64,000 nucleotides of DNA from Chloroflexota bacterium. Its GTDB lineage: Bacteria; Chloroflexota; JAJPGV01. The stretch covers positions 310,745 to 374,744 of the forward strand of contig JAJPGV010000034.1 in NCBI GenBank assembly GCA_021325635.1, in the 5' to 3' direction. Of this stretch, positions 1 to 64,000 are shown one piece after another. The position numbers were made by a program, and so were the translations under genes. The notes beneath the pieces were generated by a model. The model was not told the DNA's origin, made no database searches, and saw only the letters and a list, made by a program, of their open reading frames with translations. Each line of letters opens with the position of its first letter. Within the stretch, counting starts at the first letter, position 1.

Positions 1-1
1 C

Positions 2-1585
2 TATTACCGCGACCTGCTCAGCGACCGATCGATGCAGCCGTGGACCCTGCTGCACGGCACCAAGGATTACCTCCACATCGCCCGCGTAATGGAGGCCTTC
101 CCTACGCTCCACCACACGGTTAACCTGGTCCCAAGCCTGGTCCAGCAGCTGGCCGACCATGCCGCCGGCCAGGTCAGCGGGCCGTTCGTGGATGTGTGCC
201 GCAAACCCAGCCATGAGCTTACGGACGAGGACCGGCAGTACATCCTTCGTTTCTTTTTCAGCATCAATCACGACAAGGTGATTGCCCGCTACCCACCCTA
301 CCTGGATCTGCTAGGCCTGCGCGACCGGCACCTCACCCAGGGTGAGCCACTGCCGGAGTGGTTCTGGCCCGACGCTATCGGATGGTTCAACCTGGCCTGG
401 ATCGACGGAACCTTCATACGCCAGGACCCGGCCCTCTGCGCCCTTGCCTCCAAGCCGCACTTCGACAGCGCTGACCTGCGGCTGCTGTTCCAGCGCCAGA
501 CCGACATCCTCGCCAAGGTCATCCCAACCTATCGCGACCTGCAAGACCGAGGCCAGGTGGAGCTGTCGACCTCGCCCTATTACCATCCGGTGCTGCCACT
601 GGTCATCGATAACCACCGCGAAGCCTGGGAGGCTCGCCCGGGCGTGGCGCTGCCGGCAATCCACTTTCACCATCCAGAGGATGCGGCCGAGCAGATCCGC
701 CGGGCTAGGTCGGCGCACCGCGAGCACTTCGGCCAGGCCCCGGCCGGTCTCTGGCCGAGCGAGGGCGGTGTCAGCCAGTCGCTGATCTATCCCGTAGCCC
801 GAGCCGGAATCCGCTGGATTGCGTCCGACGAAGAGATCCTCAACCGCAGCCGCGGTTGGAGCTCACGTCGCTTCGACGGCACGGTCGAAGATCCGGCCTC
901 ACTCTACAGCGCTTACAGCCTGCGCGACGAGGACGCCGAGCTGTCCATTATCTTTCGCGATCGCGGCCTGTCGGATGAGATTGGCTTCAAGTACCAGGCC
1001 TGGGAGCCGGGCGCCGCGGCTCAGGACCTGGTGAACCGCCTGCATGGCATCCGCGACGCACTCGGAGACGCGCGCGGCGAGCACATCGTCCCGCTGATCC
1101 TCGACGGCGAGAACTGCTGGGAGTTCTACGACAACAACGGCGAGGACTTCCTGGTCGCGCTGTTCGAGCTGCTGTCCGGCGACGACACCCTCGGCTGCGT
1201 GACTGTGAGCGAGTATCTCGACCGGCATCCACCTACCCGCCAGCTGGACCGGCTGGCCAGCGGATCGTGGATTGGCGGCACCTTCGACGTTTGGATCGGT
1301 GAGATGGCCCAGAACGTCGCCTGGGACTACCTGGCCCGCGCCCGCGAAGACCTGGTCCGGTGGCAAACGGAGTGCGAAGGGGCCGACATGGGCGTGCTGG
1401 AGCGAGCCTGGGAGGAGATCTACATCGCCGAGGGCAGTGACTGGTTCTGGTGGTACTACAGCGGCAACGACCCCAACCTGGAACGCGGCTTCGACGCCCA
1501 GTTCCGCAAGCACCTGATGAACGTGTACACGCTCATGGGCTCACCCATCCCCGAGCATCTCACCCGTCCCATCCTCGACCACTAG
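2..1585 (+). CDS. GH57-family glycoside hydrolase, 5' end outside the window
   Basis: This is an alpha-amylase/alpha-mannosidase-type enzyme of glycoside hydrolase family 57 (COG1449-like), which acts on alpha-glucans such as glycogen. The frame is open from base 2, upstream of the first ATG at 32, and reads YYRDLLS, as in the family N-terminus that begins HQPYY; the start therefore lies left of the window. Visible family motifs are LHGTKDY and NLVPSL near the N-terminus, WPSEGGVS (nt about 752-780, carrying the presumed catalytic Glu) and LDGENCWE (about 1097-1122). The C-terminus is the usual helical domain rich in Trp. It ends with TAG and is followed by about 180 non-coding bases. The exact substrate cannot be told. 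Confidence 0.85.
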   Translation, partial: YYRDLLSDRSMQPWTLLHGTKDYLHIARVMEAFPTLHHTVNLVPSLVQQLADHAAGQVSGPFVDVCRKPSHELTDEDRQYILRFFFSINHDKVIARYPPYLDLLGLRDRHLTQGEPLPEWFWPDAIGWFNLAWIDGTFIRQDPALCALASKPHFDSADLRLLFQRQTDILAKVIPTYRDLQDRGQVELSTSPYYHPVLPLVIDNHREAWEARPGVALPAIHFHHPEDAAEQIRRARSAHREHFGQAPAGLWPSEGGVSQSLIYPVARAGIRWIASDEEILNRSRGWSSRRFDGTVEDPASLYSAYSLRDEDAELSIIFRDRGLSDEIGFKYQAWEPGAAAQDLVNRLHGIRDALGDARGEHIVPLILDGENCWEFYDNNGEDFLVALFELLSGDDTLGCVTVSEYLDRHPPTRQLDRLASGSWIGGTFDVWIGEMAQNVAWDYLARAREDLVRWQTECEGADMGVLERAWEEIYIAEGSDWFWWYYSGNDPNLERGFDAQFRKHLMNVYTLMGSPIPEHLTRPILDH

Positions 1586-1764
1586 AACCAGAGCCTACGC
1601 CGTGCGATTGGGGATGGTTTGCGCGAGCCTCGCGCTGCCCAGTCCGGCGCCTCTCCCTAGACGTCGGCGAGTTTGACCTACCTCGTTGCCCGCCGAATGG
1701 GCCGCGCCTTACGCCCCGCCCATTGCCGTTTGCTTACCGAACGCGGCTTGCGCCCAGCTAGCCA

Positions 1765-2346
1765 CTAATCGAACAGCTTGCGTCGCGACACGCTGGCGGC
1801 GATCGCCACTTTCACCACGTCGAACAGGATGAACGGAAACGCCCCGGCGACGATCGCTCGGCGAATCAGCTCCAGCCCACCCACGTGCTGGACCACGTTC
1901 ATCCAGCCCGCCAGGTACGCGACCCCGGACGTGTAGAGCACGATCATCCCCACGCACCCGGCGAAGATGAGCTGAGCCATCGCCCGGCTGGAGCGCTCGC
2001 TCAACCGGCCGGTGACCCAGGCCGCGAAGGGATACCCGATGATGTAGCCCAGGGAGCCGGTGACCACTGCCGCGTGCTCCAGGCCGAACCCTCCGGCGAA
2101 CACCGGGGCGCCCAGCGCGCCCATGATGAAGTACTCCACCATTGCCGCGGCGCCCAACCGGCTGCCGAGCAGGAAGCCGGTGAGCACCACGGCCATCGGC
2201 TGCAAGGTGAACGGCACCGGGGTGAACGGCAGCGGGATGGCCACCCGAGCGAAAACGCCGGTCATCAGCGCGAACAGCGTGCACGTTAGGACCGACCATA
2301 CCAAGCCGGGACGAGCCAAGATGCCAGGACGAACGCCAGCGTACAT
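1765..2346 (-). CDS. bioY: BioY biotin transporter, ECF S component
   Basis: A 193-residue integral membrane protein that matches BioY, the biotin-binding S component of ECF vitamin importers. The family signature is clear: IPLPFTPVPFTLQ at the N-terminal end, VLTGFLLGSRLGA, then an EYFIMGALGAPVFAGG segment and GYIIGYPFAAW, with about six hydrophobic helices. The start has a strong ribosome site, GGGAGGT six bases before the ATG. No EcfA or EcfT gene is adjacent, so it either shares a distant energising module or works alone, as some BioY proteins do. No convincing BirA operator was found in the 120-base leader. Confidence 0.9.
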   Translation of the reverse strand: MYAGVRPGILARPGLVWSVLTCTLFALMTGVFARVAIPLPFTPVPFTLQPMAVVLTGFLLGSRLGAAAMVEYFIMGALGAPVFAGGFGLEHAAVVTGSLGYIIGYPFAAWVTGRLSERSSRAMAQLIFAGCVGMIVLYTSGVAYLAGWMNVVQHVGGLELIRRAIVAGAFPFILFDVVKVAIAASVSRRKLFD

Positions 2347-2465
2347 ATGAGACCTCCCCGAATAAGCAACAGCGGCATTCAGCCGCCTTCTGGATGATAG
2401 AACGGCCGGGACCTCGGAAGCGTTCTGGGGCTTACGATCCGGGCTGGCGCTGGAAGCTGGAGCGA

Positions 2466-3248
2466 TCAGATCTGACCGAGCTCGGCCACGATGCGCTCCA
2501 TGCGCGCGACGTCCGCCTTCATCTCCGCGTAGGTTACGTCAAACGTGCTGGGAAGCTGGACGCGCACTTCTTCCAGACGCGATCGCAGGCGGGCCAGGGG
2601 AGCGCCGAAATCGTCCATCAGCATGGTCGAGAAGGCGACGTCTCCGGCCTGGGCGGCCAGCGCACGCCGCAGGGCATCGCGCTCGGCAGCCAGCTCCTGC
2701 TGGCGCTGCTTGTGCAGCATCGTCAACTCCAGCATGCTGGCCAGCTGCGCCGCCAGGGCCTGGGCAAACTCGATCTCCTGGGCCGCGAACTCATGCGCTT
2801 CGGCCCGCTGCAGGTTCATAACCCCCACCAGCGCACCGTGCGAAACGATCGGCACAGATAGCATGGCCAGCAGCCGATCCTGGTCGACGCCGGGCAGCCA
2901 TTGAAAGCAGGGCTCGTAGCGCACGTCCCGCACCGCCATGTACTGCCGCTGCGCAGCGACCCAGCCCGTTACCCCCTCCCCCAGGGCCAGCCTGGCACGC
3001 CCTACGCCGGCTTGCGATAGCCCATTCGTCGCCGCCAGCACCAGGGTTCGCTCGGCCGGCTCCCATAGATACAGCGAGCACACGTCCATGCCCGTGACCT
3101 CGGTGGTCTGCCGAATGACCCGATCCACCAGCTCCGAAAAGTCGGTGCTGCTGGCGGTAATGCGAACGACGCTTTCCAGGAACGACAGCTCGCGCAACCG
3201 CTGGTCAACGTCCCCGGTTGTCATGGAAGACATCTGAGCGGCAGCCAC
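2466..3248 (-). CDS. GAF-domain sensor protein with C-terminal coiled coil
   Basis: A 260-residue soluble protein. Residues about 30-170 form a GAF domain of the type found in PtsP and GAF kinases (LALGEGVTGWVA, then MLSVPIVSHGALVGVMNLQ). The remaining 90 residues are a Glu/Arg/Ala-rich coiled coil (KQRQQELAAERDALRRAL and beyond) with no kinase, GGDEF or HTH domain. GAF domains bind small ligands such as cyclic nucleotides, haem or oxygen-sensitive cofactors; here neither ligand nor output is visible, so it is probably a signalling subunit or scaffold. The start is uncertain: GTG at 3248, with ATGs at 3233 and 3224 also possible. Confidence 0.75.
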   Translation of the reverse strand: MAAAQMSSMTTGDVDQRLRELSFLESVVRITASSTDFSELVDRVIRQTTEVTGMDVCSLYLWEPAERTLVLAATNGLSQAGVGRARLALGEGVTGWVAAQRQYMAVRDVRYEPCFQWLPGVDQDRLLAMLSVPIVSHGALVGVMNLQRAEAHEFAAQEIEFAQALAAQLASMLELTMLHKQRQQELAAERDALRRALAAQAGDVAFSTMLMDDFGAPLARLRSRLEEVRVQLPSTFDVTYAEMKADVARMERIVAELGQI

Positions 3249-3408
3249 GCCGTCAGCCTAACCTGCTTTGCCCCTGTCGCCTACAGCCAAACTGCGAGAA
3301 TCGGTCGCCACCAGGTTGTGCGAAATGCACGATGCCACTGCCGGCTCGCGAACTGTCCGCCTGCTCAGCTCGCCCTATGGTGGCTCTGACCCCTATCCCC
3401 CGCGCAAG

Positions 3409-4131
3409 CTACTCCCACTGGAAGGTACGAGACGCTACGACAACGAACCCGATCGTCCACACACTCAGCACGACCAGGCTGAACCCGGAAATGCCGGCCC
3501 CGCTCAGCGACGTACGCAGCAGGTCCGCAAGCGCCGTGGGCGGCAGGTAGGGCGATATCCCGGACAGGGCTGGCGGCAGATGATCGACCGGCAGGAACAT
3601 GCCGCCGATGAGGGCGAAGATCAGGTACAGTCCGTTGGCGCCGGCCAGTGTAGCCTCGGCTCGGAGGCCGCCGGCCATGAGCAGGCCCAGTCCTGCAAAC
3701 GCCACTGTGCCAAGGGCAGCGATCCCCAGCGCCACTTCAGTCCCGCCCGCCGGCTGCCAGCCAAATGCCAGGATGGCAACGCCCAGCAGCAGGAGGGCCT
3801 GCAGCGCTTCCACCATCAGCACCGAGGCGATCTTGGCGGCGATGAGCTGCGATCGCGTCAGCGGCGATCCGCCCAGCCGCTTCAGCACGCCGTAGTGCCG
3901 CTCGTAGGCGGTGGCAATGCCCAGGCTCACCATGCCCGTGGACATGATCGCCAGCGCCAGCACGCCGGGCACCAGGAAGTCCACCGGTCGCTGGCTGCCT
4001 ACGGCGAAGACGCTGGTGGATCCGAAGAACAGCAGCAGCACCAGGGGTATGACCAGTGTCACCAGCAGGTTCTCCCCACGGCGAGACATCAGCCGCAGCT
4101 CCATGCCCGTCTGCGCCAGCAGCGCCTTCAT
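3409..4131 (-). CDS. ABC-2 type exporter permease
   Basis: A 240-residue six-helix membrane protein of the ABC-2 family, the transmembrane half of a drug, lipid or polysaccharide exporter. It opens with a cytosolic segment (LLAQTGMELRLMSRRGENLL) that runs into the first helix, and has the ABC-2 hallmark of a long loop followed by helices rich in Gly and Ala. It overlaps the 3' end of the ATPase gene by four bases (ATGA), so the pair is translationally coupled and forms one transporter. The substrate is unknown. Confidence 0.88.
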   Translation of the reverse strand: MKALLAQTGMELRLMSRRGENLLVTLVIPLVLLLFFGSTSVFAVGSQRPVDFLVPGVLALAIMSTGMVSLGIATAYERHYGVLKRLGGSPLTRSQLIAAKIASVLMVEALQALLLLGVAILAFGWQPAGGTEVALGIAALGTVAFAGLGLLMAGGLRAEATLAGANGLYLIFALIGGMFLPVDHLPPALSGISPYLPPTALADLLRTSLSGAGISGFSLVVLSVWTIGFVVVASRTFQWE

Positions 4132-5105
4132 TCTCGAATCCTGTCGCCGGTTAGGCGTAAGAAAATGTCTTCCAGCGATTCGCGGCCGACGCGCAGCTCG
4201 CGCACGGCCACTCCCGCTCGCTTGGCCCAGGCGGTGACCTCGGCCAGCAGCGAGGCCGGGTCTTCAGTCTCGAACAGGTACACGCCGCTCTGGTCTTCGC
4301 CTGCGTCCTTCACCGCGGAAAGGGCACGCAGCTCGGCCAGCTCGAGGTTGGCCGGCGCCACCATGCGCACAGTGGTATCGGGCGTGTCGCGCCGGCCCAG
4401 CGATTCCATGTCGCCCACCGCCGCCAGACGCCCACGGTCGATGATGCCAATCCGGTCGGCCAGCTGTTCCGCCTCGTCCATGTAATGGGTGGTCAGCAGA
4501 ACAGTTACCTGCTGCTCGCGCAGCGAGCGGATGATGTCCCAGGTGGCCCGACGCGCCTGCGGATCCATGCCGGCGGTCGGCTCGTCGAGGAATACCAGAC
4601 GGGGACAGCCAATCAAGGCCAGGGCCAGCGCCAGCCGCTGCTTCTGGCCCCCCGACAGGCGCCGGTACGGCGTCTTGAGCTCACCCGACAACCCCACCAG
4701 CTCCAGCAGCCGGTCCGGATCGTCATGCTTGGGATAGAAGCTGGCGAACAGCTTGAGGATTTCGCGCGGCCGGGCTTGTGGATATACGCCGCCCTCCTGC
4801 AGCATGAGGCCGATCTGCTGCCGCAGCTGATGCGCCTGCCGCTGCGGATCGAGCCCAAGCACGCTGACCTCACCGTCGTCCCGATGCCGATACCCTTCCA
4901 GGATTTCGATGGTTGTCGTCTTGCCCGCGCCGTTCGGCCCTAGGAGGGCAAACACTTCGCCGCCGGCCGCCTCGAACGACAGCCCGTCCACCGCGACCCG
5001 CGACCCGTACGACTTGCGCAGGTCGCGCACCTGCACCGCCATCGGCGGCACGCCGGCGCCGGCCGCCTGATGCTCCCCGGCTTCTACCTCCCCTGAAACC
5101 GCCAT
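4128..5105 (-). CDS. ABC transporter ATPase, exporter type (CcmA/DrrA-like)
   Basis: A 325-residue nucleotide-binding subunit. It shows Walker A GPNGAGKTTT, the signature LSGGQKQR, Walker B RLVFLDEPTAGMD and the switch His in LLTTHYMDEAEQLADR. The roughly 100-residue C-terminal extension is typical of DrrA/CcmA-type exporters. It powers the ABC-2 permease encoded by the overlapping downstream gene. The start at 5105 is chosen by reading frame; an ATG at 5042 (MAVQVRDLRKSYG) is nearer to the usual family start and may be the real one. Confidence 0.9.
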   Translation of the reverse strand: MAVSGEVEAGEHQAAGAGVPPMAVQVRDLRKSYGSRVAVDGLSFEAAGGEVFALLGPNGAGKTTTIEILEGYRHRDDGEVSVLGLDPQRQAHQLRQQIGLMLQEGGVYPQARPREILKLFASFYPKHDDPDRLLELVGLSGELKTPYRRLSGGQKQRLALALALIGCPRLVFLDEPTAGMDPQARRATWDIIRSLREQQVTVLLTTHYMDEAEQLADRIGIIDRGRLAAVGDMESLGRRDTPDTTVRMVAPANLELAELRALSAVKDAGEDQSGVYLFETEDPASLLAEVTAWAKRAGVAVRELRVGRESLEDIFLRLTGDRIRE

Positions 5106-5146
5106 CCCTTGATCATAGGCCGTCCCAGCCGCCTATTCCCCACTCC

Positions 5147-6400
5147 TCACACTTCACGCTTCACGTCCTCATACCACCGCCTCTTGAGCGCGGCCTTGGG
5201 GTTATTCGGCCCCGAGCTTCCCGGCTCCACGTACACGACCTGACCGGGCCAGGCCACCGGCTTGCGCTGCAGCCGATCTCGCAGCCAGTCCATCACTACG
5301 GCGTGCAGCGGCGCCGACCAGGCCGTGGCGGCTTCCCCGCCGCCGATTTGCGGCCCGTGGAACTGATCGGCAAAGACCCACAGCTCGGCGGGCGCGGTGA
5401 GCTGGTCGAACATGCGGTAGATCTCCTCCAGCGGGCTGCGTGGGTCATACTCGCCCGCCATCAGCAGCGTCGGGCAGCTGATCTTGCCCATGTAGCCGTC
5501 CATGGTCATCTCGCTCGTTACCGCGTCCAGCTCCGCCTCGGACTGAGCCTGGGTGAGGAAAGCGAAGAGCTGCTTCCAGCGCGGCGTCTCCACGTTCATG
5601 AGGAAGTGCTTATCCACGTACGAGGCGGCCGGAGTGACCACCGCCTTGAGCCGGTGGTCATAGGAAGCGAAGCGCAGCCCCCAGAACGACCCGAAGCTCA
5701 GGCCGTACAGCGCGACCTGGCCGTCCTCGACCTCCGGCCGCTGCAGCAGGTAGTCCAGAGCTGCGCTGGCGGCCTGCTCGTAGTTGTTCGACGTCAGCTT
5801 GATGCCGCGCATGTTGCTTTCACCCTGCCCCGGCCCGTCGAAGCAGAACAGGTGCATGCCGCGCTGGTGGGCAAAGTTGAACAGCGGATGCGGCCAGTTC
5901 TCCTTGGTGTTGTCGCAGCCCGGGATGTGGAAGATCAGCGGCGCCTGGTCCTTATCCGGGCAGAGGTGCAGATAGCCTGAGACCAGCGTGCCGTTCCAGG
6001 GAATGTCGACGTGCTCGATCTTGTACGGAGCCAGCGCGCGCACCTGGCCGTAGCAGCGCAGCGCGCCCGCGTGCAGGTAGCGCTTCTCGTCGTTGAGCTG
6101 GAAGACCACGTGCTGCGCCCGTGAGTAGTCCATAGCCGCCTTGTAGTACAGGTCCACGGCCGTCTCGCGATGGCCGGCCTCGGCCTCGACCTTCGCCAGC
6201 GCCTCAAGCTTCCGCGCCGCCAAGCCCAGGTGCTTGCTGATCATGGCGTGGCTCTTTACGCTGCGTGGCAGGTTGCCACGCGCGTCGCCCTCGAAATGGA
6301 ACGTCTTGCCCGTTTCTTTGATCAGGTAGTCCAGCACCCACTGCTGGTTGTCACGCGCCAGCCTGGCTCGCCCGTTCTGCCTGCCCGCCGAATCAGCCAT
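5147..6400 (-). CDS. Alpha/beta hydrolase of the FrsA / dihydroxypseudooxynicotine hydrolase type
   Basis: A 417-residue alpha/beta hydrolase with a helical N-terminal cap (about 130 residues) before the core fold. The nucleophile elbow is GLSFGS, preceded by FDGPGQGES; the acid is the Asp of AGEYDPRSP and the base is the His of DQFHGP, giving a complete Ser-Asp-His triad. The layout resembles enzymes that cut carbon-carbon or ester bonds in aromatic degradation, such as 2,6-dihydroxypseudooxynicotine hydrolase, but the substrate is not determined. The ATG at 6400 is chosen because GGAGG lies eight bases upstream; the frame stays open further upstream through the tRNA gene, which is a coincidence. 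Confidence 0.85.
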   Translation of the reverse strand: MADSAGRQNGRARLARDNQQWVLDYLIKETGKTFHFEGDARGNLPRSVKSHAMISKHLGLAARKLEALAKVEAEAGHRETAVDLYYKAAMDYSRAQHVVFQLNDEKRYLHAGALRCYGQVRALAPYKIEHVDIPWNGTLVSGYLHLCPDKDQAPLIFHIPGCDNTKENWPHPLFNFAHQRGMHLFCFDGPGQGESNMRGIKLTSNNYEQAASAALDYLLQRPEVEDGQVALYGLSFGSFWGLRFASYDHRLKAVVTPAASYVDKHFLMNVETPRWKQLFAFLTQAQSEAELDAVTSEMTMDGYMGKISCPTLLMAGEYDPRSPLEEIYRMFDQLTAPAELWVFADQFHGPQIGGGEAATAWSAPLHAVVMDWLRDRLQRKPVAWPGQVVYVEPGSSGPNNPKAALKRRWYEDVKREV

Positions 6401-6489
6401 CAACCAACCTCCGGAGCACGATGCTGGGCGCAGTATAGGCCGCCCGCGCTGCGAGCACGCCCCTTCCCTGGCTACAATTTCTCCGAAGC

Positions 6490-6562
6490 GCCCCCGTAGC
6501 TCAGTCGGATAGAGCACCGGCCTCCGGAGCCGGGAGCGGAGGTTCGAGTCCTCTCGGGGGTA
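6490..6562 (+). tRNA. tRNA-Arg (anticodon CCG)
   Basis: A full cloverleaf can be drawn. Acceptor stem 6490-6496 pairs with 6555-6561 (first pair G-U), D stem GCTC/GAGC, anticodon stem CCGGC/GCCGG around the loop CTCCGGA with CCG at 6524-6526, and a T arm GGAGG-TTCGAGT-CCTCT. The discriminator base is A (6562) and the following bases are CA, so part of the CCA end may be encoded. It reads the CGG codon, which is common in this GC-rich DNA. Confidence 0.95.
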
Positions 6563-6668
6563 CAAACGCACGAATCTTTATTGGCTATCCACGGCTCTCT
6601 CATGGACCGGCCAGCGTTTCGATGTGCGTCTCGACATTTGGAAATGATTTGAGAGGCTGTTGAGCGGA

Positions 6669-7652
6669 ATGGACTGGAAGCATCAAACCGTTCTCGTAAC
6701 GGGTGCAGGTGGATTCATAGGTAGCCATCTGACGGAACGCTTAGTAAGCCTCGGAGCCAAGACGCGCGCCTTCGTGAGATACAACTCCGTGGGCTCATGG
6801 GGATGGCTTGACCAATGTCCGATCAAGCAAGATGTCGAGATTTACGCGGGTGATATTCGGGATGCAGATAGTGTTCGCCGGGCTGTGGCAGGCGCAGATG
6901 TCGTCTTTCACCTTGCTGCGCTGATTGCGATCCCCTACTCATACGATTCCCCCATCTCCTACCTGCGCACGAATGCCGAGGGTACGCTCAATGTCTTGCA
7001 GTCCGTCCGTGAGAGTGGTGCCAGCATGATGGTCCACACTTCGACCAGCGAAGTCTACGGAAGCGCTCGTTATGTGCCCATGGATGAAAGTCATCCACTG
7101 CAGGCGCAATCACCATACGCCGCCAGCAAGACCGCGGCGGATAAGCTGGTGGAGAGCTTCCACTGCTCGTTTGGACTGCCTGTGACAACCCTACGTCCGT
7201 TCAACACCTATGGGCCCAGACAATCAGCCCGGGCCGTCATTCCAGCCATCATCATTCAGGCGCTGGTGGGGTCGAGGATACAGCTAGGCAACCTCTTTCC
7301 GACGCGCGATTTCAATTACGTCGCTGATACCGTAGAGGCGTTCGTGCTTGCCGCAACATCTCCTAACGCTCTCGGGGAAACAATCAATGTCGGTACGGGC
7401 ACGGAAACCTCCATCGAACAGATCGCTACGAACGTTATGAATATCATCGGACGCCAACTCCCGGTGGTAGCCGACGAGCAGCGGCTGCGACCAGCAGATA
7501 GTGAAGTAGACCGGCTCTGCGCTAACTCTCAAAAAGCGCGCGAGCTTCTAGGCTGGGAGCCCGTTGAAAGCCAGCGGCAAGGGCTGGCGCGCACCGTCGA
7601 GTGGATTCGCGAGAATCTCCAGATGTATAAGATCGACCGATACGCGATCTGA
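6669..7652 (+). CDS. NAD-dependent 4,6-dehydratase/epimerase, LegB-like SDR
   Basis: A 327-residue extended short-chain dehydrogenase acting on nucleotide sugars. The Rossmann motif is TGAGGFIG (residues 11-18) and the catalytic Tyr-Lys pair is in YAASK (Tyr150, Lys154). The N-terminus M-D-W-K and the segment FVRYNSVGSWGWL match the LegB group (NAD-dependent 4,6-dehydratases for UDP-amino-sugars), which act in making legionaminic-type or other surface sugars. The ATG at 6669 fits the homologues' N-terminus; a TTG at 6660 is closer to the GAGAGG at 6651. The DNA is more AT-rich than the flanks and the gene lies just after a tRNA, which suggests transfer. Exact substrate unknown. Confidence 0.82.
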   Translation: MDWKHQTVLVTGAGGFIGSHLTERLVSLGAKTRAFVRYNSVGSWGWLDQCPIKQDVEIYAGDIRDADSVRRAVAGADVVFHLAALIAIPYSYDSPISYLRTNAEGTLNVLQSVRESGASMMVHTSTSEVYGSARYVPMDESHPLQAQSPYAASKTAADKLVESFHCSFGLPVTTLRPFNTYGPRQSARAVIPAIIIQALVGSRIQLGNLFPTRDFNYVADTVEAFVLAATSPNALGETINVGTGTETSIEQIATNVMNIIGRQLPVVADEQRLRPADSEVDRLCANSQKARELLGWEPVESQRQGLARTVEWIRENLQMYKIDRYAI

Positions 7653-7697
7653 CCCGGTCATCACCAAGATCGCGTCGGTTGCTCGATCGATACCGGA

Positions 7698-8426
7698 CTA
7701 CAGCCGAATGTGCAAAAGCTCCAGATTGCACAACAGAGACAGGCCATTGGTGAATAGCCGTCGACCATGGTTCGATTGAAACGTCCAGGTGCGAACCGGA
7801 TCATTTGGATTCGGAAGGATGTCAAAGGGCATTTCAAAAGGAGTAAACGAAAAGCCCTTTATCTCTGGCCTGGAATCCAGGAACGCCGCCACCGACGCTT
7901 GGGAAAAGATATTCCAGCCTGCCTCAAGAGGGGATTCAGCCGAAGCACCTGCTTGGCGGTACCTCACCCAGACATCAATTGGATGGTTGTTGAACAGGCC
8001 GAAAACCAGGATCTGGCCACCTGGTCTGGTCCAATTCAACAGATTCGACAAGCAGGGTTCGAATTGATCGAAAATCCCTAAGACGCCAATTAGCAGGCTG
8101 ATGTCGGCACTCGCCTCTGCCAAGAGGCCCGAATCAAGAACGGAACCGACTCGGAACTCAGCACCCAGCACCCTCTTTCGTGCGACGTCAATAAACTCAG
8201 GAACGATATCGCAGCCTAAATAGGCAGCCGACGGATAACGCGTACGCAGGTAATAGATCAGCTCACCAGTAGCACACCCAAGATCGACAACCGCGCTGCC
8301 GGGCTCTGCGAGCATCCTTTCACGGATGCTCTCGCCAATCAGCTTGAAGATCTCCTTTGGCTGCTCGAACCGATCCTCGCGCAAATAGATGGCCTTATCG
8401 TGGGAGCGTTGTACGACCGGCGACAA
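7698..8426 (-). CDS. Class I SAM-dependent methyltransferase
   Basis: A 242-residue methyltransferase. Motif I is VVDLGCATGE, followed by the ribose-binding acidic loop (YLGCDIV) and LLIGVLGIFDQF for motif IV. The rest of the fold looks complete. The TTG at 8426 is taken as the start because AGAAGGAG sits seven bases upstream; the frame is open to a GTG/ATG further up, but that stretch is unlike the family. It converges on the LegB-like gene (45 bases between stops) and shares its lower GC, so the two may have moved together. The methylated substrate, perhaps a sugar or lipid head group, is not evident. Confidence 0.8.
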   Translation of the reverse strand: MSPVVQRSHDKAIYLREDRFEQPKEIFKLIGESIRERMLAEPGSAVVDLGCATGELIYYLRTRYPSAAYLGCDIVPEFIDVARKRVLGAEFRVGSVLDSGLLAEASADISLLIGVLGIFDQFEPCLSNLLNWTRPGGQILVFGLFNNHPIDVWVRYRQAGASAESPLEAGWNIFSQASVAAFLDSRPEIKGFSFTPFEMPFDILPNPNDPVRTWTFQSNHGRRLFTNGLSLLCNLELLHIRL

Positions 8427-8576
8427 TACACTTCTCCTTCTGCAAAAAACCCAGCGATGGCACTGTGGCATTCGCCGACTGCTTATCGCCTCACGTCGGC
8501 CTCGACATTTACGGCCGCCCTGCACGTGATTGTTTTCCACCCGGCCCGTGAGGCAGAAGCTTGCCACGTCAGAGGA

Positions 8577-9806
8577 TTAGCTCTGCTGGAAGATTACGAC
8601 CCAAAGGGAGGATAACTGCAGTCTCCTCCTCAGGCTCGGTCTCCGAGCCTTTGGCGGCAGTCCAGCAACCACCGACTCACCGACGGGCGAAGTGGCTCGC
8701 CGCTCAGGCACGGCCGGCTTCGCTAGGACGGCTAGGCGCCGCTTCAGGTCGAGGGCAGGGCCTTCGATGAACCGATAGGACGTAGCGGCCAGCAGCAGGC
8801 TGATGGCCACGTTGAGAGCCACCAGCTGGAGCAACGGCCAAGTACCGAGGCCAAGCATGCTCAGCACCTCATGCACCGGCAGGTGCCACAGGTACAGGCC
8901 ATAGGAACGAGCGCCCAGCCAAACCATGGGTGGGGATTCGAGCACCACGTTCCGCACCTGCCCCGCCACCAAGGCCACGACCAGCGCGGCCACGCCGCAG
9001 GCGAACAGGAAAAACCCGAACACGTACAAGGGTGCGTCGTCGGACGAAGCGACTGTCCCAATCGGTACACACAGCGCCACCGGCAGCAGCAAGCCGATCA
9101 GCACCCGGAAGGGCTGGGGCCAGCGCCCGCGCGGGATCACGCCCCATTGCACGACCAGTGCAGCGGCGCAGCCAATCAACAGCGAATCCATGCGCGTGTG
9201 CGTGCCGTTGTAGAGCCGGTAGGTCGTCGTGCCTGTGAGCCACAGCACCGCGCGCAAGCCTGCCGCGGCCAACGCCAGCGCAGCCGTGGTCAGGGTCAAC
9301 CAGCGCAGCTGCAGCCGGCACCGAAGCAGCAACAGCAGCAGCGGTGGCCACAGCATGTAGAACTGCTCCTCGATGGCCAGCGACCAGGTGTGACCGAGCA
9401 TGCCGACGCTGTCGGACGTAAACACCTTTTGCCAGTTGGCAACGTACAAGAAGGTGGCCGCGATGCTTCGCCAGATGACCGTCCGCCTGTCTGGCGGAAC
9501 AATGGTCAGGGCTACCGCCGCGGCGGCCAGCAGCACGACCAGCAGCGCGGGCAGAAGCCGCAACGCGCGCCGGAGATAGAACCGGAAGAACGAGACCCTG
9601 CCGGTCTCGATCCACTCCTCCACCAGCAGCGACGTGATCAGGAAACCGCTGAGGACAAAAAAGGCGTCAACGCCCAGGAAGCCGCCGTGGCCCATTGGCG
9701 CGCCGTCGTGGTACAGCATGACCGCCAGCACGGCGGCGCCGCGCAATCCATCGAGGGCTGGCTGATAGCCGAGATGGAAGGGCTGGGCCGTTTGCTCCGG
9801 TGGCAC
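8577..9806 (-). CDS. Acyltransferase 3 family membrane protein (OafA/YrhL-like)
   Basis: A 409-residue polytopic membrane acyltransferase that transfers acetyl or other acyl groups onto surface sugars, lipids or antibiotics. Family motifs: YQPALDGLRGAAVLAVMLYHD with the catalytic-region His, GGFLGVDAFFVLSGFLIT, RRALRLLPAL and HTWSLAIEEQFYMLWP. Around ten hydrophobic helices follow. It sits beside the nucleotide-sugar dehydratase and methyltransferase, which supports a role in decorating a surface glycan (inference). The start is a GTG without a clear ribosome site. Confidence 0.9.
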   Translation of the reverse strand: MPPEQTAQPFHLGYQPALDGLRGAAVLAVMLYHDGAPMGHGGFLGVDAFFVLSGFLITSLLVEEWIETGRVSFFRFYLRRALRLLPALLVVLLAAAAVALTIVPPDRRTVIWRSIAATFLYVANWQKVFTSDSVGMLGHTWSLAIEEQFYMLWPPLLLLLLRCRLQLRWLTLTTAALALAAAGLRAVLWLTGTTTYRLYNGTHTRMDSLLIGCAAALVVQWGVIPRGRWPQPFRVLIGLLLPVALCVPIGTVASSDDAPLYVFGFFLFACGVAALVVALVAGQVRNVVLESPPMVWLGARSYGLYLWHLPVHEVLSMLGLGTWPLLQLVALNVAISLLLAATSYRFIEGPALDLKRRLAVLAKPAVPERRATSPVGESVVAGLPPKARRPSLRRRLQLSSLWVVIFQQS

Positions 9807-9980
9807 GAGCGCGTACGCAGCACGGATCGCGCCACCTGCCGGATCGCATTCCTCGGCATTCGAGTCGGAAGCTTGACAGCGGCCGCAAAACCGGCCTTAG
9901 CCGGAACGCCACTGCGCATGCCATGATCGTTGCTCACGCATTAACCGTCGAATCCCGCATACGGAAACAGGATCGAGACA

Positions 9981-10586
9981 GTGAATCCGATTCCCCCACC
10001 ACCGCAGGGAATGGGCGACGATTTTGTCGCTTGGGTTCGTGAACACGGCCTGTGGGCAAAGTGGGCAACCCCACTCTCGCCGGCCCAGATTGACGGGATC
10101 GAACACCGTCTCGACCTGAAGCTCCCTCCGGATTACGTCCGGTTTCTGATGACGCTGCACGGTATCGAAATGCAGTGGAACGCAAGCGTGCTCTACAACT
10201 GGCTAAGCGAAGAGAAGGCAATCGTGGATATGATGAGCTGGCCCACGGAGGGAATCGTTTTTGATGTCGAGCACAACGCTCTGTGGCACGATTCGTGGGG
10301 TGAGCGGCCTGATACCGCCGCGGAGAGAAGCGCTATTGTCCAGGGGCTGGCCACTCGAGCTCCGAGGCTTATTCCTCTTTCGAGCCATCGATTCCTCGTC
10401 GCCCAACCGTGTGAGGCGGACAACATTGTGCTGTCGGTTTACCAAAGCGACATCATTCCCTGGGCCGCGACATTACGAGATTTCCTCATCAGTGTCTTCA
10501 CCTGCAAAAGCCCAGACAATCGTGCGGCTTACCAGGCCTGGAGCGAAGCGGCGCCAATACCGTTTTGGGGAGACCTCACGTCTTAG
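9981..10586 (+). CDS. SMI1/KNR4 (SUKH)-like protein
   Basis: A 201-residue soluble protein. The N-terminal part has the SUKH pattern: a helix with LSPAQIDGIEHRL, then LKLPPDYVRFLMTLHG, and further on the aromatic-rich WHDSWGERP. Members of this superfamily are often immunity proteins of toxin systems but also serve as general binding modules. No toxin gene is adjacent, so an immunity role is not supported here. It starts at GTG 9981; an in-frame ATG lies at 10011. The base composition is a little more AT-rich than the flanks. Confidence 0.65.
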   Translation: MNPIPPPPQGMGDDFVAWVREHGLWAKWATPLSPAQIDGIEHRLDLKLPPDYVRFLMTLHGIEMQWNASVLYNWLSEEKAIVDMMSWPTEGIVFDVEHNALWHDSWGERPDTAAERSAIVQGLATRAPRLIPLSSHRFLVAQPCEADNIVLSVYQSDIIPWAATLRDFLISVFTCKSPDNRAAYQAWSEAAPIPFWGDLTS

Positions 10587-10736
10587 GCACGGCCACCCGT
10601 GATCAGGGCCACCCTGTCGCGCAGCTTGCCGCTGCCGCGCTGGCCAGCTCCTTCGAAGTGTGGGTGGGGCTGCATCTCCGACTCAGAGCCGGATGCATTC
10701 TGCTGCGCGGGCGAACCGCATTCGACAGACCAGCCT

Positions 10737-11342
10737 TCAACGAGGCTGCTGCAGCGCGGCTAGATCGAGCCCTTCCGCGGTGCACACGCTGACGCTCAGT
10801 GCTCTCTGCATCAAACCCAGTGCCCAGCTGGTGTCCTCCGCGCGCTCCGAGGCGACGCAATCGGACGGCACGACGACGTGGTAGTTGCGCATATGGGCAT
10901 CGCCGGCGCTGAACAGCACGCAGATGTCGCAAGCCAGGCCCGTGAGGATCAGTGTTTCGGCCTGCAGATGCTCCAACAGCGTCTCCAGCGTGGTGCCGTA
11001 GAAGGCCGAGTTCTTGGGCTTCAGCACGAAATAGTCGTCGTCTGCCGGTACAAGCAGCCGCGCGATCTTTTCGCCGCGCACGCCGTCGCCCAGGCAATGC
11101 TGGACCTGCTGCGTAAAGTCAGAGCGCCAGCGACCAAAGTTGTCGTTCACGTAGATGCAGGCCATGGACAGCGATCTGGCGCGCTGTTTGAGCGCACTCA
11201 ACCGTTCGGCCATGGGCAGCGCTTGTTCGTAGAGACCCTCTCCGCCCTCGAACTCCAGGTCGTTAATGACGTCCAGGAGGATGAGCGTGGCGGAAGACGT
11301 GTCTGGGAAGCTGCCGGTCGGATCATGGCGTAGCAGGGGCAC
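10737..11342 (-). CDS. Isochorismatase-family cysteine hydrolase
   Basis: A 201-residue cysteine hydrolase of the isochorismatase/nicotinamidase superfamily. The catalytic triad can be placed: Asp in LLDVINDLEF, Lys in LKPKNSAFYGT and Cys in GLACDICVLF. Such enzymes hydrolyse amides or ureido groups (nicotinamide, N-carbamoyl compounds, isochorismate); the sequence does not say which. The start is a GTG, and the gene runs divergently from csbD across 129 bases. Confidence 0.88.
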   Translation of the reverse strand: MPLLRHDPTGSFPDTSSATLILLDVINDLEFEGGEGLYEQALPMAERLSALKQRARSLSMACIYVNDNFGRWRSDFTQQVQHCLGDGVRGEKIARLLVPADDDYFVLKPKNSAFYGTTLETLLEHLQAETLILTGLACDICVLFSAGDAHMRNYHVVVPSDCVASERAEDTSWALGLMQRALSVSVCTAEGLDLAALQQPR

Positions 11343-11471
11343 GTCCGCGGAGGAGCAACAACCATGCCCTCCGGCCTCGTCTCCATGCTGCCGTGCCGCC
11401 GCCAGCTGACGGACCCCCGACTGGCCTTCGTCTTGCGTTTCCCGAAGGTGACGACAGGAGAGGAGATAGTT

Positions 11472-11684
11472 ATGTCAGAGACCGAGGCGATGAAAGACAA
11501 GGCCCAGGGCAAGCTCCGCGAGGCCAAAGGCACCATCACCGGCGACACCGCTGAGAAGATGAAGGGCAAGCTCCAAGAAACCAAAGGTGACGTCGAGCAC
11601 GAGGTGGAGAAAGTCCGCCGGGAGGAAGTCAAAGAAGAGTCGAGGGACAAGGCTCGGCACGAATTCGACCGCAGAACGCCTTGA
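11472..11684 (+). CDS. CsbD-family stress protein
   Basis: A 70-residue, highly charged, probably disordered protein with the CsbD pattern: KDKAQGKLREAKGTITGD and then MKGKLQETKGDVE. Family members rise under general stress and stationary phase, with unknown mechanism. The ATG at 11472 follows a good ribosome site (GGAGAGGAGAT). A clear hairpin terminator lies just downstream, so it is a monocistronic unit. Confidence 0.85.
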   Translation: MSETEAMKDKAQGKLREAKGTITGDTAEKMKGKLQETKGDVEHEVEKVRREEVKEESRDKARHEFDRRTP

Positions 11685-11698
11685 ACTGAAGCTTCAGC

Positions 11699-11737
11699 AG
11701 AAGGCGCCCGCTGAAACGTGGGCGCCTTCTTTGTGTT
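11699..11737 (+). terminator. Rho-independent terminator of csbD
   Basis: An 11-bp perfect stem, AGAAGGCGCCC at 11699-11709 with GGGCGCCTTCT at 11720-11730, is followed directly by TTGTGTT. It starts 14 bases after the csbD stop codon. Confidence 0.85.
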
Positions 11738-11794
11738 GGGACATCCCATCGGCCTCTCGCCAGCCTACCGCCACACCCTCACGCCTACGTAAAC

Positions 11795-11824
11795 TTACAA
11801 TCTAACGCTGACGTTAGGGATATA
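11795..11824 (+). promoter_or_regulatory. Candidate promoter with palindromic operator in the spacer
   Basis: TTACAA (11795-11800) and GATATA (11819-11824) could act as -35 and -10 boxes 18 bases apart, ahead of the M24 peptidase. The spacer contains the inverted repeat CTAACG-CTGA-CGTTAG (11802-11817). An operator so placed would suit a TetR- or MerR-type regulator. This is pattern reading only. Confidence 0.4.
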
Positions 11825-11887
11825 GGCTAGTATTCACCGCGGAAGGCCTCGGTGCCGTACCAATTTCGCCGCCGCCAGGAGAGGCCC

Positions 11888-13048
11888 ATGCTGGAGATCG
11901 AACCAACCTGGGACGTGGAGCGCATGCGCCGGGATCGCCGCGCGCTGCTTCAGGCCCACATGAGGGAGCGCGGCATTGGCGCCCTGTACCTGAACGATGG
12001 CGTCAATACCCAGTACCTGCTGAACGTGAGGATCCCCGGGGCAGCGCTATTCGTGCCACCGGAAGGCGAGATCATCGCTCTCGTCCGTGCGCGAGACTGG
12101 GGTTATGTGAAATTGCACTACGACAAGCTCCAGCTGCCGCTGCACAACATCTCGTCAGCTGCGCAGGACGAGACGGAGAGCGGCCAGCAGCGGCTGCGGC
12201 AGGGCATTGTCGACTTGATGGCGCAGTACGGCGTCGCCGGCGAGCTCCTGGGCCTGGACACCTGCCGCCCCAGCGTTCCCCTGACGTTCATGAAGGCGGG
12301 CGTGTCCGTGGTCGATGCCGAGCCGGTCATCGAGCAGGCGCGCTCCGTCAAGACGGAGGACGAAGTCGAGGTCTATCGCGCCATGGGCCGGCAATACGCC
12401 CATGCCTTCAGCTGTTTCCGACAGGCCATCCGTCCGGGTGTGACCGAGAATGAGCTGGCGGCGCTCGTTTCAGGCGCATGGTTCGACGCCGGTGGCGACG
12501 AGATCTCGCAGCTGAACGTCTGTTCCGGGGCGAACATGAACCCCTGGCGCCGCTGGCCCACCAAGCGTGCGCTGGCAGCCGGCGAGCTCGTCGGCATCGA
12601 TTTCCACGGCCGAGGCTATTGCGGCCTGCGGGGGGACTCATCCAGGACGTATCTGGTAGGGGATCGCTGGACGGCCGAGCAGCGAGACCTCTATCGCCAA
12701 ACCTACGAGTACATGCTGGGCGCTATCGACGCCTTTCGCGGCGGCCGCACCTTCAGTGAGGTAGTCGACGCTGTCCCCAGGGTGCCGGCCAAGTACCAGA
12801 AGATGCAGTCGAACTACCACATGGGCCATTCAGTGGGTCCCACTCCGCTCTCCTCACCGAAGCTCGACCCGGACCGGCGCTCGGACACCAAGCGCCTGGT
12901 ACCCAACAACGTGATGGCGATTGAATGCTTCTTTGGGGAAGAGGGCAGCGGAGTTGCAGTCAAGCTGGAGGAGCTGATCCTGGTCCACGAAGGCGCACCC
13001 GAGATCCTGGCACCCGAGATGCCGTTCGAGGATCGGTTGCTGGCCTAA
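11888..13048 (+). CDS. M24-family metallopeptidase (Xaa-Pro peptidase/creatinase-like)
   Basis: A 386-residue protein with a creatinase-type N-terminal domain (residues about 1-160) and a pita-bread catalytic domain. All five metal ligands of the M24 fold are visible: Asp in GIDFHG, Asp in RGDSSRTY, His in MGHSVG, Glu in AIECFF and Glu in KLEELI. Enzymes of this type cleave Xaa-Pro bonds, or hydrolyse creatine or dimethylsulfoniopropionate-like compounds. The ATG at 11888 is chosen for the AGGAGAGG just upstream; a GTG at 11852 lacks one. Confidence 0.88.
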   Translation: MLEIEPTWDVERMRRDRRALLQAHMRERGIGALYLNDGVNTQYLLNVRIPGAALFVPPEGEIIALVRARDWGYVKLHYDKLQLPLHNISSAAQDETESGQQRLRQGIVDLMAQYGVAGELLGLDTCRPSVPLTFMKAGVSVVDAEPVIEQARSVKTEDEVEVYRAMGRQYAHAFSCFRQAIRPGVTENELAALVSGAWFDAGGDEISQLNVCSGANMNPWRRWPTKRALAAGELVGIDFHGRGYCGLRGDSSRTYLVGDRWTAEQRDLYRQTYEYMLGAIDAFRGGRTFSEVVDAVPRVPAKYQKMQSNYHMGHSVGPTPLSSPKLDPDRRSDTKRLVPNNVMAIECFFGEEGSGVAVKLEELILVHEGAPEILAPEMPFEDRLLA

Positions 13049-13104
13049 CACTCGGGCGGAAAGGTGGTTTGGCGCGGCTCGCCGCGGTTGAGCAGCGCCT
13101 CGTC

Positions 13105-13485
13105 CTACGAGTGGTCGGCGCCGGTATCGAGCAGCGCCTCGATGTCCTCGAGCAGCTGCATAGGGGAAAACGGTTTCGTGACGTAGCGATCGGCTCCGGC
13201 GACGATGCCAGCGTTCTGCACCGACTGGTGAGCCAGCGCGGTCAAAAGGATGATCTTGGTACCGGCCAGGGCCGGGTCCTTACGGATGGCGCTCGTGAGA
13301 TCGAGGCCGGTCTTGCCCGGCATCTGGACGTCGAGCACCACCAGGTCGGGACGGAATGCACGGATGAGATCCCACGCTCTGGTACCGTCTTCGGCTTCGA
13401 TGACGTTGTAGCCTTCCGGCTTGAGCGTCGCGGAGAGGAGCAGACGCACCTTCGGCTGATCGTCGGCGATGAGTATTTTTGCCAT
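13105..13485 (-). CDS. Single-domain response regulator (CheY-like receiver)
   Basis: A 126-residue stand-alone receiver domain. It has the acidic pair (ILIADDQ), the phospho-acceptor Asp in LVVLDVQMPG, the switch Thr in ILLTAL and the Lys in VTKPFSP, so it should be phosphorylatable. No output domain is attached. It is divergent from the GGDEF/EAL protein across 208 bases, so it may control or be read by that enzyme. The ATG at 13485 begins exactly at the receiver fold; the open frame upstream is unlike any family member. Confidence 0.9.
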   Translation of the reverse strand: MAKILIADDQPKVRLLLSATLKPEGYNVIEAEDGTRAWDLIRAFRPDLVVLDVQMPGKTGLDLTSAIRKDPALAGTKIILLTALAHQSVQNAGIVAGADRYVTKPFSPMQLLEDIEALLDTGADHS

Positions 13486-13693
13486 GCAGAGGTCCCAGCC
13501 TAACCAGTACTGTCTCATCAGGCTAGACGGCCGGCCCCTTGGACGCCAGACCCAGCTGACCGATTTTTGGACCGCTGAATGGCTTAGGCCAGCTGGCACG
13601 AAACAGATCCCGGGCCAAGCATCGTCAAGCTTGCTTACAAAGATTTAACCTGAACTGGCAAGCAGTTTTACCTAGCGAGCGTAGAGTGGCCCC

Positions 13694-16075
13694 ATGCCAC
13701 TACCGTTGACAACCCGGCTGCAACTCCCCTTTCGGCGATCGAATGCCCGGCTCAGGAGCGAGGACGCAACCACGGGACTGCCCCTGCTGGCACACCTCTA
13801 TCCAAACCTGGAAGGGGTGCTGGATGGCGGGCGGCCGTTAGGACTGCTGTTCCTGCACCTCGTGCAGTTCAGCGTGCTGGAGAAGATGCTCGCCCACGAC
13901 GCCAGCTCCAAGCTCCTGCGCATGGTGGGCTTGGTCCTGCGAGACTCCGTTGGCAAGCTGCTGCGGACCGAGGACGTGGCAACCCTGGGCTACGGTGGAG
14001 GCAGCGACTTCATGGTCTTTCTCGCGCCGTCGCGAACGGGCGAGCCCCTCCTCGAAAAGCACCTCACCGAGATTGCCCGCCGCGTGGAGCACAGCGTCTG
14101 CACACAGCTCGAAGCGGCAGAGCCAGCCCTGGCCAAGCAGCGCATGCTCAATGTCAACGTTGGCTATGCGCTCATCGAGCCCGCGCCGCTGCCCGTCCAG
14201 GTGATCATCCACCGAGCCATCGAACAGGCGAGCGGACGCGCCCGCGACGTTGATTGGTCGGCCAAGCAGGAGCTCGAACGCCAGCTGGTGCCGATCCTGC
14301 GCGAACGCCAGGTCAGCACTGTTTACCAGCCAATCGTGTCGCTGGTCGACGGCAAAGTGGCCGCGTACGAAGCCCTCACGCGCGGACCGTCGGGCAGCTC
14401 CCTGCGCTCGCCGGATCAGCTCTTTGGGGCCGCCGAGAAGCTCGGGCTGCTGGAGCCATTGGAACGCCTGTGCCGCGAAACCGCACTGCGGGGTGCGCTG
14501 AACCTGCCCGAGCCATCGCGGCTCTTCATCAACGTCAGTCCGGAAATCGTGGGTGATCCTGTCGCTGCCAAACACCTGCTGCTCACGGAGGCGATGCCTG
14601 CCGCCAGGATCGTGGTGGAGCTCACGGAGCGTCAGGCTATCCGCGATTTCGACACCTTCCGCCGCACCCTGGACATGTATCGCGCCTACGGCTTCGGCAT
14701 AGCCGTGGACGACGCGGGAGCCGGGCACAGCAGCATGCGAGCGGTAGCAGCGCTCCGTCCAGACTTCATCAAGATCGACATGTCACTGGTGCGCGACATC
14801 GATCGCGATAGGGCCAAGTACGCCCTGGTGGCGGCGCTGACGACCTTCGCCCGCCGAATCGACGCCGACGTGATTGCCGAAGGCGTGGAAACGCAGGCAG
14901 AGCTCGAAAGCCTCATCGAGATTGGCGTGCCTTACGGGCAGGGGTTCTTCATCGCCTATCCCGCCGAGGTCTTCCAACGGCCTGCCGACCGGCTGGCCGA
15001 GGCCATTCGCGACCGGATCGAGCTGCGCGAGAAGCAGGTCACGGGACAGGTCCTGTGCGTTTCCGACGTCGCCAAGCCGGCCAAGAGCCTAGACGTGCGC
15101 CAGCCCTGCCGCGCCGCGGAGGAGCTGTTTCGGGCCAACCCCTCGCTGCAGGCGCTGGCCGTGGTCGAAGGCGGATCACCCGTTGGCCTCATCTCGCGTG
15201 ACAAGTTCTTCGCCAAGCTGGGCAGTCAGTACGGCTACTCAATCTTCGCCGCGCGATCGGTGCGCGAGGCCATGAACTCCTCCACCCTGGTCGTCGAAGG
15301 CAGCGAATCCCTCGACCTCGTGAGCCGCAAGGCGGTGCATCGCCGCGGCGACGACCTGTACGACCACATCGTCGTTGCCGACGGCGGCCGGCTCAAAGGC
15401 CTGCTGTCGGTCATCGATCTGTTGGACATCACCACCCGCCGGCAGGTGTCCATCGCCAAGTACTCGAATCCCCTCAGCGGCTTGCCGGGCAACGTCCTCA
15501 TTCACAAGGAGACGGACCGCCGGCTGCTGCAGGGACAGCCGTTCGTGTTCTGCCACATCGACCTCAACCATTTCAAGCGCTACAACGACCGCTATGGCTT
15601 CAGCGCCGGCGACCAGGTCATCTTGCTGCTGGCCAACATCATTCAGCAGGCCAAGGGCTCCAGCGAGGACTTCGTGGGACACATCGGGGGCGACGATTTC
15701 GTGCTGCTGACCGACGCCGAGCGCGTCGTGCCGGCCTGCAGCGTCGTCGTGCGCGAATTCCGAGCCGCCGGCGTTGCGGGGCCAACGACACTCTCCATCG
15801 CCGCCGTGACCTGCCGCTATGGCATGACCTTTGAGGACATCAGCGCCGGCGTCTTCAAGACGAAGAAGCTGGCTAAAGCCAGAGGCGGGAACGCTATGGT
15901 GTGGGACGGCAAAGGCGTGCCGGTGACCGCCGAGGAGATCAGTTCGGCCGAACGCCGCAAGCCGCGCAGGCGGCCAGCCGGCGCTTCCAAGCACATGGAC
16001 CATCCGGCCGGGCTGAGAGTCCTGCCAACGCCAGTCCCGGAAGACGAGCAGAGCGCTGACGCGCTCTACGCCTGA
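13694..16075 (+). CDS. Cyclic-di-GMP signalling protein: degenerate GGDEF, EAL, CBS pair, GGDEF
   Basis: A 793-residue soluble multidomain protein. Residues about 20-190 look like a worn GGDEF domain (GGGSDF at about 101-106). Residues about 200-440 are an EAL phosphodiesterase domain with EALTR (226-230), NVSPE, ELTER, DDAGAG, IAEGVET and GQGFF. A CBS-like pair (about 455-595) follows, then a second GGDEF domain with GGDDF at 665-669. No RxxD inhibitory site precedes GGDDF. The EAL motif set looks intact, so phosphodiesterase activity is likely; the C-terminal cyclase may be active. The CBS pair could sense adenine nucleotides. It is divergent from a single-domain response regulator. Confidence 0.88.
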   Translation: MPLPLTTRLQLPFRRSNARLRSEDATTGLPLLAHLYPNLEGVLDGGRPLGLLFLHLVQFSVLEKMLAHDASSKLLRMVGLVLRDSVGKLLRTEDVATLGYGGGSDFMVFLAPSRTGEPLLEKHLTEIARRVEHSVCTQLEAAEPALAKQRMLNVNVGYALIEPAPLPVQVIIHRAIEQASGRARDVDWSAKQELERQLVPILRERQVSTVYQPIVSLVDGKVAAYEALTRGPSGSSLRSPDQLFGAAEKLGLLEPLERLCRETALRGALNLPEPSRLFINVSPEIVGDPVAAKHLLLTEAMPAARIVVELTERQAIRDFDTFRRTLDMYRAYGFGIAVDDAGAGHSSMRAVAALRPDFIKIDMSLVRDIDRDRAKYALVAALTTFARRIDADVIAEGVETQAELESLIEIGVPYGQGFFIAYPAEVFQRPADRLAEAIRDRIELREKQVTGQVLCVSDVAKPAKSLDVRQPCRAAEELFRANPSLQALAVVEGGSPVGLISRDKFFAKLGSQYGYSIFAARSVREAMNSSTLVVEGSESLDLVSRKAVHRRGDDLYDHIVVADGGRLKGLLSVIDLLDITTRRQVSIAKYSNPLSGLPGNVLIHKETDRRLLQGQPFVFCHIDLNHFKRYNDRYGFSAGDQVILLLANIIQQAKGSSEDFVGHIGGDDFVLLTDAERVVPACSVVVREFRAAGVAGPTTLSIAAVTCRYGMTFEDISAGVFKTKKLAKARGGNAMVWDGKGVPVTAEEISSAERRKPRRRPAGASKHMDHPAGLRVLPTPVPEDEQSADALYA

Positions 16076-16080
16076 TCGTC

Positions 16081-16599
16081 CTAGCGATTGGCCAGCGCTA
16101 TCGCCACCACGATCGCGGTCAGCGCTGCCAGCAGGGCCAGGTAACCCACGAGGTCCAGGCGCGCCACTAGCCGCAGCGGAAAAAGCAGCAACGAAACGAT
16201 GCCGCGCCACAGCGTCAGGAGAGCGCCGAGCGTCGCCAGGAGCACCTCCACGATGGCGATGACGATCAACCGACCGATGAACGACACCGCTCGCCAGCCC
16301 AGCCGGCCAGCCGTGCCAAGGCGCTGGCCAAGCCAAGCCTGAGCGCTTGGCCAATACCACCGAACGGCACGCGCCGCGGCGACGGCCAGCGCTACCACCA
16401 CGTACGCCGCATCGACCAGGCGGTGGCCCATCCGCAGCAGGGCACGTACGCCTGCAGGTGCAATGGAAAGTCTGGGGGCCTTCCACTGAGTCGCTACGCG
16501 AGCCAGGTCAGGATCCTCAAGCGCGGTGCGATCCACGGCTCCGGCGGCCTGCCGGATCTGCTCCAGCGCCGCGGCCATGTCGCCGTCGCGTTCGGGCAT
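16081..16599 (-). CDS. Small membrane protein of unknown function
   Basis: A 172-residue protein with a charged N-terminal 60 residues and three or four hydrophobic helices after residue 60, ending in a last helix rich in Leu/Ala/Val. I do not recognise a family. It converges on the GGDEF/EAL gene with five bases between stops. Its composition is like that of its neighbours. Confidence 0.6.
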   Translation of the reverse strand: MPERDGDMAAALEQIRQAAGAVDRTALEDPDLARVATQWKAPRLSIAPAGVRALLRMGHRLVDAAYVVVALAVAAARAVRWYWPSAQAWLGQRLGTAGRLGWRAVSFIGRLIVIAIVEVLLATLGALLTLWRGIVSLLLFPLRLVARLDLVGYLALLAALTAIVVAIALANR

Positions 16600-16675
16600 G
16601 GACCAAGCCTACTGAACGGAAGCCCCAGATGCCTTGGGACGAATGTCCGAAGCGACGAAAGTACGGCCGATCGAG

Positions 16676-16975
16676 TTACCGCGGAAGATAAGGAAGCTCG
16701 CAGTGGTGCTCCCGCCGATGAACACTGCAAGCCGGCTGCCTGCAGCTGGGGCAAGCCCATACGGCCTTACCCCAACAATCTTTCGATCGGCAGCGCTCGT
16801 AGCTGGGAAGGCCCGCGGGCTGGCGCTCCCTGAGCTGCCGCTCCGCCACCCAACGAGTCAGCGCCGAGCGCCCGCCCTGTCGAGCGTCGCGCGGCGCAGC
16901 AGCTTCATCGGGTAGTGCGCCGTCTTGTTCCGGCTCTACCTCTTCGTGAACCCGCTCCGAAGGATCCAGACTCAT
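16676..16975 (-). CDS. Small protein with AN1-like zinc finger
   Basis: A 99-residue protein with an acidic, Ala/Arg-rich first half and a C-terminal Cys/His cluster: Cys62, Cys67, Cys75, Cys78, Cys83, His86, His90 or His91 and Cys92. The spacing C-x2-C-x4-C-x2-H-x4-H-C is very close to an AN1-type zinc finger, better known from eukaryotes and archaea. The ATG at 16975 follows GAAGAG by seven bases; a GTG at 16981 is the alternative. Function unknown; the finger suggests binding to protein or RNA. Confidence 0.55.
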   Translation of the reverse strand: MSLDPSERVHEEVEPEQDGALPDEAAAPRDARQGGRSALTRWVAERQLRERQPAGLPSYERCRSKDCWGKAVWACPSCRQPACSVHRREHHCELPYLPR

Positions 16976-17016
16976 GTGCACGCTCTTCTTCCAATAATAG
17001 GCGCCGGCTGGTCGAG

Positions 17017-17448
17017 CTACCTGGCTGCCGCTGGCTCGACCCGGAACTGGCCCACCATGCCGCCCTCGCGGTCGCCGGGCTGAGCTGACCAGAACTCGTA
17101 CACGCCACTGGAAGGCAGCTCGACCATGATGACCTCCACCCTGCCCGGCAGGACGTCCAGGTTGATGTTCAGGCCGGGCGACGTCAGGTCGTGCTTCTGC
17201 TTGTCACCTACGAGTACGAGCTTTACCAGCTGGCCTGGCTCGCCATCGAGGACCGCGGGATCGAAGCGACGGCTGTCCAGCAGGTGAATGAAGTACGTGG
17301 CGGTCGGTTTCGGGGCGTACACGGGCGTCTCCGCGGCTCGAGCGGCGGGCGAGCTTCCAGGTCGAGCGCAGCCCAGCAGCATCAGCACGCATGCCACCGC
17401 ACCGACGAGCACGGCAGATCCGCGCCAGGTCCCCACCCGGGACACCAC
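17017..17448 (-). CDS. Cupredoxin-like lipoprotein lacking standard copper ligands
   Basis: A 143-residue exported protein: signal peptide with lipobox LLGC (lipidated Cys about residue 27), a short Ala/Pro linker, then a beta-rich domain with cupredoxin layout (VKLVLVGDKQKHDLTSPGL, VELPSSGVYEFWS, GMVGQFRV). One His is present (KHDL), but the loop that normally holds Cys-His-Met keeps only a Met, so copper binding is doubtful. The next gene upstream, the MFS transporter, ends one base before this start, so the two are co-transcribed. Confidence 0.7.
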   Translation of the reverse strand: MVSRVGTWRGSAVLVGAVACVLMLLGCARPGSSPAARAAETPVYAPKPTATYFIHLLDSRRFDPAVLDGEPGQLVKLVLVGDKQKHDLTSPGLNINLDVLPGRVEVIMVELPSSGVYEFWSAQPGDREGGMVGQFRVEPAAAR

Positions 17449-17449
17449 C

Positions 17450-18694
17450 TTACGCCTCCTGCACGCTGCCCGGGCGCAGTCGCGGTGCCGTTTCCGGCGT
17501 CTGCAGGACCAACCCGAGCTGCACGAAGCACATTGCCAGCAACGTCAGAACGCCCCAGACATGCGTTCCGCTCACGTCTCGCATCCAGCCGATGACTGCC
17601 GGTCCCCCAAGGACCCCGCTGTAGCCAACGGCCATCATCAGTCCCGAGAAGGCGCCAACCTCGTCCGGCGGGGCTACGTCGACCGGGATCACCAGGCTCA
17701 CAGTGAACAGCGCAGACAGCGAGACCCCCATGATGAACGGCCACAACCAGTACACCTGCTCGGGCACGAACAGCAGCCCCAGCACTCCGACGATCGACAG
17801 CAGAGCGCTCACGAGTAGCAGCGGCCGCCGTCCCCAGCGGTCCGAAGCCATTGGCCCCCCACTCCCGCCAATCACGGACCCCGCAGTCAGGGCTCCGAGG
17901 GTCGAGGCCGCCTGCCCAAGGGACCAGCCGAAGCTCTGATAGTAATTCACCAGCCAGGCGTTGAGAATGTAGAACATCACTGTCTGGGTGAAGAACACGC
18001 CACTCACGATCCACGCCAGCCGGTTACGAAAGATGCGGCCAAACGGCCTCAGGCTTTCCTTCTCGCGGTGCCGCTGCCCAGGGACGAACAACCAAGCCAG
18101 AGCGGTAGCCCAGACCACGGCCGACCACAGCAGGAACGGGCCGCGCCAGGTGAGCGCTCCGAAAGCTGGCAGCAGCACGGGCACCGTCAGCGTCGTGGCC
18201 GCCAACGCGCCCACGACGAAGCCGTTGGAATAGACGCCCGTCATCGTTCCGGTCCGCTGGGCGAACCAGTCCTTTACCAATCGCGGCAGCACCGGCTGAA
18301 CCAGCCCTATTCCGATGCCGGCCAGCGCGGTGAACACGAACATGGCCGGGACGTTGGTCGTGGTGGCTCGCAGTCCGCCGCCCGCTCCGAGGATGGCCAG
18401 GCTCAGCAGCAGCACCCATTTCACTCCCAGCCTGGCGATGATCAGTCCGCTGGGAATCGCAAACAGGCCCATCATGACCACCGGGATGGAGAACAGCAGC
18501 CCGGACTCGGCGTAACTCATCCCCAGGTCTTTCTGGATGAGCGGCAGCACCGGTCCCAGGGTCAGCGTATTGGTCCGCGCCGAGAAGGCGCACAGCCAGG
18601 CCAGCGCCAGGATCACCACCGGCAGCGCTCCGCCGGCCCGCCTCGCCGGTCTCATCAACGCGGGCGCAGACACTGGGCGTAAGTGTAGGGGCAT
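17450..18694 (-). CDS. MFS transporter of the CynX/NimT type
   Basis: A 414-residue twelve-helix major facilitator. The start of the fold (LTLGPVLPLIQKDLGMSYAESG) and the motif-A-like loop SGLIIARLGVKWVL resemble cyanate, nitroimidazole and organic anion transporters of the CynX/NimT group. The second half carries a matching loop (ASDRWGRRPLLL). The cargo is unknown. The first ATG (18694) lies in the middle of a perfect palindrome shared with the divergent bchI-like gene; an ATG at 18655 is a possible alternative start. Confidence 0.85.
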   Translation of the reverse strand: MPLHLRPVSAPALMRPARRAGGALPVVILALAWLCAFSARTNTLTLGPVLPLIQKDLGMSYAESGLLFSIPVVMMGLFAIPSGLIIARLGVKWVLLLSLAILGAGGGLRATTTNVPAMFVFTALAGIGIGLVQPVLPRLVKDWFAQRTGTMTGVYSNGFVVGALAATTLTVPVLLPAFGALTWRGPFLLWSAVVWATALAWLFVPGQRHREKESLRPFGRIFRNRLAWIVSGVFFTQTVMFYILNAWLVNYYQSFGWSLGQAASTLGALTAGSVIGGSGGPMASDRWGRRPLLLVSALLSIVGVLGLLFVPEQVYWLWPFIMGVSLSALFTVSLVIPVDVAPPDEVGAFSGLMMAVGYSGVLGGPAVIGWMRDVSGTHVWGVLTLLAMCFVQLGLVLQTPETAPRLRPGSVQEA

Positions 18695-18705
18695 CCCCTA
18701 CACTT
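18681..18705. promoter_or_regulatory. Perfect palindrome between divergent MFS and bchI-like genes
   Basis: Arms AAGTGTAGGGG (18681-18691) and CCCCTACACTT (18695-18705) are exact inverse complements around the three bases CAT. The site sits between divergent genes, six bases before the GTG of the bchI-like gene and over the MFS start codon. It could be an operator acting in both directions or a leader hairpin. Confidence 0.6.
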
Positions 18706-18710
18706 CGACC

Positions 18711-19712
18711 GTGACGTATCCCTTCGTGGCAATCGTCGGCCAGGAGGAAATGCGGCTGGCGCTGATCCTGTCCGTCATCGATCGTTCGGTTGGCGGCGTG
18801 CTCGTGTTCGGCCACCGCGGCACCGGAAAATCAACGGCGGTTCGCGGCCTGGCAGAGCTCCTGCCGCGCCAGCGCGTGACAGCGGGCTGCCCTTACGGCT
18901 GCGACCCGGCCACGCCCTGCGAGGATTGCCGGCACGCAGGCCGGCGCAGGGCGGCCCAGCGCGCCGTGCCGGTAGTCGACCTCCCGCTGGGCGCCACCGA
19001 GGATCGCGTGACCGGCGCCCTGGACATCGAGCGCGCGCTGGCCGAGGGCATCAAAGCGTTCGAACCGGGCATCCTGGCCCGGGCTAACCGTGGGTTCTTA
19101 TACGTGGACGAGGTGAACCTGCTGGAGGACTACCTGGTCGACCTGCTGCTCGACGTAGCAGCCAGCGGCATCAACGTCGTCGAGCGCGAAGGGCTGAGCG
19201 TCCGCCATCCAGCCAGCTTCGTCCTGGTTGGATCGGGCAATCCGGAAGAGGGCGACCTGCGGCCCCAGCTGCTCGATCGCTTTGGCCTCGCCGCTACGAT
19301 AGCCACGGTCACCGACGTGGACCAGCGCGTTGAGATCGTGCTGCGGCGCCAGGCCTACGATCGCGACCCCCAGGCCTTCCAAGCACGCTGGGCATCACAG
19401 CACGAGGCGCTCAGGCGCAAGATCAGGCGAGCTCAGCAGCTCCAGCCGGAGATCGAGCTGCCCGGCGACGTCTTGCGGCGTATCGCGCAGCTCTGCGCCG
19501 ACCTCGAAGCCGACGGGCATCGCGGCGAGCTGGCCATTTGCCGTGCGGCCAGCGCTCTGGCCGCGTTGCGGGCCCGACCGGCGGTAAGCCTGGCCGAGGT
19601 GCGCGACGTGGCGGCTATGGCCCTGCGGCATCGCCTGGCGCGTGACCCACTGGATCGCGCCGATCCCGCGCCGAGGATCGAGCTGGCCCTGCAGCGCGTC
19701 CTCGCCGCCTGA
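18711..19712 (+). CDS. bchI: Magnesium-chelatase-type AAA+ ATPase (BchI/ChlI-like)
   Basis: A 333-residue AAA+ ATPase of the BchI group. Walker A is GHRGTGKST (34-42), Walker B FLYVDEVNLL, sensor 1 GSGNPEEG and the arginine finger lies in LLDRFGL. The BchI-specific insert with the CEDCR cysteine pair is also present. In chlorophyll makers this ring drives Mg insertion with BchD and BchH; related pairs serve cobaltochelatase or unknown chaperone-like roles. No bchH, cobN or other pigment gene is in the window, so the metal-chelatase role is open. GTG start; the gene overlaps the next by one base (TGATG). Confidence 0.88.
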   Translation: MTYPFVAIVGQEEMRLALILSVIDRSVGGVLVFGHRGTGKSTAVRGLAELLPRQRVTAGCPYGCDPATPCEDCRHAGRRRAAQRAVPVVDLPLGATEDRVTGALDIERALAEGIKAFEPGILARANRGFLYVDEVNLLEDYLVDLLLDVAASGINVVEREGLSVRHPASFVLVGSGNPEEGDLRPQLLDRFGLAATIATVTDVDQRVEIVLRRQAYDRDPQAFQARWASQHEALRRKIRRAQQLQPEIELPGDVLRRIAQLCADLEADGHRGELAICRAASALAALRARPAVSLAEVRDVAAMALRHRLARDPLDRADPAPRIELALQRVLAA

Positions 19713-21307
19713 TGATCGCCGGCCGCCCCGCCCTCACCGATCTGGCAGGCCTCGACCCTGCCGTGCAGGCGGCCATCGTGCTGGCTATCGAGCCAAGGCT
19801 GCGGGGCTTGCTGCTGTACGGGGGCCGCGGCAGCGGCAAGAGCGCGGTCATCGACGGTCTGCTCGACGTCCTGCCGGGCGGCGAGCACGTCTCGGCCGTC
19901 CACCACTGGGAGCTCGCCGCAGCCGCGGAGCGCTCCAGACTGGTGGCAGATGGCCTCGTCCTCGCCGCGTCCGATAGCAGTGAGGAGACCGAGGATCGGC
20001 TGGGACTGATCGTCTACCTGCCTGCACGGTCGATTGCAGAGGATCGCCTCGCCGTCCTGAGCGCAAGACGTGATGAGACCGAAGCCAGAATGCTCGGAGA
20101 GCGCATCGCCGAGGCGCAGGGCCGGCTTCGGGAGATAGCCATCGACCCGTCAGCCGCGCGCCTCATAGCCGAGAGCGCCACGGCGTTGCAGGTGAAAGGC
20201 AACCGCGCGGAGTATTTCGCCTGCCTGGCAGCGTGCGCCTGCGCTGCCTGGCAGGGACGCAGCCAACCCGACTCCGACGATCTGCAGGCCGCCGTGCGGC
20301 TTGTGCTCGCTCCGCGGGCCAGGGCTCTGCCCAGCGCCGCGCAGAACGAAGGCGAACGCGATCCTGGGACATCAGCTGCCACAGCCGCCAGCCCGACCGG
20401 CGAACACACCAGCCCGGGGCCCGATCCGGCTCCAAGCGGCGAGCAGCAATCTTCCTCCGATGCCGCCGCGTTCAGCGGCGAACCAGAACGCATGCAGCCA
20501 TCGTCCGAGGACGGCCGCCTCGGAGAGGACTCGTCGTTGGAGCGCCTCATCGCCGTGGCTCGAGCCGCGCTTCCGCCCTTCGTCGAGCGCCGGCCACGCC
20601 GGCAGCCAACGGACCCGGCGCGCCGAGGTCGTGCGCTGCCTGCCGTTCCTGCGGCGCGCAGCTCGCGGCCTGTTGCCCTCAGCGCCACCATTCGTGCCGC
20701 GCTGCCGTGGCAGCGCCTGCGCGGCCGGCAGCCCGGCGAACGGCTGCGGGTCACAGCTGGCGACCTGCGCATCAAGCGATTCCAGACCGCCCCACGGACG
20801 CTTACTGTGGCGCTGGTCGATGCGAGCGGGAGCATGGCTCACAATCGCCTGGCCGAGGCTAAAGGGGCGCTGCGAGACCTCCTGCGGCGCCTGTACGTGA
20901 GCCGCGACCGGCTGGCGCTGATTGCGTTCCGAGGGCAAAGCGCGAGGCTGCTGCTGCCACCTGGCCGCAGCCTATCGCGTGCCCAGCGAGCCATCGAGAG
21001 CCTGGCCGCGGGTGGTGGAACGCCGCTCGAGGACGGCCTGCAGCTTGCCCTGCGAGTTGTCGCGCAGGCGCGGCGACAGGCCCCGGCAGAGGGCGCGCGG
21101 CTGGTCCTGCTCACCGATGGCCATGCGGCCGCCTCGAACGGAGCAGATACGTGGACACAGCTGGGAAGTCAGCTCACGGCCGCCGGCGTGGAAGTCGTGC
21201 TGATCGACACGAGCGTCCAGCATCTCGGGCTCTATGAGGCGCTTGACCTGGCGGCCAGCCTCGGCGCCCGCTACGTGCCGCTGAGCAGGCCAACGGCGAC
21301 CGCGTGA
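19712..21307 (+). CDS. bchD: Magnesium-chelatase subunit D-like AAA/VWA protein
   Basis: A 531-residue partner of the BchI-like ATPase. Residues about 1-190 are a AAA fold with a Walker A-like GGRGSGKS but weaker other motifs. Residues about 195-300 are a low-complexity Pro/Ser/Glu hinge. The C-terminal 200 residues are a von Willebrand A domain with the MIDAS motif DASGS and later Thr/Asp positions (LLTDGHA). This is BchD architecture, shorter than many photosynthetic homologues. The ATG overlaps the bchI stop by one base, so the two products are made together. Confidence 0.87.
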   Translation: MIAGRPALTDLAGLDPAVQAAIVLAIEPRLRGLLLYGGRGSGKSAVIDGLLDVLPGGEHVSAVHHWELAAAAERSRLVADGLVLAASDSSEETEDRLGLIVYLPARSIAEDRLAVLSARRDETEARMLGERIAEAQGRLREIAIDPSAARLIAESATALQVKGNRAEYFACLAACACAAWQGRSQPDSDDLQAAVRLVLAPRARALPSAAQNEGERDPGTSAATAASPTGEHTSPGPDPAPSGEQQSSSDAAAFSGEPERMQPSSEDGRLGEDSSLERLIAVARAALPPFVERRPRRQPTDPARRGRALPAVPAARSSRPVALSATIRAALPWQRLRGRQPGERLRVTAGDLRIKRFQTAPRTLTVALVDASGSMAHNRLAEAKGALRDLLRRLYVSRDRLALIAFRGQSARLLLPPGRSLSRAQRAIESLAAGGGTPLEDGLQLALRVVAQARRQAPAEGARLVLLTDGHAAASNGADTWTQLGSQLTAAGVEVVLIDTSVQHLGLYEALDLAASLGARYVPLSRPTATA

Positions 21308-21335
21308 CGCTCGCCCCCTGCTTCGGCCATGCTCG

Positions 21336-22031
21336 ATGTATCTGAAGATCGCCGTCGTCGGGCCGCAGGCCGACGACATCGGCCGCCTGCTGGGCAACCT
21401 GCCCGAGCGGCTGTTCATCCGCGAGCCTCCCAACGCCCGGCTGAGGTTGATCGTCGAGGCCTCGTCGCCAGGAAGCATTACCTTCACCCTCCTGGCCTAC
21501 CCCGAGCCGGCAATTGGCTGGGAAGCGCAGGAGAAGGAGCTGGCTATCGCGGATTACGTCAAGTCGAGGGTCGTGGCCCTGTCGCCCCTCTTCCGCTCAT
21601 TCCTCGATGGCGCCTTCGGGCCGGCATTGATGCCCGTCGCCCGTAACGAGCTGGCCAACCGCCAATTCGACCTCCAGGCGGAGATCGCGCCGCTCGCGGT
21701 GAACGTTCGCAATCCCAGCGTGAGGGCCATGTTCGAGCCACTCGGCTATCGCGTCGAGCTGGAGTCGCCCGTCTTCGGCCTGCCGGCCATCTTGGTGCGG
21801 CTGATCGGCCGCCAGTCCATCGTCGACGTGGTCAGGCAGCTATTCGTGCTGGTGCCCGCCTTGGATACGGCCAAGCAGTCTCCCCTCAACGCCGACGAGG
21901 CGCGGCGGCTGAGCCTCTTGAGCGCCCCCTGGTTGGCCAGGCACCCCAAGCGCTCGGTCATCGCCCGCAGCTACCGCCTGCGCCTCTCGCAGCTCCTTCA
22001 GGCCGGGACGAGCGCCTCCTCCGCCAGGTGA
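21336..22031 (+). CDS. Stand-alone Hen1 N-terminal (ligase-associated) domain
   Basis: A 231-residue protein that matches along its full length the N-terminal half of bacterial Hen1. Matches include the opening MYLKIAVVGPQADDIGRLL, ADYVKSRVVALSPLF with AFGPAL, the MFEPLGYRVEL segment, FVLVPALDTAKQ and WLARHPKRSVIARSY. In known systems this half binds and activates the Pnkp RNA ligase, while the C-terminal half is the 2'-O-methyltransferase that protects repaired tRNA ends. Here the methyltransferase half is absent and no pnkp gene is in the window. The gene lies 28 bases after bchD and overlaps the next start (GTGA), so it belongs to the AAA/VWA operon. The family match is from memory. Confidence 0.78.
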   Translation: MYLKIAVVGPQADDIGRLLGNLPERLFIREPPNARLRLIVEASSPGSITFTLLAYPEPAIGWEAQEKELAIADYVKSRVVALSPLFRSFLDGAFGPALMPVARNELANRQFDLQAEIAPLAVNVRNPSVRAMFEPLGYRVELESPVFGLPAILVRLIGRQSIVDVVRQLFVLVPALDTAKQSPLNADEARRLSLLSAPWLARHPKRSVIARSYRLRLSQLLQAGTSASSAR

Positions 22032-24004
22032 AAGCGGGCGGAATCAAGCTGAGCGCAGCCGGCATGGCCGGGCGCCGCTCTTGGCTCCAGCCCTCAATCG
22101 TCGGGCTCCTTTTCTTCGCCCTTTACGCCGCCACTCTGGCGCCTGACGTGGTCGGGCACGATGCCGGAGAGTTTCAATTCGTGCCGGCCATCTTCGGCAT
22201 TCCTCACGCTCCCGGATACCCACTCCAGCTCCTGGCCGGGAAGGCGTTCAGCTTCCTGCCCTTAGGCAGCGTCGCCTGGCGCATGAACCTGCTGTCAGCG
22301 CTCATCGGCGCCTCCGCGGCGGCGCTGACCTATCTCTGTGGCGTCGAGTTGCTGGGAACGTGGTTGGGCGGGCTCGCGGCCGCTTCCATCGTTGGGCTGG
22401 CGCCCCTCGAGTGGACATGGTCAACCATCGCCGGAATCCGGTCCGGCACGGTGGCCTTTGTGGCCGCGGTCGTGCTGGCCGCGCTGCGCTGGGAGAAGTC
22501 CGCGCGGCAGCCGAACGCTACGAAGCAATCAACTCCGACGACGAATCGCCGCTTGCTCATAGTGGCGTTGACGTTCGGGTTGGCAATGGACCACCACCGC
22601 ACCATCGTCCTCATCCTGCCTCTCCTCGGCGCGTTCATCCTGATGGTTCGCCGGCGTACCTTCATCGACGTCCCGCTGATGCTCGGCGCGGTCGGGACAG
22701 CCGCGGCGCCGCTGGCGCTGTACGGCATGTTCTTCCTGATGGCCAGGCTCGGCACGCCCTGGGACCAATACCACTCCGGTACCTGGTCAGGGTTTCTGGA
22801 CCTCGTGCTCAGCAGCTCCGACTCCGCCCGCCACCTGGACCTCTCGCCGGGCCAGGCCCTGGCGCGCTGGCCTCTGCTCAGCCAGGCCTTTTCGGGCCCG
22901 TTCTGGCTGACTGTGCTGGCCCTAGTGGGGATTGGTCTGTGCTGGCTGGCTGCGCGCCGGCCCGCGCAAGCCCTGCTGCTCGGTGGCTATGCGTCCATCG
23001 TCGGCTTTTTCACCCTGATCTGGAACGTCGGGTCCGACCTGAACCTGGTCTTCCTCATGCCGGCCTACGTTCCCCTGGCCCTGCTGGCCGCCGCCGGCTG
23101 CAGCGCGCTGATCGAGCTGGCCGGCAGGCTGCTCCGCCCCAGCTCTACTCAACGGCCCGCTGCGGGCGCGCAACTGCTGGGGCCGGCGCTTGCCCTTAGC
23201 ATTGCCGGGCTCGGGCTATTGAATGGCCGAGCGCACTTCAGGCCTGTCCCGGAAACCTTGGACGACTTCCGCGTGAACCTGCTCGACGGCCACCAGGCGC
23301 GCCGCCTGGCAGATGCCTTTGCCAGCTTGCCACCAAACGCGACGGTCGTGGGAGATTGGGACCAGGACACCGTGCTGTGGTACGCCCAGTACATCGATCA
23401 CCTGAACCCGACGGCGATGATCTCCTATCCGGCGACGTTACTGCCCAGCGTCCTGGAACGAGCTGGCGGACCCGTCTTTCTCACCACTGCCACGGTGCGC
23501 CCCACCGGACCCGTCAGCGCCTGGGGACCCTTCGTCGAGGCGCTCCGCTCACCCCAGACAGAGCTGCCGGCAGACGTGCGCCCCATGGGCGGCTCATTCG
23601 ACGGACAGATTCAGCTGGCCGGATTTGCGCCGATGGGGCAGCCCAGCTACGGCGTCTTGCCGGTAACCCTGTACTGGAAGGCCCTCCAACGGCCACCGGC
23701 CGACTATGCGGTTTCAGTGCGCCTCATGCCCTCGCCGGACCGCGTTGCTCGCCAGCGCGACGAAGCCGCGCCGGTGCTCGGTCTTTCGCCTACCTCGACC
23801 TGGCTTCCGGGGCAGGTCACCGCCGATTACTACGAGCTCGACGTTCGCTCCCTGCCAGATGGGCCATACGACCTGGCAGTGGTCTTGTACCAGCCCCTCC
23901 CGGGCGGTTACCGAAACCTCGCCTACGGATCCACCGACCGCGCTGTGCTCGGCACGGTCACCATGCGCTCCGGCGGCTTGACGTTCGAAGCTCGACGCTC
24001 CTAG
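22028..24004 (+). CDS. DUF2723 membrane protein (O-mannosyltransferase-like)
   Basis: A 658-residue protein with about ten to twelve N-terminal helices and a soluble C-terminal domain. The beginning (LYAATLAPDVVGHDAGEFQ, then GIPHAPGYPLQ) is the DUF2723 signature: an Asp-Glu pair in the first outer loop, as in GT-C-fold glycosyltransferases that use lipid-linked sugars. The last 120 residues are beta-rich (VSVRLMPSPDR, YYELDVRSLPDGPYDL) and probably face outside. The GTG start overlaps the preceding stop by four bases. Donor and acceptor are unknown. Confidence 0.8.
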   Translation: MKAGGIKLSAAGMAGRRSWLQPSIVGLLFFALYAATLAPDVVGHDAGEFQFVPAIFGIPHAPGYPLQLLAGKAFSFLPLGSVAWRMNLLSALIGASAAALTYLCGVELLGTWLGGLAAASIVGLAPLEWTWSTIAGIRSGTVAFVAAVVLAALRWEKSARQPNATKQSTPTTNRRLLIVALTFGLAMDHHRTIVLILPLLGAFILMVRRRTFIDVPLMLGAVGTAAAPLALYGMFFLMARLGTPWDQYHSGTWSGFLDLVLSSSDSARHLDLSPGQALARWPLLSQAFSGPFWLTVLALVGIGLCWLAARRPAQALLLGGYASIVGFFTLIWNVGSDLNLVFLMPAYVPLALLAAAGCSALIELAGRLLRPSSTQRPAAGAQLLGPALALSIAGLGLLNGRAHFRPVPETLDDFRVNLLDGHQARRLADAFASLPPNATVVGDWDQDTVLWYAQYIDHLNPTAMISYPATLLPSVLERAGGPVFLTTATVRPTGPVSAWGPFVEALRSPQTELPADVRPMGGSFDGQIQLAGFAPMGQPSYGVLPVTLYWKALQRPPADYAVSVRLMPSPDRVARQRDEAAPVLGLSPTSTWLPGQVTADYYELDVRSLPDGPYDLAVVLYQPLPGGYRNLAYGSTDRAVLGTVTMRSGGLTFEARRS

Positions 24005-24016
24005 CGCGGTGCAACT

Positions 24017-25249
24017 CTACCCGGCAGCGGGCCCTGCCGGAAGGGCCTCGATCCGACGAATGAGCTCATGCAGCTCGGACTTCCCCGCCTCTCGCTGGAC
24101 GTTGTAGTCGTCGCTGGAAATGCTGCCCTCGTCGTAACGATCGTCCAGCCTGGCGAGCACAATCAGCAGCTCACGCCGTTCCATCTCCAGCTGACGGCGA
24201 ATCTCCCCGGCAGAACCGTCCGGGGCGGCCAGCGCCAGCTTGCGGCGGTCTCGCAGGTACCAGCCCAGCAGAGCCAGCACCACCGCGCCGAGCGACAGGG
24301 CCAGCCACGGCAGCGCCTCGGGCTGCGACAACACCGCGAGAGGGCTCACTCCCGGCAGGCGTGAAAAGCGCAGGTCCAGCTTGCTCCCGGCGGGCAGGTC
24401 GCTGGCCATGAGCAGCTGAAACTGCCGGCCCCCAATGGTCTGCAGCGGCTGCGTGACGAGCTGCGGGCTGTCGATCTGCCCCCGCCCCACGGCCACGAGC
24501 ACACGGAAGCTCTGTGTCGGGTAGATGACGTTCTTGGAGAACGATACGTTGGACGTCTGGTAGGCCACGCGGTAGCTGAAGCCCAGGTCGTGCCTGCCCG
24601 GCAGCAGCGGCGCCAGCGCCCCAAAGCCCGTGCTGATCTGGATGATCTCGTCCGCCAGCAATCCCTGGCCCGGATTGAGATCGGTGGCATTTGGCGGGAG
24701 GGAAAAGCGAAGCAGCGGCGGGGGACCACCATTCCGCGGCGTCGTATTCGGCAGGAACGCGCGCTGGCTGCCGTTCATGAAGGTGTCCAGCTCCAGCACA
24801 GCCAGCTCGTGAGTTTGCTCGTCAGGCTCCACGAGCAGGCTGGTCTGAGCCAGCGCAAGCGCGGAATCGTCGTCGCCGGCTTCGTACACGTTGAGTGACA
24901 CCTGGCGCTGCGACTCACCCGAGGCGAAGGTGATGCGATCGCTGAAGTACGGCACGCCCTGGTACTGCATGCCCACCTCGTAGATCTGCCCGGCATCGAT
25001 GGGCACGAAGTCGAACGAGAAGCGCCCACCCGCGTCGACGTCGGCTTCGCCTGCCTGGTCCGGCTGCTGGTTATCGTGCAGCGCGTACAGATAAGCCTTG
25101 CCGCCAGCCTGGAGCTGTGCCCCTGGCGTGTTCTCGACCAGCGACCCCTGAATGGTGCCCCCAAGCCCCGCCGCTTCTGCCAGTGGCATCCCTTGCGCCA
25201 GGCTCACGAGCACCGCTGCTGGGGCCAGCCATAGCATCGGATGCCGCAC
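24017..25249 (-). CDS. Exported, membrane-anchored beta-domain protein
   Basis: A 410-residue protein with a signal peptide (about residues 1-26), a beta-rich outer region of about 290 residues resembling a carboxypeptidase-regulatory-like fold, one transmembrane helix (LPWLALSLGAVVLALLGWYL), and a cytosolic tail. The tail carries LARLDDRYDEGSISSDDY, a short helical hairpin that resembles SHOCT-type tails. Topology suggests a cell-surface protein linking an outer domain to something inside. I know no function. It sits 20 bases after the end of the next gene on the same strand, so they may be co-transcribed. Confidence 0.6.
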   Translation of the reverse strand: MRHPMLWLAPAAVLVSLAQGMPLAEAAGLGGTIQGSLVENTPGAQLQAGGKAYLYALHDNQQPDQAGEADVDAGGRFSFDFVPIDAGQIYEVGMQYQGVPYFSDRITFASGESQRQVSLNVYEAGDDDSALALAQTSLLVEPDEQTHELAVLELDTFMNGSQRAFLPNTTPRNGGPPPLLRFSLPPNATDLNPGQGLLADEIIQISTGFGALAPLLPGRHDLGFSYRVAYQTSNVSFSKNVIYPTQSFRVLVAVGRGQIDSPQLVTQPLQTIGGRQFQLLMASDLPAGSKLDLRFSRLPGVSPLAVLSQPEALPWLALSLGAVVLALLGWYLRDRRKLALAAPDGSAGEIRRQLEMERRELLIVLARLDDRYDEGSISSDDYNVQREAGKSELHELIRRIEALPAGPAAG

Positions 25250-25269
25250 GACGGCGGAAGTGTAGCGAC

Positions 25270-26247
25270 TCAGTCCGGGCTGTAACGCCGCATCTCGGCC
25301 ACCTGGCCATTGCGAACCCGGAAGAGGATCAGGTCGCCCCCCGCGCTGGGCACGATGGCCACGTCGCCGTCGACGATGATCCGCCGTGGCAGGATCAGCT
25401 CCGCGAGCAACCGCTGATCCGTCTGCGCAAAGACCAGCCCCTCTCCCAGCCAGCGGCTGATGCGTCCGAAGTCGTTACCCCGGCAGGCGCGGTGAAGCTG
25501 CTCGACGATGACCGGCGTGGGGGGATTGGTCCACCAGTAACGGCGCTCCTCCACGAAGTAGAGGCTCACTCCCAAGAGGAAGATCACCAACCGGACCAGA
25601 CCGTCGGCGGCCTCCACGGACACTCGCACCTCGAGGAGCTGGCCGGTGGCTATGCCCGCGCCGATACCACCCAGCAGGATGAGCGAGCTCATGATCAGCA
25701 CGGCCCTGATGACCAGGTAATGATTGCCGTCCCAATGCCGCAATCGCAGCACGAGCAGCAGCAGCACCAGCAGCGCCGCCTCGCCGATGGCTACGAATGC
25801 CGGACCGGCAATCGACGTGACCCCCACGATGACCATGACGATGAGCACCAGCGCCGGGGCATTGTGAAAAGGCTGCTGGGGATCGAGGTGCACGGCCAGA
25901 CGCCCCACGGCGTAGGCCAAAGCCACCAACGCTGCCACGAACAGGGTCAGCGGCAGCTCGCCGCGAATCAGCAGCAGCGTGGGGTTGTGGCGATCGGTCA
26001 GCTGATCGATGGCCCACAGCAGCAGCCCTACCAGCCCATTGAAGAACAGCACCCGAGAGACGGCTTGGAACCAGAAGCCCTTGTAGCGCAGCCAGTACAT
26101 AATCGCCGCCCAGGTGGAGCTCTCGTTCGGAATGATGGAGCCGTGCCGCGGCGCCGGAGCGTCGGACGGCTCGGGCACCGCCAGGCGCAGGGCGGGGCGG
26201 CGCACTGGCCACTCGCCACTCCGTTCGGCTTCGGGCCGTGCCTCCAC
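25270..26247 (-). CDS. Polytopic membrane protein with small C-terminal domain, unknown
   Basis: A 325-residue protein: about 45 polar residues, then six or seven hydrophobic helices between residues about 55 and 235, then a 90-residue soluble end (IVEQLHRACRGNDFGRISRW and onward) whose shape recalls NTF2/SnoaL-like folds. No family was recognised. Likely co-transcribed with the downstream anchored protein (20-base gap). Confidence 0.55.
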   Translation of the reverse strand: MEARPEAERSGEWPVRRPALRLAVPEPSDAPAPRHGSIIPNESSTWAAIMYWLRYKGFWFQAVSRVLFFNGLVGLLLWAIDQLTDRHNPTLLLIRGELPLTLFVAALVALAYAVGRLAVHLDPQQPFHNAPALVLIVMVIVGVTSIAGPAFVAIGEAALLVLLLLVLRLRHWDGNHYLVIRAVLIMSSLILLGGIGAGIATGQLLEVRVSVEAADGLVRLVIFLLGVSLYFVEERRYWWTNPPTPVIVEQLHRACRGNDFGRISRWLGEGLVFAQTDQRLLAELILPRRIIVDGDVAIVPSAGGDLILFRVRNGQVAEMRRYSPD

Positions 26248-26471
26248 GCGCTTATGTTACGCCGCTTTCGACCAGATTCCAGCCCCCGATACGATCCGTT
26301 GACAATGTGCGACGCTACGAGTCCCGGCAACCCAAATGACTCAGCTGGTTGACATCCAAACCAAGCATTGGTACAGTCCGCGTCATTCATCGAAGTTGAT
26401 GGTGCAACGCACTTGCTGCCGCCGGCCAAAGGGGGCTCGATGGTCGTCCTGATCCGAGCCACAATCTCAGA

Positions 26472-27476
26472 GTGACCGCTTTGGCCCTAACGTCGTGGTC
26501 GGCGCTGGTGGGGCTCGCTCAAACCCTCACCTACAAGCCCACCTACGTGTCGCTGTTCATCCTCATCTTGATCGAGGAATCCGGCTGTCCTCTTCCGCTG
26601 CCTGGGGAATGGCAGCTCATCCGCGCCGGAGCCCAGGTGATGAGCGGACAGATGCAACCGCTCTACGTTTTCCTTGCAGTCGTTCCCGCTTCCGCCATCG
26701 GCTGCAGCATTCTGTACTTCCTGGCGCGGACCGGCGGCCGCGCGGCCATCGCCCGCTTTGGCCACCTGGTGAGGCTTGACGAGGCCAGGCTCAACAAGCT
26801 CGAAAGCAGGGTCCGGCGGCTAGGCCCACCCGCGGTGTTAATCGGCCGCGTTACGCCCGGAATGCGGCTGCCAACTGACATCGCCGCCGGCGTGTTCGGG
26901 GTGCCCTTCCGCTACTACTTGTCACTGGCCATGGTGGCCACCTGCCTGCGGATCACCTTCTTCCTGTTCCTCGGTCCGGTATGGCAGCGTCTCTGGATTC
27001 TGCTCGCGCCGACCCGGGACACGCGCTTCATGCTGCCCTTGGCTGCCGCCATCGCGCTCCTGCTGGCTGTCCACTATGGCTGGCTCAAGCGCCCCATTGC
27101 GGCGCTGCGCAAGACGCTGGCCGCCGAACGGCCGCCGATCTGGGTGCGCTACGCAGTTGCCCTTGTCCTAACGAGCGCGGCTATCTCGCTTGCCTACTTC
27201 TTGCCGTCGCTCGCGCCTGGCAAGAGCTGGGCGCTGCTGCTGCTCGCGGCCGTGCTGGTGAGCGCCCACGCCGGGGGCTTCGGGCCGGGGCTGCTGTCCT
27301 CGATCGTCAGCGGAGCCGCCGGAACGTACCTGTTCCTCCCGCCAATCCTTTCATGGCATGTCGCGGCACGCACTGACATCGCGCTGCTTACCGGTTTCGC
27401 GATCCTCGGCGTGATCGCCTCAGGCTTGATGCACTGGTCTACGCGGACCTTCGGCGACAAGCCTCAGACCACCTGA
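26472..27476 (+). CDS. DedA-family protein fused to a KdpD-type DUF4118 membrane domain
   Basis: A 334-residue membrane protein. Residues about 15-200 are a DedA/SNARE-associated domain: LILIEESGCPLPLPGE, a GxxxxY re-entrant region, and the conserved basic RVTPGMRLPTDIAAGVF. These proteins flip or scramble lipids. After a linker (WLKRPIAALRK), residues about 225-325 form four short helices typical of DUF4118, the sensor-membrane domain of KdpD kinases (LAYFLPSLAPGKSWALLLL, AGGFGPGLLSS). No kinase part follows. The start is a GTG. The combination is uncommon. Confidence 0.75.
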   Translation: MTALALTSWSALVGLAQTLTYKPTYVSLFILILIEESGCPLPLPGEWQLIRAGAQVMSGQMQPLYVFLAVVPASAIGCSILYFLARTGGRAAIARFGHLVRLDEARLNKLESRVRRLGPPAVLIGRVTPGMRLPTDIAAGVFGVPFRYYLSLAMVATCLRITFFLFLGPVWQRLWILLAPTRDTRFMLPLAAAIALLLAVHYGWLKRPIAALRKTLAAERPPIWVRYAVALVLTSAAISLAYFLPSLAPGKSWALLLLAAVLVSAHAGGFGPGLLSSIVSGAAGTYLFLPPILSWHVAARTDIALLTGFAILGVIASGLMHWSTRTFGDKPQTT

Positions 27477-27485
27477 CGGCGCTGT

Positions 27486-28127
27486 CTACTTCCGCAGCAG
27501 CCTGAAGGCGTGGTCACGGGAGCCGTTGCGTATGGCGTAGATGACCCATAGGATGCACAGCGGCTCCAGCACCCGGGCCCCCTCGATGCCTCCGATGTCG
27601 ATGACCGACCAGCCAAAGTCCTCGCAGATCTGACCCACCACCTTTTTGGCCGGGTCGTCGTTGCCGCAGATGAACATGTCCGGCGGGCCACCCGGAAACT
27701 CCGGCCTGAACATGTGCGCGTTGCCCACGGTATTGAACGCCTTGACCACCCGTGAATCGGGCAGCCAGCGCTGAACCTGCTCGCCACCTGAGTCCGTGTG
27801 TCCGAGGGCCAAGCCAGGGCCGGTTGGACCTGGCGCCAGGGGATTAGTGACGTCGATGACGACCTTGCCGGCCAAGTTAGCCAGCGGCGCCAGGTCCAGC
27901 GCCTCCCTCGCGCCGCTCCAGGCCGTGGCCAGAACTGCCATCTCGCCGTGCGCAGCCGCCTCGGCGAACGTGCCCGTAGAGGCCAATCCGCCAGCCCGCG
28001 AACGCCACGCCTCGAGCTTGTCACTCTTGGGTTCGCGTGACCCTATCTTGACGTCATATCCCAGCGTGGCAAAGCCGGTGCCAAGAGCCTGACCAACGTC
28101 GCCACTGCCTAAGATGCCAACTCTCAT
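27486..28127 (-). CDS. NADPH-dependent F420 reductase-family protein
   Basis: A 213-residue Rossmann protein of the F420H2:NADP+ oxidoreductase family. The nucleotide motif is GILGSGDVGQALG at the N-terminus, the NADP-binding Ser-Arg is in IGSREP, and the family pattern VKAFNTVG is present. F420-type reductases move hydride between NADPH and cofactor F420; several bacterial relatives use other acceptors. It follows the ABC permease by 55 bases on the same strand. Confidence 0.8.
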   Translation of the reverse strand: MRVGILGSGDVGQALGTGFATLGYDVKIGSREPKSDKLEAWRSRAGGLASTGTFAEAAAHGEMAVLATAWSGAREALDLAPLANLAGKVVIDVTNPLAPGPTGPGLALGHTDSGGEQVQRWLPDSRVVKAFNTVGNAHMFRPEFPGGPPDMFICGNDDPAKKVVGQICEDFGWSVIDIGGIEGARVLEPLCILWVIYAIRNGSRDHAFRLLRK

Positions 28128-28182
28128 GCTGCCGACACTAAGCGCACGGAGGTCGCAGCGTCAACCCGGACAAATGGGCAGG

Positions 28183-29985
28183 TCAGCCGACCGCCCGCGT
28201 CTCCAGCCGCTCGGAATACCCTCGCAGCAGCGCCGACATGAGCAGCAGCGCGATAACCATCAGTACAGCCAAAGCGGCGGCGATGGAGATGCTCGACCCG
28301 CCGTTGCCCCGCGACCACAGCTGCCACAGCAGGCTGGCTATGACGACGTTCTGGGTAGAAGCCAGCATCAGGGGCACGGTGAAGTTCCGCATGTGGTGGG
28401 ATGCCACCCACAACCAGCCATTGACAAAGGCTGGCCTCAGCAGAGGCAGCACAATCGAGCGAAAGGTTCGCAGCGGGCGAGCACCACACATCTGTGCCGC
28501 TTCTTCCAACTCCCGGCTGATCTGCGTCACGGCCGCCACCATCAAGCGTGTGACAAAACCGAGACCACCCACCAGCATGCCGGCGATCAAGATCCAGATA
28601 GTGCCGTAAATGGGAGTGGAAACGAAGATCATCATGATGGCCAGGGTGGAAACGATGCCGGGGATGGCGAGGCTGGAGAATGCCGTCATATCGAGGAACT
28701 TGCCCATCACTGCGCCGCTGCGCACTGACAGCCACGCCACCAGCGTCGCCAGCAGTGTGGTCGTAGTCGAGGTCACGATCACGACGATGACGGTGTTGAC
28801 GATCGCGTCGAAGAACTTGGGATAGGCAAACAGCCGAGCGTAGCTCTGCAGGTTCAGCGAGCTGAACAGGTTGAGGCTGGGATGTTCGTAGTAATTGCTC
28901 GGAACCAGGGTCGCCCACAGCAGCATCAGCAGCGGCAGAGCCACACCCAAGGCCACGTACAGTCCAACGCCCGCCAGCGCCGGCCATTTAGCCCGGTCCA
29001 GCGTGAGACGGCGAGGCCGGTACCCCTTTCCGCCAATAACCTGGAAGCGGCTGGCCACCCGTACTACGCGGTAATACAGCATCATCAGCCCGATTCCGAT
29101 GATCGTCGCCAGGATGCCGAAGACAGCAGCCAGCCCGTAGTGCGGCAGCTCCATGTCCGACTGCGCCGAGATGTAGATGCTGAGGCTCAACACTGGGAAG
29201 CCGGCGGTGACGCCCAGCGCCAGAGGAACCTCGAAAGCCTGGATGAGGATCAACGCGCCGTAGACCATCACCGAGGCGAAGCCAGGCGTCATGAGCGGCA
29301 GGGTGACGCGGCGCATCACCCCAACCGTCGATGCCCCGGACATCTGCCCGGCCTCTTCGAGGGCGCCATCCATGCGCCGCATCAGGCTCGTCAGCATGAG
29401 GAAGAAGGTCGGCGCCAGGGCCAGGCCTGTCACCATGATCATCCCCCACACCGAATAGATGTCCAGAGGGCCCTTGCTCGCCTGCACCCAGGGCAGCTTG
29501 CGCAGCTCGATGTTCAGCAGCCCGATCCGCGGATCGAGAAGCAGCACCCAGCCGAACGTAATGATGAGCCCCGGCAGCGCCAGGCAGGCGAGCATGAGCG
29601 AATGAATCGTATTCCGCAGCGGCAGGTTCGTGCGTTCGACCAGGAACGCTATCGACGCCGCAATCCCAACGCCGATGGCGGTAGAGGCGGCGGCGTACAA
29701 CATCGTGCCGCCCAGCAGCCGGTAGGTGCTCACGCGACCGAAGACGTCGCGGTAGTTGGACAGCACCAGCGGCGTATCGTCGAAAGGCAGCGTCGTTCCC
29801 GGCCGCACGCTGGTCAACAGCAGGATGCCCAACGGCACCCCCACGATGATCACCAGCAGCGCGGCAACCGCGGCGTGCAGCACAGGGATGCGCTTGAGCG
29901 GCCACCTCCAACGCAGCCCACCGGAGCCCGAAAGCCCCGATACCGGGAAACCGGCGTTTGCCGGCAGACTCTTATCTGTTAGCAC
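28183..29985 (-). CDS. Fused iron-type ABC transporter permease (FbpB/ThiP-like)
   Basis: A 600-residue protein with twelve predicted helices made of two tandem permease units, as in FbpB and ThiP for ferric iron and thiamine. Each half has an EAA loop (LEEAGQMSGASTVGVMRRVTLP and a matching LEEAAQMCGARPLRTFR stretch). It forms the membrane channel for the binding protein encoded 31 bases upstream. No ATPase gene is found next to it, so the ATP-binding subunit must come from elsewhere. Confidence 0.9.
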   Translation of the reverse strand: MLTDKSLPANAGFPVSGLSGSGGLRWRWPLKRIPVLHAAVAALLVIIVGVPLGILLLTSVRPGTTLPFDDTPLVLSNYRDVFGRVSTYRLLGGTMLYAAASTAIGVGIAASIAFLVERTNLPLRNTIHSLMLACLALPGLIITFGWVLLLDPRIGLLNIELRKLPWVQASKGPLDIYSVWGMIMVTGLALAPTFFLMLTSLMRRMDGALEEAGQMSGASTVGVMRRVTLPLMTPGFASVMVYGALILIQAFEVPLALGVTAGFPVLSLSIYISAQSDMELPHYGLAAVFGILATIIGIGLMMLYYRVVRVASRFQVIGGKGYRPRRLTLDRAKWPALAGVGLYVALGVALPLLMLLWATLVPSNYYEHPSLNLFSSLNLQSYARLFAYPKFFDAIVNTVIVVIVTSTTTTLLATLVAWLSVRSGAVMGKFLDMTAFSSLAIPGIVSTLAIMMIFVSTPIYGTIWILIAGMLVGGLGFVTRLMVAAVTQISRELEEAAQMCGARPLRTFRSIVLPLLRPAFVNGWLWVASHHMRNFTVPLMLASTQNVVIASLLWQLWSRGNGGSSISIAAALAVLMVIALLLMSALLRGYSERLETRAVG

Positions 29986-30016
29986 ACGCGTATCAGCGCT
30001 GACTCGTGCAGGCCGC

Positions 30017-31165
30017 CTATCTTGCGCCGGTCATCAGGTCAGACAGCTTGCCACGCATGGCCTGTGAAGCGCTGACCTGCTCGGGCTTCTCGAAATAGTA
30101 CGGTGTCACGTTCGGAAGGCTCTCGTACAGCATCTTGGTCGTCAGCAGATCCTTCTGCCACAGGTCTTCGTGATAGTCGATCTTGCGCTCTTCCAACGCC
30201 TTCGGTCCTTCAACCGAAACCCAGGCCGCGAACAGCCGCGCGGCGTTCGGGTGAGGGGCAGTCTTGGGCACCGTGGCCAGCAGGGTATTGATGGCCAGCG
30301 GCTCGAGGTAGAAGTTGTCCACCGGACGGCCCTGCTGCTTGGCCGCGATGGCGTCTCCGGCAGTGCTGAACGCCGCCTGGCCGTTCACCACCGCGTCGCG
30401 GATAGCGTTCGTTCCGGCGAAGAAGCGCGGCGCGTTCGCCTTGATCTTCGCGGCCAGATCGAGAATACGCTCCTCCGTCCAGCCTGGGACGATAATCAGG
30501 TACTCCAGTGGGCTGCCCTTCGTGTCGAAGGCGAACTGCCCCTTGTACTTGGCATCCGCCAAGGCCTCGAAGGTCTTTGGCAGATCCTCCTTCTTGATCT
30601 GATCCGTGCGATAGACGCCGTGGTACATCACGTCGCGCATGGTGGGCACGCGGTTCTTGAACTGCGGCACCTTGATGTGATCCATCGAATCCTTCAGGGT
30701 CGGAAGCTCGCCACCGAACACCTCCACCCACGGATAGGGGTCGGGCATGAGCTTGCGCTCCTCCAGGTCGAGCGCGATGTCGTAGCTGGGCTGCAGCAGG
30801 TCCGCGCTGGGCTTTCCACCACGCGCTTCCGTGATCAGCCGCGTGGCGGCAACACCGGCTTGCAGATCCGAACCTGTGACCTTGATGTCCGTACCAAAGC
30901 GCTTGTTGAAGGCCTCTTGCCAGGCAGCCTGAATGTCGGGACGCCCGGTCCACAGCTCAATCGTGCCCTCCTGCTTGGCCGCCGCCAGCACCTGCGCGAA
31001 GGTCGGGATGTCGCTCTTGGCGGAGGACGGTGCGCCGGACGGGGAGGCCGGCGCGGCCGCCCCACCGCAGGCAGCCAGCAGCAGGGCCGTGGCCGGCACC
31101 AGCTTGAGGAAGAGACGCCGGCTAACGCCGGACGGCTGTTCAACCATGGAAACTGTCGACTCCAT
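30017..31165 (-). CDS. Tat-exported substrate-binding lipoprotein of an iron-type ABC importer
   Basis: A 382-residue periplasmic-type binding protein. The signal peptide has a twin-arginine motif (SRRLFLK) and a lipobox (LLAAC), so it is likely folded before export and then lipidated. A Ser/Ala/Pro linker precedes the fold. The body (LAAAKQEGTIELWTGRPD, DLLQPSYDIAL, the WVSVEGPKAL segment) resembles FbpA/AfuA-like ferric-ion binders, though some relatives bind other ligands. It is the first gene of a unit with the fused permease. The exact ligand is not determined. Confidence 0.87.
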   Translation of the reverse strand: MESTVSMVEQPSGVSRRLFLKLVPATALLLAACGGAAAPASPSGAPSSAKSDIPTFAQVLAAAKQEGTIELWTGRPDIQAAWQEAFNKRFGTDIKVTGSDLQAGVAATRLITEARGGKPSADLLQPSYDIALDLEERKLMPDPYPWVEVFGGELPTLKDSMDHIKVPQFKNRVPTMRDVMYHGVYRTDQIKKEDLPKTFEALADAKYKGQFAFDTKGSPLEYLIIVPGWTEERILDLAAKIKANAPRFFAGTNAIRDAVVNGQAAFSTAGDAIAAKQQGRPVDNFYLEPLAINTLLATVPKTAPHPNAARLFAAWVSVEGPKALEERKIDYHEDLWQKDLLTTKMLYESLPNVTPYYFEKPEQVSASQAMRGKLSDLMTGAR

Positions 31166-31310
31166 TCTTGCTCCTATACGTACGACTACAACAGTTCAAC
31201 GCGGGCCAAGTTTCATCCGCCCCCGAGAGGCGCATGGCCAGCATCACCCTGGCCTAGGAATCAAGCGATTGTAGCCGGATCTCCAAGCGCACAACCCGCG
31301 GAGTAGGCCC

Positions 31311-31964
31311 TCAGACCTCGCCGGATTCGGGTTCGGCGGTCTTCCGCAGTCGACGCCACACAGCGACGGCAGCGATCGCCAGCGCGATGCCCAACACTCC
31401 CACAACACCGATCCGCGCGAACACCAGGCGCACGGTATCCAGATGCGAAGCGAGCAGGTAGCCGAGGCTGCAGTAGATGACGTTCCATAAGAAGGCCGCG
31501 GCCAGCTCGAACGCCAGATAGCGGGGAAATGGAAACCTCGAGCTCCCAGCGGCCAGCGCGATGAACGACCGGAGGTGTCCCAGGAAGTGACCGCTGGCGA
31601 TGGCCCACACACCATGCCGATCGAGGAATCTCCGTGCGCGGTCGAAATGCTCGCTGAAGGATTTGCTCCCGCCAAAGCGTTCGAGCAGGGGCCGCAGCGC
31701 TTTGCGGCCTAGCCAGTAGTCGATTGAGTTGCCTGTGGTCATGCCCAGCCAGCCGAGCACGAGCACGATAGGCCACTGCAGGTCACCAAGCCGAGCGTAA
31801 GCGGCCGCGCCGAGCAGCACGCTGCCGCCCGGGAGGACGAGGCCTAGCAGCAGCGTGTTCTCTAACATGGCTCCGAAAAAGGCCAGCGGATAGCCGAACT
31901 CATTGAACGTGACTCGCAGGAACTCTCCGACCGCGCTCGGATCGATGTTGAACGGCAGATTCAC
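31311..31964 (-). CDS. DedA-family membrane protein
   Basis: A 217-residue DedA protein with the family Glu in AFFGAMLENTLLLG, PGGSVLLGAAAYARLG, an IDYWLGRKAL helix and the basic HFLGHLRSFIALAAG motif. Such proteins transport or scramble lipids such as undecaprenyl phosphate or phosphatidylethanolamine and support envelope integrity. It overlaps the 3' end of the terC-like gene by four bases, so the two are made together. Confidence 0.88.
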   Translation of the reverse strand: MNLPFNIDPSAVGEFLRVTFNEFGYPLAFFGAMLENTLLLGLVLPGGSVLLGAAAYARLGDLQWPIVLVLGWLGMTTGNSIDYWLGRKALRPLLERFGGSKSFSEHFDRARRFLDRHGVWAIASGHFLGHLRSFIALAAGSSRFPFPRYLAFELAAAFLWNVIYCSLGYLLASHLDTVRLVFARIGVVGVLGIALAIAAVAVWRRLRKTAEPESGEV

Positions 31965-32704
31965 GACCTGAGCTCGGATTGGGCCCGAGCCTCAACCGCT
32001 GCGGCGCGATGGCCCGCGCGCAAATTGAGCCCCTCGACGAGCACGGCGAAGCCCATCGCAAAGTAGATGTACCCCTTTGAAATGTGCTGGCCCAGACCCT
32101 CGGCCACTAATGACATGCCAATCAGCAGCAGGAAGCTCAACGCCAGCATCTTGATGGTGGGGTGGCGGTTGACGAACGTGCTCAAGGAGCCCGACGCTGC
32201 CAGCATGATGCCGATGGCAATCACGATGGCGGCAACCATCACGCCGACCTGGTTGGCCATGCCGATGGCGGTGATGACCGAGTCCAGGGAGAAGACGATG
32301 TCCAGGAGCACTACCTGGGCAACCACGGACCAGAAGGACGCTCCAAAGCCGGGCGGCGGCGGTTCCTCGCCTGCCTCCAGGTTCTCGTGGATCTCGCGCG
32401 TGCTCTTGGCCAGCAGGAACAGACCTCCCGCTAGGAGCACCAGCTCACGCCAGGAGATCGGCCGTCCAAAGACGGTGGCCAGGGGCGAGGTCAGGCTAGC
32501 CACCCAGGCCAGCGAAAGCAGCAGCATGATGCGCGTGAACAGGGCCAGGCTCAACCCCACCCGACGAGCCTTCGCCTGCTGCGAGGCCGGCAGCTTGCCA
32601 GTCAGGATCGAGATGAAGACGATGTTGTCGATGCCCAGCACGATCTCCAGCACCGTCAACGTCAGCAATGCCGCCCAAATCTCGGGATTGACTATCCAGC
32701 TCAT
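31961..32704 (-). CDS. TerC-family membrane protein (tellurium/manganese-related)
   Basis: A 247-residue integral membrane protein of the TerC family. The signature EIVLGIDNIVFISIL at the N-terminal end and FWSVVAQVVLLDIVFSLDSV in the second half give the two Asp-rich metal-site helices. TerC relatives export Mn2+ in bacilli and help tellurite resistance elsewhere. It is the upstream member of a two-gene unit with a DedA protein. Confidence 0.9.
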   Translation of the reverse strand: MSWIVNPEIWAALLTLTVLEIVLGIDNIVFISILTGKLPASQQAKARRVGLSLALFTRIMLLLSLAWVASLTSPLATVFGRPISWRELVLLAGGLFLLAKSTREIHENLEAGEEPPPPGFGASFWSVVAQVVLLDIVFSLDSVITAIGMANQVGVMVAAIVIAIGIMLAASGSLSTFVNRHPTIKMLALSFLLLIGMSLVAEGLGQHISKGYIYFAMGFAVLVEGLNLRAGHRAAAVEARAQSELRS

Positions 32705-32844
32705 CCAGCTCCCCTAGCGCATATGCGCGACCGGACCGCGGCCGGGTGGTCTCCGGCGTCGAGCAACCCGTGCTGTTTAAACCGTACAGGGCAGAGGCCC
32801 GATATGGCTCGCGCGTTCGCCCTCCGCTGACCGACAATACGTGC

Positions 32845-33387
32845 GTGACGACGTACATTGCTTTGCTGCGCGCGATCAACCTGGGCAGCCATGGCAAGGT
32901 GTCGATGAATGCCCTGCGCGATCTGCTGGCCGAGCTGGGCTTGGGCAATGCCCGAACGCTGCTCAACAGCGGGAACGCGGTCTTTTCGAGTGACGGTGGA
33001 AGCGCAGGTGATCTCGCAGCGCGGCTCGAGAAGGAGGCTTCCGCCAAGCTCGATCTGCGTACCGACTTCCTCCTTCGAACGGCAGCCGAGTGGGATGAGA
33101 TCATCGGCGCCAACCCGTTTGCCGAGGAGGCCCAACGGGACCCAAGCCATCTGCTAACCGTCTTTCTGAAGGAGGCCCCGGCGACTGCGGCCGTGGACGC
33201 CCTGCGGAAGGCGATTACCGGACCCGAAGCAGTCCAGGCTCATGGGCGGCAGCTGTACGTCACCTATCCGGCCGGCATCGGCACGTCGAAGCTCAGAATG
33301 CCGCTGATCGAGCGCACCCTCGGCACTCGCGGCACCGGCCGAAACTGGAATACCCTGCTCAAGCTCCAAGCCCTGGCGTCAGGATGA
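32845..33387 (+). CDS. DUF1697 family protein
   Basis: A 180-residue protein with the DUF1697 pattern: TTYIALLRAINLGSHGKVSM at the N-terminus, ARTLLNSGNAVFSS, and later GTRGTGRNWNTLLKL. The family is widespread and uncharacterised; the last motif with its conserved Arg-Asn-Trp is a good sign of membership. The GTG at 32845 gives the usual family length; the open frame upstream is longer than any typical member. Confidence 0.85.
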   Translation: MTTYIALLRAINLGSHGKVSMNALRDLLAELGLGNARTLLNSGNAVFSSDGGSAGDLAARLEKEASAKLDLRTDFLLRTAAEWDEIIGANPFAEEAQRDPSHLLTVFLKEAPATAAVDALRKAITGPEAVQAHGRQLYVTYPAGIGTSKLRMPLIERTLGTRGTGRNWNTLLKLQALASG

Positions 33388-33430
33388 TCCGGGCCGACGT
33401 CAGCGCCAAAGGATGAAGGGTGACGCAAGC

Positions 33431-33811
33431 TCATTGGAAGGGGGCAACAGTCGCGTCGCCCGCGGCCACGACCTCGCTGCCCCGGACAATCTCGATGCTC
33501 ACCTCGAGACCGTGTGGGGTCTGAGCGGTGACAGCCCCTCGAGCAATGAGCTCGTCGTTGGGAAAGACCGGCTTCAGGAAGCGCAACCGCATGCGGCGCA
33601 CCCGGGCCGGGTCCCCACCGCACCAATCGGTCAGCAGCTGGCCGGCATAGCCGAAGCTCAGCAGCCCGTGGGCGATCACGCTGGGCAGCCCCGTGCGCCG
33701 GGCGTGCTCTTCGTCCAGGTGCAGCGGGTTGTAGTCGCCGCTCGCCGCCGCATAGCGCGCGATGGCTACCCGAGTGACCTGCTTGCGCAGCTCGGGGATG
33801 TCCGGCGTCAT
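33431..33811 (-). CDS. MaoC-like hydratase, catalytic subunit
   Basis: A 126-residue hot-dog-fold protein with the (R)-specific enoyl-CoA hydratase motif: YAAASGDYNPLHLDEEHAR, where the Asp and His are catalytic, followed by SVIAHGLLSFGY. It adds water to trans-2-enoyl-CoA. The ATG at 33811 overlaps the preceding gene by four bases; that partner lacks the Asp-His motif, so the two probably form a heterodimer like HadAB or HTD2 type enzymes. Confidence 0.85.
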   Translation of the reverse strand: MTPDIPELRKQVTRVAIARYAAASGDYNPLHLDEEHARRTGLPSVIAHGLLSFGYAGQLLTDWCGGDPARVRRMRLRFLKPVFPNDELIARGAVTAQTPHGLEVSIEIVRGSEVVAAGDATVAPFQ

Positions 33812-34269
33812 CGCCGCACCAGCGTAATGGTGCCGCAGGCAACCTCGGCGCCGTCCTCCCGCGCGGCCCTCATCCCAAAGGTGAACAGCTCCTTGTCGCC
33901 CGAAGCGCGGCGATCGACCAACCGCCCACTGATTCGAACCCAATCGCCGGGCCGCACCAGCGCGCCGTACTGGTACTCGACCTCGCCGAACAGGATGCGC
34001 TCGACGGCGATGCCGGCACGCCGCATGGCATCGGCATCGGTCAGCAGGAGCCGCACCGGCAGCTGCAGGTAGGCGGCCGCCATGGCCCGTGGCGCCACCA
34101 TGTGTGAGCTGTCCCGGCCGCGGCGGCGAAAGCGCGGGTTCGCATCGCCAATGGCGACCGCGTAGTCTTCGATGCGCTGCGCCGTCACCTCGAACTCGGC
34201 GTCGGGGCAGATCAGGTCACCGGGACCGGGGATGGCCGCGACCGCTGGGGCTCGAACAACGACGCTCAT
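33808..34269 (-). CDS. MaoC-like hydratase, structural partner (FAS1-type N-domain)
   Basis: A 153-residue hot-dog protein resembling the N-terminal dehydratase-like half of MaoC/HadA proteins ([37 protein letters not shown]). It lacks a clear D-x-N-P-x-H catalytic motif: the matching place reads [10 protein letters not shown]. It most likely supports substrate binding for the catalytic subunit encoded by the overlapping gene. It is divergent from the B12-binding mutase subunit across only 75 bases, suggesting a shared control region. Confidence 0.8.
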
Positions 34270-34344
34270 CGCCGGCTAACCTCGACAAATCCTGGCCGTA
34301 CGCTCACAGCCAGCACACACTCGGGATGTAGGCTCATAGCGTCG

Positions 34345-34746
34345 ATGAAATCAACCAAGCCCATTCGGGTTCTCATTGCCAAGCCGGGACTGGACGGACA
34401 CGACCGCGGCGCCAAAGTCGTTGCCATGGCGCTGCGCGATGCCGGCATGGAGGTCATCTACACCGGCATCAAGCAAACACCCGAGCAGATCGTCCAAGCC
34501 GCCATCCAGGAAGACGTCGACGTGGTGGGCCTGTCGTGCCTGTCCGGCGCTCACAACACGCTCTTCCCCAAGGTCATCAAGCTGCTGCGCCAGCAAGGCG
34601 CCGACGACGTCATCATCACCGGCGGCGGCATCATCCCCGATGAGGACCTGCCCTACCTGACGGAGCAGGGTGTGAGCCGGATCTTCGGGCCCGGCACCTC
34701 GACCCGCGACATCGTCGCCTATCTGCAGGGCGCCGTCCGGGCCTAG
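34345..34746 (+). CDS. Methylmalonyl-CoA mutase small (B12-binding) subunit
   Basis: A 133-residue cobalamin-binding domain. It carries the D-x-H-x-x-G motif (GLDGHDRGA) whose His replaces dimethylbenzimidazole on cobalt, followed by the conserved Ser region LSCLSGAH and TGGGIIP. It must pair with the large subunit to carry out the radical carbon-skeleton rearrangement. The large-subunit gene lies tail to tail on the other strand, 32 bases away, which is unusual for this split enzyme. Confidence 0.92.
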
Positions 34747-34778
34747 CGCCCGCTCATCAACAGCGCGCGCTCGATCCA

Positions 34779-36473
34779 TCACAGCACCGCGCGGTCCTTG
34801 TACTCGCCGAAGACCGAGCGCAGGCTATCGCACATCTCACCCACCGTGGCGTAGGCCCGAACAGCCTCGATTGTGGCCGGGCAGATGTTCCGCTCCGGGT
34901 GCAGGGCGTCGTCCTTCAGCCGGCGCAGGGAGCTCTCCACGGCCGCGTTGTCACGTTCGGCTCGCAAGTGGGCTAACCTGGCCGCCTGGCGCTCGGCCAC
35001 GCGGCGGTCCACCGTGAAGGCCTTGACTCGGCTGGGCTCGTCGGTGCGGTACGTATTCACGCCCACCACCGCCTGCTCGCCCCTCTCGATGCGCTGCTGC
35101 TGCTCCCACGCGCCGCGCGCCAGCTCTTGCTGCATGTAGCCGCTCTCGATGCAGGCCACGGCACCGCCCATACCGTTCATCCGCTCGATCAACGCCTCGG
35201 CCTCGGCCTCGATCCGGCTGGTAAGCGCTTCCACGTAGTACGAGCCACCCAGCGGATCGACCGCGTTACACGCACCCGATTCTTCGGCCACGATCTGCTG
35301 CGTCCGCAGCGCGATCGTGACGGCTTCTTCCGAGGGCAGGCCCAGCGCTTCGTCATAGGCCGTGGTGTGCAGCGTCTGGATGCCGCCCAAGGCCGCCGTC
35401 ATGGCTTGCAGGGCCACCCGAATGATGTTGTTCAGCGGCTGCTGCGCGGTGAGCTGGCTGCCAGCGGTGAAGGTATGGAAGTGCAGCTGCTCGGAGGCAG
35501 GGTTGCGGGCGCCATAGCGCCGGCGCATCATCCGCGCCCACATTCGCCTCGCGGCGCGGAACTTGGCCACCTCCTCGAGCATGTCCATGCCGGCCGAGAA
35601 GAACACCCACATGCCAGGCGCGAAGGCGTCGATGGACACGCCCTTAGCCAGGCAGTCCTCGATGTAGGCCTGCGCATTCACGAAGGTGAAGGCGATCTCC
35701 TGCACGGCGCTGGCGCCGGCCTCCCGAATGTGATAGCCGCTGACGCTGATCGGCACCCAATTGGGCAGGTGCTCGGCGCAGTACTGGATCACGTCCGTGC
35801 TGAGCCGCAGGGACGGGCCGGGCGGGTAGATCTGCGTGCCGCGCGAGATGTACTCCTTGAGCACGTCGTTCTGAATGAGCACGCTGTACTCGTTCGCGGG
35901 GACGCCCTGTTTTTCACCCGCCGCGATGTACATCGCCAGCAGGATGTGGCCGATGGCGTTGGCGGTAGTCCGCCACTGCCGCACCTTGGTCATGGGTACC
36001 CCGTCGAGCAGGATCTCCATGTCCTGCAGCGAGGAGATGTTGACGCCGACCTTCCCCACCTCGCCTTCGGCGATCGGCGCGTCGGCGTCATAGCCGATCT
36101 GCGTCGGCAGGTCGAGCGCGATCGACAGTCCTGTCGCCCCCTGTGCGATCAGCTGCTTGTAGCGCGCGTTGGTCTCTTCGGCCGATCCGAAGCCGCCATA
36201 CTGCCCGAACGTCCACAGCTGGGATCGATACATGGAGGCGTCGATGCCGCGCGTGTAGGGATACTCGCCGGGAAAGCCCAGGTCCCGCTCGTAGTCCAGC
36301 GCGGCGATGTCCGCCGGCGTGTACGCGTCGGCCACTTCCAGGCCCGAGGCCGTGCGCACGGGGTCATGGCGCAGCGGCTTGGCCTGCAGGGCCTTGGCCA
36401 ACTTGCCGGCGCGCCACTGCTCCCGCCGGCGCTTGAGCTCCCGAGCCGTGTCCCGTTCGAAGGCTATAGCCAT
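34779..36473 (-). CDS. Methylmalonyl-CoA mutase-type large (substrate-binding) subunit
   Basis: A 564-residue TIM-barrel subunit of a B12-dependent acyl-CoA mutase without its own cobalamin domain. By hand alignment to the Propionibacterium enzyme, the carboxylate-binding Tyr (Tyr92 in FGQYGGFG) and Arg (Arg211 in ISRGTQIYPP) and the catalytic His of SVSGYHIREAGA are kept, pointing to methylmalonyl-CoA or a similar carboxy-acyl-CoA. The RPWTxRQY motif reads QLWTFGQY, so two Arg thought to touch CoA phosphates are changed. It is the last gene of a run with thiolase, CoA-transferase and two SDRs (gap of nine bases after thiolase). MeaB is not in the window. Confidence 0.88.
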   Translation of the reverse strand: MAIAFERDTARELKRRREQWRAGKLAKALQAKPLRHDPVRTASGLEVADAYTPADIAALDYERDLGFPGEYPYTRGIDASMYRSQLWTFGQYGGFGSAEETNARYKQLIAQGATGLSIALDLPTQIGYDADAPIAEGEVGKVGVNISSLQDMEILLDGVPMTKVRQWRTTANAIGHILLAMYIAAGEKQGVPANEYSVLIQNDVLKEYISRGTQIYPPGPSLRLSTDVIQYCAEHLPNWVPISVSGYHIREAGASAVQEIAFTFVNAQAYIEDCLAKGVSIDAFAPGMWVFFSAGMDMLEEVAKFRAARRMWARMMRRRYGARNPASEQLHFHTFTAGSQLTAQQPLNNIIRVALQAMTAALGGIQTLHTTAYDEALGLPSEEAVTIALRTQQIVAEESGACNAVDPLGGSYYVEALTSRIEAEAEALIERMNGMGGAVACIESGYMQQELARGAWEQQQRIERGEQAVVGVNTYRTDEPSRVKAFTVDRRVAERQAARLAHLRAERDNAAVESSLRRLKDDALHPERNICPATIEAVRAYATVGEMCDSLRSVFGEYKDRAVL

Positions 36474-36482
36474 GCCTGTCAG

Positions 36483-37670
36483 CTACTCCACACGCACGAT
36501 GACGCACTCACCCTCGCCGATGCCCCCGCACAGGGCCGCCAAGCCGACGCCCCCGCCCCGCCGGCGCAGCTCGTGCGCCACGGTCAGGACCAGGCGCGCC
36601 GCCGTCGCCCCGGTCGGGTGCCCAAGCGCGATGGCGCCCCCGTTGACGTTGGTGCGGTCCCGCAACCGCCGCAGGCGCTCCTCGTCGCCGCCAGCCAGCA
36701 CCTTGGTGGACACCAGCGGCATGGCCGCGAAGGCTTCGTTGATCTCGAACAGATCCACCTGGTCAACGTTCAGGCCGGCCATGGCCAGCGCCTTCCTGGC
36801 CGCGGCGGCCGGTATCGACGCCAGCTTGTCCGGGTGGCCGGACACCTGACTCCAGCCGGCAATCCGCGCCAGCGGCCTGCAGGACCGGCGCTCGGCCACG
36901 TCCGCGCCCATCAGCACCACCGCGGACGCGCCGCTGTTCAGGCCCGGCGCGTTGCCGGCGGTCACGGTTTTCGAGCCGTAGACCGTGGGCAGCTTGGCCA
37001 GCTTCTCCAGCGTGGTCTCCCGCGGCGACTCGTCGCGGTCGAAGCAGATTGGATCGCCCTTGGGCTGCGGCACCTCCACTCCCACGATCTCGTCGGCGAA
37101 GCGACCGGCTTCCCAGGCCTCCTTCCACAGCTCCTGGCTGCGCAGGGCCCAGGCGTCCTGCTCTTCGCGCCCGATGCCGAATTCCAACGCCTCGTCGGAG
37201 GCCTGCACCGCCCGCGGCTTGCCGGTCATGGGGTCTGCAATGATGAGCTGATCCTTGATCTGTACGTCGCCCAGGCGATGCCCCCAGCGCATGTCGTGCA
37301 CGAAATACGGCACCTTGCTCATGTTCTCGGTGCCGCCGGCCACGGCAATGTTGACGTCGCCGGCCTGGATGCCGCGCCGCGCCATGGTGATGGCCGCCAT
37401 GGACGAGCAGCAGGCGCGGTCAACGCTGTTGGCGCTCGCCGTCTCCGGTATGCCGGCCTTGAGCATGGACTGCCTGGCGATCGAACGATCGCTGCCGGGC
37501 AGGTTGATGCCCATGTCGACCTCATCCACCTCCTCGGGCAGCACAGCGGCACGTCGCACGGCCTCGGCAATCACCACCGCGCCCAGCTCGGGCAGCCAGA
37601 AGTCCTTGAGCGTCCCACCAAAGGCTCCGAACGGTGTTCGCACGCCCGAAGCAACGATCACGTCACGCAT
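36483..37670 (-). CDS. Acetyl-CoA acyltransferase (thiolase)
   Basis: A 395-residue thiolase. The acylated Cys is in SVDRACCSSM, the active-site His are in INEAFA and ALGHPTGATA, and the second catalytic Cys is in LCGGIGEG. Length and motifs fit a degradative or biosynthetic beta-ketothiolase. It begins two bases after the CoA-transferase stop and ends nine bases before the mutase start, so it acts within one acyl-CoA pathway. The acyl chain it cleaves is not known. Confidence 0.9.
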   Translation of the reverse strand: MRDVIVASGVRTPFGAFGGTLKDFWLPELGAVVIAEAVRRAAVLPEEVDEVDMGINLPGSDRSIARQSMLKAGIPETASANSVDRACCSSMAAITMARRGIQAGDVNIAVAGGTENMSKVPYFVHDMRWGHRLGDVQIKDQLIIADPMTGKPRAVQASDEALEFGIGREEQDAWALRSQELWKEAWEAGRFADEIVGVEVPQPKGDPICFDRDESPRETTLEKLAKLPTVYGSKTVTAGNAPGLNSGASAVVLMGADVAERRSCRPLARIAGWSQVSGHPDKLASIPAAAARKALAMAGLNVDQVDLFEINEAFAAMPLVSTKVLAGGDEERLRRLRDRTNVNGGAIALGHPTGATAARLVLTVAHELRRRGGGVGLAALCGGIGEGECVIVRVE

Positions 37671-37672
37671 TG

Positions 37673-38878
37673 CTAAATCACCTCAGCCTGCCGCAGCGCG
37701 GCGATTCGATCGCGGGTGTAACCCAGCGAGCTCAGCACCGCATCCGTGTGCTCGCCCAGCTGCGGCGCGGGACACATCGCCGCGACGGAGCCAGACAGGC
37801 GCGGAACGGATCCGGCCATGCGGTAGCTGCCGATGATGGGATCCTCGATCTCCGGCAGCATCTCGCGGGCGAGCAGATGCGGGTCAGCGAACAGCTCCGC
37901 GGCGTTCTGCACTGGGCCGACCGGCAGCCCCTGCGCCAGCAGCGCCTCCGTCGCCTCGGCCTTGGAGCGCCGGCCGAACCACGCCTCGGCCAAGGGCTGC
38001 CAGCGGTCGCGGTGCTCACAGCGCCCCGGCCCCGACTGAATATCGGGATCGTCCAGCAGCTCTTGGTGGCCGATGGCCTGGCAGAACTTCTTCCAGTCCG
38101 CCTCGATGGCGCAGATCAAGGCCACGTAGCCGTCGCGGCAGCGAAACGGACCCCAGGGGGCGATGAAGCGCTCCACCCCGCGAATGGTCGACTTGCCGGT
38201 GAGCGAATACGCCATGACCGAACGCTCGGACAGCGCCACCATGGCGTCGAACATCGAGACGTCCAGGTACTGGCCCTGCCCTGTCATGGCGCGCTGGAAC
38301 AGCGCCAGCATGGTGGCGAACGCGGCCCACAAACCGCTCACGGAATCGCCCAGACTGACGCCGAGCCATGTCGGAGGCCCATCCGGGTCCTGCCCGCAGG
38401 TCTCCATGAGCCCGCCCATAGCCTGGGCGATGATGTCGTACGCCGGACGGTCGCTGTAGGGGCCGTGATAGCGCGGGTCCGTACCGAAGCCGCTCACGCT
38501 GGTGTAGACGAGCCGCGGGTTCAGCTCCTCGAGGACCGTGTAGCCGATGCCCAGCCGGTCGGCCAGGCCAGGCTTGAAGTTTTCCACCACGACGTCCGCG
38601 GTCTTGACCAGGTCCTTGTAGACCTCCTGGCCCTGCGGCTTGGTCATATCGAGCGTGATCGAGCGCTTGTTGCGGTTGAAGCGCAGGTAGTAGCCGGAGT
38701 TCCGCACGCCCTGCTGGTTGGTCTTGAGCGGCGCCATCTCGCGTGCGGGATCACCCTTGCCGGGCCGTTCGATCTTGATCACCTCAGCGCCCTGGTCGGC
38801 CAGCAGCATCGTGCAATAGGGCCCGGCGATCTGCTGCTCGAAGCCAACCACGCGAACGCCGTCCAATGGCCTAGGCAC
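37673..38878 (-). CDS. CaiB/BaiF family (type III) CoA-transferase
   Basis: A 401-residue class III CoA-transferase. Landmarks are VVGFEQQIAGPYCTMLLADQ near the start, the glycine loop, and the catalytic Asp in GQYLDVSMFDAMVAL. It moves CoA between acyl-CoAs and carboxylic acids, as in carnitine, oxalate, bile acid and (benzyl)succinate metabolism. Here it would activate the acid that enters the following SDR, thiolase and mutase steps (inference from gene order). The gap to the thiolase gene is two bases. Confidence 0.9.
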   Translation of the reverse strand: MPRPLDGVRVVGFEQQIAGPYCTMLLADQGAEVIKIERPGKGDPAREMAPLKTNQQGVRNSGYYLRFNRNKRSITLDMTKPQGQEVYKDLVKTADVVVENFKPGLADRLGIGYTVLEELNPRLVYTSVSGFGTDPRYHGPYSDRPAYDIIAQAMGGLMETCGQDPDGPPTWLGVSLGDSVSGLWAAFATMLALFQRAMTGQGQYLDVSMFDAMVALSERSVMAYSLTGKSTIRGVERFIAPWGPFRCRDGYVALICAIEADWKKFCQAIGHQELLDDPDIQSGPGRCEHRDRWQPLAEAWFGRRSKAEATEALLAQGLPVGPVQNAAELFADPHLLAREMLPEIEDPIIGSYRMAGSVPRLSGSVAAMCPAPQLGEHTDAVLSSLGYTRDRIAALRQAEVI

Positions 38879-38940
38879 GGAACGGCTCCCAGCTCTGCGA
38901 CGTCACCTGTCTGTCCCCTCCATCGACGTGTTGTCCTGCC

Positions 38941-39705
38941 TCAGGCAGGCGGATCCGGCCGTGCGAAGATGCTTTTGCCGCCGCACACGTACAGCGTCTG
39001 GCCGGTGACGTAGGCGGCCTCGTCGGAGGCAAAGAAGAGCGTTGCCCAGGCGATGTCCTCGGGCTTGCCGAAGCTGCCCGTCGGCTGAGCCTTGAGCAAG
39101 CGCTCGACGACCTCGGGCGGGTTTTCCTTGTACGTCAGCTGCGTCTCGATCTGCCCCGGCGCGACGCAGTTGGCGGTGATGCCGCGACCGCCGAGCTCGA
39201 TGGCCAGGGTCCGCGTCAGGCTGACCACGCCCCCTTTGGAGGCGGCGTAATTGGTCTGCCCGTACCAGCCCAGCCAGGCGCGCGAGGCAATGTTGACGAT
39301 GCGGCCGTAGCGCTGCTCGCGCATCACCCTGGCGGCCGCCTGCGAGCACAGGAACACACCCTTGAGGTTCACGTTCAGGACGGCATCCCAGTCGGCCTCG
39401 GTGAGGCGCTGCAGGGCGGCGTTGCGGCCAATGCCGGCGTTGTTCACCAGGACGTCCAGCCGGCCGTACGTATCGACCGCCTGGCGCACCATGCGCTCGG
39501 CCTGCTCCGGCTGGGCTACGCTGCCCGATACCGCCAGCGCCTTCCCGCCAGCACGGACGATGTCCTCACTCACCCGGCAAGCCGACTCCGCAGCTACGTC
39601 GTTGACCACGACGGCGGCCCCATGCTCGGCCAGCGTTCGCGCAATGCATTCGCCGATGCCGCTGCCGGCGCCGGTGACAGCGGCAACCCGACCTTCGATA
39701 CCCAC
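38941..39705 (-). CDS. Short-chain dehydrogenase/reductase, catalytic-looking member of a pair
   Basis: A 254-residue classical SDR. The cofactor motif TGAGSGIG (11-18), NNAG (88-91) and the catalytic Tyr153-Lys157 (YAASK) are all present. It oxidises or reduces a hydroxyl/keto group, probably on an acyl-CoA given its neighbours. The GTG at 39705 follows AGGCGG by four bases and lies eight bases after the preceding stop. The preceding gene is a close paralogue (both share SRAWLG and ITGQTLYVCGGKS) that has lost its catalytic residues, so the pair may form a mixed oligomer. Confidence 0.87.
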   Translation of the reverse strand: MGIEGRVAAVTGAGSGIGECIARTLAEHGAAVVVNDVAAESACRVSEDIVRAGGKALAVSGSVAQPEQAERMVRQAVDTYGRLDVLVNNAGIGRNAALQRLTEADWDAVLNVNLKGVFLCSQAAARVMREQRYGRIVNIASRAWLGWYGQTNYAASKGGVVSLTRTLAIELGGRGITANCVAPGQIETQLTYKENPPEVVERLLKAQPTGSFGKPEDIAWATLFFASDEAAYVTGQTLYVCGGKSIFARPDPPA

Positions 39706-39713
39706 GCGGCCGC

Positions 39714-40472
39714 CTATGCCGTCAGCGACGACAAGGCGCTCTTGCCGCCGCATACGTACAACGTCTGGCCGGTGATGTAGCGCGACTCATCCGCCGCGAA
39801 GAACAGCACCGCCTGGCCAACTTCTTCAGGCGCGCCCGGCCTGCGCACGGGCTGCAGCCGTAGCAGGTCCTCGACTTCGTCCGGCGGCAAACGCCGCAGA
39901 TCCTCTGTGTCGACGACGCCGGGCGCCACGCAGTTGACGGTGATGCCGTCCCGCACCAGCTCCCAGGCCAGGACGCGCGTCAGCCCGACGAGCCCGGCCT
40001 CGGCCGCCGCGAAAGCGGCGCCTGTCTCTCCTCCCAACCACGCCCTGCTGGACAGGTGCACGATACGCCCATAGCCGGCCGGCTGCATCACGCGCGCCGC
40101 GGCTCGAGACAGCTGCAGCGGTCCCAGCAAGTTCGCTTCGACGATGCGCTCGACGTCAGCGCTCTCCGTGCGCGCCAACGGCCGCCCGCAGTGCCGCTCC
40201 CAGGCGCTCACGGCGATATCGATTCGCCCAAAGGCATCGAGGGCCGTCTGCATCAGCTCCTCGGTGCCGGCAGCATCGCCGGGGACCATCCTCACGGCCG
40301 GCGCATTGGCTCGATCGCGGCTGCGAAGCTCATCACTCAGTGAACGCAGGCGGGACGGCTCCTCTCCGCCCACGACAACCTCCGCACCTGCCTGTGCCAG
40401 GCATCGCGCGATGGCCTCGCTCACGACGCCGCCCACTCCGCCAATGACGGCCACCCGACCTGCCACGCTCAC
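39714..40472 (-). CDS. Catalytically degenerate SDR paralogue
   Basis: A 252-residue protein with an SDR fold but broken motifs. The cofactor loop reads GGVGGVVS in place of T-G-x-x-x-G-x-G, the NNAG motif is missing (VSAWERH), and the active-site Tyr and Lys are Phe154 and Glu158. The C-terminal half, including ITGQTLYVCGGKSAL, is still very close to the active neighbour encoded eight bases downstream. The open frame and domain layout are intact, so it is likely an inactive partner subunit, as BbsC is to BbsD in anaerobic toluene breakdown (analogy, inference). Confidence 0.82.
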   Translation of the reverse strand: MSVAGRVAVIGGVGGVVSEAIARCLAQAGAEVVVGGEEPSRLRSLSDELRSRDRANAPAVRMVPGDAAGTEELMQTALDAFGRIDIAVSAWERHCGRPLARTESADVERIVEANLLGPLQLSRAAARVMQPAGYGRIVHLSSRAWLGGETGAAFAAAEAGLVGLTRVLAWELVRDGITVNCVAPGVVDTEDLRRLPPDEVEDLLRLQPVRRPGAPEEVGQAVLFFAADESRYITGQTLYVCGGKSALSSLTA

Positions 40473-40585
40473 GGACGGCGTTCCTGGCGTTCATCTGTGC
40501 CCGGTTGTTGCATCCTACGCACACCATGGCCCGAGGTCCGTGAACATCTCATAAACAGCAGCGGAAGCCGGGCACAACGAGCCGC

Positions 40586-41554
40586 TCAGCGCGCTCCGCT
40601 CGGCATCGGGGCCGCGGCCGGCGCCGCGCCACTCAGCAAAGGACCCATGAGGTCCAGGAAGTTCCGGCCGAGGATGCGCTCTTTGGCGCCGGGCCGCCAC
40701 GTCTCGACGCGGTTTTCCGGCGGGTAGAACCAGCTGCCGAGGGCGGCGAAGCCCTCCAGCCAGGCCTTGGGACCGACGTACGGATAGTCGCTGCCAAACA
40801 GGAACTTGCGGCTCAACGCGCCGATGTTGGCGTAGTGCCACAGCACCGGCGGCAGGAAGCGCGGCAGGTTCCCCGACAGGTCCACGTAGACGTGCCGGTG
40901 GCGCCACATGACGGCGATGAGCTCTTCGGTCCAGGGCCAGCCGCCATGCGCCATGATGATGCGCAGCTCCGGGAAATCCAGCGCCACCTGGTCCACGTGG
41001 ATCGGGCGGCTCGGCTCGATCGGCACGTGGTGCAGCCAGCAGGTGCCGGAGTGCAGCAGCAGCGGTACGCCATGCGCCTGACAGATCTCGTACAGCGGAT
41101 AGGCCAGCTCGCGGTCGCACGGCGCGAAGTCCTGGTACGACGGGTGCAGCTTCAGGCCGATGGCGCCGTCCTCACGCAGTGTGCGCTCCAGCTCGTAGGC
41201 TGCCGCCTTACCGGCGTGAGGGTCCACCGAGGCGAAGAACCGCAGCCGCGGCGCGTAGGGTCGCAGCCTGTCCGCCAGCAGCTCATTGGGCAGCGGGCGC
41301 GCCCAGCGAGCCGACTGGACATTGACCACGATCGCCCCGGTAACCCCGGCCTCGTCCAGGTGCCCCACGGTCTGATCGAGCGAGATCGGACGCAGCGCAT
41401 CGCCGGCGAAGTGCGCCGAGCCGGAATGCTTCAGCGCCTCAGAGAGCCCCGTGAATGGCGGCCCTAGTCCGCCGATGACTTCCTCGAAATAGGGATGCAC
41501 GTGCATGTCCCAGACGTCTACCCCGGGCCAGGCCTCTTGTGCTCGCATCTCCAT
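40586..41554 (-). CDS. Amidohydrolase 2-family metal-dependent hydrolase/decarboxylase
   Basis: A 322-residue TIM-barrel protein. Metal ligands fit the amidohydrolase_2 group: H-x-H in WDMHVHP, Lys/His in GLKLHPS, His in LLLHSGTC, His in IMAHGGWPW and Asp in FGSDYP. The group includes decarboxylases of aromatic acids and ring-cleavage hydrolases. It sits between an ABC exporter and the SDR/CoA-transferase run on the same strand. A CATAAACG motif lies 31 bases before the start and recurs ahead of the regulator operon near 63.5 kb. Confidence 0.82.
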   Translation of the reverse strand: MEMRAQEAWPGVDVWDMHVHPYFEEVIGGLGPPFTGLSEALKHSGSAHFAGDALRPISLDQTVGHLDEAGVTGAIVVNVQSARWARPLPNELLADRLRPYAPRLRFFASVDPHAGKAAAYELERTLREDGAIGLKLHPSYQDFAPCDRELAYPLYEICQAHGVPLLLHSGTCWLHHVPIEPSRPIHVDQVALDFPELRIIMAHGGWPWTEELIAVMWRHRHVYVDLSGNLPRFLPPVLWHYANIGALSRKFLFGSDYPYVGPKAWLEGFAALGSWFYPPENRVETWRPGAKERILGRNFLDLMGPLLSGAAPAAAPMPSGAR

Positions 41555-41619
41555 TCGAGCTTCGAGGCGCGCCCATCAACGGCGCATAAACGACCGGTAA
41601 TCAGCCGCTCAACAGACCT

Positions 41620-42408
41620 TCACTCCTCGTTCCTGGCGAACTGACCGGTTTGGCGGGCACGGCGATACATGAAGGCGTAGAAGGCGGTGCAGACGGCGAA
41701 GTAGAGGACGTTCTCCAAACCGGCCAGGCCCATGTAGTCCCAGCGAATGGCCGGATGCGCCAAGCTGTCGCGAGCAGCCTCGAACACATAGGTGGTGGGG
41801 AAGGCCCGCGCAACGGCCTGCAGGGTTGGGGGTAGGATGGCGAGCGGATAGTACGCCGCGGACAGCGGCTGGAACAGGAAGACGAGACCCCAGGCCAGCG
41901 CCTGGATGCGGGTTCCCAAGCGCAGGATGATGCCCAGCACCAGCAGCCCGATCGACCAGGCGAAGACCAACAGGTTCAGGAACAGCAGCGCCAGGTTCCC
42001 CAGCCCGATGGCGAACATATTGAAGCCAAAGGCCAGGGCGGCGACGCCAGCGACGATCAGGAACACCAGCACCGCCTTGGCGGTGGCCGAGACCATCTGC
42101 GCGACGACGTATTCGACCATCGACAGCGGGGTGATGAACATGTTGCAGAAGTTGCGCGACCAGATGTTCCACAGCGCACCCAGGGACATCGAATACTGCG
42201 CTATGCGGATGACTTCCCATAGCAGCGTCCCCAGGAACAGGTAGCGCGCCACGCTGGAGTCGATCACGGTGGACAGAAACCTGGTGATGAAGCCGAACAC
42301 CACGATGGTCATCACCGAGAACCAGGGCAGGTCGACGATCACCTCGACCGAGCGGGCGGTGATGAACACCTCCTGCAGGGCAACCGCCCAGATGCGTCTA
42401 AGCGACAT
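41620..42408 (-). CDS. ABC-2 type exporter permease
   Basis: A 262-residue six-helix ABC-2 permease (NodJ/YadH-like): TARSVEVIVDLPWFSVMTIV at the N-terminus, then LLWEVIRIAQYSM, YVVAQMVSATAKAV and an LFQPLSAAYYPLAILPP stretch before the last loop. The ATG at 42408 is preferred over the one at 42426 because AGAGGTGG lies five bases before it; the start overlaps the ATPase stop by 11 bases. It forms an exporter with the upstream ATPase; the cargo is unknown. Confidence 0.87.
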   Translation of the reverse strand: MSLRRIWAVALQEVFITARSVEVIVDLPWFSVMTIVVFGFITRFLSTVIDSSVARYLFLGTLLWEVIRIAQYSMSLGALWNIWSRNFCNMFITPLSMVEYVVAQMVSATAKAVLVFLIVAGVAALAFGFNMFAIGLGNLALLFLNLLVFAWSIGLLVLGIILRLGTRIQALAWGLVFLFQPLSAAYYPLAILPPTLQAVARAFPTTYVFEAARDSLAHPAIRWDYMGLAGLENVLYFAVCTAFYAFMYRRARQTGQFARNEE

Positions 42409-43327
42409 GGCTGCCACCTCTGGCAATGCGCAGGAACAGGTCCTCCAACGTCCCCTTCTTGACGTCGATGTCCAGGATCTCCACCCCCGCGTTGCCGATG
42501 GCGAAGATGGCCCGCGGAACGAGGCGGTCTTCGGTGGTGATCAGCGCTACGTTGTGGTCGAGCTCGACGTGCTCGAACTCTGGCTGCAGCGCCGCTCCGA
42601 CGATGCGAGGATCGCCGGCGAAGGTGACGCGCAGCTGGGTCCGAACCACGTCCTTGGTCAGCTCGGCCGGTGTGCCGCGAGCGACGATGCGTCCGTGGTC
42701 GAGAAAGATGACCTCGTCGCAGATCCGGGTGACCTCATCCATCTCGTGGCTGGTGTACACGATGGACAGCTCACGCGACTCGCGCAACGACTCGATAAGC
42801 GAGAGCGTGCGGTCGGCGATATCGGGATCGAGCGAGGCTGTGGGCTCATCCATGAGCACGATCTCGGGATCGTTGAGTAGCGCCTTGACTAAGTTGACCC
42901 GTGTCTTCTGACCTGCCGACAGCGTGATGAAGCGCTGGCCCAGCAGATCTTCGATGCCGAAATAGCCCACCAGCTCGCGGATCTTGCGCTCGGGCCGGCG
43001 CAGGCCATAGAGGTGCGCATAGACGATGAGGTTCTCCCACACAGTGATGCGGCCCTGCAGCGTGTTGAAGGCGGAGGCGAAATTCAATCGCTGCAGGCAG
43101 TATTCGCGATGCTGGTGCAGATCCTTGCCGAAATAGCTGATGCTGCCGGCGTCGGGCAGGGTAACGCCGACGAGCATGTGGATGGTGGTCGTCTTCCCGG
43201 CGCCATTCGGCCCCAGCAAGCCCACGATCCTGCCCTTGGGCACACTGAATGAGATGCCGTCGACCGCGCGGAAGGCGCCGTACAGCTTGGTGAGGTTATG
43301 GACTTCGAGAACAGCTTGGTCAGACAT
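42398..43327 (-). CDS. ABC transporter ATPase of an exporter
   Basis: A 309-residue ABC ATPase with Walker A GPNGAGKTTT, signature LSAGQKTR, Walker B IVLMDEPTASLDPD and the switch His in VYTSHEMDEV. The C-terminal extension with VEILDIDVKKGTLEDLFLR matches the NodI/DrrA group. It pairs with the ABC-2 permease encoded by the overlapping gene. It is the first gene of the minus-strand run ending with the mutase subunit, though gaps of 65 and 113 bases further on make separate units possible. Confidence 0.9.
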   Translation of the reverse strand: MSDQAVLEVHNLTKLYGAFRAVDGISFSVPKGRIVGLLGPNGAGKTTTIHMLVGVTLPDAGSISYFGKDLHQHREYCLQRLNFASAFNTLQGRITVWENLIVYAHLYGLRRPERKIRELVGYFGIEDLLGQRFITLSAGQKTRVNLVKALLNDPEIVLMDEPTASLDPDIADRTLSLIESLRESRELSIVYTSHEMDEVTRICDEVIFLDHGRIVARGTPAELTKDVVRTQLRVTFAGDPRIVGAALQPEFEHVELDHNVALITTEDRLVPRAIFAIGNAGVEILDIDVKKGTLEDLFLRIARGGSHVA

Positions 43328-43849
43328 GTTGAGATTGGGCCTTCAGGTGGAATGAAACGAGGCGAACGCGGCCGACGCGACCAGGGAGTCGCCGCATACG
43401 ACGAGCCCTGGCCGCCGGTTCAGCCGGCGGGCGGCGTGATCAGCCGATCAATCTCATCAGTCGGCTAAGTCTAGCTCGGCCCGGTAGCACCCGCCACGCC
43501 GGCTGGCCAGGCCAAGCGGCATGCGTACATGCCGCCGATCAGCCGCGATGGTCCGCATACGAGCAATGCCAGGCTTTGCCAAGCGGCTGTAAGGGACAAC
43601 CAGGCCGCACATAGCGATCTCGAGAAAAGTGTGACCTAGGTGACTGACCGATGCAGACCGTCACCACCGTCCTGGCGGTTGACGAGCCTACGCCAGCCCG
43701 CTATATGTAGGACACGGCGCTCGCTCGGGAGATGAGTCCGCGATTCGTTCCCAGGATCTACTGAATAGCTGGCGAGACCATGCTTGCATCGTGGAACCCG
43801 ACAAGACCCCCGCTGAGCTCGGCTTAGCGTCTGTGGTGGGCCCACTGCA
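43328..43849. other. 522-base stretch without a gene
   Basis: No convincing coding frame was found. It contains a 7-bp stem, CCGCCGG (43412-43418) and CCGGCGG (43424-43430), and further short GC-rich repeats. It forms the boundary between the exporter operon and the accessory region to the right. Confidence 0.5.
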
Positions 43850-44260
43850 TTGAAGTTGGCAACTCTTCTCCCGCAAAAGCCTGGCGCAGGCTCTGCCGGT
43901 GGGCGCGGCAGTCGGCCAATTGTCGCAGTCGGCCTTTTCTGCGCTCTCACACTGGTGGTTGTCAGCCCAACCTCGCCTGCGGCGATTGCGCAGCAAGCGA
44001 CCGCGAGGGTTCAGGGAGCCGTCTATTACGATGCCAACCACAATGGCCAGCGGGACCCGCAAGAGGTCTCCTTGGCTGGAGCAACCATTTTCGCGACACC
44101 ACTTCCAATACTCGGCACTGGTTCCCGAACAGTGGGGACGACGGCAGATGCCTCAGGGCATTACGTTTTTGAGTGTGCCGCCCGGCGATGTCGATACCTT
44201 GCGATGATCGTTGCACACGGTGGTCGAATGGTCTTGCGTTGTGGCGTCGACTTGCCCTGA
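43850..44260 (+). CDS. Secreted SdrD B-like domain protein, probably frameshifted
   Basis: A 136-residue frame beginning at TTG. It has a signal-peptide-like segment (IVAVGLFCALTLVVVSP) and then an SdrD_B/Cna_B-like repeat: GAVYYDANHNGQRDPQE, LAGATI and DASGHYVF. At the run of five T's (44166-44170) the family reading would switch to the next frame, which gives FLSVPPGDVDTLR and then a stop near 44207; the present frame instead runs on with no family likeness. So the gene is either frameshifted by mutation or carries a sequencing error. Such domains form calcium-binding stalks of surface proteins. Confidence 0.5.
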   Translation: MKLATLLPQKPGAGSAGGRGSRPIVAVGLFCALTLVVVSPTSPAAIAQQATARVQGAVYYDANHNGQRDPQEVSLAGATIFATPLPILGTGSRTVGTTADASGHYVFECAARRCRYLAMIVAHGGRMVLRCGVDLP

Positions 44261-44374
44261 CGCTAATCACCTGTCCACTAACTCGGCGGAAGCTCATACC
44301 GCTGCGACCGGGTTGCTGCTGCGGCCGTCGCCCAGGGGATTGAAGTGAGGCGGGCGTCGTCGCAGCAGCTTCTC

Positions 44375-44410
44375 CTCCCCAGGGTGCCGCCGTTGCGGCA
44401 CCCTGGGGAG
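44375..44410. terminator. Perfect 16-bp hairpin downstream of the pentapeptide-repeat gene
   Basis: CTCCCCAGGGTGCCGC (44375-44390) and GCGGCACCCTGGGGAG (44395-44410) pair exactly around the loop CGTT. It lies between the converging SdrD-like and pentapeptide genes, so it may terminate from both sides. No T run follows on either strand. Confidence 0.55.
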
Positions 44411-44472
44411 CGCAATTGTCTACGATGCTCCGCCTAGCGAGGAGCTCCAGCGGCCTCGCGGTCATCTTGAAA

Positions 44473-45879
44473 TCACTCGCCACCCTTTTTGCCACCCGGC
44501 AACCACCCGCTTACCTTGTCGCGCCACCGTATGGGCACGACAAGGCGCAACGACCCCAAAACTATCGCGCGTTCGATGAAAATGAGTCCGCCTTCCAGCG
44601 GCTTAGAGCTCAGAACATTCTTCACCGAGTTGACTAAGAGGCTCAGATACGTCTCCCGCTCTGCACCGGCCGCGCCGGGCTGGGTGAGATACATCACCCC
44701 TGGGAAGAGCAGCAGCAACAACGCTATCAAAAGTACGCCTCGCCTAAGACTCTCTCCGTAGCGGACTAGTCCATAGAGGGCCAGCCACCACCAGATCACG
44801 GACAAGTAGCGGCGAAGCTTTCGTCGAGCGCGTATCAGCGAGCGCCTCGCCTCCATTTCTCGCACTACAAATTGGCTCTGCTGTTCCCAATCTCTAGCCT
44901 TCTTGGAGACCTCTTGCAGCTTGTGATACATCTCTGGAATCTTGTTCAGGAGCTCAAGTTCCGCCAGCGAGAGGCGATCAAGCAGACGTGGGCTCCATAT
45001 ACCACCCCGAGGCTGTAGATGTCGATGAACGGCACGGATTGCCTTCTTCTCGTCCGCTACGAAGAATCCCGCTTCCACAACTTCACGCGATTTCGGCAAT
45101 GGTCGACGCCGTCGTAGAGCGGGCCACGTCACTTGGTCAAACCTTGCATCCTCGAGCTTTAGCGCCCCCTCAAGACAGACGTTCTCCATATCACATTTGA
45201 CGAATACGAGCTTCGACATATCTACCGCTTGCAAGTTGGTATCGGCGAACTCACACTCGTTGAAAGTCGTGTTCTCGTGAAACTCTGCCCCCACAAAGCT
45301 GGTCTCGTCGAGGAATCTCGTCTTCCGAAAGGCCGGACTATGCTCGAAAACTGCGACGGCGAAATCGGTCGTTCGCCTTGTGTCATAAGACTTTGAGAAT
45401 GAGGCGAACTCAAAATCAGAGATTCCAAATCCAGCCTGTCTGAAATCAGCGCCCGCCCGAAAAGTTGCGTTGGCAAATGAGACGTTTTGGAAATGCGTCC
45501 CGTGAAAAAGCGCGTGACCCTCAAACTTCGCGTTGCGGAAGATCATCGGGCCCTCGAACTGAGCGCCCGAAAACTTCACCTCGTGTGTAAACGTCGCCCC
45601 GGTGAAGTCACCCCCGAGTAATTTCATTCCGCTTAGAAGGCCGCCGGTGGCCAATGGCCACTCCGTGAACACCCAGTACTGACACTCCAGTGGTTTGCCC
45701 GATGCTATCTGTGCGTTCAGTTGTATGAGCAATGACGCCATATCCTTCCGTGGATCGCGCGAGTGCACAAGGCACTTGTGGTCGTTGACTCCCTCGGCGA
45801 CCTCTCCGGCGCAGAAGACTGTGCCCTCTGTTTCTTCAACATCACACCACTTGGTGGCGCTTGTGTCGGCCTGCTGCAT
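44473..45879 (-). CDS. Pentapeptide-repeat protein with zinc-site N-terminus and membrane C-terminus
   Basis: A 468-residue protein. Residues 12-39 hold Cys12, Cys23, Cys36 and His39, a possible zinc site (ending KCLVH). Residues about 85-250 are about 20 pentapeptide repeats of the A(D/N)LxF type (FTGATFTHEVKFSGAQF style) that build a beta-helix. A helical, coiled-coil region follows, then two or three hydrophobic helices near the C-terminus (GVLLIALLLLLFPGVMYL). Function unknown; such proteins often bind partner proteins or DNA gyrase. The ATG at 45879 starts at the conserved part and leaves a perfect palindrome upstream untranslated. The DNA is more AT-rich than the window average. Confidence 0.7.
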   Translation of the reverse strand: MQQADTSATKWCDVEETEGTVFCAGEVAEGVNDHKCLVHSRDPRKDMASLLIQLNAQIASGKPLECQYWVFTEWPLATGGLLSGMKLLGGDFTGATFTHEVKFSGAQFEGPMIFRNAKFEGHALFHGTHFQNVSFANATFRAGADFRQAGFGISDFEFASFSKSYDTRRTTDFAVAVFEHSPAFRKTRFLDETSFVGAEFHENTTFNECEFADTNLQAVDMSKLVFVKCDMENVCLEGALKLEDARFDQVTWPALRRRRPLPKSREVVEAGFFVADEKKAIRAVHRHLQPRGGIWSPRLLDRLSLAELELLNKIPEMYHKLQEVSKKARDWEQQSQFVVREMEARRSLIRARRKLRRYLSVIWWWLALYGLVRYGESLRRGVLLIALLLLLFPGVMYLTQPGAAGAERETYLSLLVNSVKNVLSSKPLEGGLIFIERAIVLGSLRLVVPIRWRDKVSGWLPGGKKGGE

Positions 45880-46343
45880 GCTCGTCACTCTAGCACCGAC
45901 TGCTTGCAATGGCGGGGTGGACGGTGAACCGTCCACCCCGGCAAACTGCAGGATTGAGCCAGCGAGTAACTCGGTCCGAATCTGCTGGCTTGGCGTGGCG
46001 AGGTGACCAAGTTCGCCACAGTATCTCCGGTGTGAGCTAACGCCTCTTCTAGCCGCCGAGGCCTCTGATCTCGCGGACGCAATTTGCGGCACCCTGTCGT
46101 GGCACTCCTCGATTAGCGGCCAAGTTGCGTTGGGATGAAGGCTTATCGACGCCGATCATACGAGCAAAGTGCACGGCCACTTGACGGCCAAATAGAACGG
46201 CAGCCAATTGGCTCAAGTCACAGTGGTGGTGGTGGTTCTTCTTCGTCTTCTCTTTTTTGTTGCAGTGGTTTGTGCACACGGCAATCTCGAGCACGTCCCC
46301 TCCTGTTAGATGGCACTGGATCAGCCTCGACGGTTAGTGGCGC
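45880..46343. other. 464-base stretch without a supported gene
   Basis: No good coding frame was found. It holds the palindrome at 45913-45940 and a pyrimidine-rich tract with TGGTGG repeats near 46220-46260. It is the upstream region of the pentapeptide-repeat gene. Confidence 0.5.
45913..45940. promoter_or_regulatory. Perfect 13-bp palindrome before the pentapeptide-repeat gene
   Basis: CGGGGTGGACGGT (45913-45925) and ACCGTCCACCCCG (45928-45940) are exact inverse complements around GA. It lies 34 bases before the chosen start and could be an operator or a leader hairpin. A two-base loop favours a protein-binding site on duplex DNA. Confidence 0.5.
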
Positions 46344-47294
46344 CTAGCAGCTTTGCCCCGAGGCTATTTGTCGACCGCTGAACGCCTTGTATAACGCATT
46401 CCGGCGCAGGAAAACCGAGTAGGAGGCGATTCTCATTAACAGCCAGGAGACACTCTCGAACTCCGCCTGACTGAAGGGTGTCACTCCTCGTCTCCGGCCG
46501 GAGCCCGGAAAATGATGTAACCGACCTCGGGCCCGAAGAATCATCTTTTGAATGCCCGCGGGATTTTGTTGGCAATGTTCTTCCTGAAGGTGCCCGAGGA
46601 GGTTTGCCTTGTGGCGTTCGTCCTGGCAACTCTGGTCGAAAGCCCATTCGGTGACGTGCGTTAGTTCAGGTGATGAAGCAAACGCCTTGAGCACTTCCTT
46701 CTCTGCCGACTTCCCCTGCGAATAGAAACCCTCTATCACAAAAAAGAAGTTGTAAAACGCTTGTATGTAGCGGAAGTTGCTGAATTCGTTCATCCCCTCG
46801 CGAAGAAAAGCCTTTGGCAAAGTCAGCTCCGGGAAGAAGCAGCCGTCCTCGATCGCCGTTCGGATTTCCTCTGGGCTGAGTGACACTTCGCGGGGAGGAT
46901 AGTCGCTCGCGAGGCCGACCTCCGGAACACTTACTAGCGAGCGTTCTTCGTCCGTCTCGGGAATGCGTTCCTCGGTTACTCGGTCCCAGCGAAGGCGCTG
47001 TAGGGCGCCCTGGGCAGCAAAGGAGAGCTCGGACTCAAGCGCCTGCAAGGCCTTCAGTAATTGCGCTTTGATCTTGGGATTGTGTTTTATTTCAACCCGT
47101 ACGTGATTACCAGCTGGTTCCGGCACGACCGATGCTGCAAACTCCGCTGGTACGACCCTGGCGCCAACGCGAACGTGGGTAAGCCACCCCTGTTCGTCTG
47201 TGTGGAGTTCATAGGAAAGCCCATCGGGGCCTACCAGTAGATAGGTGCCAATCTTTAGCTTGCCTTCGATGTCGGCTCTAAGTGCGTAACGCAT
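46344..47294 (-). CDS. Hypothetical protein, perhaps MauJ-like
   Basis: A 316-residue soluble protein. The central segment (NFRYIQAFYNFFFVIEGFYSQGK, quoted in part) recalls a group often labelled MauJ (methylamine utilisation), but I cannot confirm this and no mau gene is near. The N-terminal 100 residues are beta-rich and the second half is helical with a basic tail. It lies in the AT-richer accessory stretch. Confidence 0.55.
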   Translation of the reverse strand: MRYALRADIEGKLKIGTYLLVGPDGLSYELHTDEQGWLTHVRVGARVVPAEFAASVVPEPAGNHVRVEIKHNPKIKAQLLKALQALESELSFAAQGALQRLRWDRVTEERIPETDEERSLVSVPEVGLASDYPPREVSLSPEEIRTAIEDGCFFPELTLPKAFLREGMNEFSNFRYIQAFYNFFFVIEGFYSQGKSAEKEVLKAFASSPELTHVTEWAFDQSCQDERHKANLLGHLQEEHCQQNPAGIQKMILRARGRLHHFPGSGRRRGVTPFSQAEFESVSWLLMRIASYSVFLRRNALYKAFSGRQIASGQSC

Positions 47295-47472
47295 AGTTCT
47301 CCGCCCAATGATGGGGAGTTAGCTTCGGGTGGTGTGGGTTTGGCCTCTTATCAACTGCAATTGGGCTGCGAAACTGGGCGAGGCCGATAGGTGCAGCATC
47401 TGCCCAATGCCAGATCGCCGGCGCGTTTCGGTCCTGCCAATGGCGTTCGCCTCGGCGGTTTCCGTGTGCCGA

Positions 47473-48918
47473 TTAGGCATCCAGACGCTCGAGCCGTCGG
47501 GTCGATGGCCTGGCATGGCCTGCGGGAAAGGCTCTGGGCAAACGCTTCGTTGGCAAGGTCCACCCCGAGCCGGGCACACCCTGCTGACTCAATCCCAGGT
47601 CAGGCTCAGTCGAGAACATGACGGCGGCAAATTGAGGGAGGTCGTCAATCATGCGCAATAGCACGTGGTCAATAGATGGCGCCTGGCCCTGCGGAAACGG
47701 CGCGGACAGGATGCGCTCGGCCTGAAGCCTGGTGATTGCACCCGACGCGAGGCACTTTTCGGTCCACCGCCGGATGGCCGCGTCCGCCTGCGCGCCAGGA
47801 CTGATGGCCTCCAGGTCGTCGATGGGGTCGGAGAAGTGGATGGCGACAATGCCCGGCGGGTGAGCGGCCCACTTGCCGGCCATCTCGGCCAGCGAATCCA
47901 TCCAGGTCCTCCAGGGCTCGTGACTGCCATTGCACTTCATGCCGATCACGACCTGCTCCCGCCCGTCAGATCCGGCCACTCGAAGCGCTGGGAACATACT
48001 GCGCTCGACCGTTTTGGCGGCAACATCTGCGGCAGTCATCTGCCGGTCGGACAGCAGCTTGACCTGCACCGCATAGTGCCGGCCGCCAGCGGCGGACACC
48101 AAGGCGTACCCCTCGCCCGGCTGCTCAGAGCACCGCAGGACCTCGCCCTGCAGCAGCGCCACGTCAGCATCATCAGACAGCGTGCTGCCGGCGATGCACA
48201 CCTCGACGCGGCGACCGAGGGCATGGAGCGTCCGCGTCAGATCACAGGCCAGCCTGGTGAAGTGCTCCATGGAAACGACCCGGCCGGTACCCGGCAGCTT
48301 GACCTTGCACTCGACGGGAACGCGCTCCCCCTCACACGTCAGCACCATCTCCTGCGGACTGGAGTCGATGAGAAAGAAAGGCTCTGGCGTGAGGCCAAGG
48401 CGCTCGAAATGAGCCAGTGTCCTGGTTTCGTGGATCAACGCCCATGCGCCCTCCCGATTGCGTAGGCGCTTCGCCATCTGCCGGCGCGCATGGACCTCGG
48501 GTCGCTCCGAAAAGACGCGGCCGGCAACCGACTCCGTCGTGGCCAGATCCAGCGCGACCTGCAGAAAGCGCTGGGCTCCAGCCGGCGGCAAGCTGGGGTA
48601 ATCGCTCCGGGACTGCTGATATCGGCGAGCCGCCCATAACATCGCGACGACCGGGTTCGAATGCAGGGGACGGTCTAAGACCTTCACCTGCAGCACGGGG
48701 TCGGACTGTGTCCTGACCCAGGCCTCGAACCCGGACAGCTGCTGGTCGCACCACTCACTGCCAAGCATGTTCGTCACGTACTCTAGGAGCGCGTGTGTAC
48801 TGTTTGAACCAAACGAGAGCTTGCCTTCCTCCCGGGAGCGCTGGATTAGTACAGCTACCGTGGGGTCAGGCAGGGCCAAGGATGGACGACGGGCAGAATC
48901 TGCACGACGAGGTTCCAC
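47473..48918 (-). CDS. Hypothetical protein with nuclease-like E-D-ExK pattern
   Basis: A 481-residue soluble protein of no recognised family. Residues 164-205 hold Glu164 in a helix (WALIHETRTLAHF), Asp185 (FFLID) and Glu203-Cys-Lys205 (PVECKVK), which matches the order of a PD-(D/E)xK nuclease core. The rest is mixed alpha/beta, with an IHFSDPIDDL segment. It could be a restriction or repair-type nuclease or only resemble one. The 5' end overlaps the edge of the IS256 remnant, so the true start is uncertain (Met51 is another option). Confidence 0.55.
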   Translation of the reverse strand: MEPRRADSARRPSLALPDPTVAVLIQRSREEGKLSFGSNSTHALLEYVTNMLGSEWCDQQLSGFEAWVRTQSDPVLQVKVLDRPLHSNPVVAMLWAARRYQQSRSDYPSLPPAGAQRFLQVALDLATTESVAGRVFSERPEVHARRQMAKRLRNREGAWALIHETRTLAHFERLGLTPEPFFLIDSSPQEMVLTCEGERVPVECKVKLPGTGRVVSMEHFTRLACDLTRTLHALGRRVEVCIAGSTLSDDADVALLQGEVLRCSEQPGEGYALVSAAGGRHYAVQVKLLSDRQMTAADVAAKTVERSMFPALRVAGSDGREQVVIGMKCNGSHEPWRTWMDSLAEMAGKWAAHPPGIVAIHFSDPIDDLEAISPGAQADAAIRRWTEKCLASGAITRLQAERILSAPFPQGQAPSIDHVLLRMIDDLPQFAAVMFSTEPDLGLSQQGVPGSGWTLPTKRLPRAFPAGHARPSTRRLERLDA

Positions 48919-49887
48919 GATGCATAAAGCATGTCATCGCTCGGGTGCACGACAAAGGTCAGTTGCTGAGCGGGCGCTGGTTGCGGTGGTCCAGGAGGCG
49001 TACGTGCAGGGCGTCTCGACCAGGCGCGTCGACGACCTGGTGCAGGCGCTGGGGCTGCGCGGCATCAGCAAGAGCCAGGTCTCACGGCTCTGTGAAGAGT
49101 TGGACGCCCAAGTGGAGGGGTTCCGAGCCAGGCGTCTGGACGGACCGTACCCGTACGTCTGGCTCGACGCTTTCGCCAAGGTGCGTCAGGATGACTGGGT
49201 GGTGTCGCAGGCGATCGTCATCGCCATCGGCGTCAGAGCCGGCGAACGCGAGGTGCTCGGCTTGGACGTCGGTCCCAGCGAGGACGGTGCCTTCTGGCTG
49301 CAGTTCCTCCGAGGCCTGGTGAGTCGCGGGTTGAACGGCGTACAGCTCGTGATCAGCGATGCTCACGAGGACCTCAAAGGCGCCATCGCCGCGGTCCTGC
49401 AGGGCGCCAGCTGGCAGCGCTGCCGCGTCCACTTCGTGAGTAATGCGCTGGCCCTGGTGCCCAAGTCGGCCGCCCAGATGGCTGCCGCCACCATCCGAAC
49501 GGTGTTCGCCCAGCCCGATCCTATGAGTGCCCACGAGCAATGGCGACGCGTCGCCGACCCCTTCCGGGAGCGGTACCCACGGTTGGCGAGGCTGCTCGAC
49601 GACGCAGAGCCCGACGTCCTGGCTTATCTGGCGTTCCCCACTGACCACTGGCGCCAGATCTGGAGCAACAACCCGCTCGAGCGGCTGAATAGGGAGATCA
49701 AGCGCCGGACCGACGTGGTCGGCATCTTCCCCAACACCGATGCTGTCGTGCGGCTCGTCGGAGCTGTCCTGTCCGAGCAACACGACGGAGTGGCAAGTCA
49801 GCCGCCGCTACCTCAGTGCTGAGTCCCTGGCCAAGCTCTTCGAGCCCAAGGAGGTGATGCCACTGCCGCTGCCCATGGCGAGCTGAG
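48919..49887 (+). pseudogene. IS256-family transposase remnant
   Basis: A decayed mutator-type transposase. Homology begins at about 48965 (AERALVAVVQEAYVQGVSTR) and covers the DDE core: Asp in YVWLDAF, Asp in LVISDAHEDL and Glu in NNPLERLNREIKRR. About the first 100 residues of a normal IS256 transposase are missing. Near 49787 one extra G shifts the frame; the other frame then continues as EWQVSRRYLSAESLAKLF and onward to TGA at 49885-49887. Inverted terminal repeats were not found. The element therefore cannot transpose and marks the right end of the accessory stretch. Confidence 0.82.
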
Positions 49888-50098
49888 CGCGCGCCCGATG
49901 ATGGTGATGAACATCACCACCATGGGGCACAGTACGAGCAACCGCCCGACGCCTATTGCGCACTTCGCGGGACTCAGGCGGAGTGCTGCCCCGGTCGTTG
50001 GGTGGCAGCACGGTTCCGACCGGCCAATCCGCCCCTTCCCTTGGCTTTACGTTCCGTTTAGCGTCCGTTCACGCGGCGCTGCCGAGCAGGCGAGGATC

Positions 50099-51337
50099 AT
50101 GGAGCGGATGGACTTTGAGCTGACCACCGAGCAGCGGCACATCCGAGACGTGGCGCGGGCATTTGCCCAGGACGAGGTCGCGCCGGTTGCGCGACTCATG
50201 GACGAGGAGGGGGTGATTCCCGACCGGATCATCCGCCGCATGGCCGAGCTGGGCTTCCTGGGTGGGACAGTGCCCGTCGAATACGGAGGCTCCGGCCTCT
50301 CTCCGCTCGAAATGGCGCTGGTGTACGAGGAGCTGGGGCGGGCCTGCTCCTCGGTGCGGGGCTTCCTGGCCGTGCACCTGGGCCTGCACTCCATGGCCAT
50401 CGCCGGCTGGGGCAGTGAGGAACAGAAGCGCACGTACCTCCCCAAGCTGGCCCGCGCAGAGCTGCGCGGCTGCTATGCCCTCACCGAGCCGAACGCGGGC
50501 TCGGACGTCAGCAGCATGGAGGCGACCGCCCGGCGCGAGGGCGACAGCTACGTCCTGAACGGCGTCAAGCACTGGATCTCGAATGCCCTGCACGCCGACC
50601 TGGCGGTGGTGTTCGCCACCATCGATCGCGAGCTGAAGCACAAGGGCATTACCGCCTTCCTGGTGCCCACTTCCACCCCCGGCCTGCGGCGCCAGCCTAT
50701 GCCTGGCCGCCAGCTGGGGCACTGCGCCTCCGATCACGTGCGCATGACCTTCGAGGACTGCCGCGTCCCGCTGGGAAACCGGCTGGGCGCCGAGGGCGAC
50801 GGATTCAAGGTGGCCATGAGCGCGCTGGACCACGGCCGCCTGGGCGTGGCAGCCGGGGCCGTGGGGGTGGGGCAGGCCTGTGTAGACGAGTGTCTGACGT
50901 TTGCCCGGCAGAGGGTCCAGTTCGGCAAGCCCATCGGGGAGTTCGAGATGATCCAGCAGGCCATTGCCGACATGGCCACGGAAGTCGAAGCGGCCCGGCT
51001 GCTGGTCTACCGAGCGGCAGCCGGGCGGGCCCGCGGACAGCGCAATACGGCCGAGGTATCCATGGCCAAGCTGTTCGCCAGCGAGGTAGCGGCGCGCGCG
51101 GCCAACCAGGCCGTCCTCCTCCACGGCAGCTATGGCTACAGCAACGAGAGTCCCGTAGAACGCTACCTGCGCGACATCAAGGGCTATCAGATCTACGAGG
51201 GCACGTCACACATCCAGCGCATCGTCATCGCCCGCGCGGCCCTGAAAGGCGAGCTGCACCCAGCGCAGCCGGGGCAGCCACCCGCGCCCGAACCGGCTAC
51301 CGTCGCTGCCGCTGCCGGCTCACGGAATCACGACTGA
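50099..51337 (+). CDS. Acyl-CoA dehydrogenase
   Basis: A 412-residue FAD-dependent acyl-CoA dehydrogenase. It has the FAD-binding CYALTEPNAGSD motif, the W-I-S/T region (KHWISNALHA), RVQFGKPIGEF, and the catalytic Glu in IYEGTSHIQR. The ATG at 50099 (MERMDFELTTEQ) is the normal family start; the frame stays open upstream without likeness. It is the only plus-strand gene in the aromatic block and its end overlaps the end of had by 18 bases. It may serve the later beta-oxidation of ring-opened products such as 3-hydroxypimeloyl-CoA, or feed cyclohexane-type acids into the pathway (inference). Confidence 0.88.
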   Translation: MERMDFELTTEQRHIRDVARAFAQDEVAPVARLMDEEGVIPDRIIRRMAELGFLGGTVPVEYGGSGLSPLEMALVYEELGRACSSVRGFLAVHLGLHSMAIAGWGSEEQKRTYLPKLARAELRGCYALTEPNAGSDVSSMEATARREGDSYVLNGVKHWISNALHADLAVVFATIDRELKHKGITAFLVPTSTPGLRRQPMPGRQLGHCASDHVRMTFEDCRVPLGNRLGAEGDGFKVAMSALDHGRLGVAAGAVGVGQACVDECLTFARQRVQFGKPIGEFEMIQQAIADMATEVEAARLLVYRAAAGRARGQRNTAEVSMAKLFASEVAARAANQAVLLHGSYGYSNESPVERYLRDIKGYQIYEGTSHIQRIVIARAALKGELHPAQPGQPPAPEPATVAAAAGSRNHD

Positions 51338-52336
51338 GCGCAGCCCCTCGCCGCGGCGCAGCGCATCGAGACCGGCGTTGATGTCCCCCAGCGGATACTG
51401 GCCCGTCACCAGCAGGCGCAGCCGGCCCTCTCGAACCATGTCGATGACTCGGCGGTAGCCGTCGGGCGGACAGCCGAGCGTGCCAATGACCATCAGCTCG
51501 CGGTACATGATGCGCGAAGCGTTGAGCGCCAGGTCCTTGTCGCTGTAGCCGAGCAGGATCAACCGTCCGCCCGTACGCACGGAGCCGAACGCCTGGAGCT
51601 GCGCAGCCTGGTTGCCGATGGCCTCGATGGCCACGTCCACACCGCCGTCGGTCAGCTTGCGAATGGTGCGGGGATAGTCGGGATCGGTTCGCGCATTGAT
51701 CGTGCTGGCCGCGCCGCAGGTGCGCGCCCATTCCAGCCGCTCGTCGGACAAGTCGACGCCAATCACGTGCGCGCCCATCGCGGCCGCGATCTGCACGGCG
51801 TTGATGCCCACCCCACCACAACCCACCACCAGCACGATCTCTCCGGGCTGCACCCGAGCACGGTCGACGACCGCGTGGTACGGGGTCGTGAGCGCATCGG
51901 CGATGACACAGCCTTCGACGAGCGGGATCTCCGGCGGCAGCTTGAAGCACTGATCGGCCGGCGCCTTGACGTACTCGGCAAAGGCGCCGTCCACGTCGTT
52001 CCCGGGCATGCGGCTGTGGACGCAGATGTTGTGGCGTCCGCTCCAGCAGTAGCGGCAGGCGCCGCACCACAGCAGTGCGGGCATGAGCGCAGGATCGCCC
52101 TCAGCCAGGTTGGTCACCCCGGAGCCCACTTTGGCCACCACGCCTGCTGCTTCGTGACCCAGGATCAGCGGTGGCTTGTGGAACGTGGGAACCCCGTGGT
52201 CCAGGTAGTGCAGGTCGCTATGACACAGGCCGCAGGCGCTCACCTTCAGCAGCAGCTCGCCGGGACCTACTTCAGGAACGGGGACGTCTTCGAGTCGCAG
52301 CGGCTCCCCTGAGCCGTAGAACACTGCCGCTCGCAT
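51320..52336 (-). CDS. had: 6-hydroxycyclohex-1-ene-1-carbonyl-CoA dehydrogenase (probable)
   Basis: A 338-residue zinc-dependent alcohol dehydrogenase. Catalytic zinc ligands are the Cys of ACGLCHSD and the His of LGHEAAG; the structural zinc has four Cys (CGACRYC plus the later Cys of HNIC); NAD binds at VGCGGVG. Family alone would only say alcohol dehydrogenase; the pathway role comes from position directly behind oah and dch in a benzoyl-CoA reductase operon, as in Thauera and Azoarcus. It would oxidise the hydroxyl made by Dch to a ketone before ring opening. The gap to oah is three bases. Confidence 0.8.
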   Translation of the reverse strand: MRAAVFYGSGEPLRLEDVPVPEVGPGELLLKVSACGLCHSDLHYLDHGVPTFHKPPLILGHEAAGVVAKVGSGVTNLAEGDPALMPALLWCGACRYCWSGRHNICVHSRMPGNDVDGAFAEYVKAPADQCFKLPPEIPLVEGCVIADALTTPYHAVVDRARVQPGEIVLVVGCGGVGINAVQIAAAMGAHVIGVDLSDERLEWARTCGAASTINARTDPDYPRTIRKLTDGGVDVAIEAIGNQAAQLQAFGSVRTGGRLILLGYSDKDLALNASRIMYRELMVIGTLGCPPDGYRRVIDMVREGRLRLLVTGQYPLGDINAGLDALRRGEGLRSVVIP

Positions 52337-52339
52337 GGA

Positions 52340-53341
52340 CTAGGCCTTGTGGCCGTTGGCGGCCACCACCGCCCCCGCCGGCACGGGCGCGAGCTCGGCG
52401 CCGCACACACCGCAATAGCGGAACTCCTCGGGAATGCCGCGCGCTCCGCACGTGGCGCAGTCCTGGGTGTAAGGGCCGAACAGGAACTCCGACGATCCTC
52501 CCATGGCTGCCTTGCGGCGCAGGCCGATACGGTCAGGCTGGCGCTTCTCGATGAAGGCCCGCATGCCCTCGTACGGCTCGAGGCTGGCGAAGTGCAGCGC
52601 CAGCCAGTCTCGCGCATGACCGATGGTGCTGGACCAGGACAGATCCTTCCAGAAGTTGGTCTGCTGCTTGGTGTAGCGCAGGCACTCCGGGAACTTGTCG
52701 ATGAGCTTGGCGGCGAGCTTGTCCACCGCGTCATCCAGCTGCTCGTAAGGCACCACCTGGTTCACCAGGCCCCACTGCAGGGCCGTGGGGGCGTCCACCC
52801 ACTCGCACAGGTAGAGCATCTCGCGAGCGCGCCGCTCGCCGATGACGATCGGCAGCCACTGCGTGGCCCCGCCGCAGGCAACGCTGCCAACCTGAGTGCC
52901 GACCTGCCGGATGCGCACGTGATCGGCGGCGATGGCCAGGTCACAAGCCAGGTTGAATTCGTTGCCTCCGCCGACGACCATGCCGTTCAGCCGCGCAATC
53001 GTCGGCTTGCCGATATTCCTCAGCGCGTCGATACACGTCTGGAACCCGCCAATCCACTTCCAGTAGTCGCGCGGGCGCCTGGTGTACTCATCGGCGTACT
53101 CGCGCACGTCGCCGCCGGTGCAGAAGGCGTCCTTGCCGGCGCCGGTGAGCACTACCACCGCCACGCTGTCGTCCCACGAAGCGTCGGTGAACGCCTCGGT
53201 CAGCTCCCTGGCGGTGATGGCGCCACAGCAGTTGTAGACCTGGGGGCGATTGAAGGTGATGCGCGCCACCCAGTCCTTCTTCTCGTACAGGATCTGCTGG
53301 AACTTGAAGTCCGCCGCGTCCTTTGGCTCGAAATGGCCCAT
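52340..53341 (-). CDS. oah: 6-oxocyclohex-1-ene-1-carbonyl-CoA hydrolase with C-terminal zinc ribbon
   Basis: A 333-residue crotonase-fold enzyme. The segments GGGNEFNLACDLAIAADH, VGTQVGSVACGGATQWLP, and RYTKQQTNFWKD with TIGHARDWLALH are the specific hallmarks of Oah, the enzyme that adds water and opens the ring to 3-hydroxypimeloyl-CoA. After residue 285 it has an extra tail with Cys295-x2-Cys298 and Cys310-x2-Cys313, a rubredoxin-like zinc ribbon not expected in standard Oah. The ATG at 53341 follows AAGGAG by eight bases. It lies between dch and had. Confidence 0.88.
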   Translation of the reverse strand: MGHFEPKDAADFKFQQILYEKKDWVARITFNRPQVYNCCGAITARELTEAFTDASWDDSVAVVVLTGAGKDAFCTGGDVREYADEYTRRPRDYWKWIGGFQTCIDALRNIGKPTIARLNGMVVGGGNEFNLACDLAIAADHVRIRQVGTQVGSVACGGATQWLPIVIGERRAREMLYLCEWVDAPTALQWGLVNQVVPYEQLDDAVDKLAAKLIDKFPECLRYTKQQTNFWKDLSWSSTIGHARDWLALHFASLEPYEGMRAFIEKRQPDRIGLRRKAAMGGSSEFLFGPYTQDCATCGARGIPEEFRYCGVCGAELAPVPAGAVVAANGHKA

Positions 53342-53370
53342 CGAACTTGCTCCTTGCTCCAAATGTCTCG

Positions 53371-54150
53371 CTATCGATGCAGCCACACCGGCCGGCGCTT
53401 CTCGAGGAACGCCTTGAGGCCTTCCTGGGCGTCGGGCGACGGGATGATCTCCCGCAGCTGCATCTCTTCCAGCCGCTCCAGCGCGGTCCGGACCGGAAGA
53501 TCCATGGACTCCGTGACCGCCCGCCGCGCACGCCGCAGGGCCGCGCCGCTGAGCTGGCGAAAGCGGTTCAACACCCGCTCCATGGCCCCATCCAGCTCGC
53601 TCGCCGGCACCGCCTGGCTGGCCAGACCGAGCCGCTGGGCCTCGACGCCGGACACCGACTCCCCCTGCAGGATGAGCTCCAGCGCCCGGTGCGGGCCCAT
53701 CAGCCTGGGGAGCAGCACCGCTGCCGCCGGCGGGAGCACGCCCAGCGAAATCTCGGGCACACCAATACTGGCGTCCCCGGCCATGATCACGACGTCGGAC
53801 GCCACCACCAGCTCGCAGCCGCCACCCAACGCGTAGCCATGGACGCCCGTAACCACCGGCACCGGGCACTGCAGCAGCCGCAGGATGAGCGCATGGAAGG
53901 CATCGAGCAGCGGGCGCAGCGTCTCGCCCTGGTGTTCGCCGATGTCGGCTCCCACGCAGAAGGTCTTGCCTGCGCCGCGCAGCGCGACAGCTCGCAAGCT
54001 CGGCGCCACGGTGACTTCGTCCAGAGCCGCCGACAGCTGCTCCATCATGGCAATGCTCAGGACGTTCAGGGGCGGCCGGTCCAACGTGAGGTAGGCGACG
54101 TCTTCGCGGATCTCCGACCGTATCAGCGGCGCAGCCGGTGCGACAGCCAT
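53371..54150 (-). CDS. dch: Cyclohexa-1,5-diene-1-carbonyl-CoA hydratase
   Basis: A 259-residue crotonase-fold hydratase. The run FCVGADIGEH with HGYALGGGCELVVASD and IGVPEISLGVLPPAAAVLLP is characteristic of Dch, which hydrates the dienoyl-CoA made by benzoyl-CoA reductase. It follows the reductase activator gene by 12 bases and precedes oah, the typical order of the pathway. Length agrees with known members. Confidence 0.88.
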   Translation of the reverse strand: MAVAPAAPLIRSEIREDVAYLTLDRPPLNVLSIAMMEQLSAALDEVTVAPSLRAVALRGAGKTFCVGADIGEHQGETLRPLLDAFHALILRLLQCPVPVVTGVHGYALGGGCELVVASDVVIMAGDASIGVPEISLGVLPPAAAVLLPRLMGPHRALELILQGESVSGVEAQRLGLASQAVPASELDGAMERVLNRFRQLSGAALRRARRAVTESMDLPVRTALERLEEMQLREIIPSPDAQEGLKAFLEKRRPVWLHR

Positions 54151-54162
54151 AACCAGCCTCCG

Positions 54163-54987
54163 CTATGCCGCGGCGACCGCCGCCGTTTGCTCGGCGGGGA
54201 GCAAGCCCAGCTTCCGCAGCCGCACCAGACCCAGCAGCGCAGCCCCCAGCGCGCAGGCCAGATCCGAGTCTTCGCTGGAGTTAACAGGGCCGTCAAGCGC
54301 CTCGCTGAGCGCCCGCACCATGCCCGCCTGTTTCGAGGCTCCGCCGACGATCGTGAACTCCGGCTCCATCCCGGCGCGCTTCAACAGCGCCATGGCCCGC
54401 CCGGCCAGGGAGTTGTGCACGCCGCGCAGGATGTCTTCGACCCGCAGCCCGTCGGTGACGTGGTTGATGATCTCCGATTCGGCCAGCACGGCGCATATGC
54501 TGCTGATGGTCACCGGCTTGTCACCGCCCATCGAGAGCGGGCCAACGTCATCGATCGTGATCTCCAGGTACTTGGCCGCGCGCTCCACGAAGCTGCCGGC
54601 TCCGGCGGCGCACTTGTCGTTACTGCGAAACTGCTTGACCCGGCCCTCGGCATCCACGTGAATGGCGCGCGTGTTCTGCGCGCCGATGTCGATGATCGAG
54701 CGCGTGCCGGGGAACAGGTACACGGCCCCCCGGCCAGCCGAGGTGATCTCGGTCACCTGCAGGTCGCGGGCCGCGACGTTGTAGCGGCCGAAGCCGGTCG
54801 TGGCCAGGTAGCTCACGTCCCCGCGGGCCGCTCCAGCCTGGGCCAGCGCCGGGGCCAGCACCTCCTCGGTGATAGCCTCGAAGTCGGGCCGCGTGCGCAG
54901 CCGGGCTCGACCCAGCAGCTTCTGCCGCTCGTCCAGCAGCACGGCCTTGGTAGTCCGAGATCCGATGTCTACTCCAGCGACGATCAT
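54163..54987 (-). CDS. bcrD: Benzoyl-CoA reductase activator/ATPase subunit (BcrD-like)
   Basis: A 274-residue ASKHA-fold ATPase of the BadF/BadG/BcrA/BcrD family. It has the phosphate loop GVDIGSRTTKA, the IDIGAQNTRAI strand often seen in BcrD/BadG, and the two Cys that hold the [4Fe-4S] cluster between two subunits (NDKCAAGAGSF and SSICAVLAESE). It couples ATP hydrolysis to electron transfer onto the benzoyl-CoA ring. With the neighbouring bcrA-like product it would form the activase dimer. The A/D naming follows gene order and motifs and could be reversed. Confidence 0.87.
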   Translation of the reverse strand: MIVAGVDIGSRTTKAVLLDERQKLLGRARLRTRPDFEAITEEVLAPALAQAGAARGDVSYLATTGFGRYNVAARDLQVTEITSAGRGAVYLFPGTRSIIDIGAQNTRAIHVDAEGRVKQFRSNDKCAAGAGSFVERAAKYLEITIDDVGPLSMGGDKPVTISSICAVLAESEIINHVTDGLRVEDILRGVHNSLAGRAMALLKRAGMEPEFTIVGGASKQAGMVRALSEALDGPVNSSEDSDLACALGAALLGLVRLRKLGLLPAEQTAAVAAA

Positions 54988-55011
54988 GGTTTTCCTCCTG
55001 CCTGGCTTTGA

Positions 55012-55812
55012 CTACGCCGCCCAGCCGATGCCGCTCTGGGCGCGCTCCAGCGCGAACAGCGCGGCCCCGATGGCGCCCATGTAGTGGGCGTCATCGCTCA
55101 CGTTCAAGGGGCAGCCGAGCTTCTCTTCGAGCGCCCGCACGATGCCGATGTTGCGGGACACGCCTCCGGTAAACGTGACCTCCTGCTCCAAGCCGACACG
55201 ATGCATGAGCGATACGGTCCGCGTGGCGATGGCCGCGTGGACACCGCCGAGAATGTCCTCCACCCGCTTGCCCTGCGCCAGGTAGGACAGGATGTCGGAC
55301 TCCACGAACACCGTGCACACCGTGCTGAGCCGGACAGGATGGCGCGCCTGCAGGCTGAGCTCTCCGATTTCGCCCAGCGTCAACCCCAGGGCCTCGGCCG
55401 AATTGGCCAGGAACCGCCCGGTGCCGGCGGCGCACTTGTCGTTCATGGAGAAATCGCGCACTTCACCGCCCTCACCGACCTGGATAGCCTTGGCGTCCTG
55501 GCCGCCGATGTCGACCACGGTGCGGGTATTGGGGAAGGCGTAGCACGCGCCCTTGGCGTGGCAGCTGATCTCGGTCACCTGCGTATCGCCGAAGGTGACC
55601 TTGTAGCGCCCGTAGCCTGTGCCAACCACCGATCCCACGTCGCTGCGGCTGATGCCCGCTGCCTCCACCAGGTTATCGAAGGTGCGCTCCGCCGCGCGAG
55701 AAACGTTGGCGCCGGTATCGATCAGGCTACGAGCCACGATCTCGCGGCGCTCATTGATCAGCGCGCCCTTGGTCTGGGTGGACCCGACGTCGACTCCGAC
55801 TCCGTACAACAT
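55012..55812 (-). CDS. bcrA: Benzoyl-CoA reductase activator/ATPase subunit (BcrA-like)
   Basis: A 266-residue ASKHA ATPase with [11 protein letters not shown], the [11 protein letters not shown] strand, and the cluster Cys in [11 protein letters not shown] and [11 protein letters not shown]. It is short: the BcrA of Thauera is markedly longer, so both activators here have the compact form, like those of the Bzd type in Azoarcus. It lies between bcrB and bcrD with gaps of 15 and 24 bases. Confidence 0.87.
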
Positions 55813-55827
55813 TGCTTTCCCTCCACG

Positions 55828-57090
55828 TCACACGTGCGTGAGCTTGCGATGCTCGATGCCTTCGAAGAAGGCGTCAATGCGGTTCTGGAGCTGCGCCTGC
55901 GAGTAGTAGCGCGGATCCTCCAGGTCCGACTCGATCAGCAGAGTGGGCCAGCCCTTCTCACGAGCGAAGTACTCGCGCATGTCGCCCTGGCCGGCCGAGA
56001 AGAGGCGGCAGCTCTTGACCGAGTGGATGACGATCCCGTCCGCGCCCCATTCTTCGACGTAGCGGCCGATCTGCTCGTAGCGCTGCAGGAAGTTGCGGTT
56101 GCACACGTTCTCCTTGAGCATGTGCTGGGCGATGCTCTCCAGCGGGTGAGCGGGGTCATGCTTGAAGCCAAATTCCCACAAGCCACCGACCGTCGAATAG
56201 GTGGAGGCCACCGCCACGGCGCCCCAGCGCGAGAACAGCTCGCGGAAGTTGCGCAGGTAGGGCCACGGTGGAGGGCCTTCGATGACGTAGCGGATCTTCT
56301 CCTCCGGCAGCGGGCCCTGGCCCAGCTTGGCCTTCTCGTGCAGCTGCTTGTACACCAGCTCGAAGAAGCGCAGGCACTCCTCGGTGCCGCGCAGGGCATA
56401 CAGCGGCGCCATGAAGTTGACCGCGTCGAAGTAGGCGTCGAAGGGAGCCGGCCGCTGCTTGGTGAGCTGCTTGATGGCGCACCACAGCTCGCCCACCTGC
56501 GACGAGAGCTCGACCGTGCGCTGCAGCCTGGCGTACTCGAACTTCTTGCCCGTCACCTTCTCGAACAGCTCGATGAGCTGCTCCAGCTGCTTGACCACAT
56601 AGGTCACGTCTTCGGCGCGAGGCTCACCGTCGGGCGTCCGAACGAACGGCACGTCGATGTTGAAGGCGGGGGCGTTGGTGTATTCCGCCAGGTGCTCGAA
56701 CCAGTGCAGGTACACGCTGCAGCCAACGTAGTTGCACAACACCACGGCCGGCACCGGAATGGTGGCAAAGCCCGCTTCGCGTCCGGACATGAACAGGCCG
56801 ATGTCGGCCTTGACGTAGGCGCAGTTATCGGTCGAGTAGCCCATCTCCTCGGCCTTCTGGATGTAGGGCAGCGACTTCTTCTTGACCGCCAGCTGCAGGT
56901 CGTTTACTTCGGGAAAGACCGGCAGCAGGTCGAACGCTCGGACCAGCTCGACCGGGTTACCGGCGATCAGCAGGTGCACGGCCCGCGGGGTGCTGCTCTT
57001 GGCGACCTGAGTCATCTCTTCGTAGTAGCGAGCCATCAGGTCGCGAGCCACGTCGTGGAAGCTCGCTTCGAAGGTTGCGGTTGCGCTCAT
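55828..57090 (-). CDS. bcrB: Benzoyl-CoA reductase subunit B
   Basis: A 420-residue subunit of the 2-hydroxyacyl-CoA dehydratase/benzoyl-CoA reductase fold. Markers are IAGNPVELVRAFDLLPVFPE near the start, AVVLCNYVGCSVYLHWFE and IHSVKSCRLFSAGQGDM, whose Cys are candidate ligands of the active-site iron-sulfur cluster. With subunit C it binds the substrate and takes electrons from the activator pair to reduce the ring. It follows bcrC by 37 bases. Confidence 0.9.
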   Translation of the reverse strand: MSATATFEASFHDVARDLMARYYEEMTQVAKSSTPRAVHLLIAGNPVELVRAFDLLPVFPEVNDLQLAVKKKSLPYIQKAEEMGYSTDNCAYVKADIGLFMSGREAGFATIPVPAVVLCNYVGCSVYLHWFEHLAEYTNAPAFNIDVPFVRTPDGEPRAEDVTYVVKQLEQLIELFEKVTGKKFEYARLQRTVELSSQVGELWCAIKQLTKQRPAPFDAYFDAVNFMAPLYALRGTEECLRFFELVYKQLHEKAKLGQGPLPEEKIRYVIEGPPPWPYLRNFRELFSRWGAVAVASTYSTVGGLWEFGFKHDPAHPLESIAQHMLKENVCNRNFLQRYEQIGRYVEEWGADGIVIHSVKSCRLFSAGQGDMREYFAREKGWPTLLIESDLEDPRYYSQAQLQNRIDAFFEGIEHRKLTHV

Positions 57091-57127
57091 CGTCTTCTCT
57101 CCTCAAGATCCGGCGGCGCCGGCTCGA

Positions 57128-58291
57128 TTAGCTGAACAACATCGATTCAACGAAGGTCTCCACTTCGGACTGCACTCGGTCGTACAGCCACATCTTTTCC
57201 TCGAATTCCAGGAACAGGTGCGGGATGTCGTGCTCTTCCAGCGCCCGGCGGTAGAGGGCATAGTCGAACAGCGCCGGCTCGCAGAACTTGGCTCCCAGGA
57301 AAATGACCGCGTCGGCGTGCAGATCGCGCACCTTGTCGAGCAGGCCGGCGGCGCGCGGTTTGCGCAGGTCATGCTTGACGCTGGCGTGCACGCTGTGATT
57401 GAGATAGCTCTCGGCCAACGCCCGGAGCGGCGGCCCGCCCGCGCTGGCGACGTCGTCCGTCAGGAAGCGCGTGCCGAGCTGAAAATCGTCGTCCAGGATG
57501 TAGCAGCCGGCACGCTCCAGGCTGTCGATCAGATCCAACGGCGGCTGCTCGCAGAATGCGCCAATGAGCACCACCCGGACGCGGTCCTGGGTCTTTGCTT
57601 CCAGCGCTCGGGCGCCGGCCAGCGCCCCTTCCAACAGCGGCACCGACTCTTCGGGCGGCAGCAGACAGCTGCAGCGTGTGAGCACGTAGGAATCGACCGC
57701 CGACAGCCGCTCCGGGGACGCGGCACGGAGCGCGTAGAGCTCCCGCAGCAAGGCACGCACGCGGTCGTACAGCTCGATGCTGGCCGCCAGCTGAGCGTCG
57801 CTCACCTGGTGTCCGGACCATTGGCCAAAGACGCCCACCAGGCGCTGGTACTCACCCTCCAGGTACGCCAGGGCGGACGGCGAGCCAGGGTTTTGCGGGA
57901 AATGAATGAACTCCACGGGCTTGTCGGGGAAATTGCGTTTGAATACGCTCGCCAGGTTGCGCGCCGGGTCGCATATCGAATGGAAGACCATGCCGTCGAA
58001 GCAATCGAGCTTATCGGTGAGGCCCAGCTCCAGCGTGCTCTTGACGATCGAGCACACGAACGACTGGAAGCGCGAGTCGGCGTGCGCCAGCTCGATCTGG
58101 TTGCCCCCACCGAACAGCGCCACCGGCAGCATACCGCTGGCGTGGACGAGCTCCACGGGGGTGTATACCGGGAAGTAGCCAACCGCCGCGCGGCCGGTCT
58201 TCTCCTTGTAGGTGCGAACCGTCGGGAAGGCCCGATCCTCGATGACCTCCCGATAGGCCTCCGCTCGTGATTCAGTCATGACCGTTGCCAC
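57128..58291 (-). CDS. bcrC: Benzoyl-CoA reductase subunit C
   Basis: A 387-residue partner of BcrB. The pattern GYFPVYTPVELVHASGMLPV is typical of BcrC/BzdN; candidate cluster Cys lie in FHSICDPARN, IGAFCEQPP and GAKFCEPALF. The GTG at 58291 is chosen because GAGGAGGG stands seven bases before it; an ATG 12 bases further in is less well placed. The start lies two bases after the acetyltransferase stop, so translation is coupled. Together with bcrB, bcrA and bcrD it makes a full ATP-dependent (class I) reductase. Confidence 0.9.
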   Translation of the reverse strand: MATVMTESRAEAYREVIEDRAFPTVRTYKEKTGRAAVGYFPVYTPVELVHASGMLPVALFGGGNQIELAHADSRFQSFVCSIVKSTLELGLTDKLDCFDGMVFHSICDPARNLASVFKRNFPDKPVEFIHFPQNPGSPSALAYLEGEYQRLVGVFGQWSGHQVSDAQLAASIELYDRVRALLRELYALRAASPERLSAVDSYVLTRCSCLLPPEESVPLLEGALAGARALEAKTQDRVRVVLIGAFCEQPPLDLIDSLERAGCYILDDDFQLGTRFLTDDVASAGGPPLRALAESYLNHSVHASVKHDLRKPRAAGLLDKVRDLHADAVIFLGAKFCEPALFDYALYRRALEEHDIPHLFLEFEEKMWLYDRVQSEVETFVESMLFS

Positions 58292-58293
58292 GC

Positions 58294-58836
58294 TCAAACC
58301 CTCCTCTCCATGCTCAACAGGGCTGATTGCCGAAATCCAAGGCTGCGAAAAAAGCGGCGCAGCGGCTGGTCGTGCAGGTTCACCAATGTGGCCACGCGCG
58401 AGAGTCCCCGACTGCCGCTGTCCTCGACAAATGCTTCGACCAGCAGGCGGGCGAGCCCGCGCCGCTGCCAGGCAGGCAGCACGCCGAGCACCTCGAGCCA
58501 GGCCACGTCGCCGCTCAATCCGAAGTCGTCCCCTCTGACGTGACCCAGCACCTGGCCCACCAGGCGCCCGTCCACCTCGACTCCCCAGCACACCGGCCGG
58601 CCGTATCCCGATACTTCGAGGCGGGCGCGCCACTGCTCAGGATCGGCGCTCCGCCCCAGCTCGGCAGCCAGCCGAGCCACTTCGTCCTCATCATCCACCG
58701 TCAATGGCCGCAGGCGCACGCCATCAGGCAGCGCGGCTGCTTCCATGAGGCTGGCCATGGCCCGTCCAAGCGCCGGCCGGCGCCGCCGTCCATCGAGCAG
58801 CAGGGTTACCTGGCCCTCGACTTCAGCGCTAGGCAT
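58294..58836 (-). CDS. GNAT-family N-acetyltransferase
   Basis: A 180-residue GNAT protein with the acetyl-CoA loop LGVLPAWQRRGLARLLVEAF and later LVNLHDQPLRRFFRSLGF. It overlaps the 3' end of the hydroxyacyl-CoA dehydrogenase gene by eight bases and ends two bases before bcrC, so it is embedded in the aromatic operon. GNAT enzymes acetylate amines or protein lysines. Acyl-CoA ligases for benzoate are switched off by lysine acetylation in Rhodopseudomonas (Pat), so a role in tuning this pathway is possible (inference). Confidence 0.8.
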   Translation of the reverse strand: MPSAEVEGQVTLLLDGRRRRPALGRAMASLMEAAALPDGVRLRPLTVDDEDEVARLAAELGRSADPEQWRARLEVSGYGRPVCWGVEVDGRLVGQVLGHVRGDDFGLSGDVAWLEVLGVLPAWQRRGLARLLVEAFVEDSGSRGLSRVATLVNLHDQPLRRFFRSLGFRQSALLSMERRV

Positions 58837-59701
58837 GAGCCGCCTCGACCTCGTAGAAGCCGCTGCCAGACTTGCGGCCCAGGCGCCCGGCGGCGACCAG
58901 CCGGCGCAGCAGGGGGCTGGGAAGGAAGCGCTCTCCCAGCTCTTCGGACAGCGACTCCAGGATGTGCAGCTCGACGTCCAGGCCGATGAGGTCCGCCAGC
59001 TCCAGCGGCCCCAACGGGTAGTTGTAGGCGAGCTTGACGCCGCGGTCGATGTTCGCGGCGTCGGCCACGCCCTGCTCCAGGCAGCGAATCGCCTCAGCTA
59101 TCAGCGCTTGCCCGACACGCGTGGTCACGAACCCGGGAAAGTCTCGGGCCGTGCACACCTCCTTGTTCAAGGCGCGGCAGAAAGCTTCGGCGCGGGCCAC
59201 GGTCTCGTCAGAGGTCGCCAGCCCGCGAACCACCTCGACCAGCTTCATGGCCGGCACCGGATTGAAGAAATGCGTGCCGATGACTCGCTCCGGGCGCGTG
59301 GTCGCCGCGGCGATGGCGGTAATCGACAGTCCGGAAGTGTTGCTGGCCAGCAGCGCATCGGGCCGGCACACCTGGTCCAGCTGAGTGAAGGTGGCGCGCT
59401 TGATCGCCAGGTCCTCGAACACCGCTTCGACAGCCACGTCGGCGGGCGCCAGCGCGTCCAGGCCCACATGGAACTCGAGCCTGCGCTGCCAGGCTTCGAC
59501 CTGCTCCGCCGTGGCCTTGCCGCGCGCGATCGCACCCTGGCATTGCTTGTCCATCAGGGTGCGGCCGCGATCGAGCGCCGGCTGGTCGAGGTCACAGACG
59601 ACCACGCCGCAGCCGAGCGTACTGGCCGCCTGGTAGGCGATGCCGGAGCCCATCGTCCCAGCTCCGACGACTCCCACCACCCGGTACTCCGATTGGTTCA
59701 T
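58829..59701 (-). CDS. 3-hydroxyacyl-CoA dehydrogenase
   Basis: A 290-residue NAD-dependent dehydrogenase of the PaaH/Hbd group. It has GVVGAGTMGSG at the start, SNTSGLSI, the catalytic-region IGTHFFNPVPAMKLVEVV, and a C-terminal helical domain ending GRKSGSGFYEV. It oxidises 3-hydroxyacyl-CoA; after ring opening, 3-hydroxypimeloyl-CoA would be a natural substrate (inference from position). It is the first gene after a hairpin and a pair of direct repeats, and likely starts the reductase transcript. Confidence 0.88.
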   Translation of the reverse strand: MNQSEYRVVGVVGAGTMGSGIAYQAASTLGCGVVVCDLDQPALDRGRTLMDKQCQGAIARGKATAEQVEAWQRRLEFHVGLDALAPADVAVEAVFEDLAIKRATFTQLDQVCRPDALLASNTSGLSITAIAAATTRPERVIGTHFFNPVPAMKLVEVVRGLATSDETVARAEAFCRALNKEVCTARDFPGFVTTRVGQALIAEAIRCLEQGVADAANIDRGVKLAYNYPLGPLELADLIGLDVELHILESLSEELGERFLPSPLLRRLVAAGRLGRKSGSGFYEVEAAHA

Positions 59702-59744
59702 GAGGCCAGGCTAGACCCGAACTGTGAGCGTAGTGTGTCGTTTG

Positions 59745-59762
59745 TGCGCAAAGCATGCGCAA
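59745..59762. promoter_or_regulatory. Direct TGCGCAA repeats at 11-base spacing
   Basis: Two identical heptamers (59745-59751, 59756-59762) separated by AGCA. An 11-base period is the usual arrangement for OmpR/PhoB-type winged-helix dimers. They lie 44-61 bases before the hydroxyacyl-CoA dehydrogenase start and may be the site of one of the two winged-helix regulators nearby. Confidence 0.45.
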
Positions 59763-59874
59763 GCGTCCTTCGAAATTGGGGCGGGCGCTGTACACACGGT
59801 CCGGACATGGCGCGCTGGGTGGAGCGAGATGCTCAGCCTTCACAACAGGGGAGCTGCGCCGCGTCGAAACGCAG

Positions 59875-59896
59875 GGCCGGTCACAATCGACCGGCC
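59875..59896 (-). terminator. Hairpin inside the aromatic operon
   Basis: Perfect 8-bp stem GGCCGGTC (59875-59882) and GACCGGCC (59889-59896) around six bases. It lies about 135 bases after the enoyl-CoA hydratase stop in the minus direction. With no long T run it may pause or partly stop transcription from the regulators into the bcr genes. Confidence 0.4.
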
Positions 59897-60030
59897 GGGA
59901 GATACCTGCGTGAGCCTTCGGGCCCACGAAACGGGGCGAGCCTGGCGCGCCTTGTCGTCCCCTTGACGCCGTGTTATCGATGGAAACCACCCATGGGGCA
60001 GCGTCGGGACGCGAGGCCGCGCCTACCGGG

Positions 60031-60846
60031 CTACCGTCCCGTCCATACAGGGGGGCGTTTGGCGCAGAAGGCCTCGTAGAACTCGCGGTGGTCCTTGCCC
60101 ATCAGCAGCAGCGCCTGGGCCTCGGCCTCGGTCTCGATGGCGCTGTGAAGATCCATCGCGGACTCGTTGTTGAGGAGGCGCTTGGTCATCCCATAGGCCA
60201 GGCTCGGACCGGCAGCCAGGCGAGTGGCCAGAGCGTCAGCCTCGGTGCACAGCTGGTCGTCGTCCACCACTTTGTACGCCAGGCCGTAGCGATCGGCCGT
60301 GTCGGCGTCAATGGTGTCGCCCAGGAACAGCAGCTCGGTGGCTCGCCCCAGGCCAACGACCTTCGGCAGCAGATAAGCAGCCCCCATGTCGCCGCCGGTG
60401 AGGCCTACCTTCGTGAACAGGAACGCGAAACGAGCCGAGCGGGCCAGGATGCGAAAGTCACTGGCGAGGGCGACCACGGTCCCTGCCCCCGCCGTCATGC
60501 CGTTGATAGCGGCGACGATCGGCTTGTCCAGGATGCGCATCCGCTCCGTCAGCAAGCCCGTCATGCGGGTGAACTCGAGCACGCCCCGCATGTCGCGGTG
60601 CAGCAGCTGACCGATGATGTCGTGCACGTCGCCACCCGAGCAAAAGGCCTTGCCCTGGCCGCTGATGACGACTACGCGCACGTCTTCCGCGCCCTGCAGC
60701 GCGCCCATGAGGTCAGTCAGCTCACGGTAGACCTCAAAGGTGATCGCGTTCAGCCGGTCCGGCCGGTTGAGCGTGATCCACAGCACCCCCTGGTCCTGCG
60801 CGGTCTTGAACGACGTGTACTGGTCCAGCTTCATCAATCTCTCCAT
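60031..60846 (-). CDS. Enoyl-CoA hydratase/isomerase family protein
   Basis: A 271-residue crotonase with NRPDRLNAITFEVY, the oxyanion region KAFCSGGDVHD and AAINGMTAGAGTVVALASD, then LTGGDMGAAYLLPKVVG. The C-terminal FCAKRPPVW is usual for the family. The substrate is unknown; it could act in beta-oxidation of the opened ring. Its ATG overlaps the stop of the regulator-SDR gene by one base (TGATG), so the two are coupled. Confidence 0.86.
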   Translation of the reverse strand: MERLMKLDQYTSFKTAQDQGVLWITLNRPDRLNAITFEVYRELTDLMGALQGAEDVRVVVISGQGKAFCSGGDVHDIIGQLLHRDMRGVLEFTRMTGLLTERMRILDKPIVAAINGMTAGAGTVVALASDFRILARSARFAFLFTKVGLTGGDMGAAYLLPKVVGLGRATELLFLGDTIDADTADRYGLAYKVVDDDQLCTEADALATRLAAGPSLAYGMTKRLLNNESAMDLHSAIETEAEAQALLLMGKDHREFYEAFCAKRPPVWTGR

Positions 60847-62351
60847 CAGCTCATGACGGCTCCGCCGTCGACGTTGATTCCCTGTCCGGTGATACCGCCC
60901 GCACCCTCGCCGGCCAGCATCAGGACGACGCGCGCGACCTCACGCGGCTCGATCAGCCTCCGTTGGGGGCTGAAGCGCGCCAGGCTGTCCAGCGCCTCGT
61001 CGATCGTCCGGCCGGTCTTCTGTGCCAGCCGCTGAGCCGTCGCCTGAGTCATGGCGGTCGCGGCGAATCCAGGACAGACGGCGTTCACGGTGATGCCCTT
61101 GCTCACCACTTCGACGGCCAGTGCCCGAGTGAGCCCGAGCAGGCCGTGTTTGGCGGCGCAGTATCCGCTGGTGTAGGCGTAGCCGATCTTGGCGCCGGTG
61201 GAGGCAATGTTGATGATGCGGCCCCACTGGCGCTCGATCATGTGCGGGAGAACGGCCCGAGCGGCATAGAAAGCCGAGGTCAGGTTGACCGCCAGCAGCT
61301 GGTCCCACAGGTCGTCATCCATCTCGACCAGCGGCAGGCTGGCGGCCATGCCCGCGGCACAGACCAGGATGTCTAAGCCGCCCTGGCGGCCGATGGTACG
61401 CTCCACCGCCGCGCGCACTTGCGCAGGATCGGTCACGTCAGCGACCACCGCTTCCGCGGCGCCTCCGGAACGGCGCACATCCGCCGCCACAGCCTGGACC
61501 TCGGCCTCGGTACGCGCTACCAGCGCCACTTTGGCCCCCGCGGCTGCCAGCGCTCGCGCAATGGCTTCACCTATGCCGCGACCGCCGCCGGTCACTATGG
61601 CGCTGCGCCCGTTCAGCTCCGCCCTGCTTCCCACAACCCGAGACTGCTCGGGCTCGGCCGCCAACCGATACCCCACGCCGCGCACGGTCGCGATGTAGCG
61701 CGGCATGTCGGCGACGTCGCCGAGCTTCTGGCGCAAATCGCGGATGTGGACGTCGACCGATCTATCCAGGGGCAGATCGTCGTCATAGGTATGCACGTGT
61801 GTCAGCAGCTCATCCCGGCTGAACGTCCGCTGGGGCGCCTCGAGGAGCGTCTGCAACAGCCGAAACTCGACCGGAGTCAACTCCAGCGGACGGCCGCCGA
61901 GATGCGCCCGATGCCCTTCGACGTCCAGCTCCAGCTCCTGGTGGCGAAGACGTGCCGCCACGATGAGCTCGGGCACGGACCGCCTCAGCAGCGCCCGGGC
62001 CCGGGCCACGAGCTCAAGCGCGTCGTACGGACAGGTCAGCACGTCGTCCGCGCCGCTAGCCAGGGCCGTCAGCCGAGCTTCGATCGATTGATCCTGGGTA
62101 AGCACCAGCATCGGCCGGCCGGCGGCAGACGCCAGCCGCATGCACTCCTGCCACTCACTCGGTCGGCTGCCCTCCAGCAGGACGAGCAGGAGATCCGGCC
62201 GCTCCTTCTGCACGCGGTCCAGGGCCTGTCGCAGGTCATGGAAGACCGTGACCCACAGGCCCTCGTCCTGCAGCGTTTGCTGAGCATCGCCGGCGCGACC
62301 GCTGAGACACAGCAGCAGCACCGAGGCGCTCGATGGCGGCGCCTCGATCAC
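60846..62351 (-). CDS. Winged-helix regulator with pseudo-receiver fused to a short-chain dehydrogenase
   Basis: A 501-residue fusion. Residues 1-125 look like a receiver but lack the phospho-acceptor: Leu58 stands where Asp should be (LLLVLLEG), the N-terminal acidic pair is missing (LLLCLSG) and the Lys is Cys107. Residues about 137-231 are an OmpR-type winged helix (LELTPVEFRLLQTLL, SVDVHIRDLRQKLG, RGVGYRLA). Residues about 247-500 are a complete classical SDR with TGGGRGIG (254-261), Ser384, Tyr397 and Lys401. The frame is unbroken through both joins. It overlaps the upstream regulator gene by four bases and the hydratase by one. It may bind DNA in response to NAD(H) or an acyl-CoA-derived ligand (inference). 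Confidence 0.9.
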   Translation of the reverse strand: MIEAPPSSASVLLLCLSGRAGDAQQTLQDEGLWVTVFHDLRQALDRVQKERPDLLLVLLEGSRPSEWQECMRLASAAGRPMLVLTQDQSIEARLTALASGADDVLTCPYDALELVARARALLRRSVPELIVAARLRHQELELDVEGHRAHLGGRPLELTPVEFRLLQTLLEAPQRTFSRDELLTHVHTYDDDLPLDRSVDVHIRDLRQKLGDVADMPRYIATVRGVGYRLAAEPEQSRVVGSRAELNGRSAIVTGGGRGIGEAIARALAAAGAKVALVARTEAEVQAVAADVRRSGGAAEAVVADVTDPAQVRAAVERTIGRQGGLDILVCAAGMAASLPLVEMDDDLWDQLLAVNLTSAFYAARAVLPHMIERQWGRIINIASTGAKIGYAYTSGYCAAKHGLLGLTRALAVEVVSKGITVNAVCPGFAATAMTQATAQRLAQKTGRTIDEALDSLARFSPQRRLIEPREVARVVLMLAGEGAGGITGQGINVDGGAVMS

Positions 62352-63448
62352 TCGGCTACCTCGCGCAGCTCCAGCACGAAATAGCCGTCGGAATCCGGCA
62401 GCGCAGCGGCCACTTCTTCGATGGTCAGCTGTCCGTCCGGCATCCCAACGTGCCGGCGAACGGATTGGGGCAGCCTGGTGCTCAACGCCTCGAGACCCGC
62501 GCAGCGCCCGCTCTTGGTTAGTCGGGCATCACACCCCAGCAGCTCCGCACAGGTCTGGGTCGCGGCCACGCCACGAGAGAGCCCGAGCAGGGACTCGGCA
62601 CGCCGGTTGACGATATGGACGGCGCGCTGCCGATCCACGACCAGGCAGGCGGTTGGCAGCACATCGAAGGCGGCCTTCAGCAGTCCCTCGGCTGGCGCAG
62701 CGGGCAGCGCGGCCAGCCGGTAGCCAAAGCCCCGAACGGACTCGATGAGTCTCGGCTGGCGGGGATCGTCTCCCAGCTTGCGCCGCAGCGCCCGAACGTG
62801 AGCGTCGATGGACCGCGACAGCGGCAGCGCTCCCGCTTCCGCGCGAGCTCTCTGCACCAACTGATCGCGCGACACTACGCGGCCCTGCGCTTGCAGCAGC
62901 GCATCGAGCAGCGTGCATTCGGTGCGGGTGACGTTGGCCTCACGCCCATCCAACCGCACGACTCCTTGCGATCTGTCCAAGGTGATGCCCCCATAGCTCA
63001 CCGAGTGTGCGCCGGCCGTCGCAGACCGGCCCAGGAGACGGCGTGCTCGGGCCGCGACCTCCGCGGCCGGAACAGGACCGCATAGGCAGTCCGTGGCGCC
63101 CAGAGCCAGGGCCACTCGTTGAACAGCGGGGTGGTCACCGGCCAGCACCAGAATGGGCACTTCGAACAGCAGCAGCCGGCGATAGACCAGCCAGCCGTCT
63201 TCCGGGCCGAGACGCGGGTTCAACACGATCAAGCCCGGACGGTGGGCATTCAGCAGCTGCTGAGCCTCGTGCTCCGACCGGCCCCACAGGATCTGGAGCC
63301 CTTCCTTAAGGAAAGCCTCCTCCAGCGCCGGCTTGCCCACCTCATCACGATCGACGACCAGCACGGTGCCGTAGCCCGACGAGTAGACCCGGCCTCCCGG
63401 GCGCGCCGGCCACTCGGAGGTACTTGCAGCTCGATCCGGAGAGGCCAT
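62348..63448 (-). CDS. Winged-helix regulator with pseudo-receiver and PAS domain
   Basis: A 366-residue protein: receiver-like region (about 28-138) with Asn77 in place of the acceptor Asp (LIVLNPRL) and Gly124 in place of the Lys; winged helix (about 150-245; ANVTRTECTLLDALL, SIDAHVRALRRKLG, RGFGYRLA); and a C-terminal PAS-like domain (about 256-366; LPTACLVVDRQRAVHIVNRRAESLLG). A PAS domain after the DNA-binding domain is an unusual order. It is the first gene of the aromatic operon on this strand and its stop overlaps the fused regulator (ATGA). The ATG at 63448 is used; a GTG at 63451 is also possible. Confidence 0.85.
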   Translation of the reverse strand: MASPDRAASTSEWPARPGGRVYSSGYGTVLVVDRDEVGKPALEEAFLKEGLQILWGRSEHEAQQLLNAHRPGLIVLNPRLGPEDGWLVYRRLLLFEVPILVLAGDHPAVQRVALALGATDCLCGPVPAAEVAARARRLLGRSATAGAHSVSYGGITLDRSQGVVRLDGREANVTRTECTLLDALLQAQGRVVSRDQLVQRARAEAGALPLSRSIDAHVRALRRKLGDDPRQPRLIESVRGFGYRLAALPAAPAEGLLKAAFDVLPTACLVVDRQRAVHIVNRRAESLLGLSRGVAATQTCAELLGCDARLTKSGRCAGLEALSTRLPQSVRRHVGMPDGQLTIEEVAAALPDSDGYFVLELREVAE

Positions 63449-63702
63449 CACCGCATTTGTTTTTAGAGGCCCCCTGCTAAAGACGGCATAAACGGCCGAT
63501 CAACGGCCCGTAGACGCGAGCGTACCGACGAGGGTATTTTGCGCCGATCGTTCGCTGAATGGACACACCAGGTTCACACAATCCACCTAGGCTAGCCCCG
63601 AAGCTGGCGTCGATAGGCAGGAGGAGAGCATCGATTACTGCACCACCAAGCTCGTGGCTCTCCAAACCATTTCGATTGCTTACTTATGTAAAGGAGGAAG
63701 CA
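63449..63702. promoter_or_regulatory. Divergent control region between the regulators and a binding-protein gene
   Basis: 254 bases between divergent genes. It holds ACGGC three times (63483, 63492, 63503; the first read as GACGGC) and CATAAACGGCCG at 63487-63498, 39 bases before the regulator start. Nearly the same element, CATAAACGACCG, lies at 41585-41596 ahead of the amidohydrolase. On the right, AAAGGAGG (63690-63697) is the ribosome site of the lipoprotein. Confidence 0.45.
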
Positions 63703-64000
63703 GTGCATCCAAGAACCAGTATTCCAAGCTTGCTGACGGCCGTGGCCCTGGCGCTTACGGCTTGCGGCCAGGCGGCTGCGCCGGCCGCGTCGAGCGGCGG
63801 CCCCTCGCCCGCGGCCAAGCCGTCCGCCGGCACCGCGCCCGCCAGCGCAGTGCCTTCGGCCCCACTCACGAAGGTGACCCTCTCGTACAGCAACCTGATC
63901 ATCGACGACCTGCCGCTGTGGGTCACGCAGGAGGCCGGGATCTTCCGTAGCAACGGGCTCGACGTGGACCTGCAGCTGGTCGAGAGCTCGAGCGGCGTCG
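63703..64000 (+). CDS. NMT1/SsuA-type substrate-binding lipoprotein, 3' end outside the window
   Basis: The first 99 codons of a secreted binding protein. The GTG at 63703 follows AAAGGAGG by five bases. A signal peptide with lipobox LALTACG is followed by an Ala/Ser/Pro-rich linker and then VTLSYSNLIIDDLPLWVTQE with GIFRSNGLDVDLQLV, the opening of NMT1/SsuA-like periplasmic binding domains used for sulfonates, nitrate, pyrimidine precursors or aromatic acids. It is divergent from the regulator pair that heads the benzoyl-CoA operon, so uptake of an aromatic acid is a fair guess. The rest lies beyond the right edge. Confidence 0.85.
   Translation, partial: MHPRTSIPSLLTAVALALTACGQAAAPAASSGGPSPAAKPSAGTAPASAVPSAPLTKVTLSYSNLIIDDLPLWVTQEAGIFRSNGLDVDLQLVESSSGV

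Follow-up and report, generated by a model that had tools for sequence, protein, structure and literature searches.

The Hen1_L gene and its neighbours

The window (the whole 64,000-nucleotide stretch of DNA that was analysed) carries a gene for a free-standing Hen1_L protein, which lies in a packed cluster with two chelatase-type genes and a membrane protein gene:

18711..19712, + strand: bchI-type AAA+ chelatase subunit (TIGR02030, 498 bits vs. a cut-off of 467, from residue 61)
19712..21307, + strand: bchD-type chelatase subunit with a degenerate AAA region, an AAA lid and a VWA domain
21336..22031, + strand: free-standing Hen1_L (PF12623) protein of 231 aa, without a methyltransferase domain (profile matches, PDB match, codon-position G+C)
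22028..24004, + strand: TMEM260-like (DUF2723) membrane protein (PF11028, 1.1e-24; GTG start)

The open reading frame at 21336-22031 begins with ATG and ends with TGA, and its codon-position G+C (0.67/0.46/0.90) resembles that of other real genes in the window. Pfam profile search of the 231-aa protein led to a match with Hen1_L (PF12623; E 4.6e-26, 91.8 bits vs. a cut-off of 23) in which profile positions 1-235 of 242 were aligned to residues 1-222. The protein is thus a member of this domain family, above the curated cut-off along the entire domain, and no other Pfam domain was detected. With the 462 positions of NCBIfam TIGR04074 (bacter_Hen1) it reached 78 bits vs. a cut-off of 340 and is not a bacterial Hen1 equivalog; as this match is confined to positions 2-234, the protein represents the N-terminal half of Hen1 only. 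A phmmer search against the PDB matched a single sequence, that of Hen1-N (4dqz/4drf/4e6n; E 3.8e-14). The sequence-only reading, which had recognised the N-terminal Hen1 half on its own and had proposed a profile search with this family and a structure prediction as checks, is borne out by these three matches. The structure model (mean pLDDT 61.8) agrees with it as well, aligning 195 residues to 4e6n_B with a Z of 15.5 and an rmsd of 3.7; Foldseek gave an E of 2.1e-11. Against CgiHen1 (4xru, 4xrp) Z was about 9, and unrelated KH-type folds reached at most 6. As the alignment used for the model included two canonical Hen1 rows, the agreement in fold does not count as evidence separate from the sequence match. 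An assembly chimera is unlikely, with the gene sitting within a 427-kb contig. Downstream of the gene, no frame encodes a methyltransferase half, shifted frames included as had been considered before, because the next CDS is the TMEM260-like gene. The observation of a lone Hen1 ligase-activator domain holds.

The junctions within the cluster are tight: the bchI stop and the bchD start overlap as TGATG, 28 nt separate bchD from the Hen1_L gene, and the TGA stop of the latter overlaps the GTG start of the TMEM260-like gene (the current Pfam name for DUF2723, PF11028). The longest ORF of bchI begins at 18537, but the TIGR02030 match leaves out the first 60 aa, whose coding region runs partly into a divergent MFS gene; the start is probably at 18711 or 18726. 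The bchD-type product showed VWA_2 (7.2e-18) and AAA_lid_2 (5.5e-12) in Pfam and stayed under the TIGR02031 cut-off (272.6 vs. 499.55 bits). The four genes are presumably co-transcribed, and the cluster of Hen1_L with BchI/BchD-like proteins and a DUF2723 protein, as described from the sequence, was recovered by the profile matches and the packing. At 9981-10586 the window also encodes an SMI1/KNR4 (SUKH-1) family protein with a third-position G+C of 0.65, unlike most of the window; immunity proteins are common among members of this family.

The missing Hen1 half and the missing ligase

The genome searched comprises 4.64 Mb in 63 contigs and is 96.4% complete. Even at an E limit of 10, the Pnkp ligase profile PF16542 had no hit anywhere in the genome, while it did match the Deinobacterium control. 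Likewise, nothing exceeded the cut-off of Pnkp TIGR04075 (851 positions) and nothing in the genome matched its ligase region, the only matches being short ones at the kinase end with at most 20.5 bits. The highest of them, at C32:159016, covers positions 9-123 and thus the kinase end only, and the protein belongs to no NCBIfam family. For a Pnkp1-Rnl-Hen1 system, with its unlinked Rnl and T4-type Pnkp1, PF16542 and TIGR04075 likewise revealed no ligase, though as Pnkp-type profiles they may miss CgiRnl-type or other distant Rnl-like ligases. For the methyltransferase half of TIGR04074 the genome yielded weak Rossmann-type matches only (at most 25.5 bits), and a match near 8.2 kb of the window was rejected as a generic Methyltransf_25 protein (11.4 bits). 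The genome does not contain a recognisable Pnkp-Hen1 RNA repair system, though at 96% completeness Pnkp could lie in a gap. Accordingly, the absence of Pnkp suggested by the window extends to the searched genome, and the proposal that the domain serves an unlinked ligase received no positive support, as no Pnkp-family ligase was found; a distant Rnl-type ligase, an unrelated one, or one encoded within the missing 4% may still exist.

Chelatase genes in the same genome

The genome encodes a complete CobN that shares its contig with a fused ChlI-ChlD gene (G000:C50, ~87-93 kb; L085). A split BchH/CobN-type chelatase subunit, made up of two adjacent genes of 704 and 500 aa, was found on another contig (L086:6083-9696; G000:C36, ~11.1-14.7 kb), where it adjoins a cbiG-cobJ fusion gene. 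No bchL over the cut-off was detected in this genome, and phototrophy was ruled out as an explanation of bchI/bchD. The presence of a split BchH elsewhere in the genome favours reading the BchI/BchD pair of the window as chelatase subunits, and this pair probably powers that BchH in an organism that is not phototrophic. Across 400 same-phylum genomes, Hen1_L was absent within 1.5 kb of bchD at all 29 of the best BchD loci; the BchI-BchD-Hen1_L gene order was seen in this genome only, which is the sole representative of its class in the set. The earlier suggestion that the domain was recruited to an AAA/VWA machine was not confirmed by either result, nor was the neighbourhood found to be conserved.

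Distribution of Hen1_L and of decayed hen1-pnkp loci

PF12623 matches were detected in 41 of the 400 same-phylum genomes, this one included. In 37 of them the domain is complete and its frame longer than 300 aa; the others are a frameshifted copy (G328), two fragments (G132 and G300) and the stand-alone complete domain reported here. No second stand-alone complete Hen1_L was found in the 400 genomes, even with a profile that included the 231-aa protein. The lone domain is so far a singleton, which was counted against its reading as a repurposed domain. Sixteen plasmid records had a Hen1_L match, and all nine loci that were opened contained full-length Hen1 ORFs. On plasmid P2 of Deinococcus gobiensis (L098:3862-5567), two nucleotidyltransferase-domain genes lie between hen1 and pnkp. 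Relatives of the 231-aa protein were not found in viral contigs, none of the PADLOC defence-system models matched it, and a literature search found no mention of PF12623. By tblastn, Pnkp was present in the short flanks of 30 of the 41 Hen1 loci and in five of seven further or extended Hen1 regions, in most of the extended ones slightly farther away. Two genomes, G040 (L102) and G099 (L106), encode a full-length Hen1 with no Pnkp within 13-18 kb around the gene.

Several loci in the phylum reflect losses within hen1-pnkp. In G115 (L043:2245-3285; C31, ~214.2-215.3 kb) a clean in-frame deletion has taken ~150 residues out of the Hen1 methyltransferase core, spanning reference residues ~250 to 411 and including the GCGEG motif, with the N-domain and a C-terminal methyltransferase piece kept and an open pnkp of 860 codons following. 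Either this Hen1-Pnkp pair lacks the methyltransferase naturally, or the assembly is wrong here; as a separate natural experiment, the deletion bears on whether repair without methylation is tolerated. Deletion scars are found in G300 (L038:3145-4258), where Hen1 1-114 is joined to Pnkp 529-830, and in G198 (L039:3297-3674), where Hen1 1-46 is fused to the Pnkp C-terminus; in G132 a Hen1 stub of 50 residues is left.

Divergence and residual constraint

The 231-aa protein shares 25-31% identity with canonical Hen1 N-domains, vs. at least 43% among canonical pairs. It falls outside all canonical Hen1 in the tree and cannot be placed there because its branch is saturated, with about 10 changes per column. 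Nevertheless, 26 of 45 near-invariant Hen1 columns (58%) are kept, vs. about 31% expected to survive under uniform neutral drift (binomial p 1.9e-4), a rough test that starts from a typical Hen1 and lets it decay uniformly; at variable columns the protein has the majority residue in 40 of 190. The core motifs FEPLGY, YVxxR, VLxPxLD and WLxxHP are retained, much of NDRPY(V)ASS and the HY of KHYW are lost, and the loop around LDE.PEWG is shorter by about 7 residues. Together, the drift test, the uninterrupted frame and the close packing of the genes argue against a dead relic.

Interpretation

With a probability of roughly 0.55, we read the protein as a former Hen1 domain that has lost its methyltransferase and Pnkp and is kept under selection for a job unrelated to Pnkp, probably as a protein-binding adaptor. 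Most likely a full-length Hen1 lost its methyltransferase half, and Pnkp, the ligase activated by Hen1-N, would have been lost from the lineage. The direction of this change is suggested by comparison with CgiHen1: a canonical full-length Hen1 query matched the distant CgiHen1 (4xrp) in the methyltransferase half only, and the 231-aa protein still matches Pnkp-type Hen1-N by phmmer, so that full-length architectures appear on both sides of it. With CgiHen1 being the more distant, the full-length form was probably ancestral. As the remaining domain seems to have been maintained by selection while diverging strongly, it would probably do something other than activate Pnkp. Hen1-N holds the insertion domain of the ligase (Pnkp or Rnl) in an open conformation, with part of its beta-sheet gripping that domain and an extended loop reaching the C-terminal part of the ligase (PMC4411300). 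Since Hen1-N works by binding another protein, an adaptor with a new partner would be the likeliest present role. The nearest candidate partners would be the products of the packed genes, i.e. BchI/BchD and the TMEM260-like protein, for which the packing with the Hen1_L gene is the sole argument. BchI/BchD chelatase as the partner is a conjecture, and we find it rather unlikely that the Hen1 ligase-activating fold has become an accessory or regulatory subunit, be it of the BchI/BchD chelatase motor or of the glycosyltransferase-like membrane protein encoded next to it.

A rather unlikely alternative is that the domain goes on activating an RNA ligase, either one whose gene falls in the part of the genome that is missing or one too distant and Rnl-like for the profiles. 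The Pnkp1-Rnl-Hen1 system sets a precedent, with hen1 far from the ligase operon and a ligase only ~20% identical to the Pnkp ligase (PMC4411300), and both the incomplete genome and the two full-length Hen1 genes without nearby Pnkp in G040 and G099 would fit. Against this stand the empty searches, with PF16542 silent even at E values as high as 10 and TIGR04075 silent in its ligase region, and the extent to which conserved features of Pnkp-type Hen1-N are changed (parts of both NDRPY and KHYW, the ~7-residue loop). Quite improbable is a functionless relic of a decayed hen1-pnkp operon whose frame stayed open by chance. The internal-deletion scars of G300, G198 and G132 do keep the Hen1 N-terminus, as such a relic would, but these true scars are short and broken, whereas the protein described here has a complete domain, 231 open codons, strong third-position G+C, neighbours that overlap or nearly touch it, and a preferential retention of invariant columns.

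Very improbable, in our view, is descent from an old stand-alone domain that was later fused to a methyltransferase and became the N-terminus of Hen1. An outlier position beyond all canonical Hen1 and the lack of any methyltransferase trace would be expected in that case, but the protein is closer to Pnkp-type Hen1-N than the N-domain of full-length CgiHen1 is (Z 15.5 vs. 9.3), and because the CgiHen1 N-domain is the less similar one, full-length Hen1 brackets the 231-aa protein. Moreover, the 400 same-phylum genomes yielded no other stand-alone member. A former Hen1 domain now kept for a different role is the reading we prefer.

In the complete homologues examined, Hen1_L is accompanied by a methyltransferase and usually by Pnkp. 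A copy that has neither and is still constrained suggests an ability of the ligase-activating fold to live alone, and through it one can test whether this fold serves as an adaptor that opens proteins in general or is tied to RNA ligases. If the chelatase-subunit reading were true, it would represent the use of a Hen1 domain outside RNA repair.

Comparison with known systems

The 231-aa protein resembles the Hen1-N structures (4dqz, 4drf, 4e6n) in matching the whole domain, in the predicted fold and in the core motifs. It differs from the Hen1-N of canonical Hen1 by the missing methyltransferase half, an identity of only 25-31%, the lack of a detectable Pnkp ligase in the genome, the mostly lost KHYW and NDRPY(V)ASS motifs and the shortened LDE.PEWG loop. 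With the Capnocytophaga Pnkp1-Rnl-Hen1 system (4xrp, 4xru; PMC4411300) it shares a Hen1 domain without adjacent pnkp and a fold similarity of Z ~9. In contrast, CgiHen1 has a methyltransferase and its genome encodes Rnl and Pnkp1, whereas a PNKP_ligase-type gene was not found in the Chloroflexota genome. The G115 Hen1 similarly retains Hen1_L without a working methyltransferase core; unlike the 231-aa protein, however, its Hen1_L is canonical and well conserved, the C-terminal end of its methyltransferase remains, and an open pnkp lies beside it.

Follow-up and report, generated by a model that had tools for sequence, protein, structure and literature searches.

A pseudo-receiver and an OmpR-type winged helix fused to a complete short-chain dehydrogenase in Chloroflexota: a conserved, apparently rare architecture compatible with a trigger enzyme

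In the window analyzed here, the whole 64,000-nucleotide stretch of Chloroflexota DNA, the gene at 60846-62351 on the minus strand was called as a single open reading frame of 501 codons, with a GTG start and no internal stop. The encoded protein of 501 residues combines three domains. Residues 9-125 (61977-62327, minus strand) form a pseudo-receiver, in which the Pfam Response_reg profile matches residues 24-118 with 29.6 bits, slightly below the cut-off of 30.2. Residues 153-230 (61662-61895, minus strand) form the winged helix of the OmpR/PhoB response regulators (Trans_reg_C, PF00486, 86.5 bits). After a linker at residues 232-247 (61611-61658, minus strand), residues 248-501 (60849-61610, minus strand) form a complete classical short-chain dehydrogenase (SDR), matched by adh_short_C2 at 258-497 (200 bits) and adh_short at 251-440 (199 bits). 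The AlphaFold2 model (mean pLDDT 88) contains three well-folded domains, joined before the SDR by an unstructured linker (residues 235-242, pLDDT below 50). An earlier note on this DNA had read the same three domains in one unbroken frame and had proposed structure prediction of the joins; the frame, the profiles and the model agree with that reading.

The fusion gene is the middle member of a three-gene unit on the minus strand. Upstream of it, with an overlap of 4 nt, lies a partner gene (62348-63451) for a second pseudo-receiver (Asp to Asn) followed by a winged helix and a C-terminal PAS domain, the last being weak in the window copy (Pfam). Directly downstream, with an overlap of 1 nt (TGATG), lies the gene for an enoyl-CoA hydratase of the PRK08258 family (60031-60846; 373 bits, cut-off 330), and by these overlaps the three genes look translationally coupled. 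Just upstream of the unit, at 63482-63507 on the minus strand, a triple direct repeat, GCCGTT-N5-GCCGTT-N3-GCCGTC, with steps of 11 and 9 bp, is a candidate operator; it gave one match against 0.02 expected, an expectation to be read in the light of the choice of the pattern after inspection of the sequence. OmpR-type proteins bind direct repeats of such kind. The triple repeat was not seen upstream of the corresponding unit in a second genome, G168, which is described below. An NMT1-type ABC transporter, possibly for the uptake of an aromatic substrate, runs divergently from the unit (locus L062, contig C50 of genome G000, 4304-7168). In the same locus (7840-18000), translations revealed SelA-, SelB- and SelD-like genes beside a molybdopterin formate-dehydrogenase-like operon, which suggests the use of selenocysteine.

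A gap of 329 bp (59702-60030) separates the three-gene unit from a downstream cluster of the benzoyl-CoA pathway (51320-59701, minus strand), recognized by profile searches and gene layout. The cluster encodes a 3-hydroxyacyl-CoA dehydrogenase, a GNAT protein, BcrC-like and BcrB-like proteins, two activase subunits, a dienoyl-CoA hydratase-like protein, a BadI/Oah-like hydrolase and a Had-like zinc dehydrogenase. Most of these proteins score below the NCBIfam equivalog cut-offs, and thus the members are divergent; the reductase, all of whose subunits fall short of these cut-offs, is of a divergent Bcr type, and the called reading frames at 57128-58633 and 52340-53869 reach too far at their 5' ends. 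The cluster is a possible target of the fusion regulator. Since it has its own zinc-type Had-like dehydrogenase, the core pathway does not obviously require the fused SDR.

The earlier note had seen the danger to the fusion in a missed stop or an assembly join near residue 240, or in homologues that are always split into two genes. In the genome G168, from another family of the same phylum, a single frame (L057, 8520-9989) carries the same fusion. The two proteins are 64% identical in a single tblastn piece over residues 6-489, the comparison stopping there because the G168 contig ends inside the SDR; contig C167 of G168 was rejected as the continuation of the operon, as the missing end of the SDR does not lie at its start. 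Conservation is highest in the winged helix (72% identity), and the SDR (67%) and the receiver (62%) are also well above the linker (25%), which in G168 is two residues longer and has no stop. In each of the three domains, most nucleotide changes fall at third codon positions, which shows that all are under purifying selection. In the window, there is no N, and GC3 is even across the joins (0.84, 0.83, 0.81 and 0.82). Because a second genome carries it in one frame, the fusion is not an assembly error, nor is it the product of a missed stop. The window linker does hold an in-frame GTG at codon 240, which could in principle start a separate SDR; however, there is no evident ribosome-binding site before it, and in G168 no ATG, GTG or TTG occurs between codon 225, which lies inside the winged helix, and codon 275, so that the linker there has no start codon. 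It is thus very improbable that the fused product is an artefact of any of these kinds, including an SDR made separately from an internal start.

The fusion is known from these two members, which come from distantly related Chloroflexota. With the regulator half as query, which would miss fusions with a very different regulator half, no third fusion was found among about 400 genomes sampled from part of the phylum. No further fusion was found in 29 genomes of the class of G168 (the class as listed without the window's genome), in 177 of the class of genome G338, or in 110 of the class of genome G016. Plasmids gave no match covering 80%, viral contigs gave none, and a pattern scan of the genome contigs for the fusion gave unfused matches only. 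As judged from these limited sequence searches, the fusion is rare, although absence elsewhere is not proven. A literature search for regulator-SDR fusions, or for an SDR on an OmpR-type regulator, gave nothing relevant; the view that no standard family has this domain order therefore stands, neither a family nor a paper with it having been found.

In an ungapped alignment with phospho-competent receivers, the column of the phospho-accepting Asp is occupied by Leu58 in the window protein and by Gln in G168, with a Glu two residues later in both. Glu60 as a phosphomimic of the Asp was ruled out by the same alignment. The acidic pair is replaced by Cys15-Leu16 and the Lys by Cys107 (Arg in G168), and Thr85 is kept (Val in G168). 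The domain falls short of the set of phospho-accepting Asp, acidic pair, Thr/Ser and Lys of the OmpR/PhoB receivers, and it corresponds to a pseudo-receiver (atypical response regulator) as defined in PMC12632262, that is, a receiver fold without the key phosphotransfer residues. Judging from these residues, the receiver cannot be phosphorylated conventionally, as had been proposed from the window alone. The PAS-bearing partner is conserved upstream of the fusion in G168 (L057, 7427-8527; 49% identity), and its receiver has an Asn at the Asp position in both genomes. Thus, neither protein is likely to respond to a histidine kinase as typical response regulators do, and the two appear to be phosphorylation-independent regulators co-translated as a conserved pair. 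Because the fusion lacks the phosphotransfer residues and the partner lacks the Asp, another input would be needed. In G168, the PAS regulator is preceded (L057, 7280-7410) by repeats built on TGAGTCCTGAGTGAGG, which resemble a palindromic repeat element. G168 also has a paralogous unfused pair (L058, 1229-3033), a 364-residue receiver/winged-helix protein and a 266-residue regulator; the latter stops soon after the winged helix and represents the unfused state. This pair is followed by a CRP/FNR-like gene.

The SDR domain has the TGxxxGIG motif (TGGGRGIG, residues 254-261), the Asn356-Ser384-Tyr397-Lys401 tetrad and the Rossmann fold of the classical SDRs, and both motif and tetrad are intact in the two fusions. 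The loop and the Ser, Tyr and Lys were found at the residues given in the earlier note; Asn356 is additional. The NNAG motif reads CAAG in the window protein. Foldseek comparison with solved SDRs gave target-normalized TM scores of 0.91-0.96, the nearest structures being a Thermus SDR (9fe6), 3-hydroxybutyrate dehydrogenases and polyketide ketoreductases. Furthermore, the domain is full length, as its start aligns with residue 1 of an unfused relative. The fused SDR is thus complete and apparently an active dehydrogenase. NAD(H) had been suggested as its cofactor and signal. However, the stretch around Arg280, which follows beta-2 and is also Arg in G168, aligns with the Arg pair of an NADPH-bound T. 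cruzi enzyme; this conserved Arg suggests NADP(H), not NAD(H), as the cofactor.

The nearest SDR relatives with an annotated context stand alone, with no regulator, on plasmids of Azospirillum thermophilum and Sinorhizobium meliloti (L079 and L080). The gene order there is salicylyl-CoA 5-hydroxylase/oxidoreductase, SDR, enoyl-CoA hydratase, acyl-CoA dehydrogenase, thioesterase and RidA; identity to the proteins of the window is 46-48% for the SDRs and 47-48% for the hydratases, and the two genes stand in the same order. In G016, from the window's phylum, genes for an SDR, an acyl-CoA dehydrogenase, RidA, a hydratase and a hydroxylase lie within about 10 kb. In contrast, a salicylyl-CoA type hydroxylase or monooxygenase was not found in the window's genome, and a match in G168 was not counted, as it covers the C-terminal oxidoreductase half only. 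Since the SDR-hydratase pair matches clusters of the 2-aminobenzoyl-CoA/salicylyl-CoA type, the fused SDR and the next gene seem to be a known catabolic pair with a regulator joined in front. Two tandem stand-alone SDR genes in the window itself (38944-40472) are 32-36% identical to the fused SDR. The earlier idea of an acyl-CoA of the benzoyl-CoA pathway as signal holds as far as the aromatic acyl-CoA context is concerned. However, because the nearest unfused SDRs of annotated context sit outside bcr clusters and no HGD-D/bcr genes were detected in G168 (weak evidence, the genome being 74% complete), a signal specific to benzoyl-CoA cannot be taken as general. Likewise, the fusion itself is conserved, but its bcr neighbourhood is seen in the window's genome only.

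PutA is a trigger enzyme, with the roles of enzyme and regulator in one protein, and the fusion would be alike in bringing both roles into one chain. We know of no trigger enzyme in which an SDR and an OmpR-type winged helix are combined, and none was found in the literature search. Pseudo-receiver regulators of the JadR1/ChxR type end after the winged helix, whereas in the fusion a complete enzyme follows it. Like JadR1 and ChxR, which are pseudo-receiver OmpR/PhoB regulators (PMC12632262), the fusion has lost the phosphorylation residues, has an OmpR-type winged helix and would have its activity set otherwise. JadR1 and RedZ are pseudo-receivers regulated by ligands, and the way in which bacterial pseudo-receivers switch has been called a mystery (PMC12632262). 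BzdR of Azoarcus sp. CIB, which controls anaerobic benzoate genes, consists of an XRE helix-turn-helix and a shikimate-kinase-like domain without activity; for its evolution, a catalytically intact intermediate between enzyme and regulator was proposed and built synthetically in the laboratory (PMC3602430). BzdR and the fusion both have an N-terminal DNA-binding domain, a linker and a C-terminal enzyme-derived domain. However, the Pfam domains of the fusion are Trans_reg_C and adh_short, so that it is not BzdR-like in composition, having a pseudo-receiver, an OmpR-type winged helix and an SDR with intact catalytic residues in place of the XRE and inactive shikimate-kinase-like domains.

The best-supported explanation of the architecture, to which we give about an even chance, is a trigger enzyme in which a pseudo-receiver and winged helix have been joined to the intact SDR of the adjacent SDR-hydratase gene pair, and in which the SDR oligomer and its occupancy by ligand and NADP(H) set DNA binding. 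SDRs are normally oligomers. Through the SDR oligomer, the winged helices would be kept in dimers or tetramers, in place of phosphorylation-driven dimerization. Binding of NADP(H) to the SDR, together with an acyl-CoA from the degradation of aromatic rings (hydroxy/oxo alicyclic or beta-hydroxy/oxo), would then alter the placement of the winged helices on DNA. The protein would probably control its own three-gene unit (via the repeats at 63482-63507), the transporter that diverges from this unit and/or the benzoyl-CoA cluster, and the co-translated PAS-bearing partner may act together with the fusion protein. The architecture is compatible with the trigger-enzyme class, of which catalysis and regulated DNA binding are the presumed part; we infer dehydrogenase activity, oligomerization, ligand sensing and DNA targets alike.

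Against a trigger enzyme, the linker is flexible and poorly conserved (25%, with low AlphaFold2 confidence), and allosteric coupling is not evident from the sequence; moreover, the fusion has two members only, and the repeat chosen as candidate operator was not seen at the G168 unit. The main alternative, less probable but of real weight, is that neighbouring genes of an operon were fused and the protein is bifunctional by linkage only, the regulator and the enzyme working independently and the SDR giving constitutive dimerization or a fixed stoichiometry. Such a linker, and a set of catalytic residues as complete as that of a functional enzyme, would be expected in that case; loss of a stop codon would suffice, since SDR and hydratase genes adjoin in related catabolic clusters, and the unfused pair of G168 indicates that such regulators occur without an SDR. 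However, the fusion has been retained across divergence to 64% identity, although one stop could split it, and the regulator would be left with no other obvious input after the loss of its phosphorylation residues. Alternatively, the SDR could be a sensor only, which binds cofactor or ligand without catalysis as the shikimate-kinase-like domain of BzdR does; the Had-like dehydrogenase of the benzoyl-CoA cluster may make SDR activity dispensable, and the CAAG in place of NNAG in the window protein points the same way. We consider this rather improbable, as the catalytic Asn, Ser, Tyr and Lys and the glycine motif are kept in both members.

If the fusion is a trigger enzyme, a catalytically active SDR might directly sense redox state and substrate for an OmpR-type transcription factor, in place of phosphorylation, and the protein might be a still-active natural counterpart of the proposed BzdR intermediate; we put this forward tentatively. 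The fusion is a conserved natural case in which one chain unites an intact enzyme with a receiver dead to phosphorylation, and thus both the switching of pseudo-receivers and the evolution of enzymes into regulators become testable on one purified protein. Furthermore, the fusion protein could be used to detect aromatic acyl-CoA intermediates, as a sensor.
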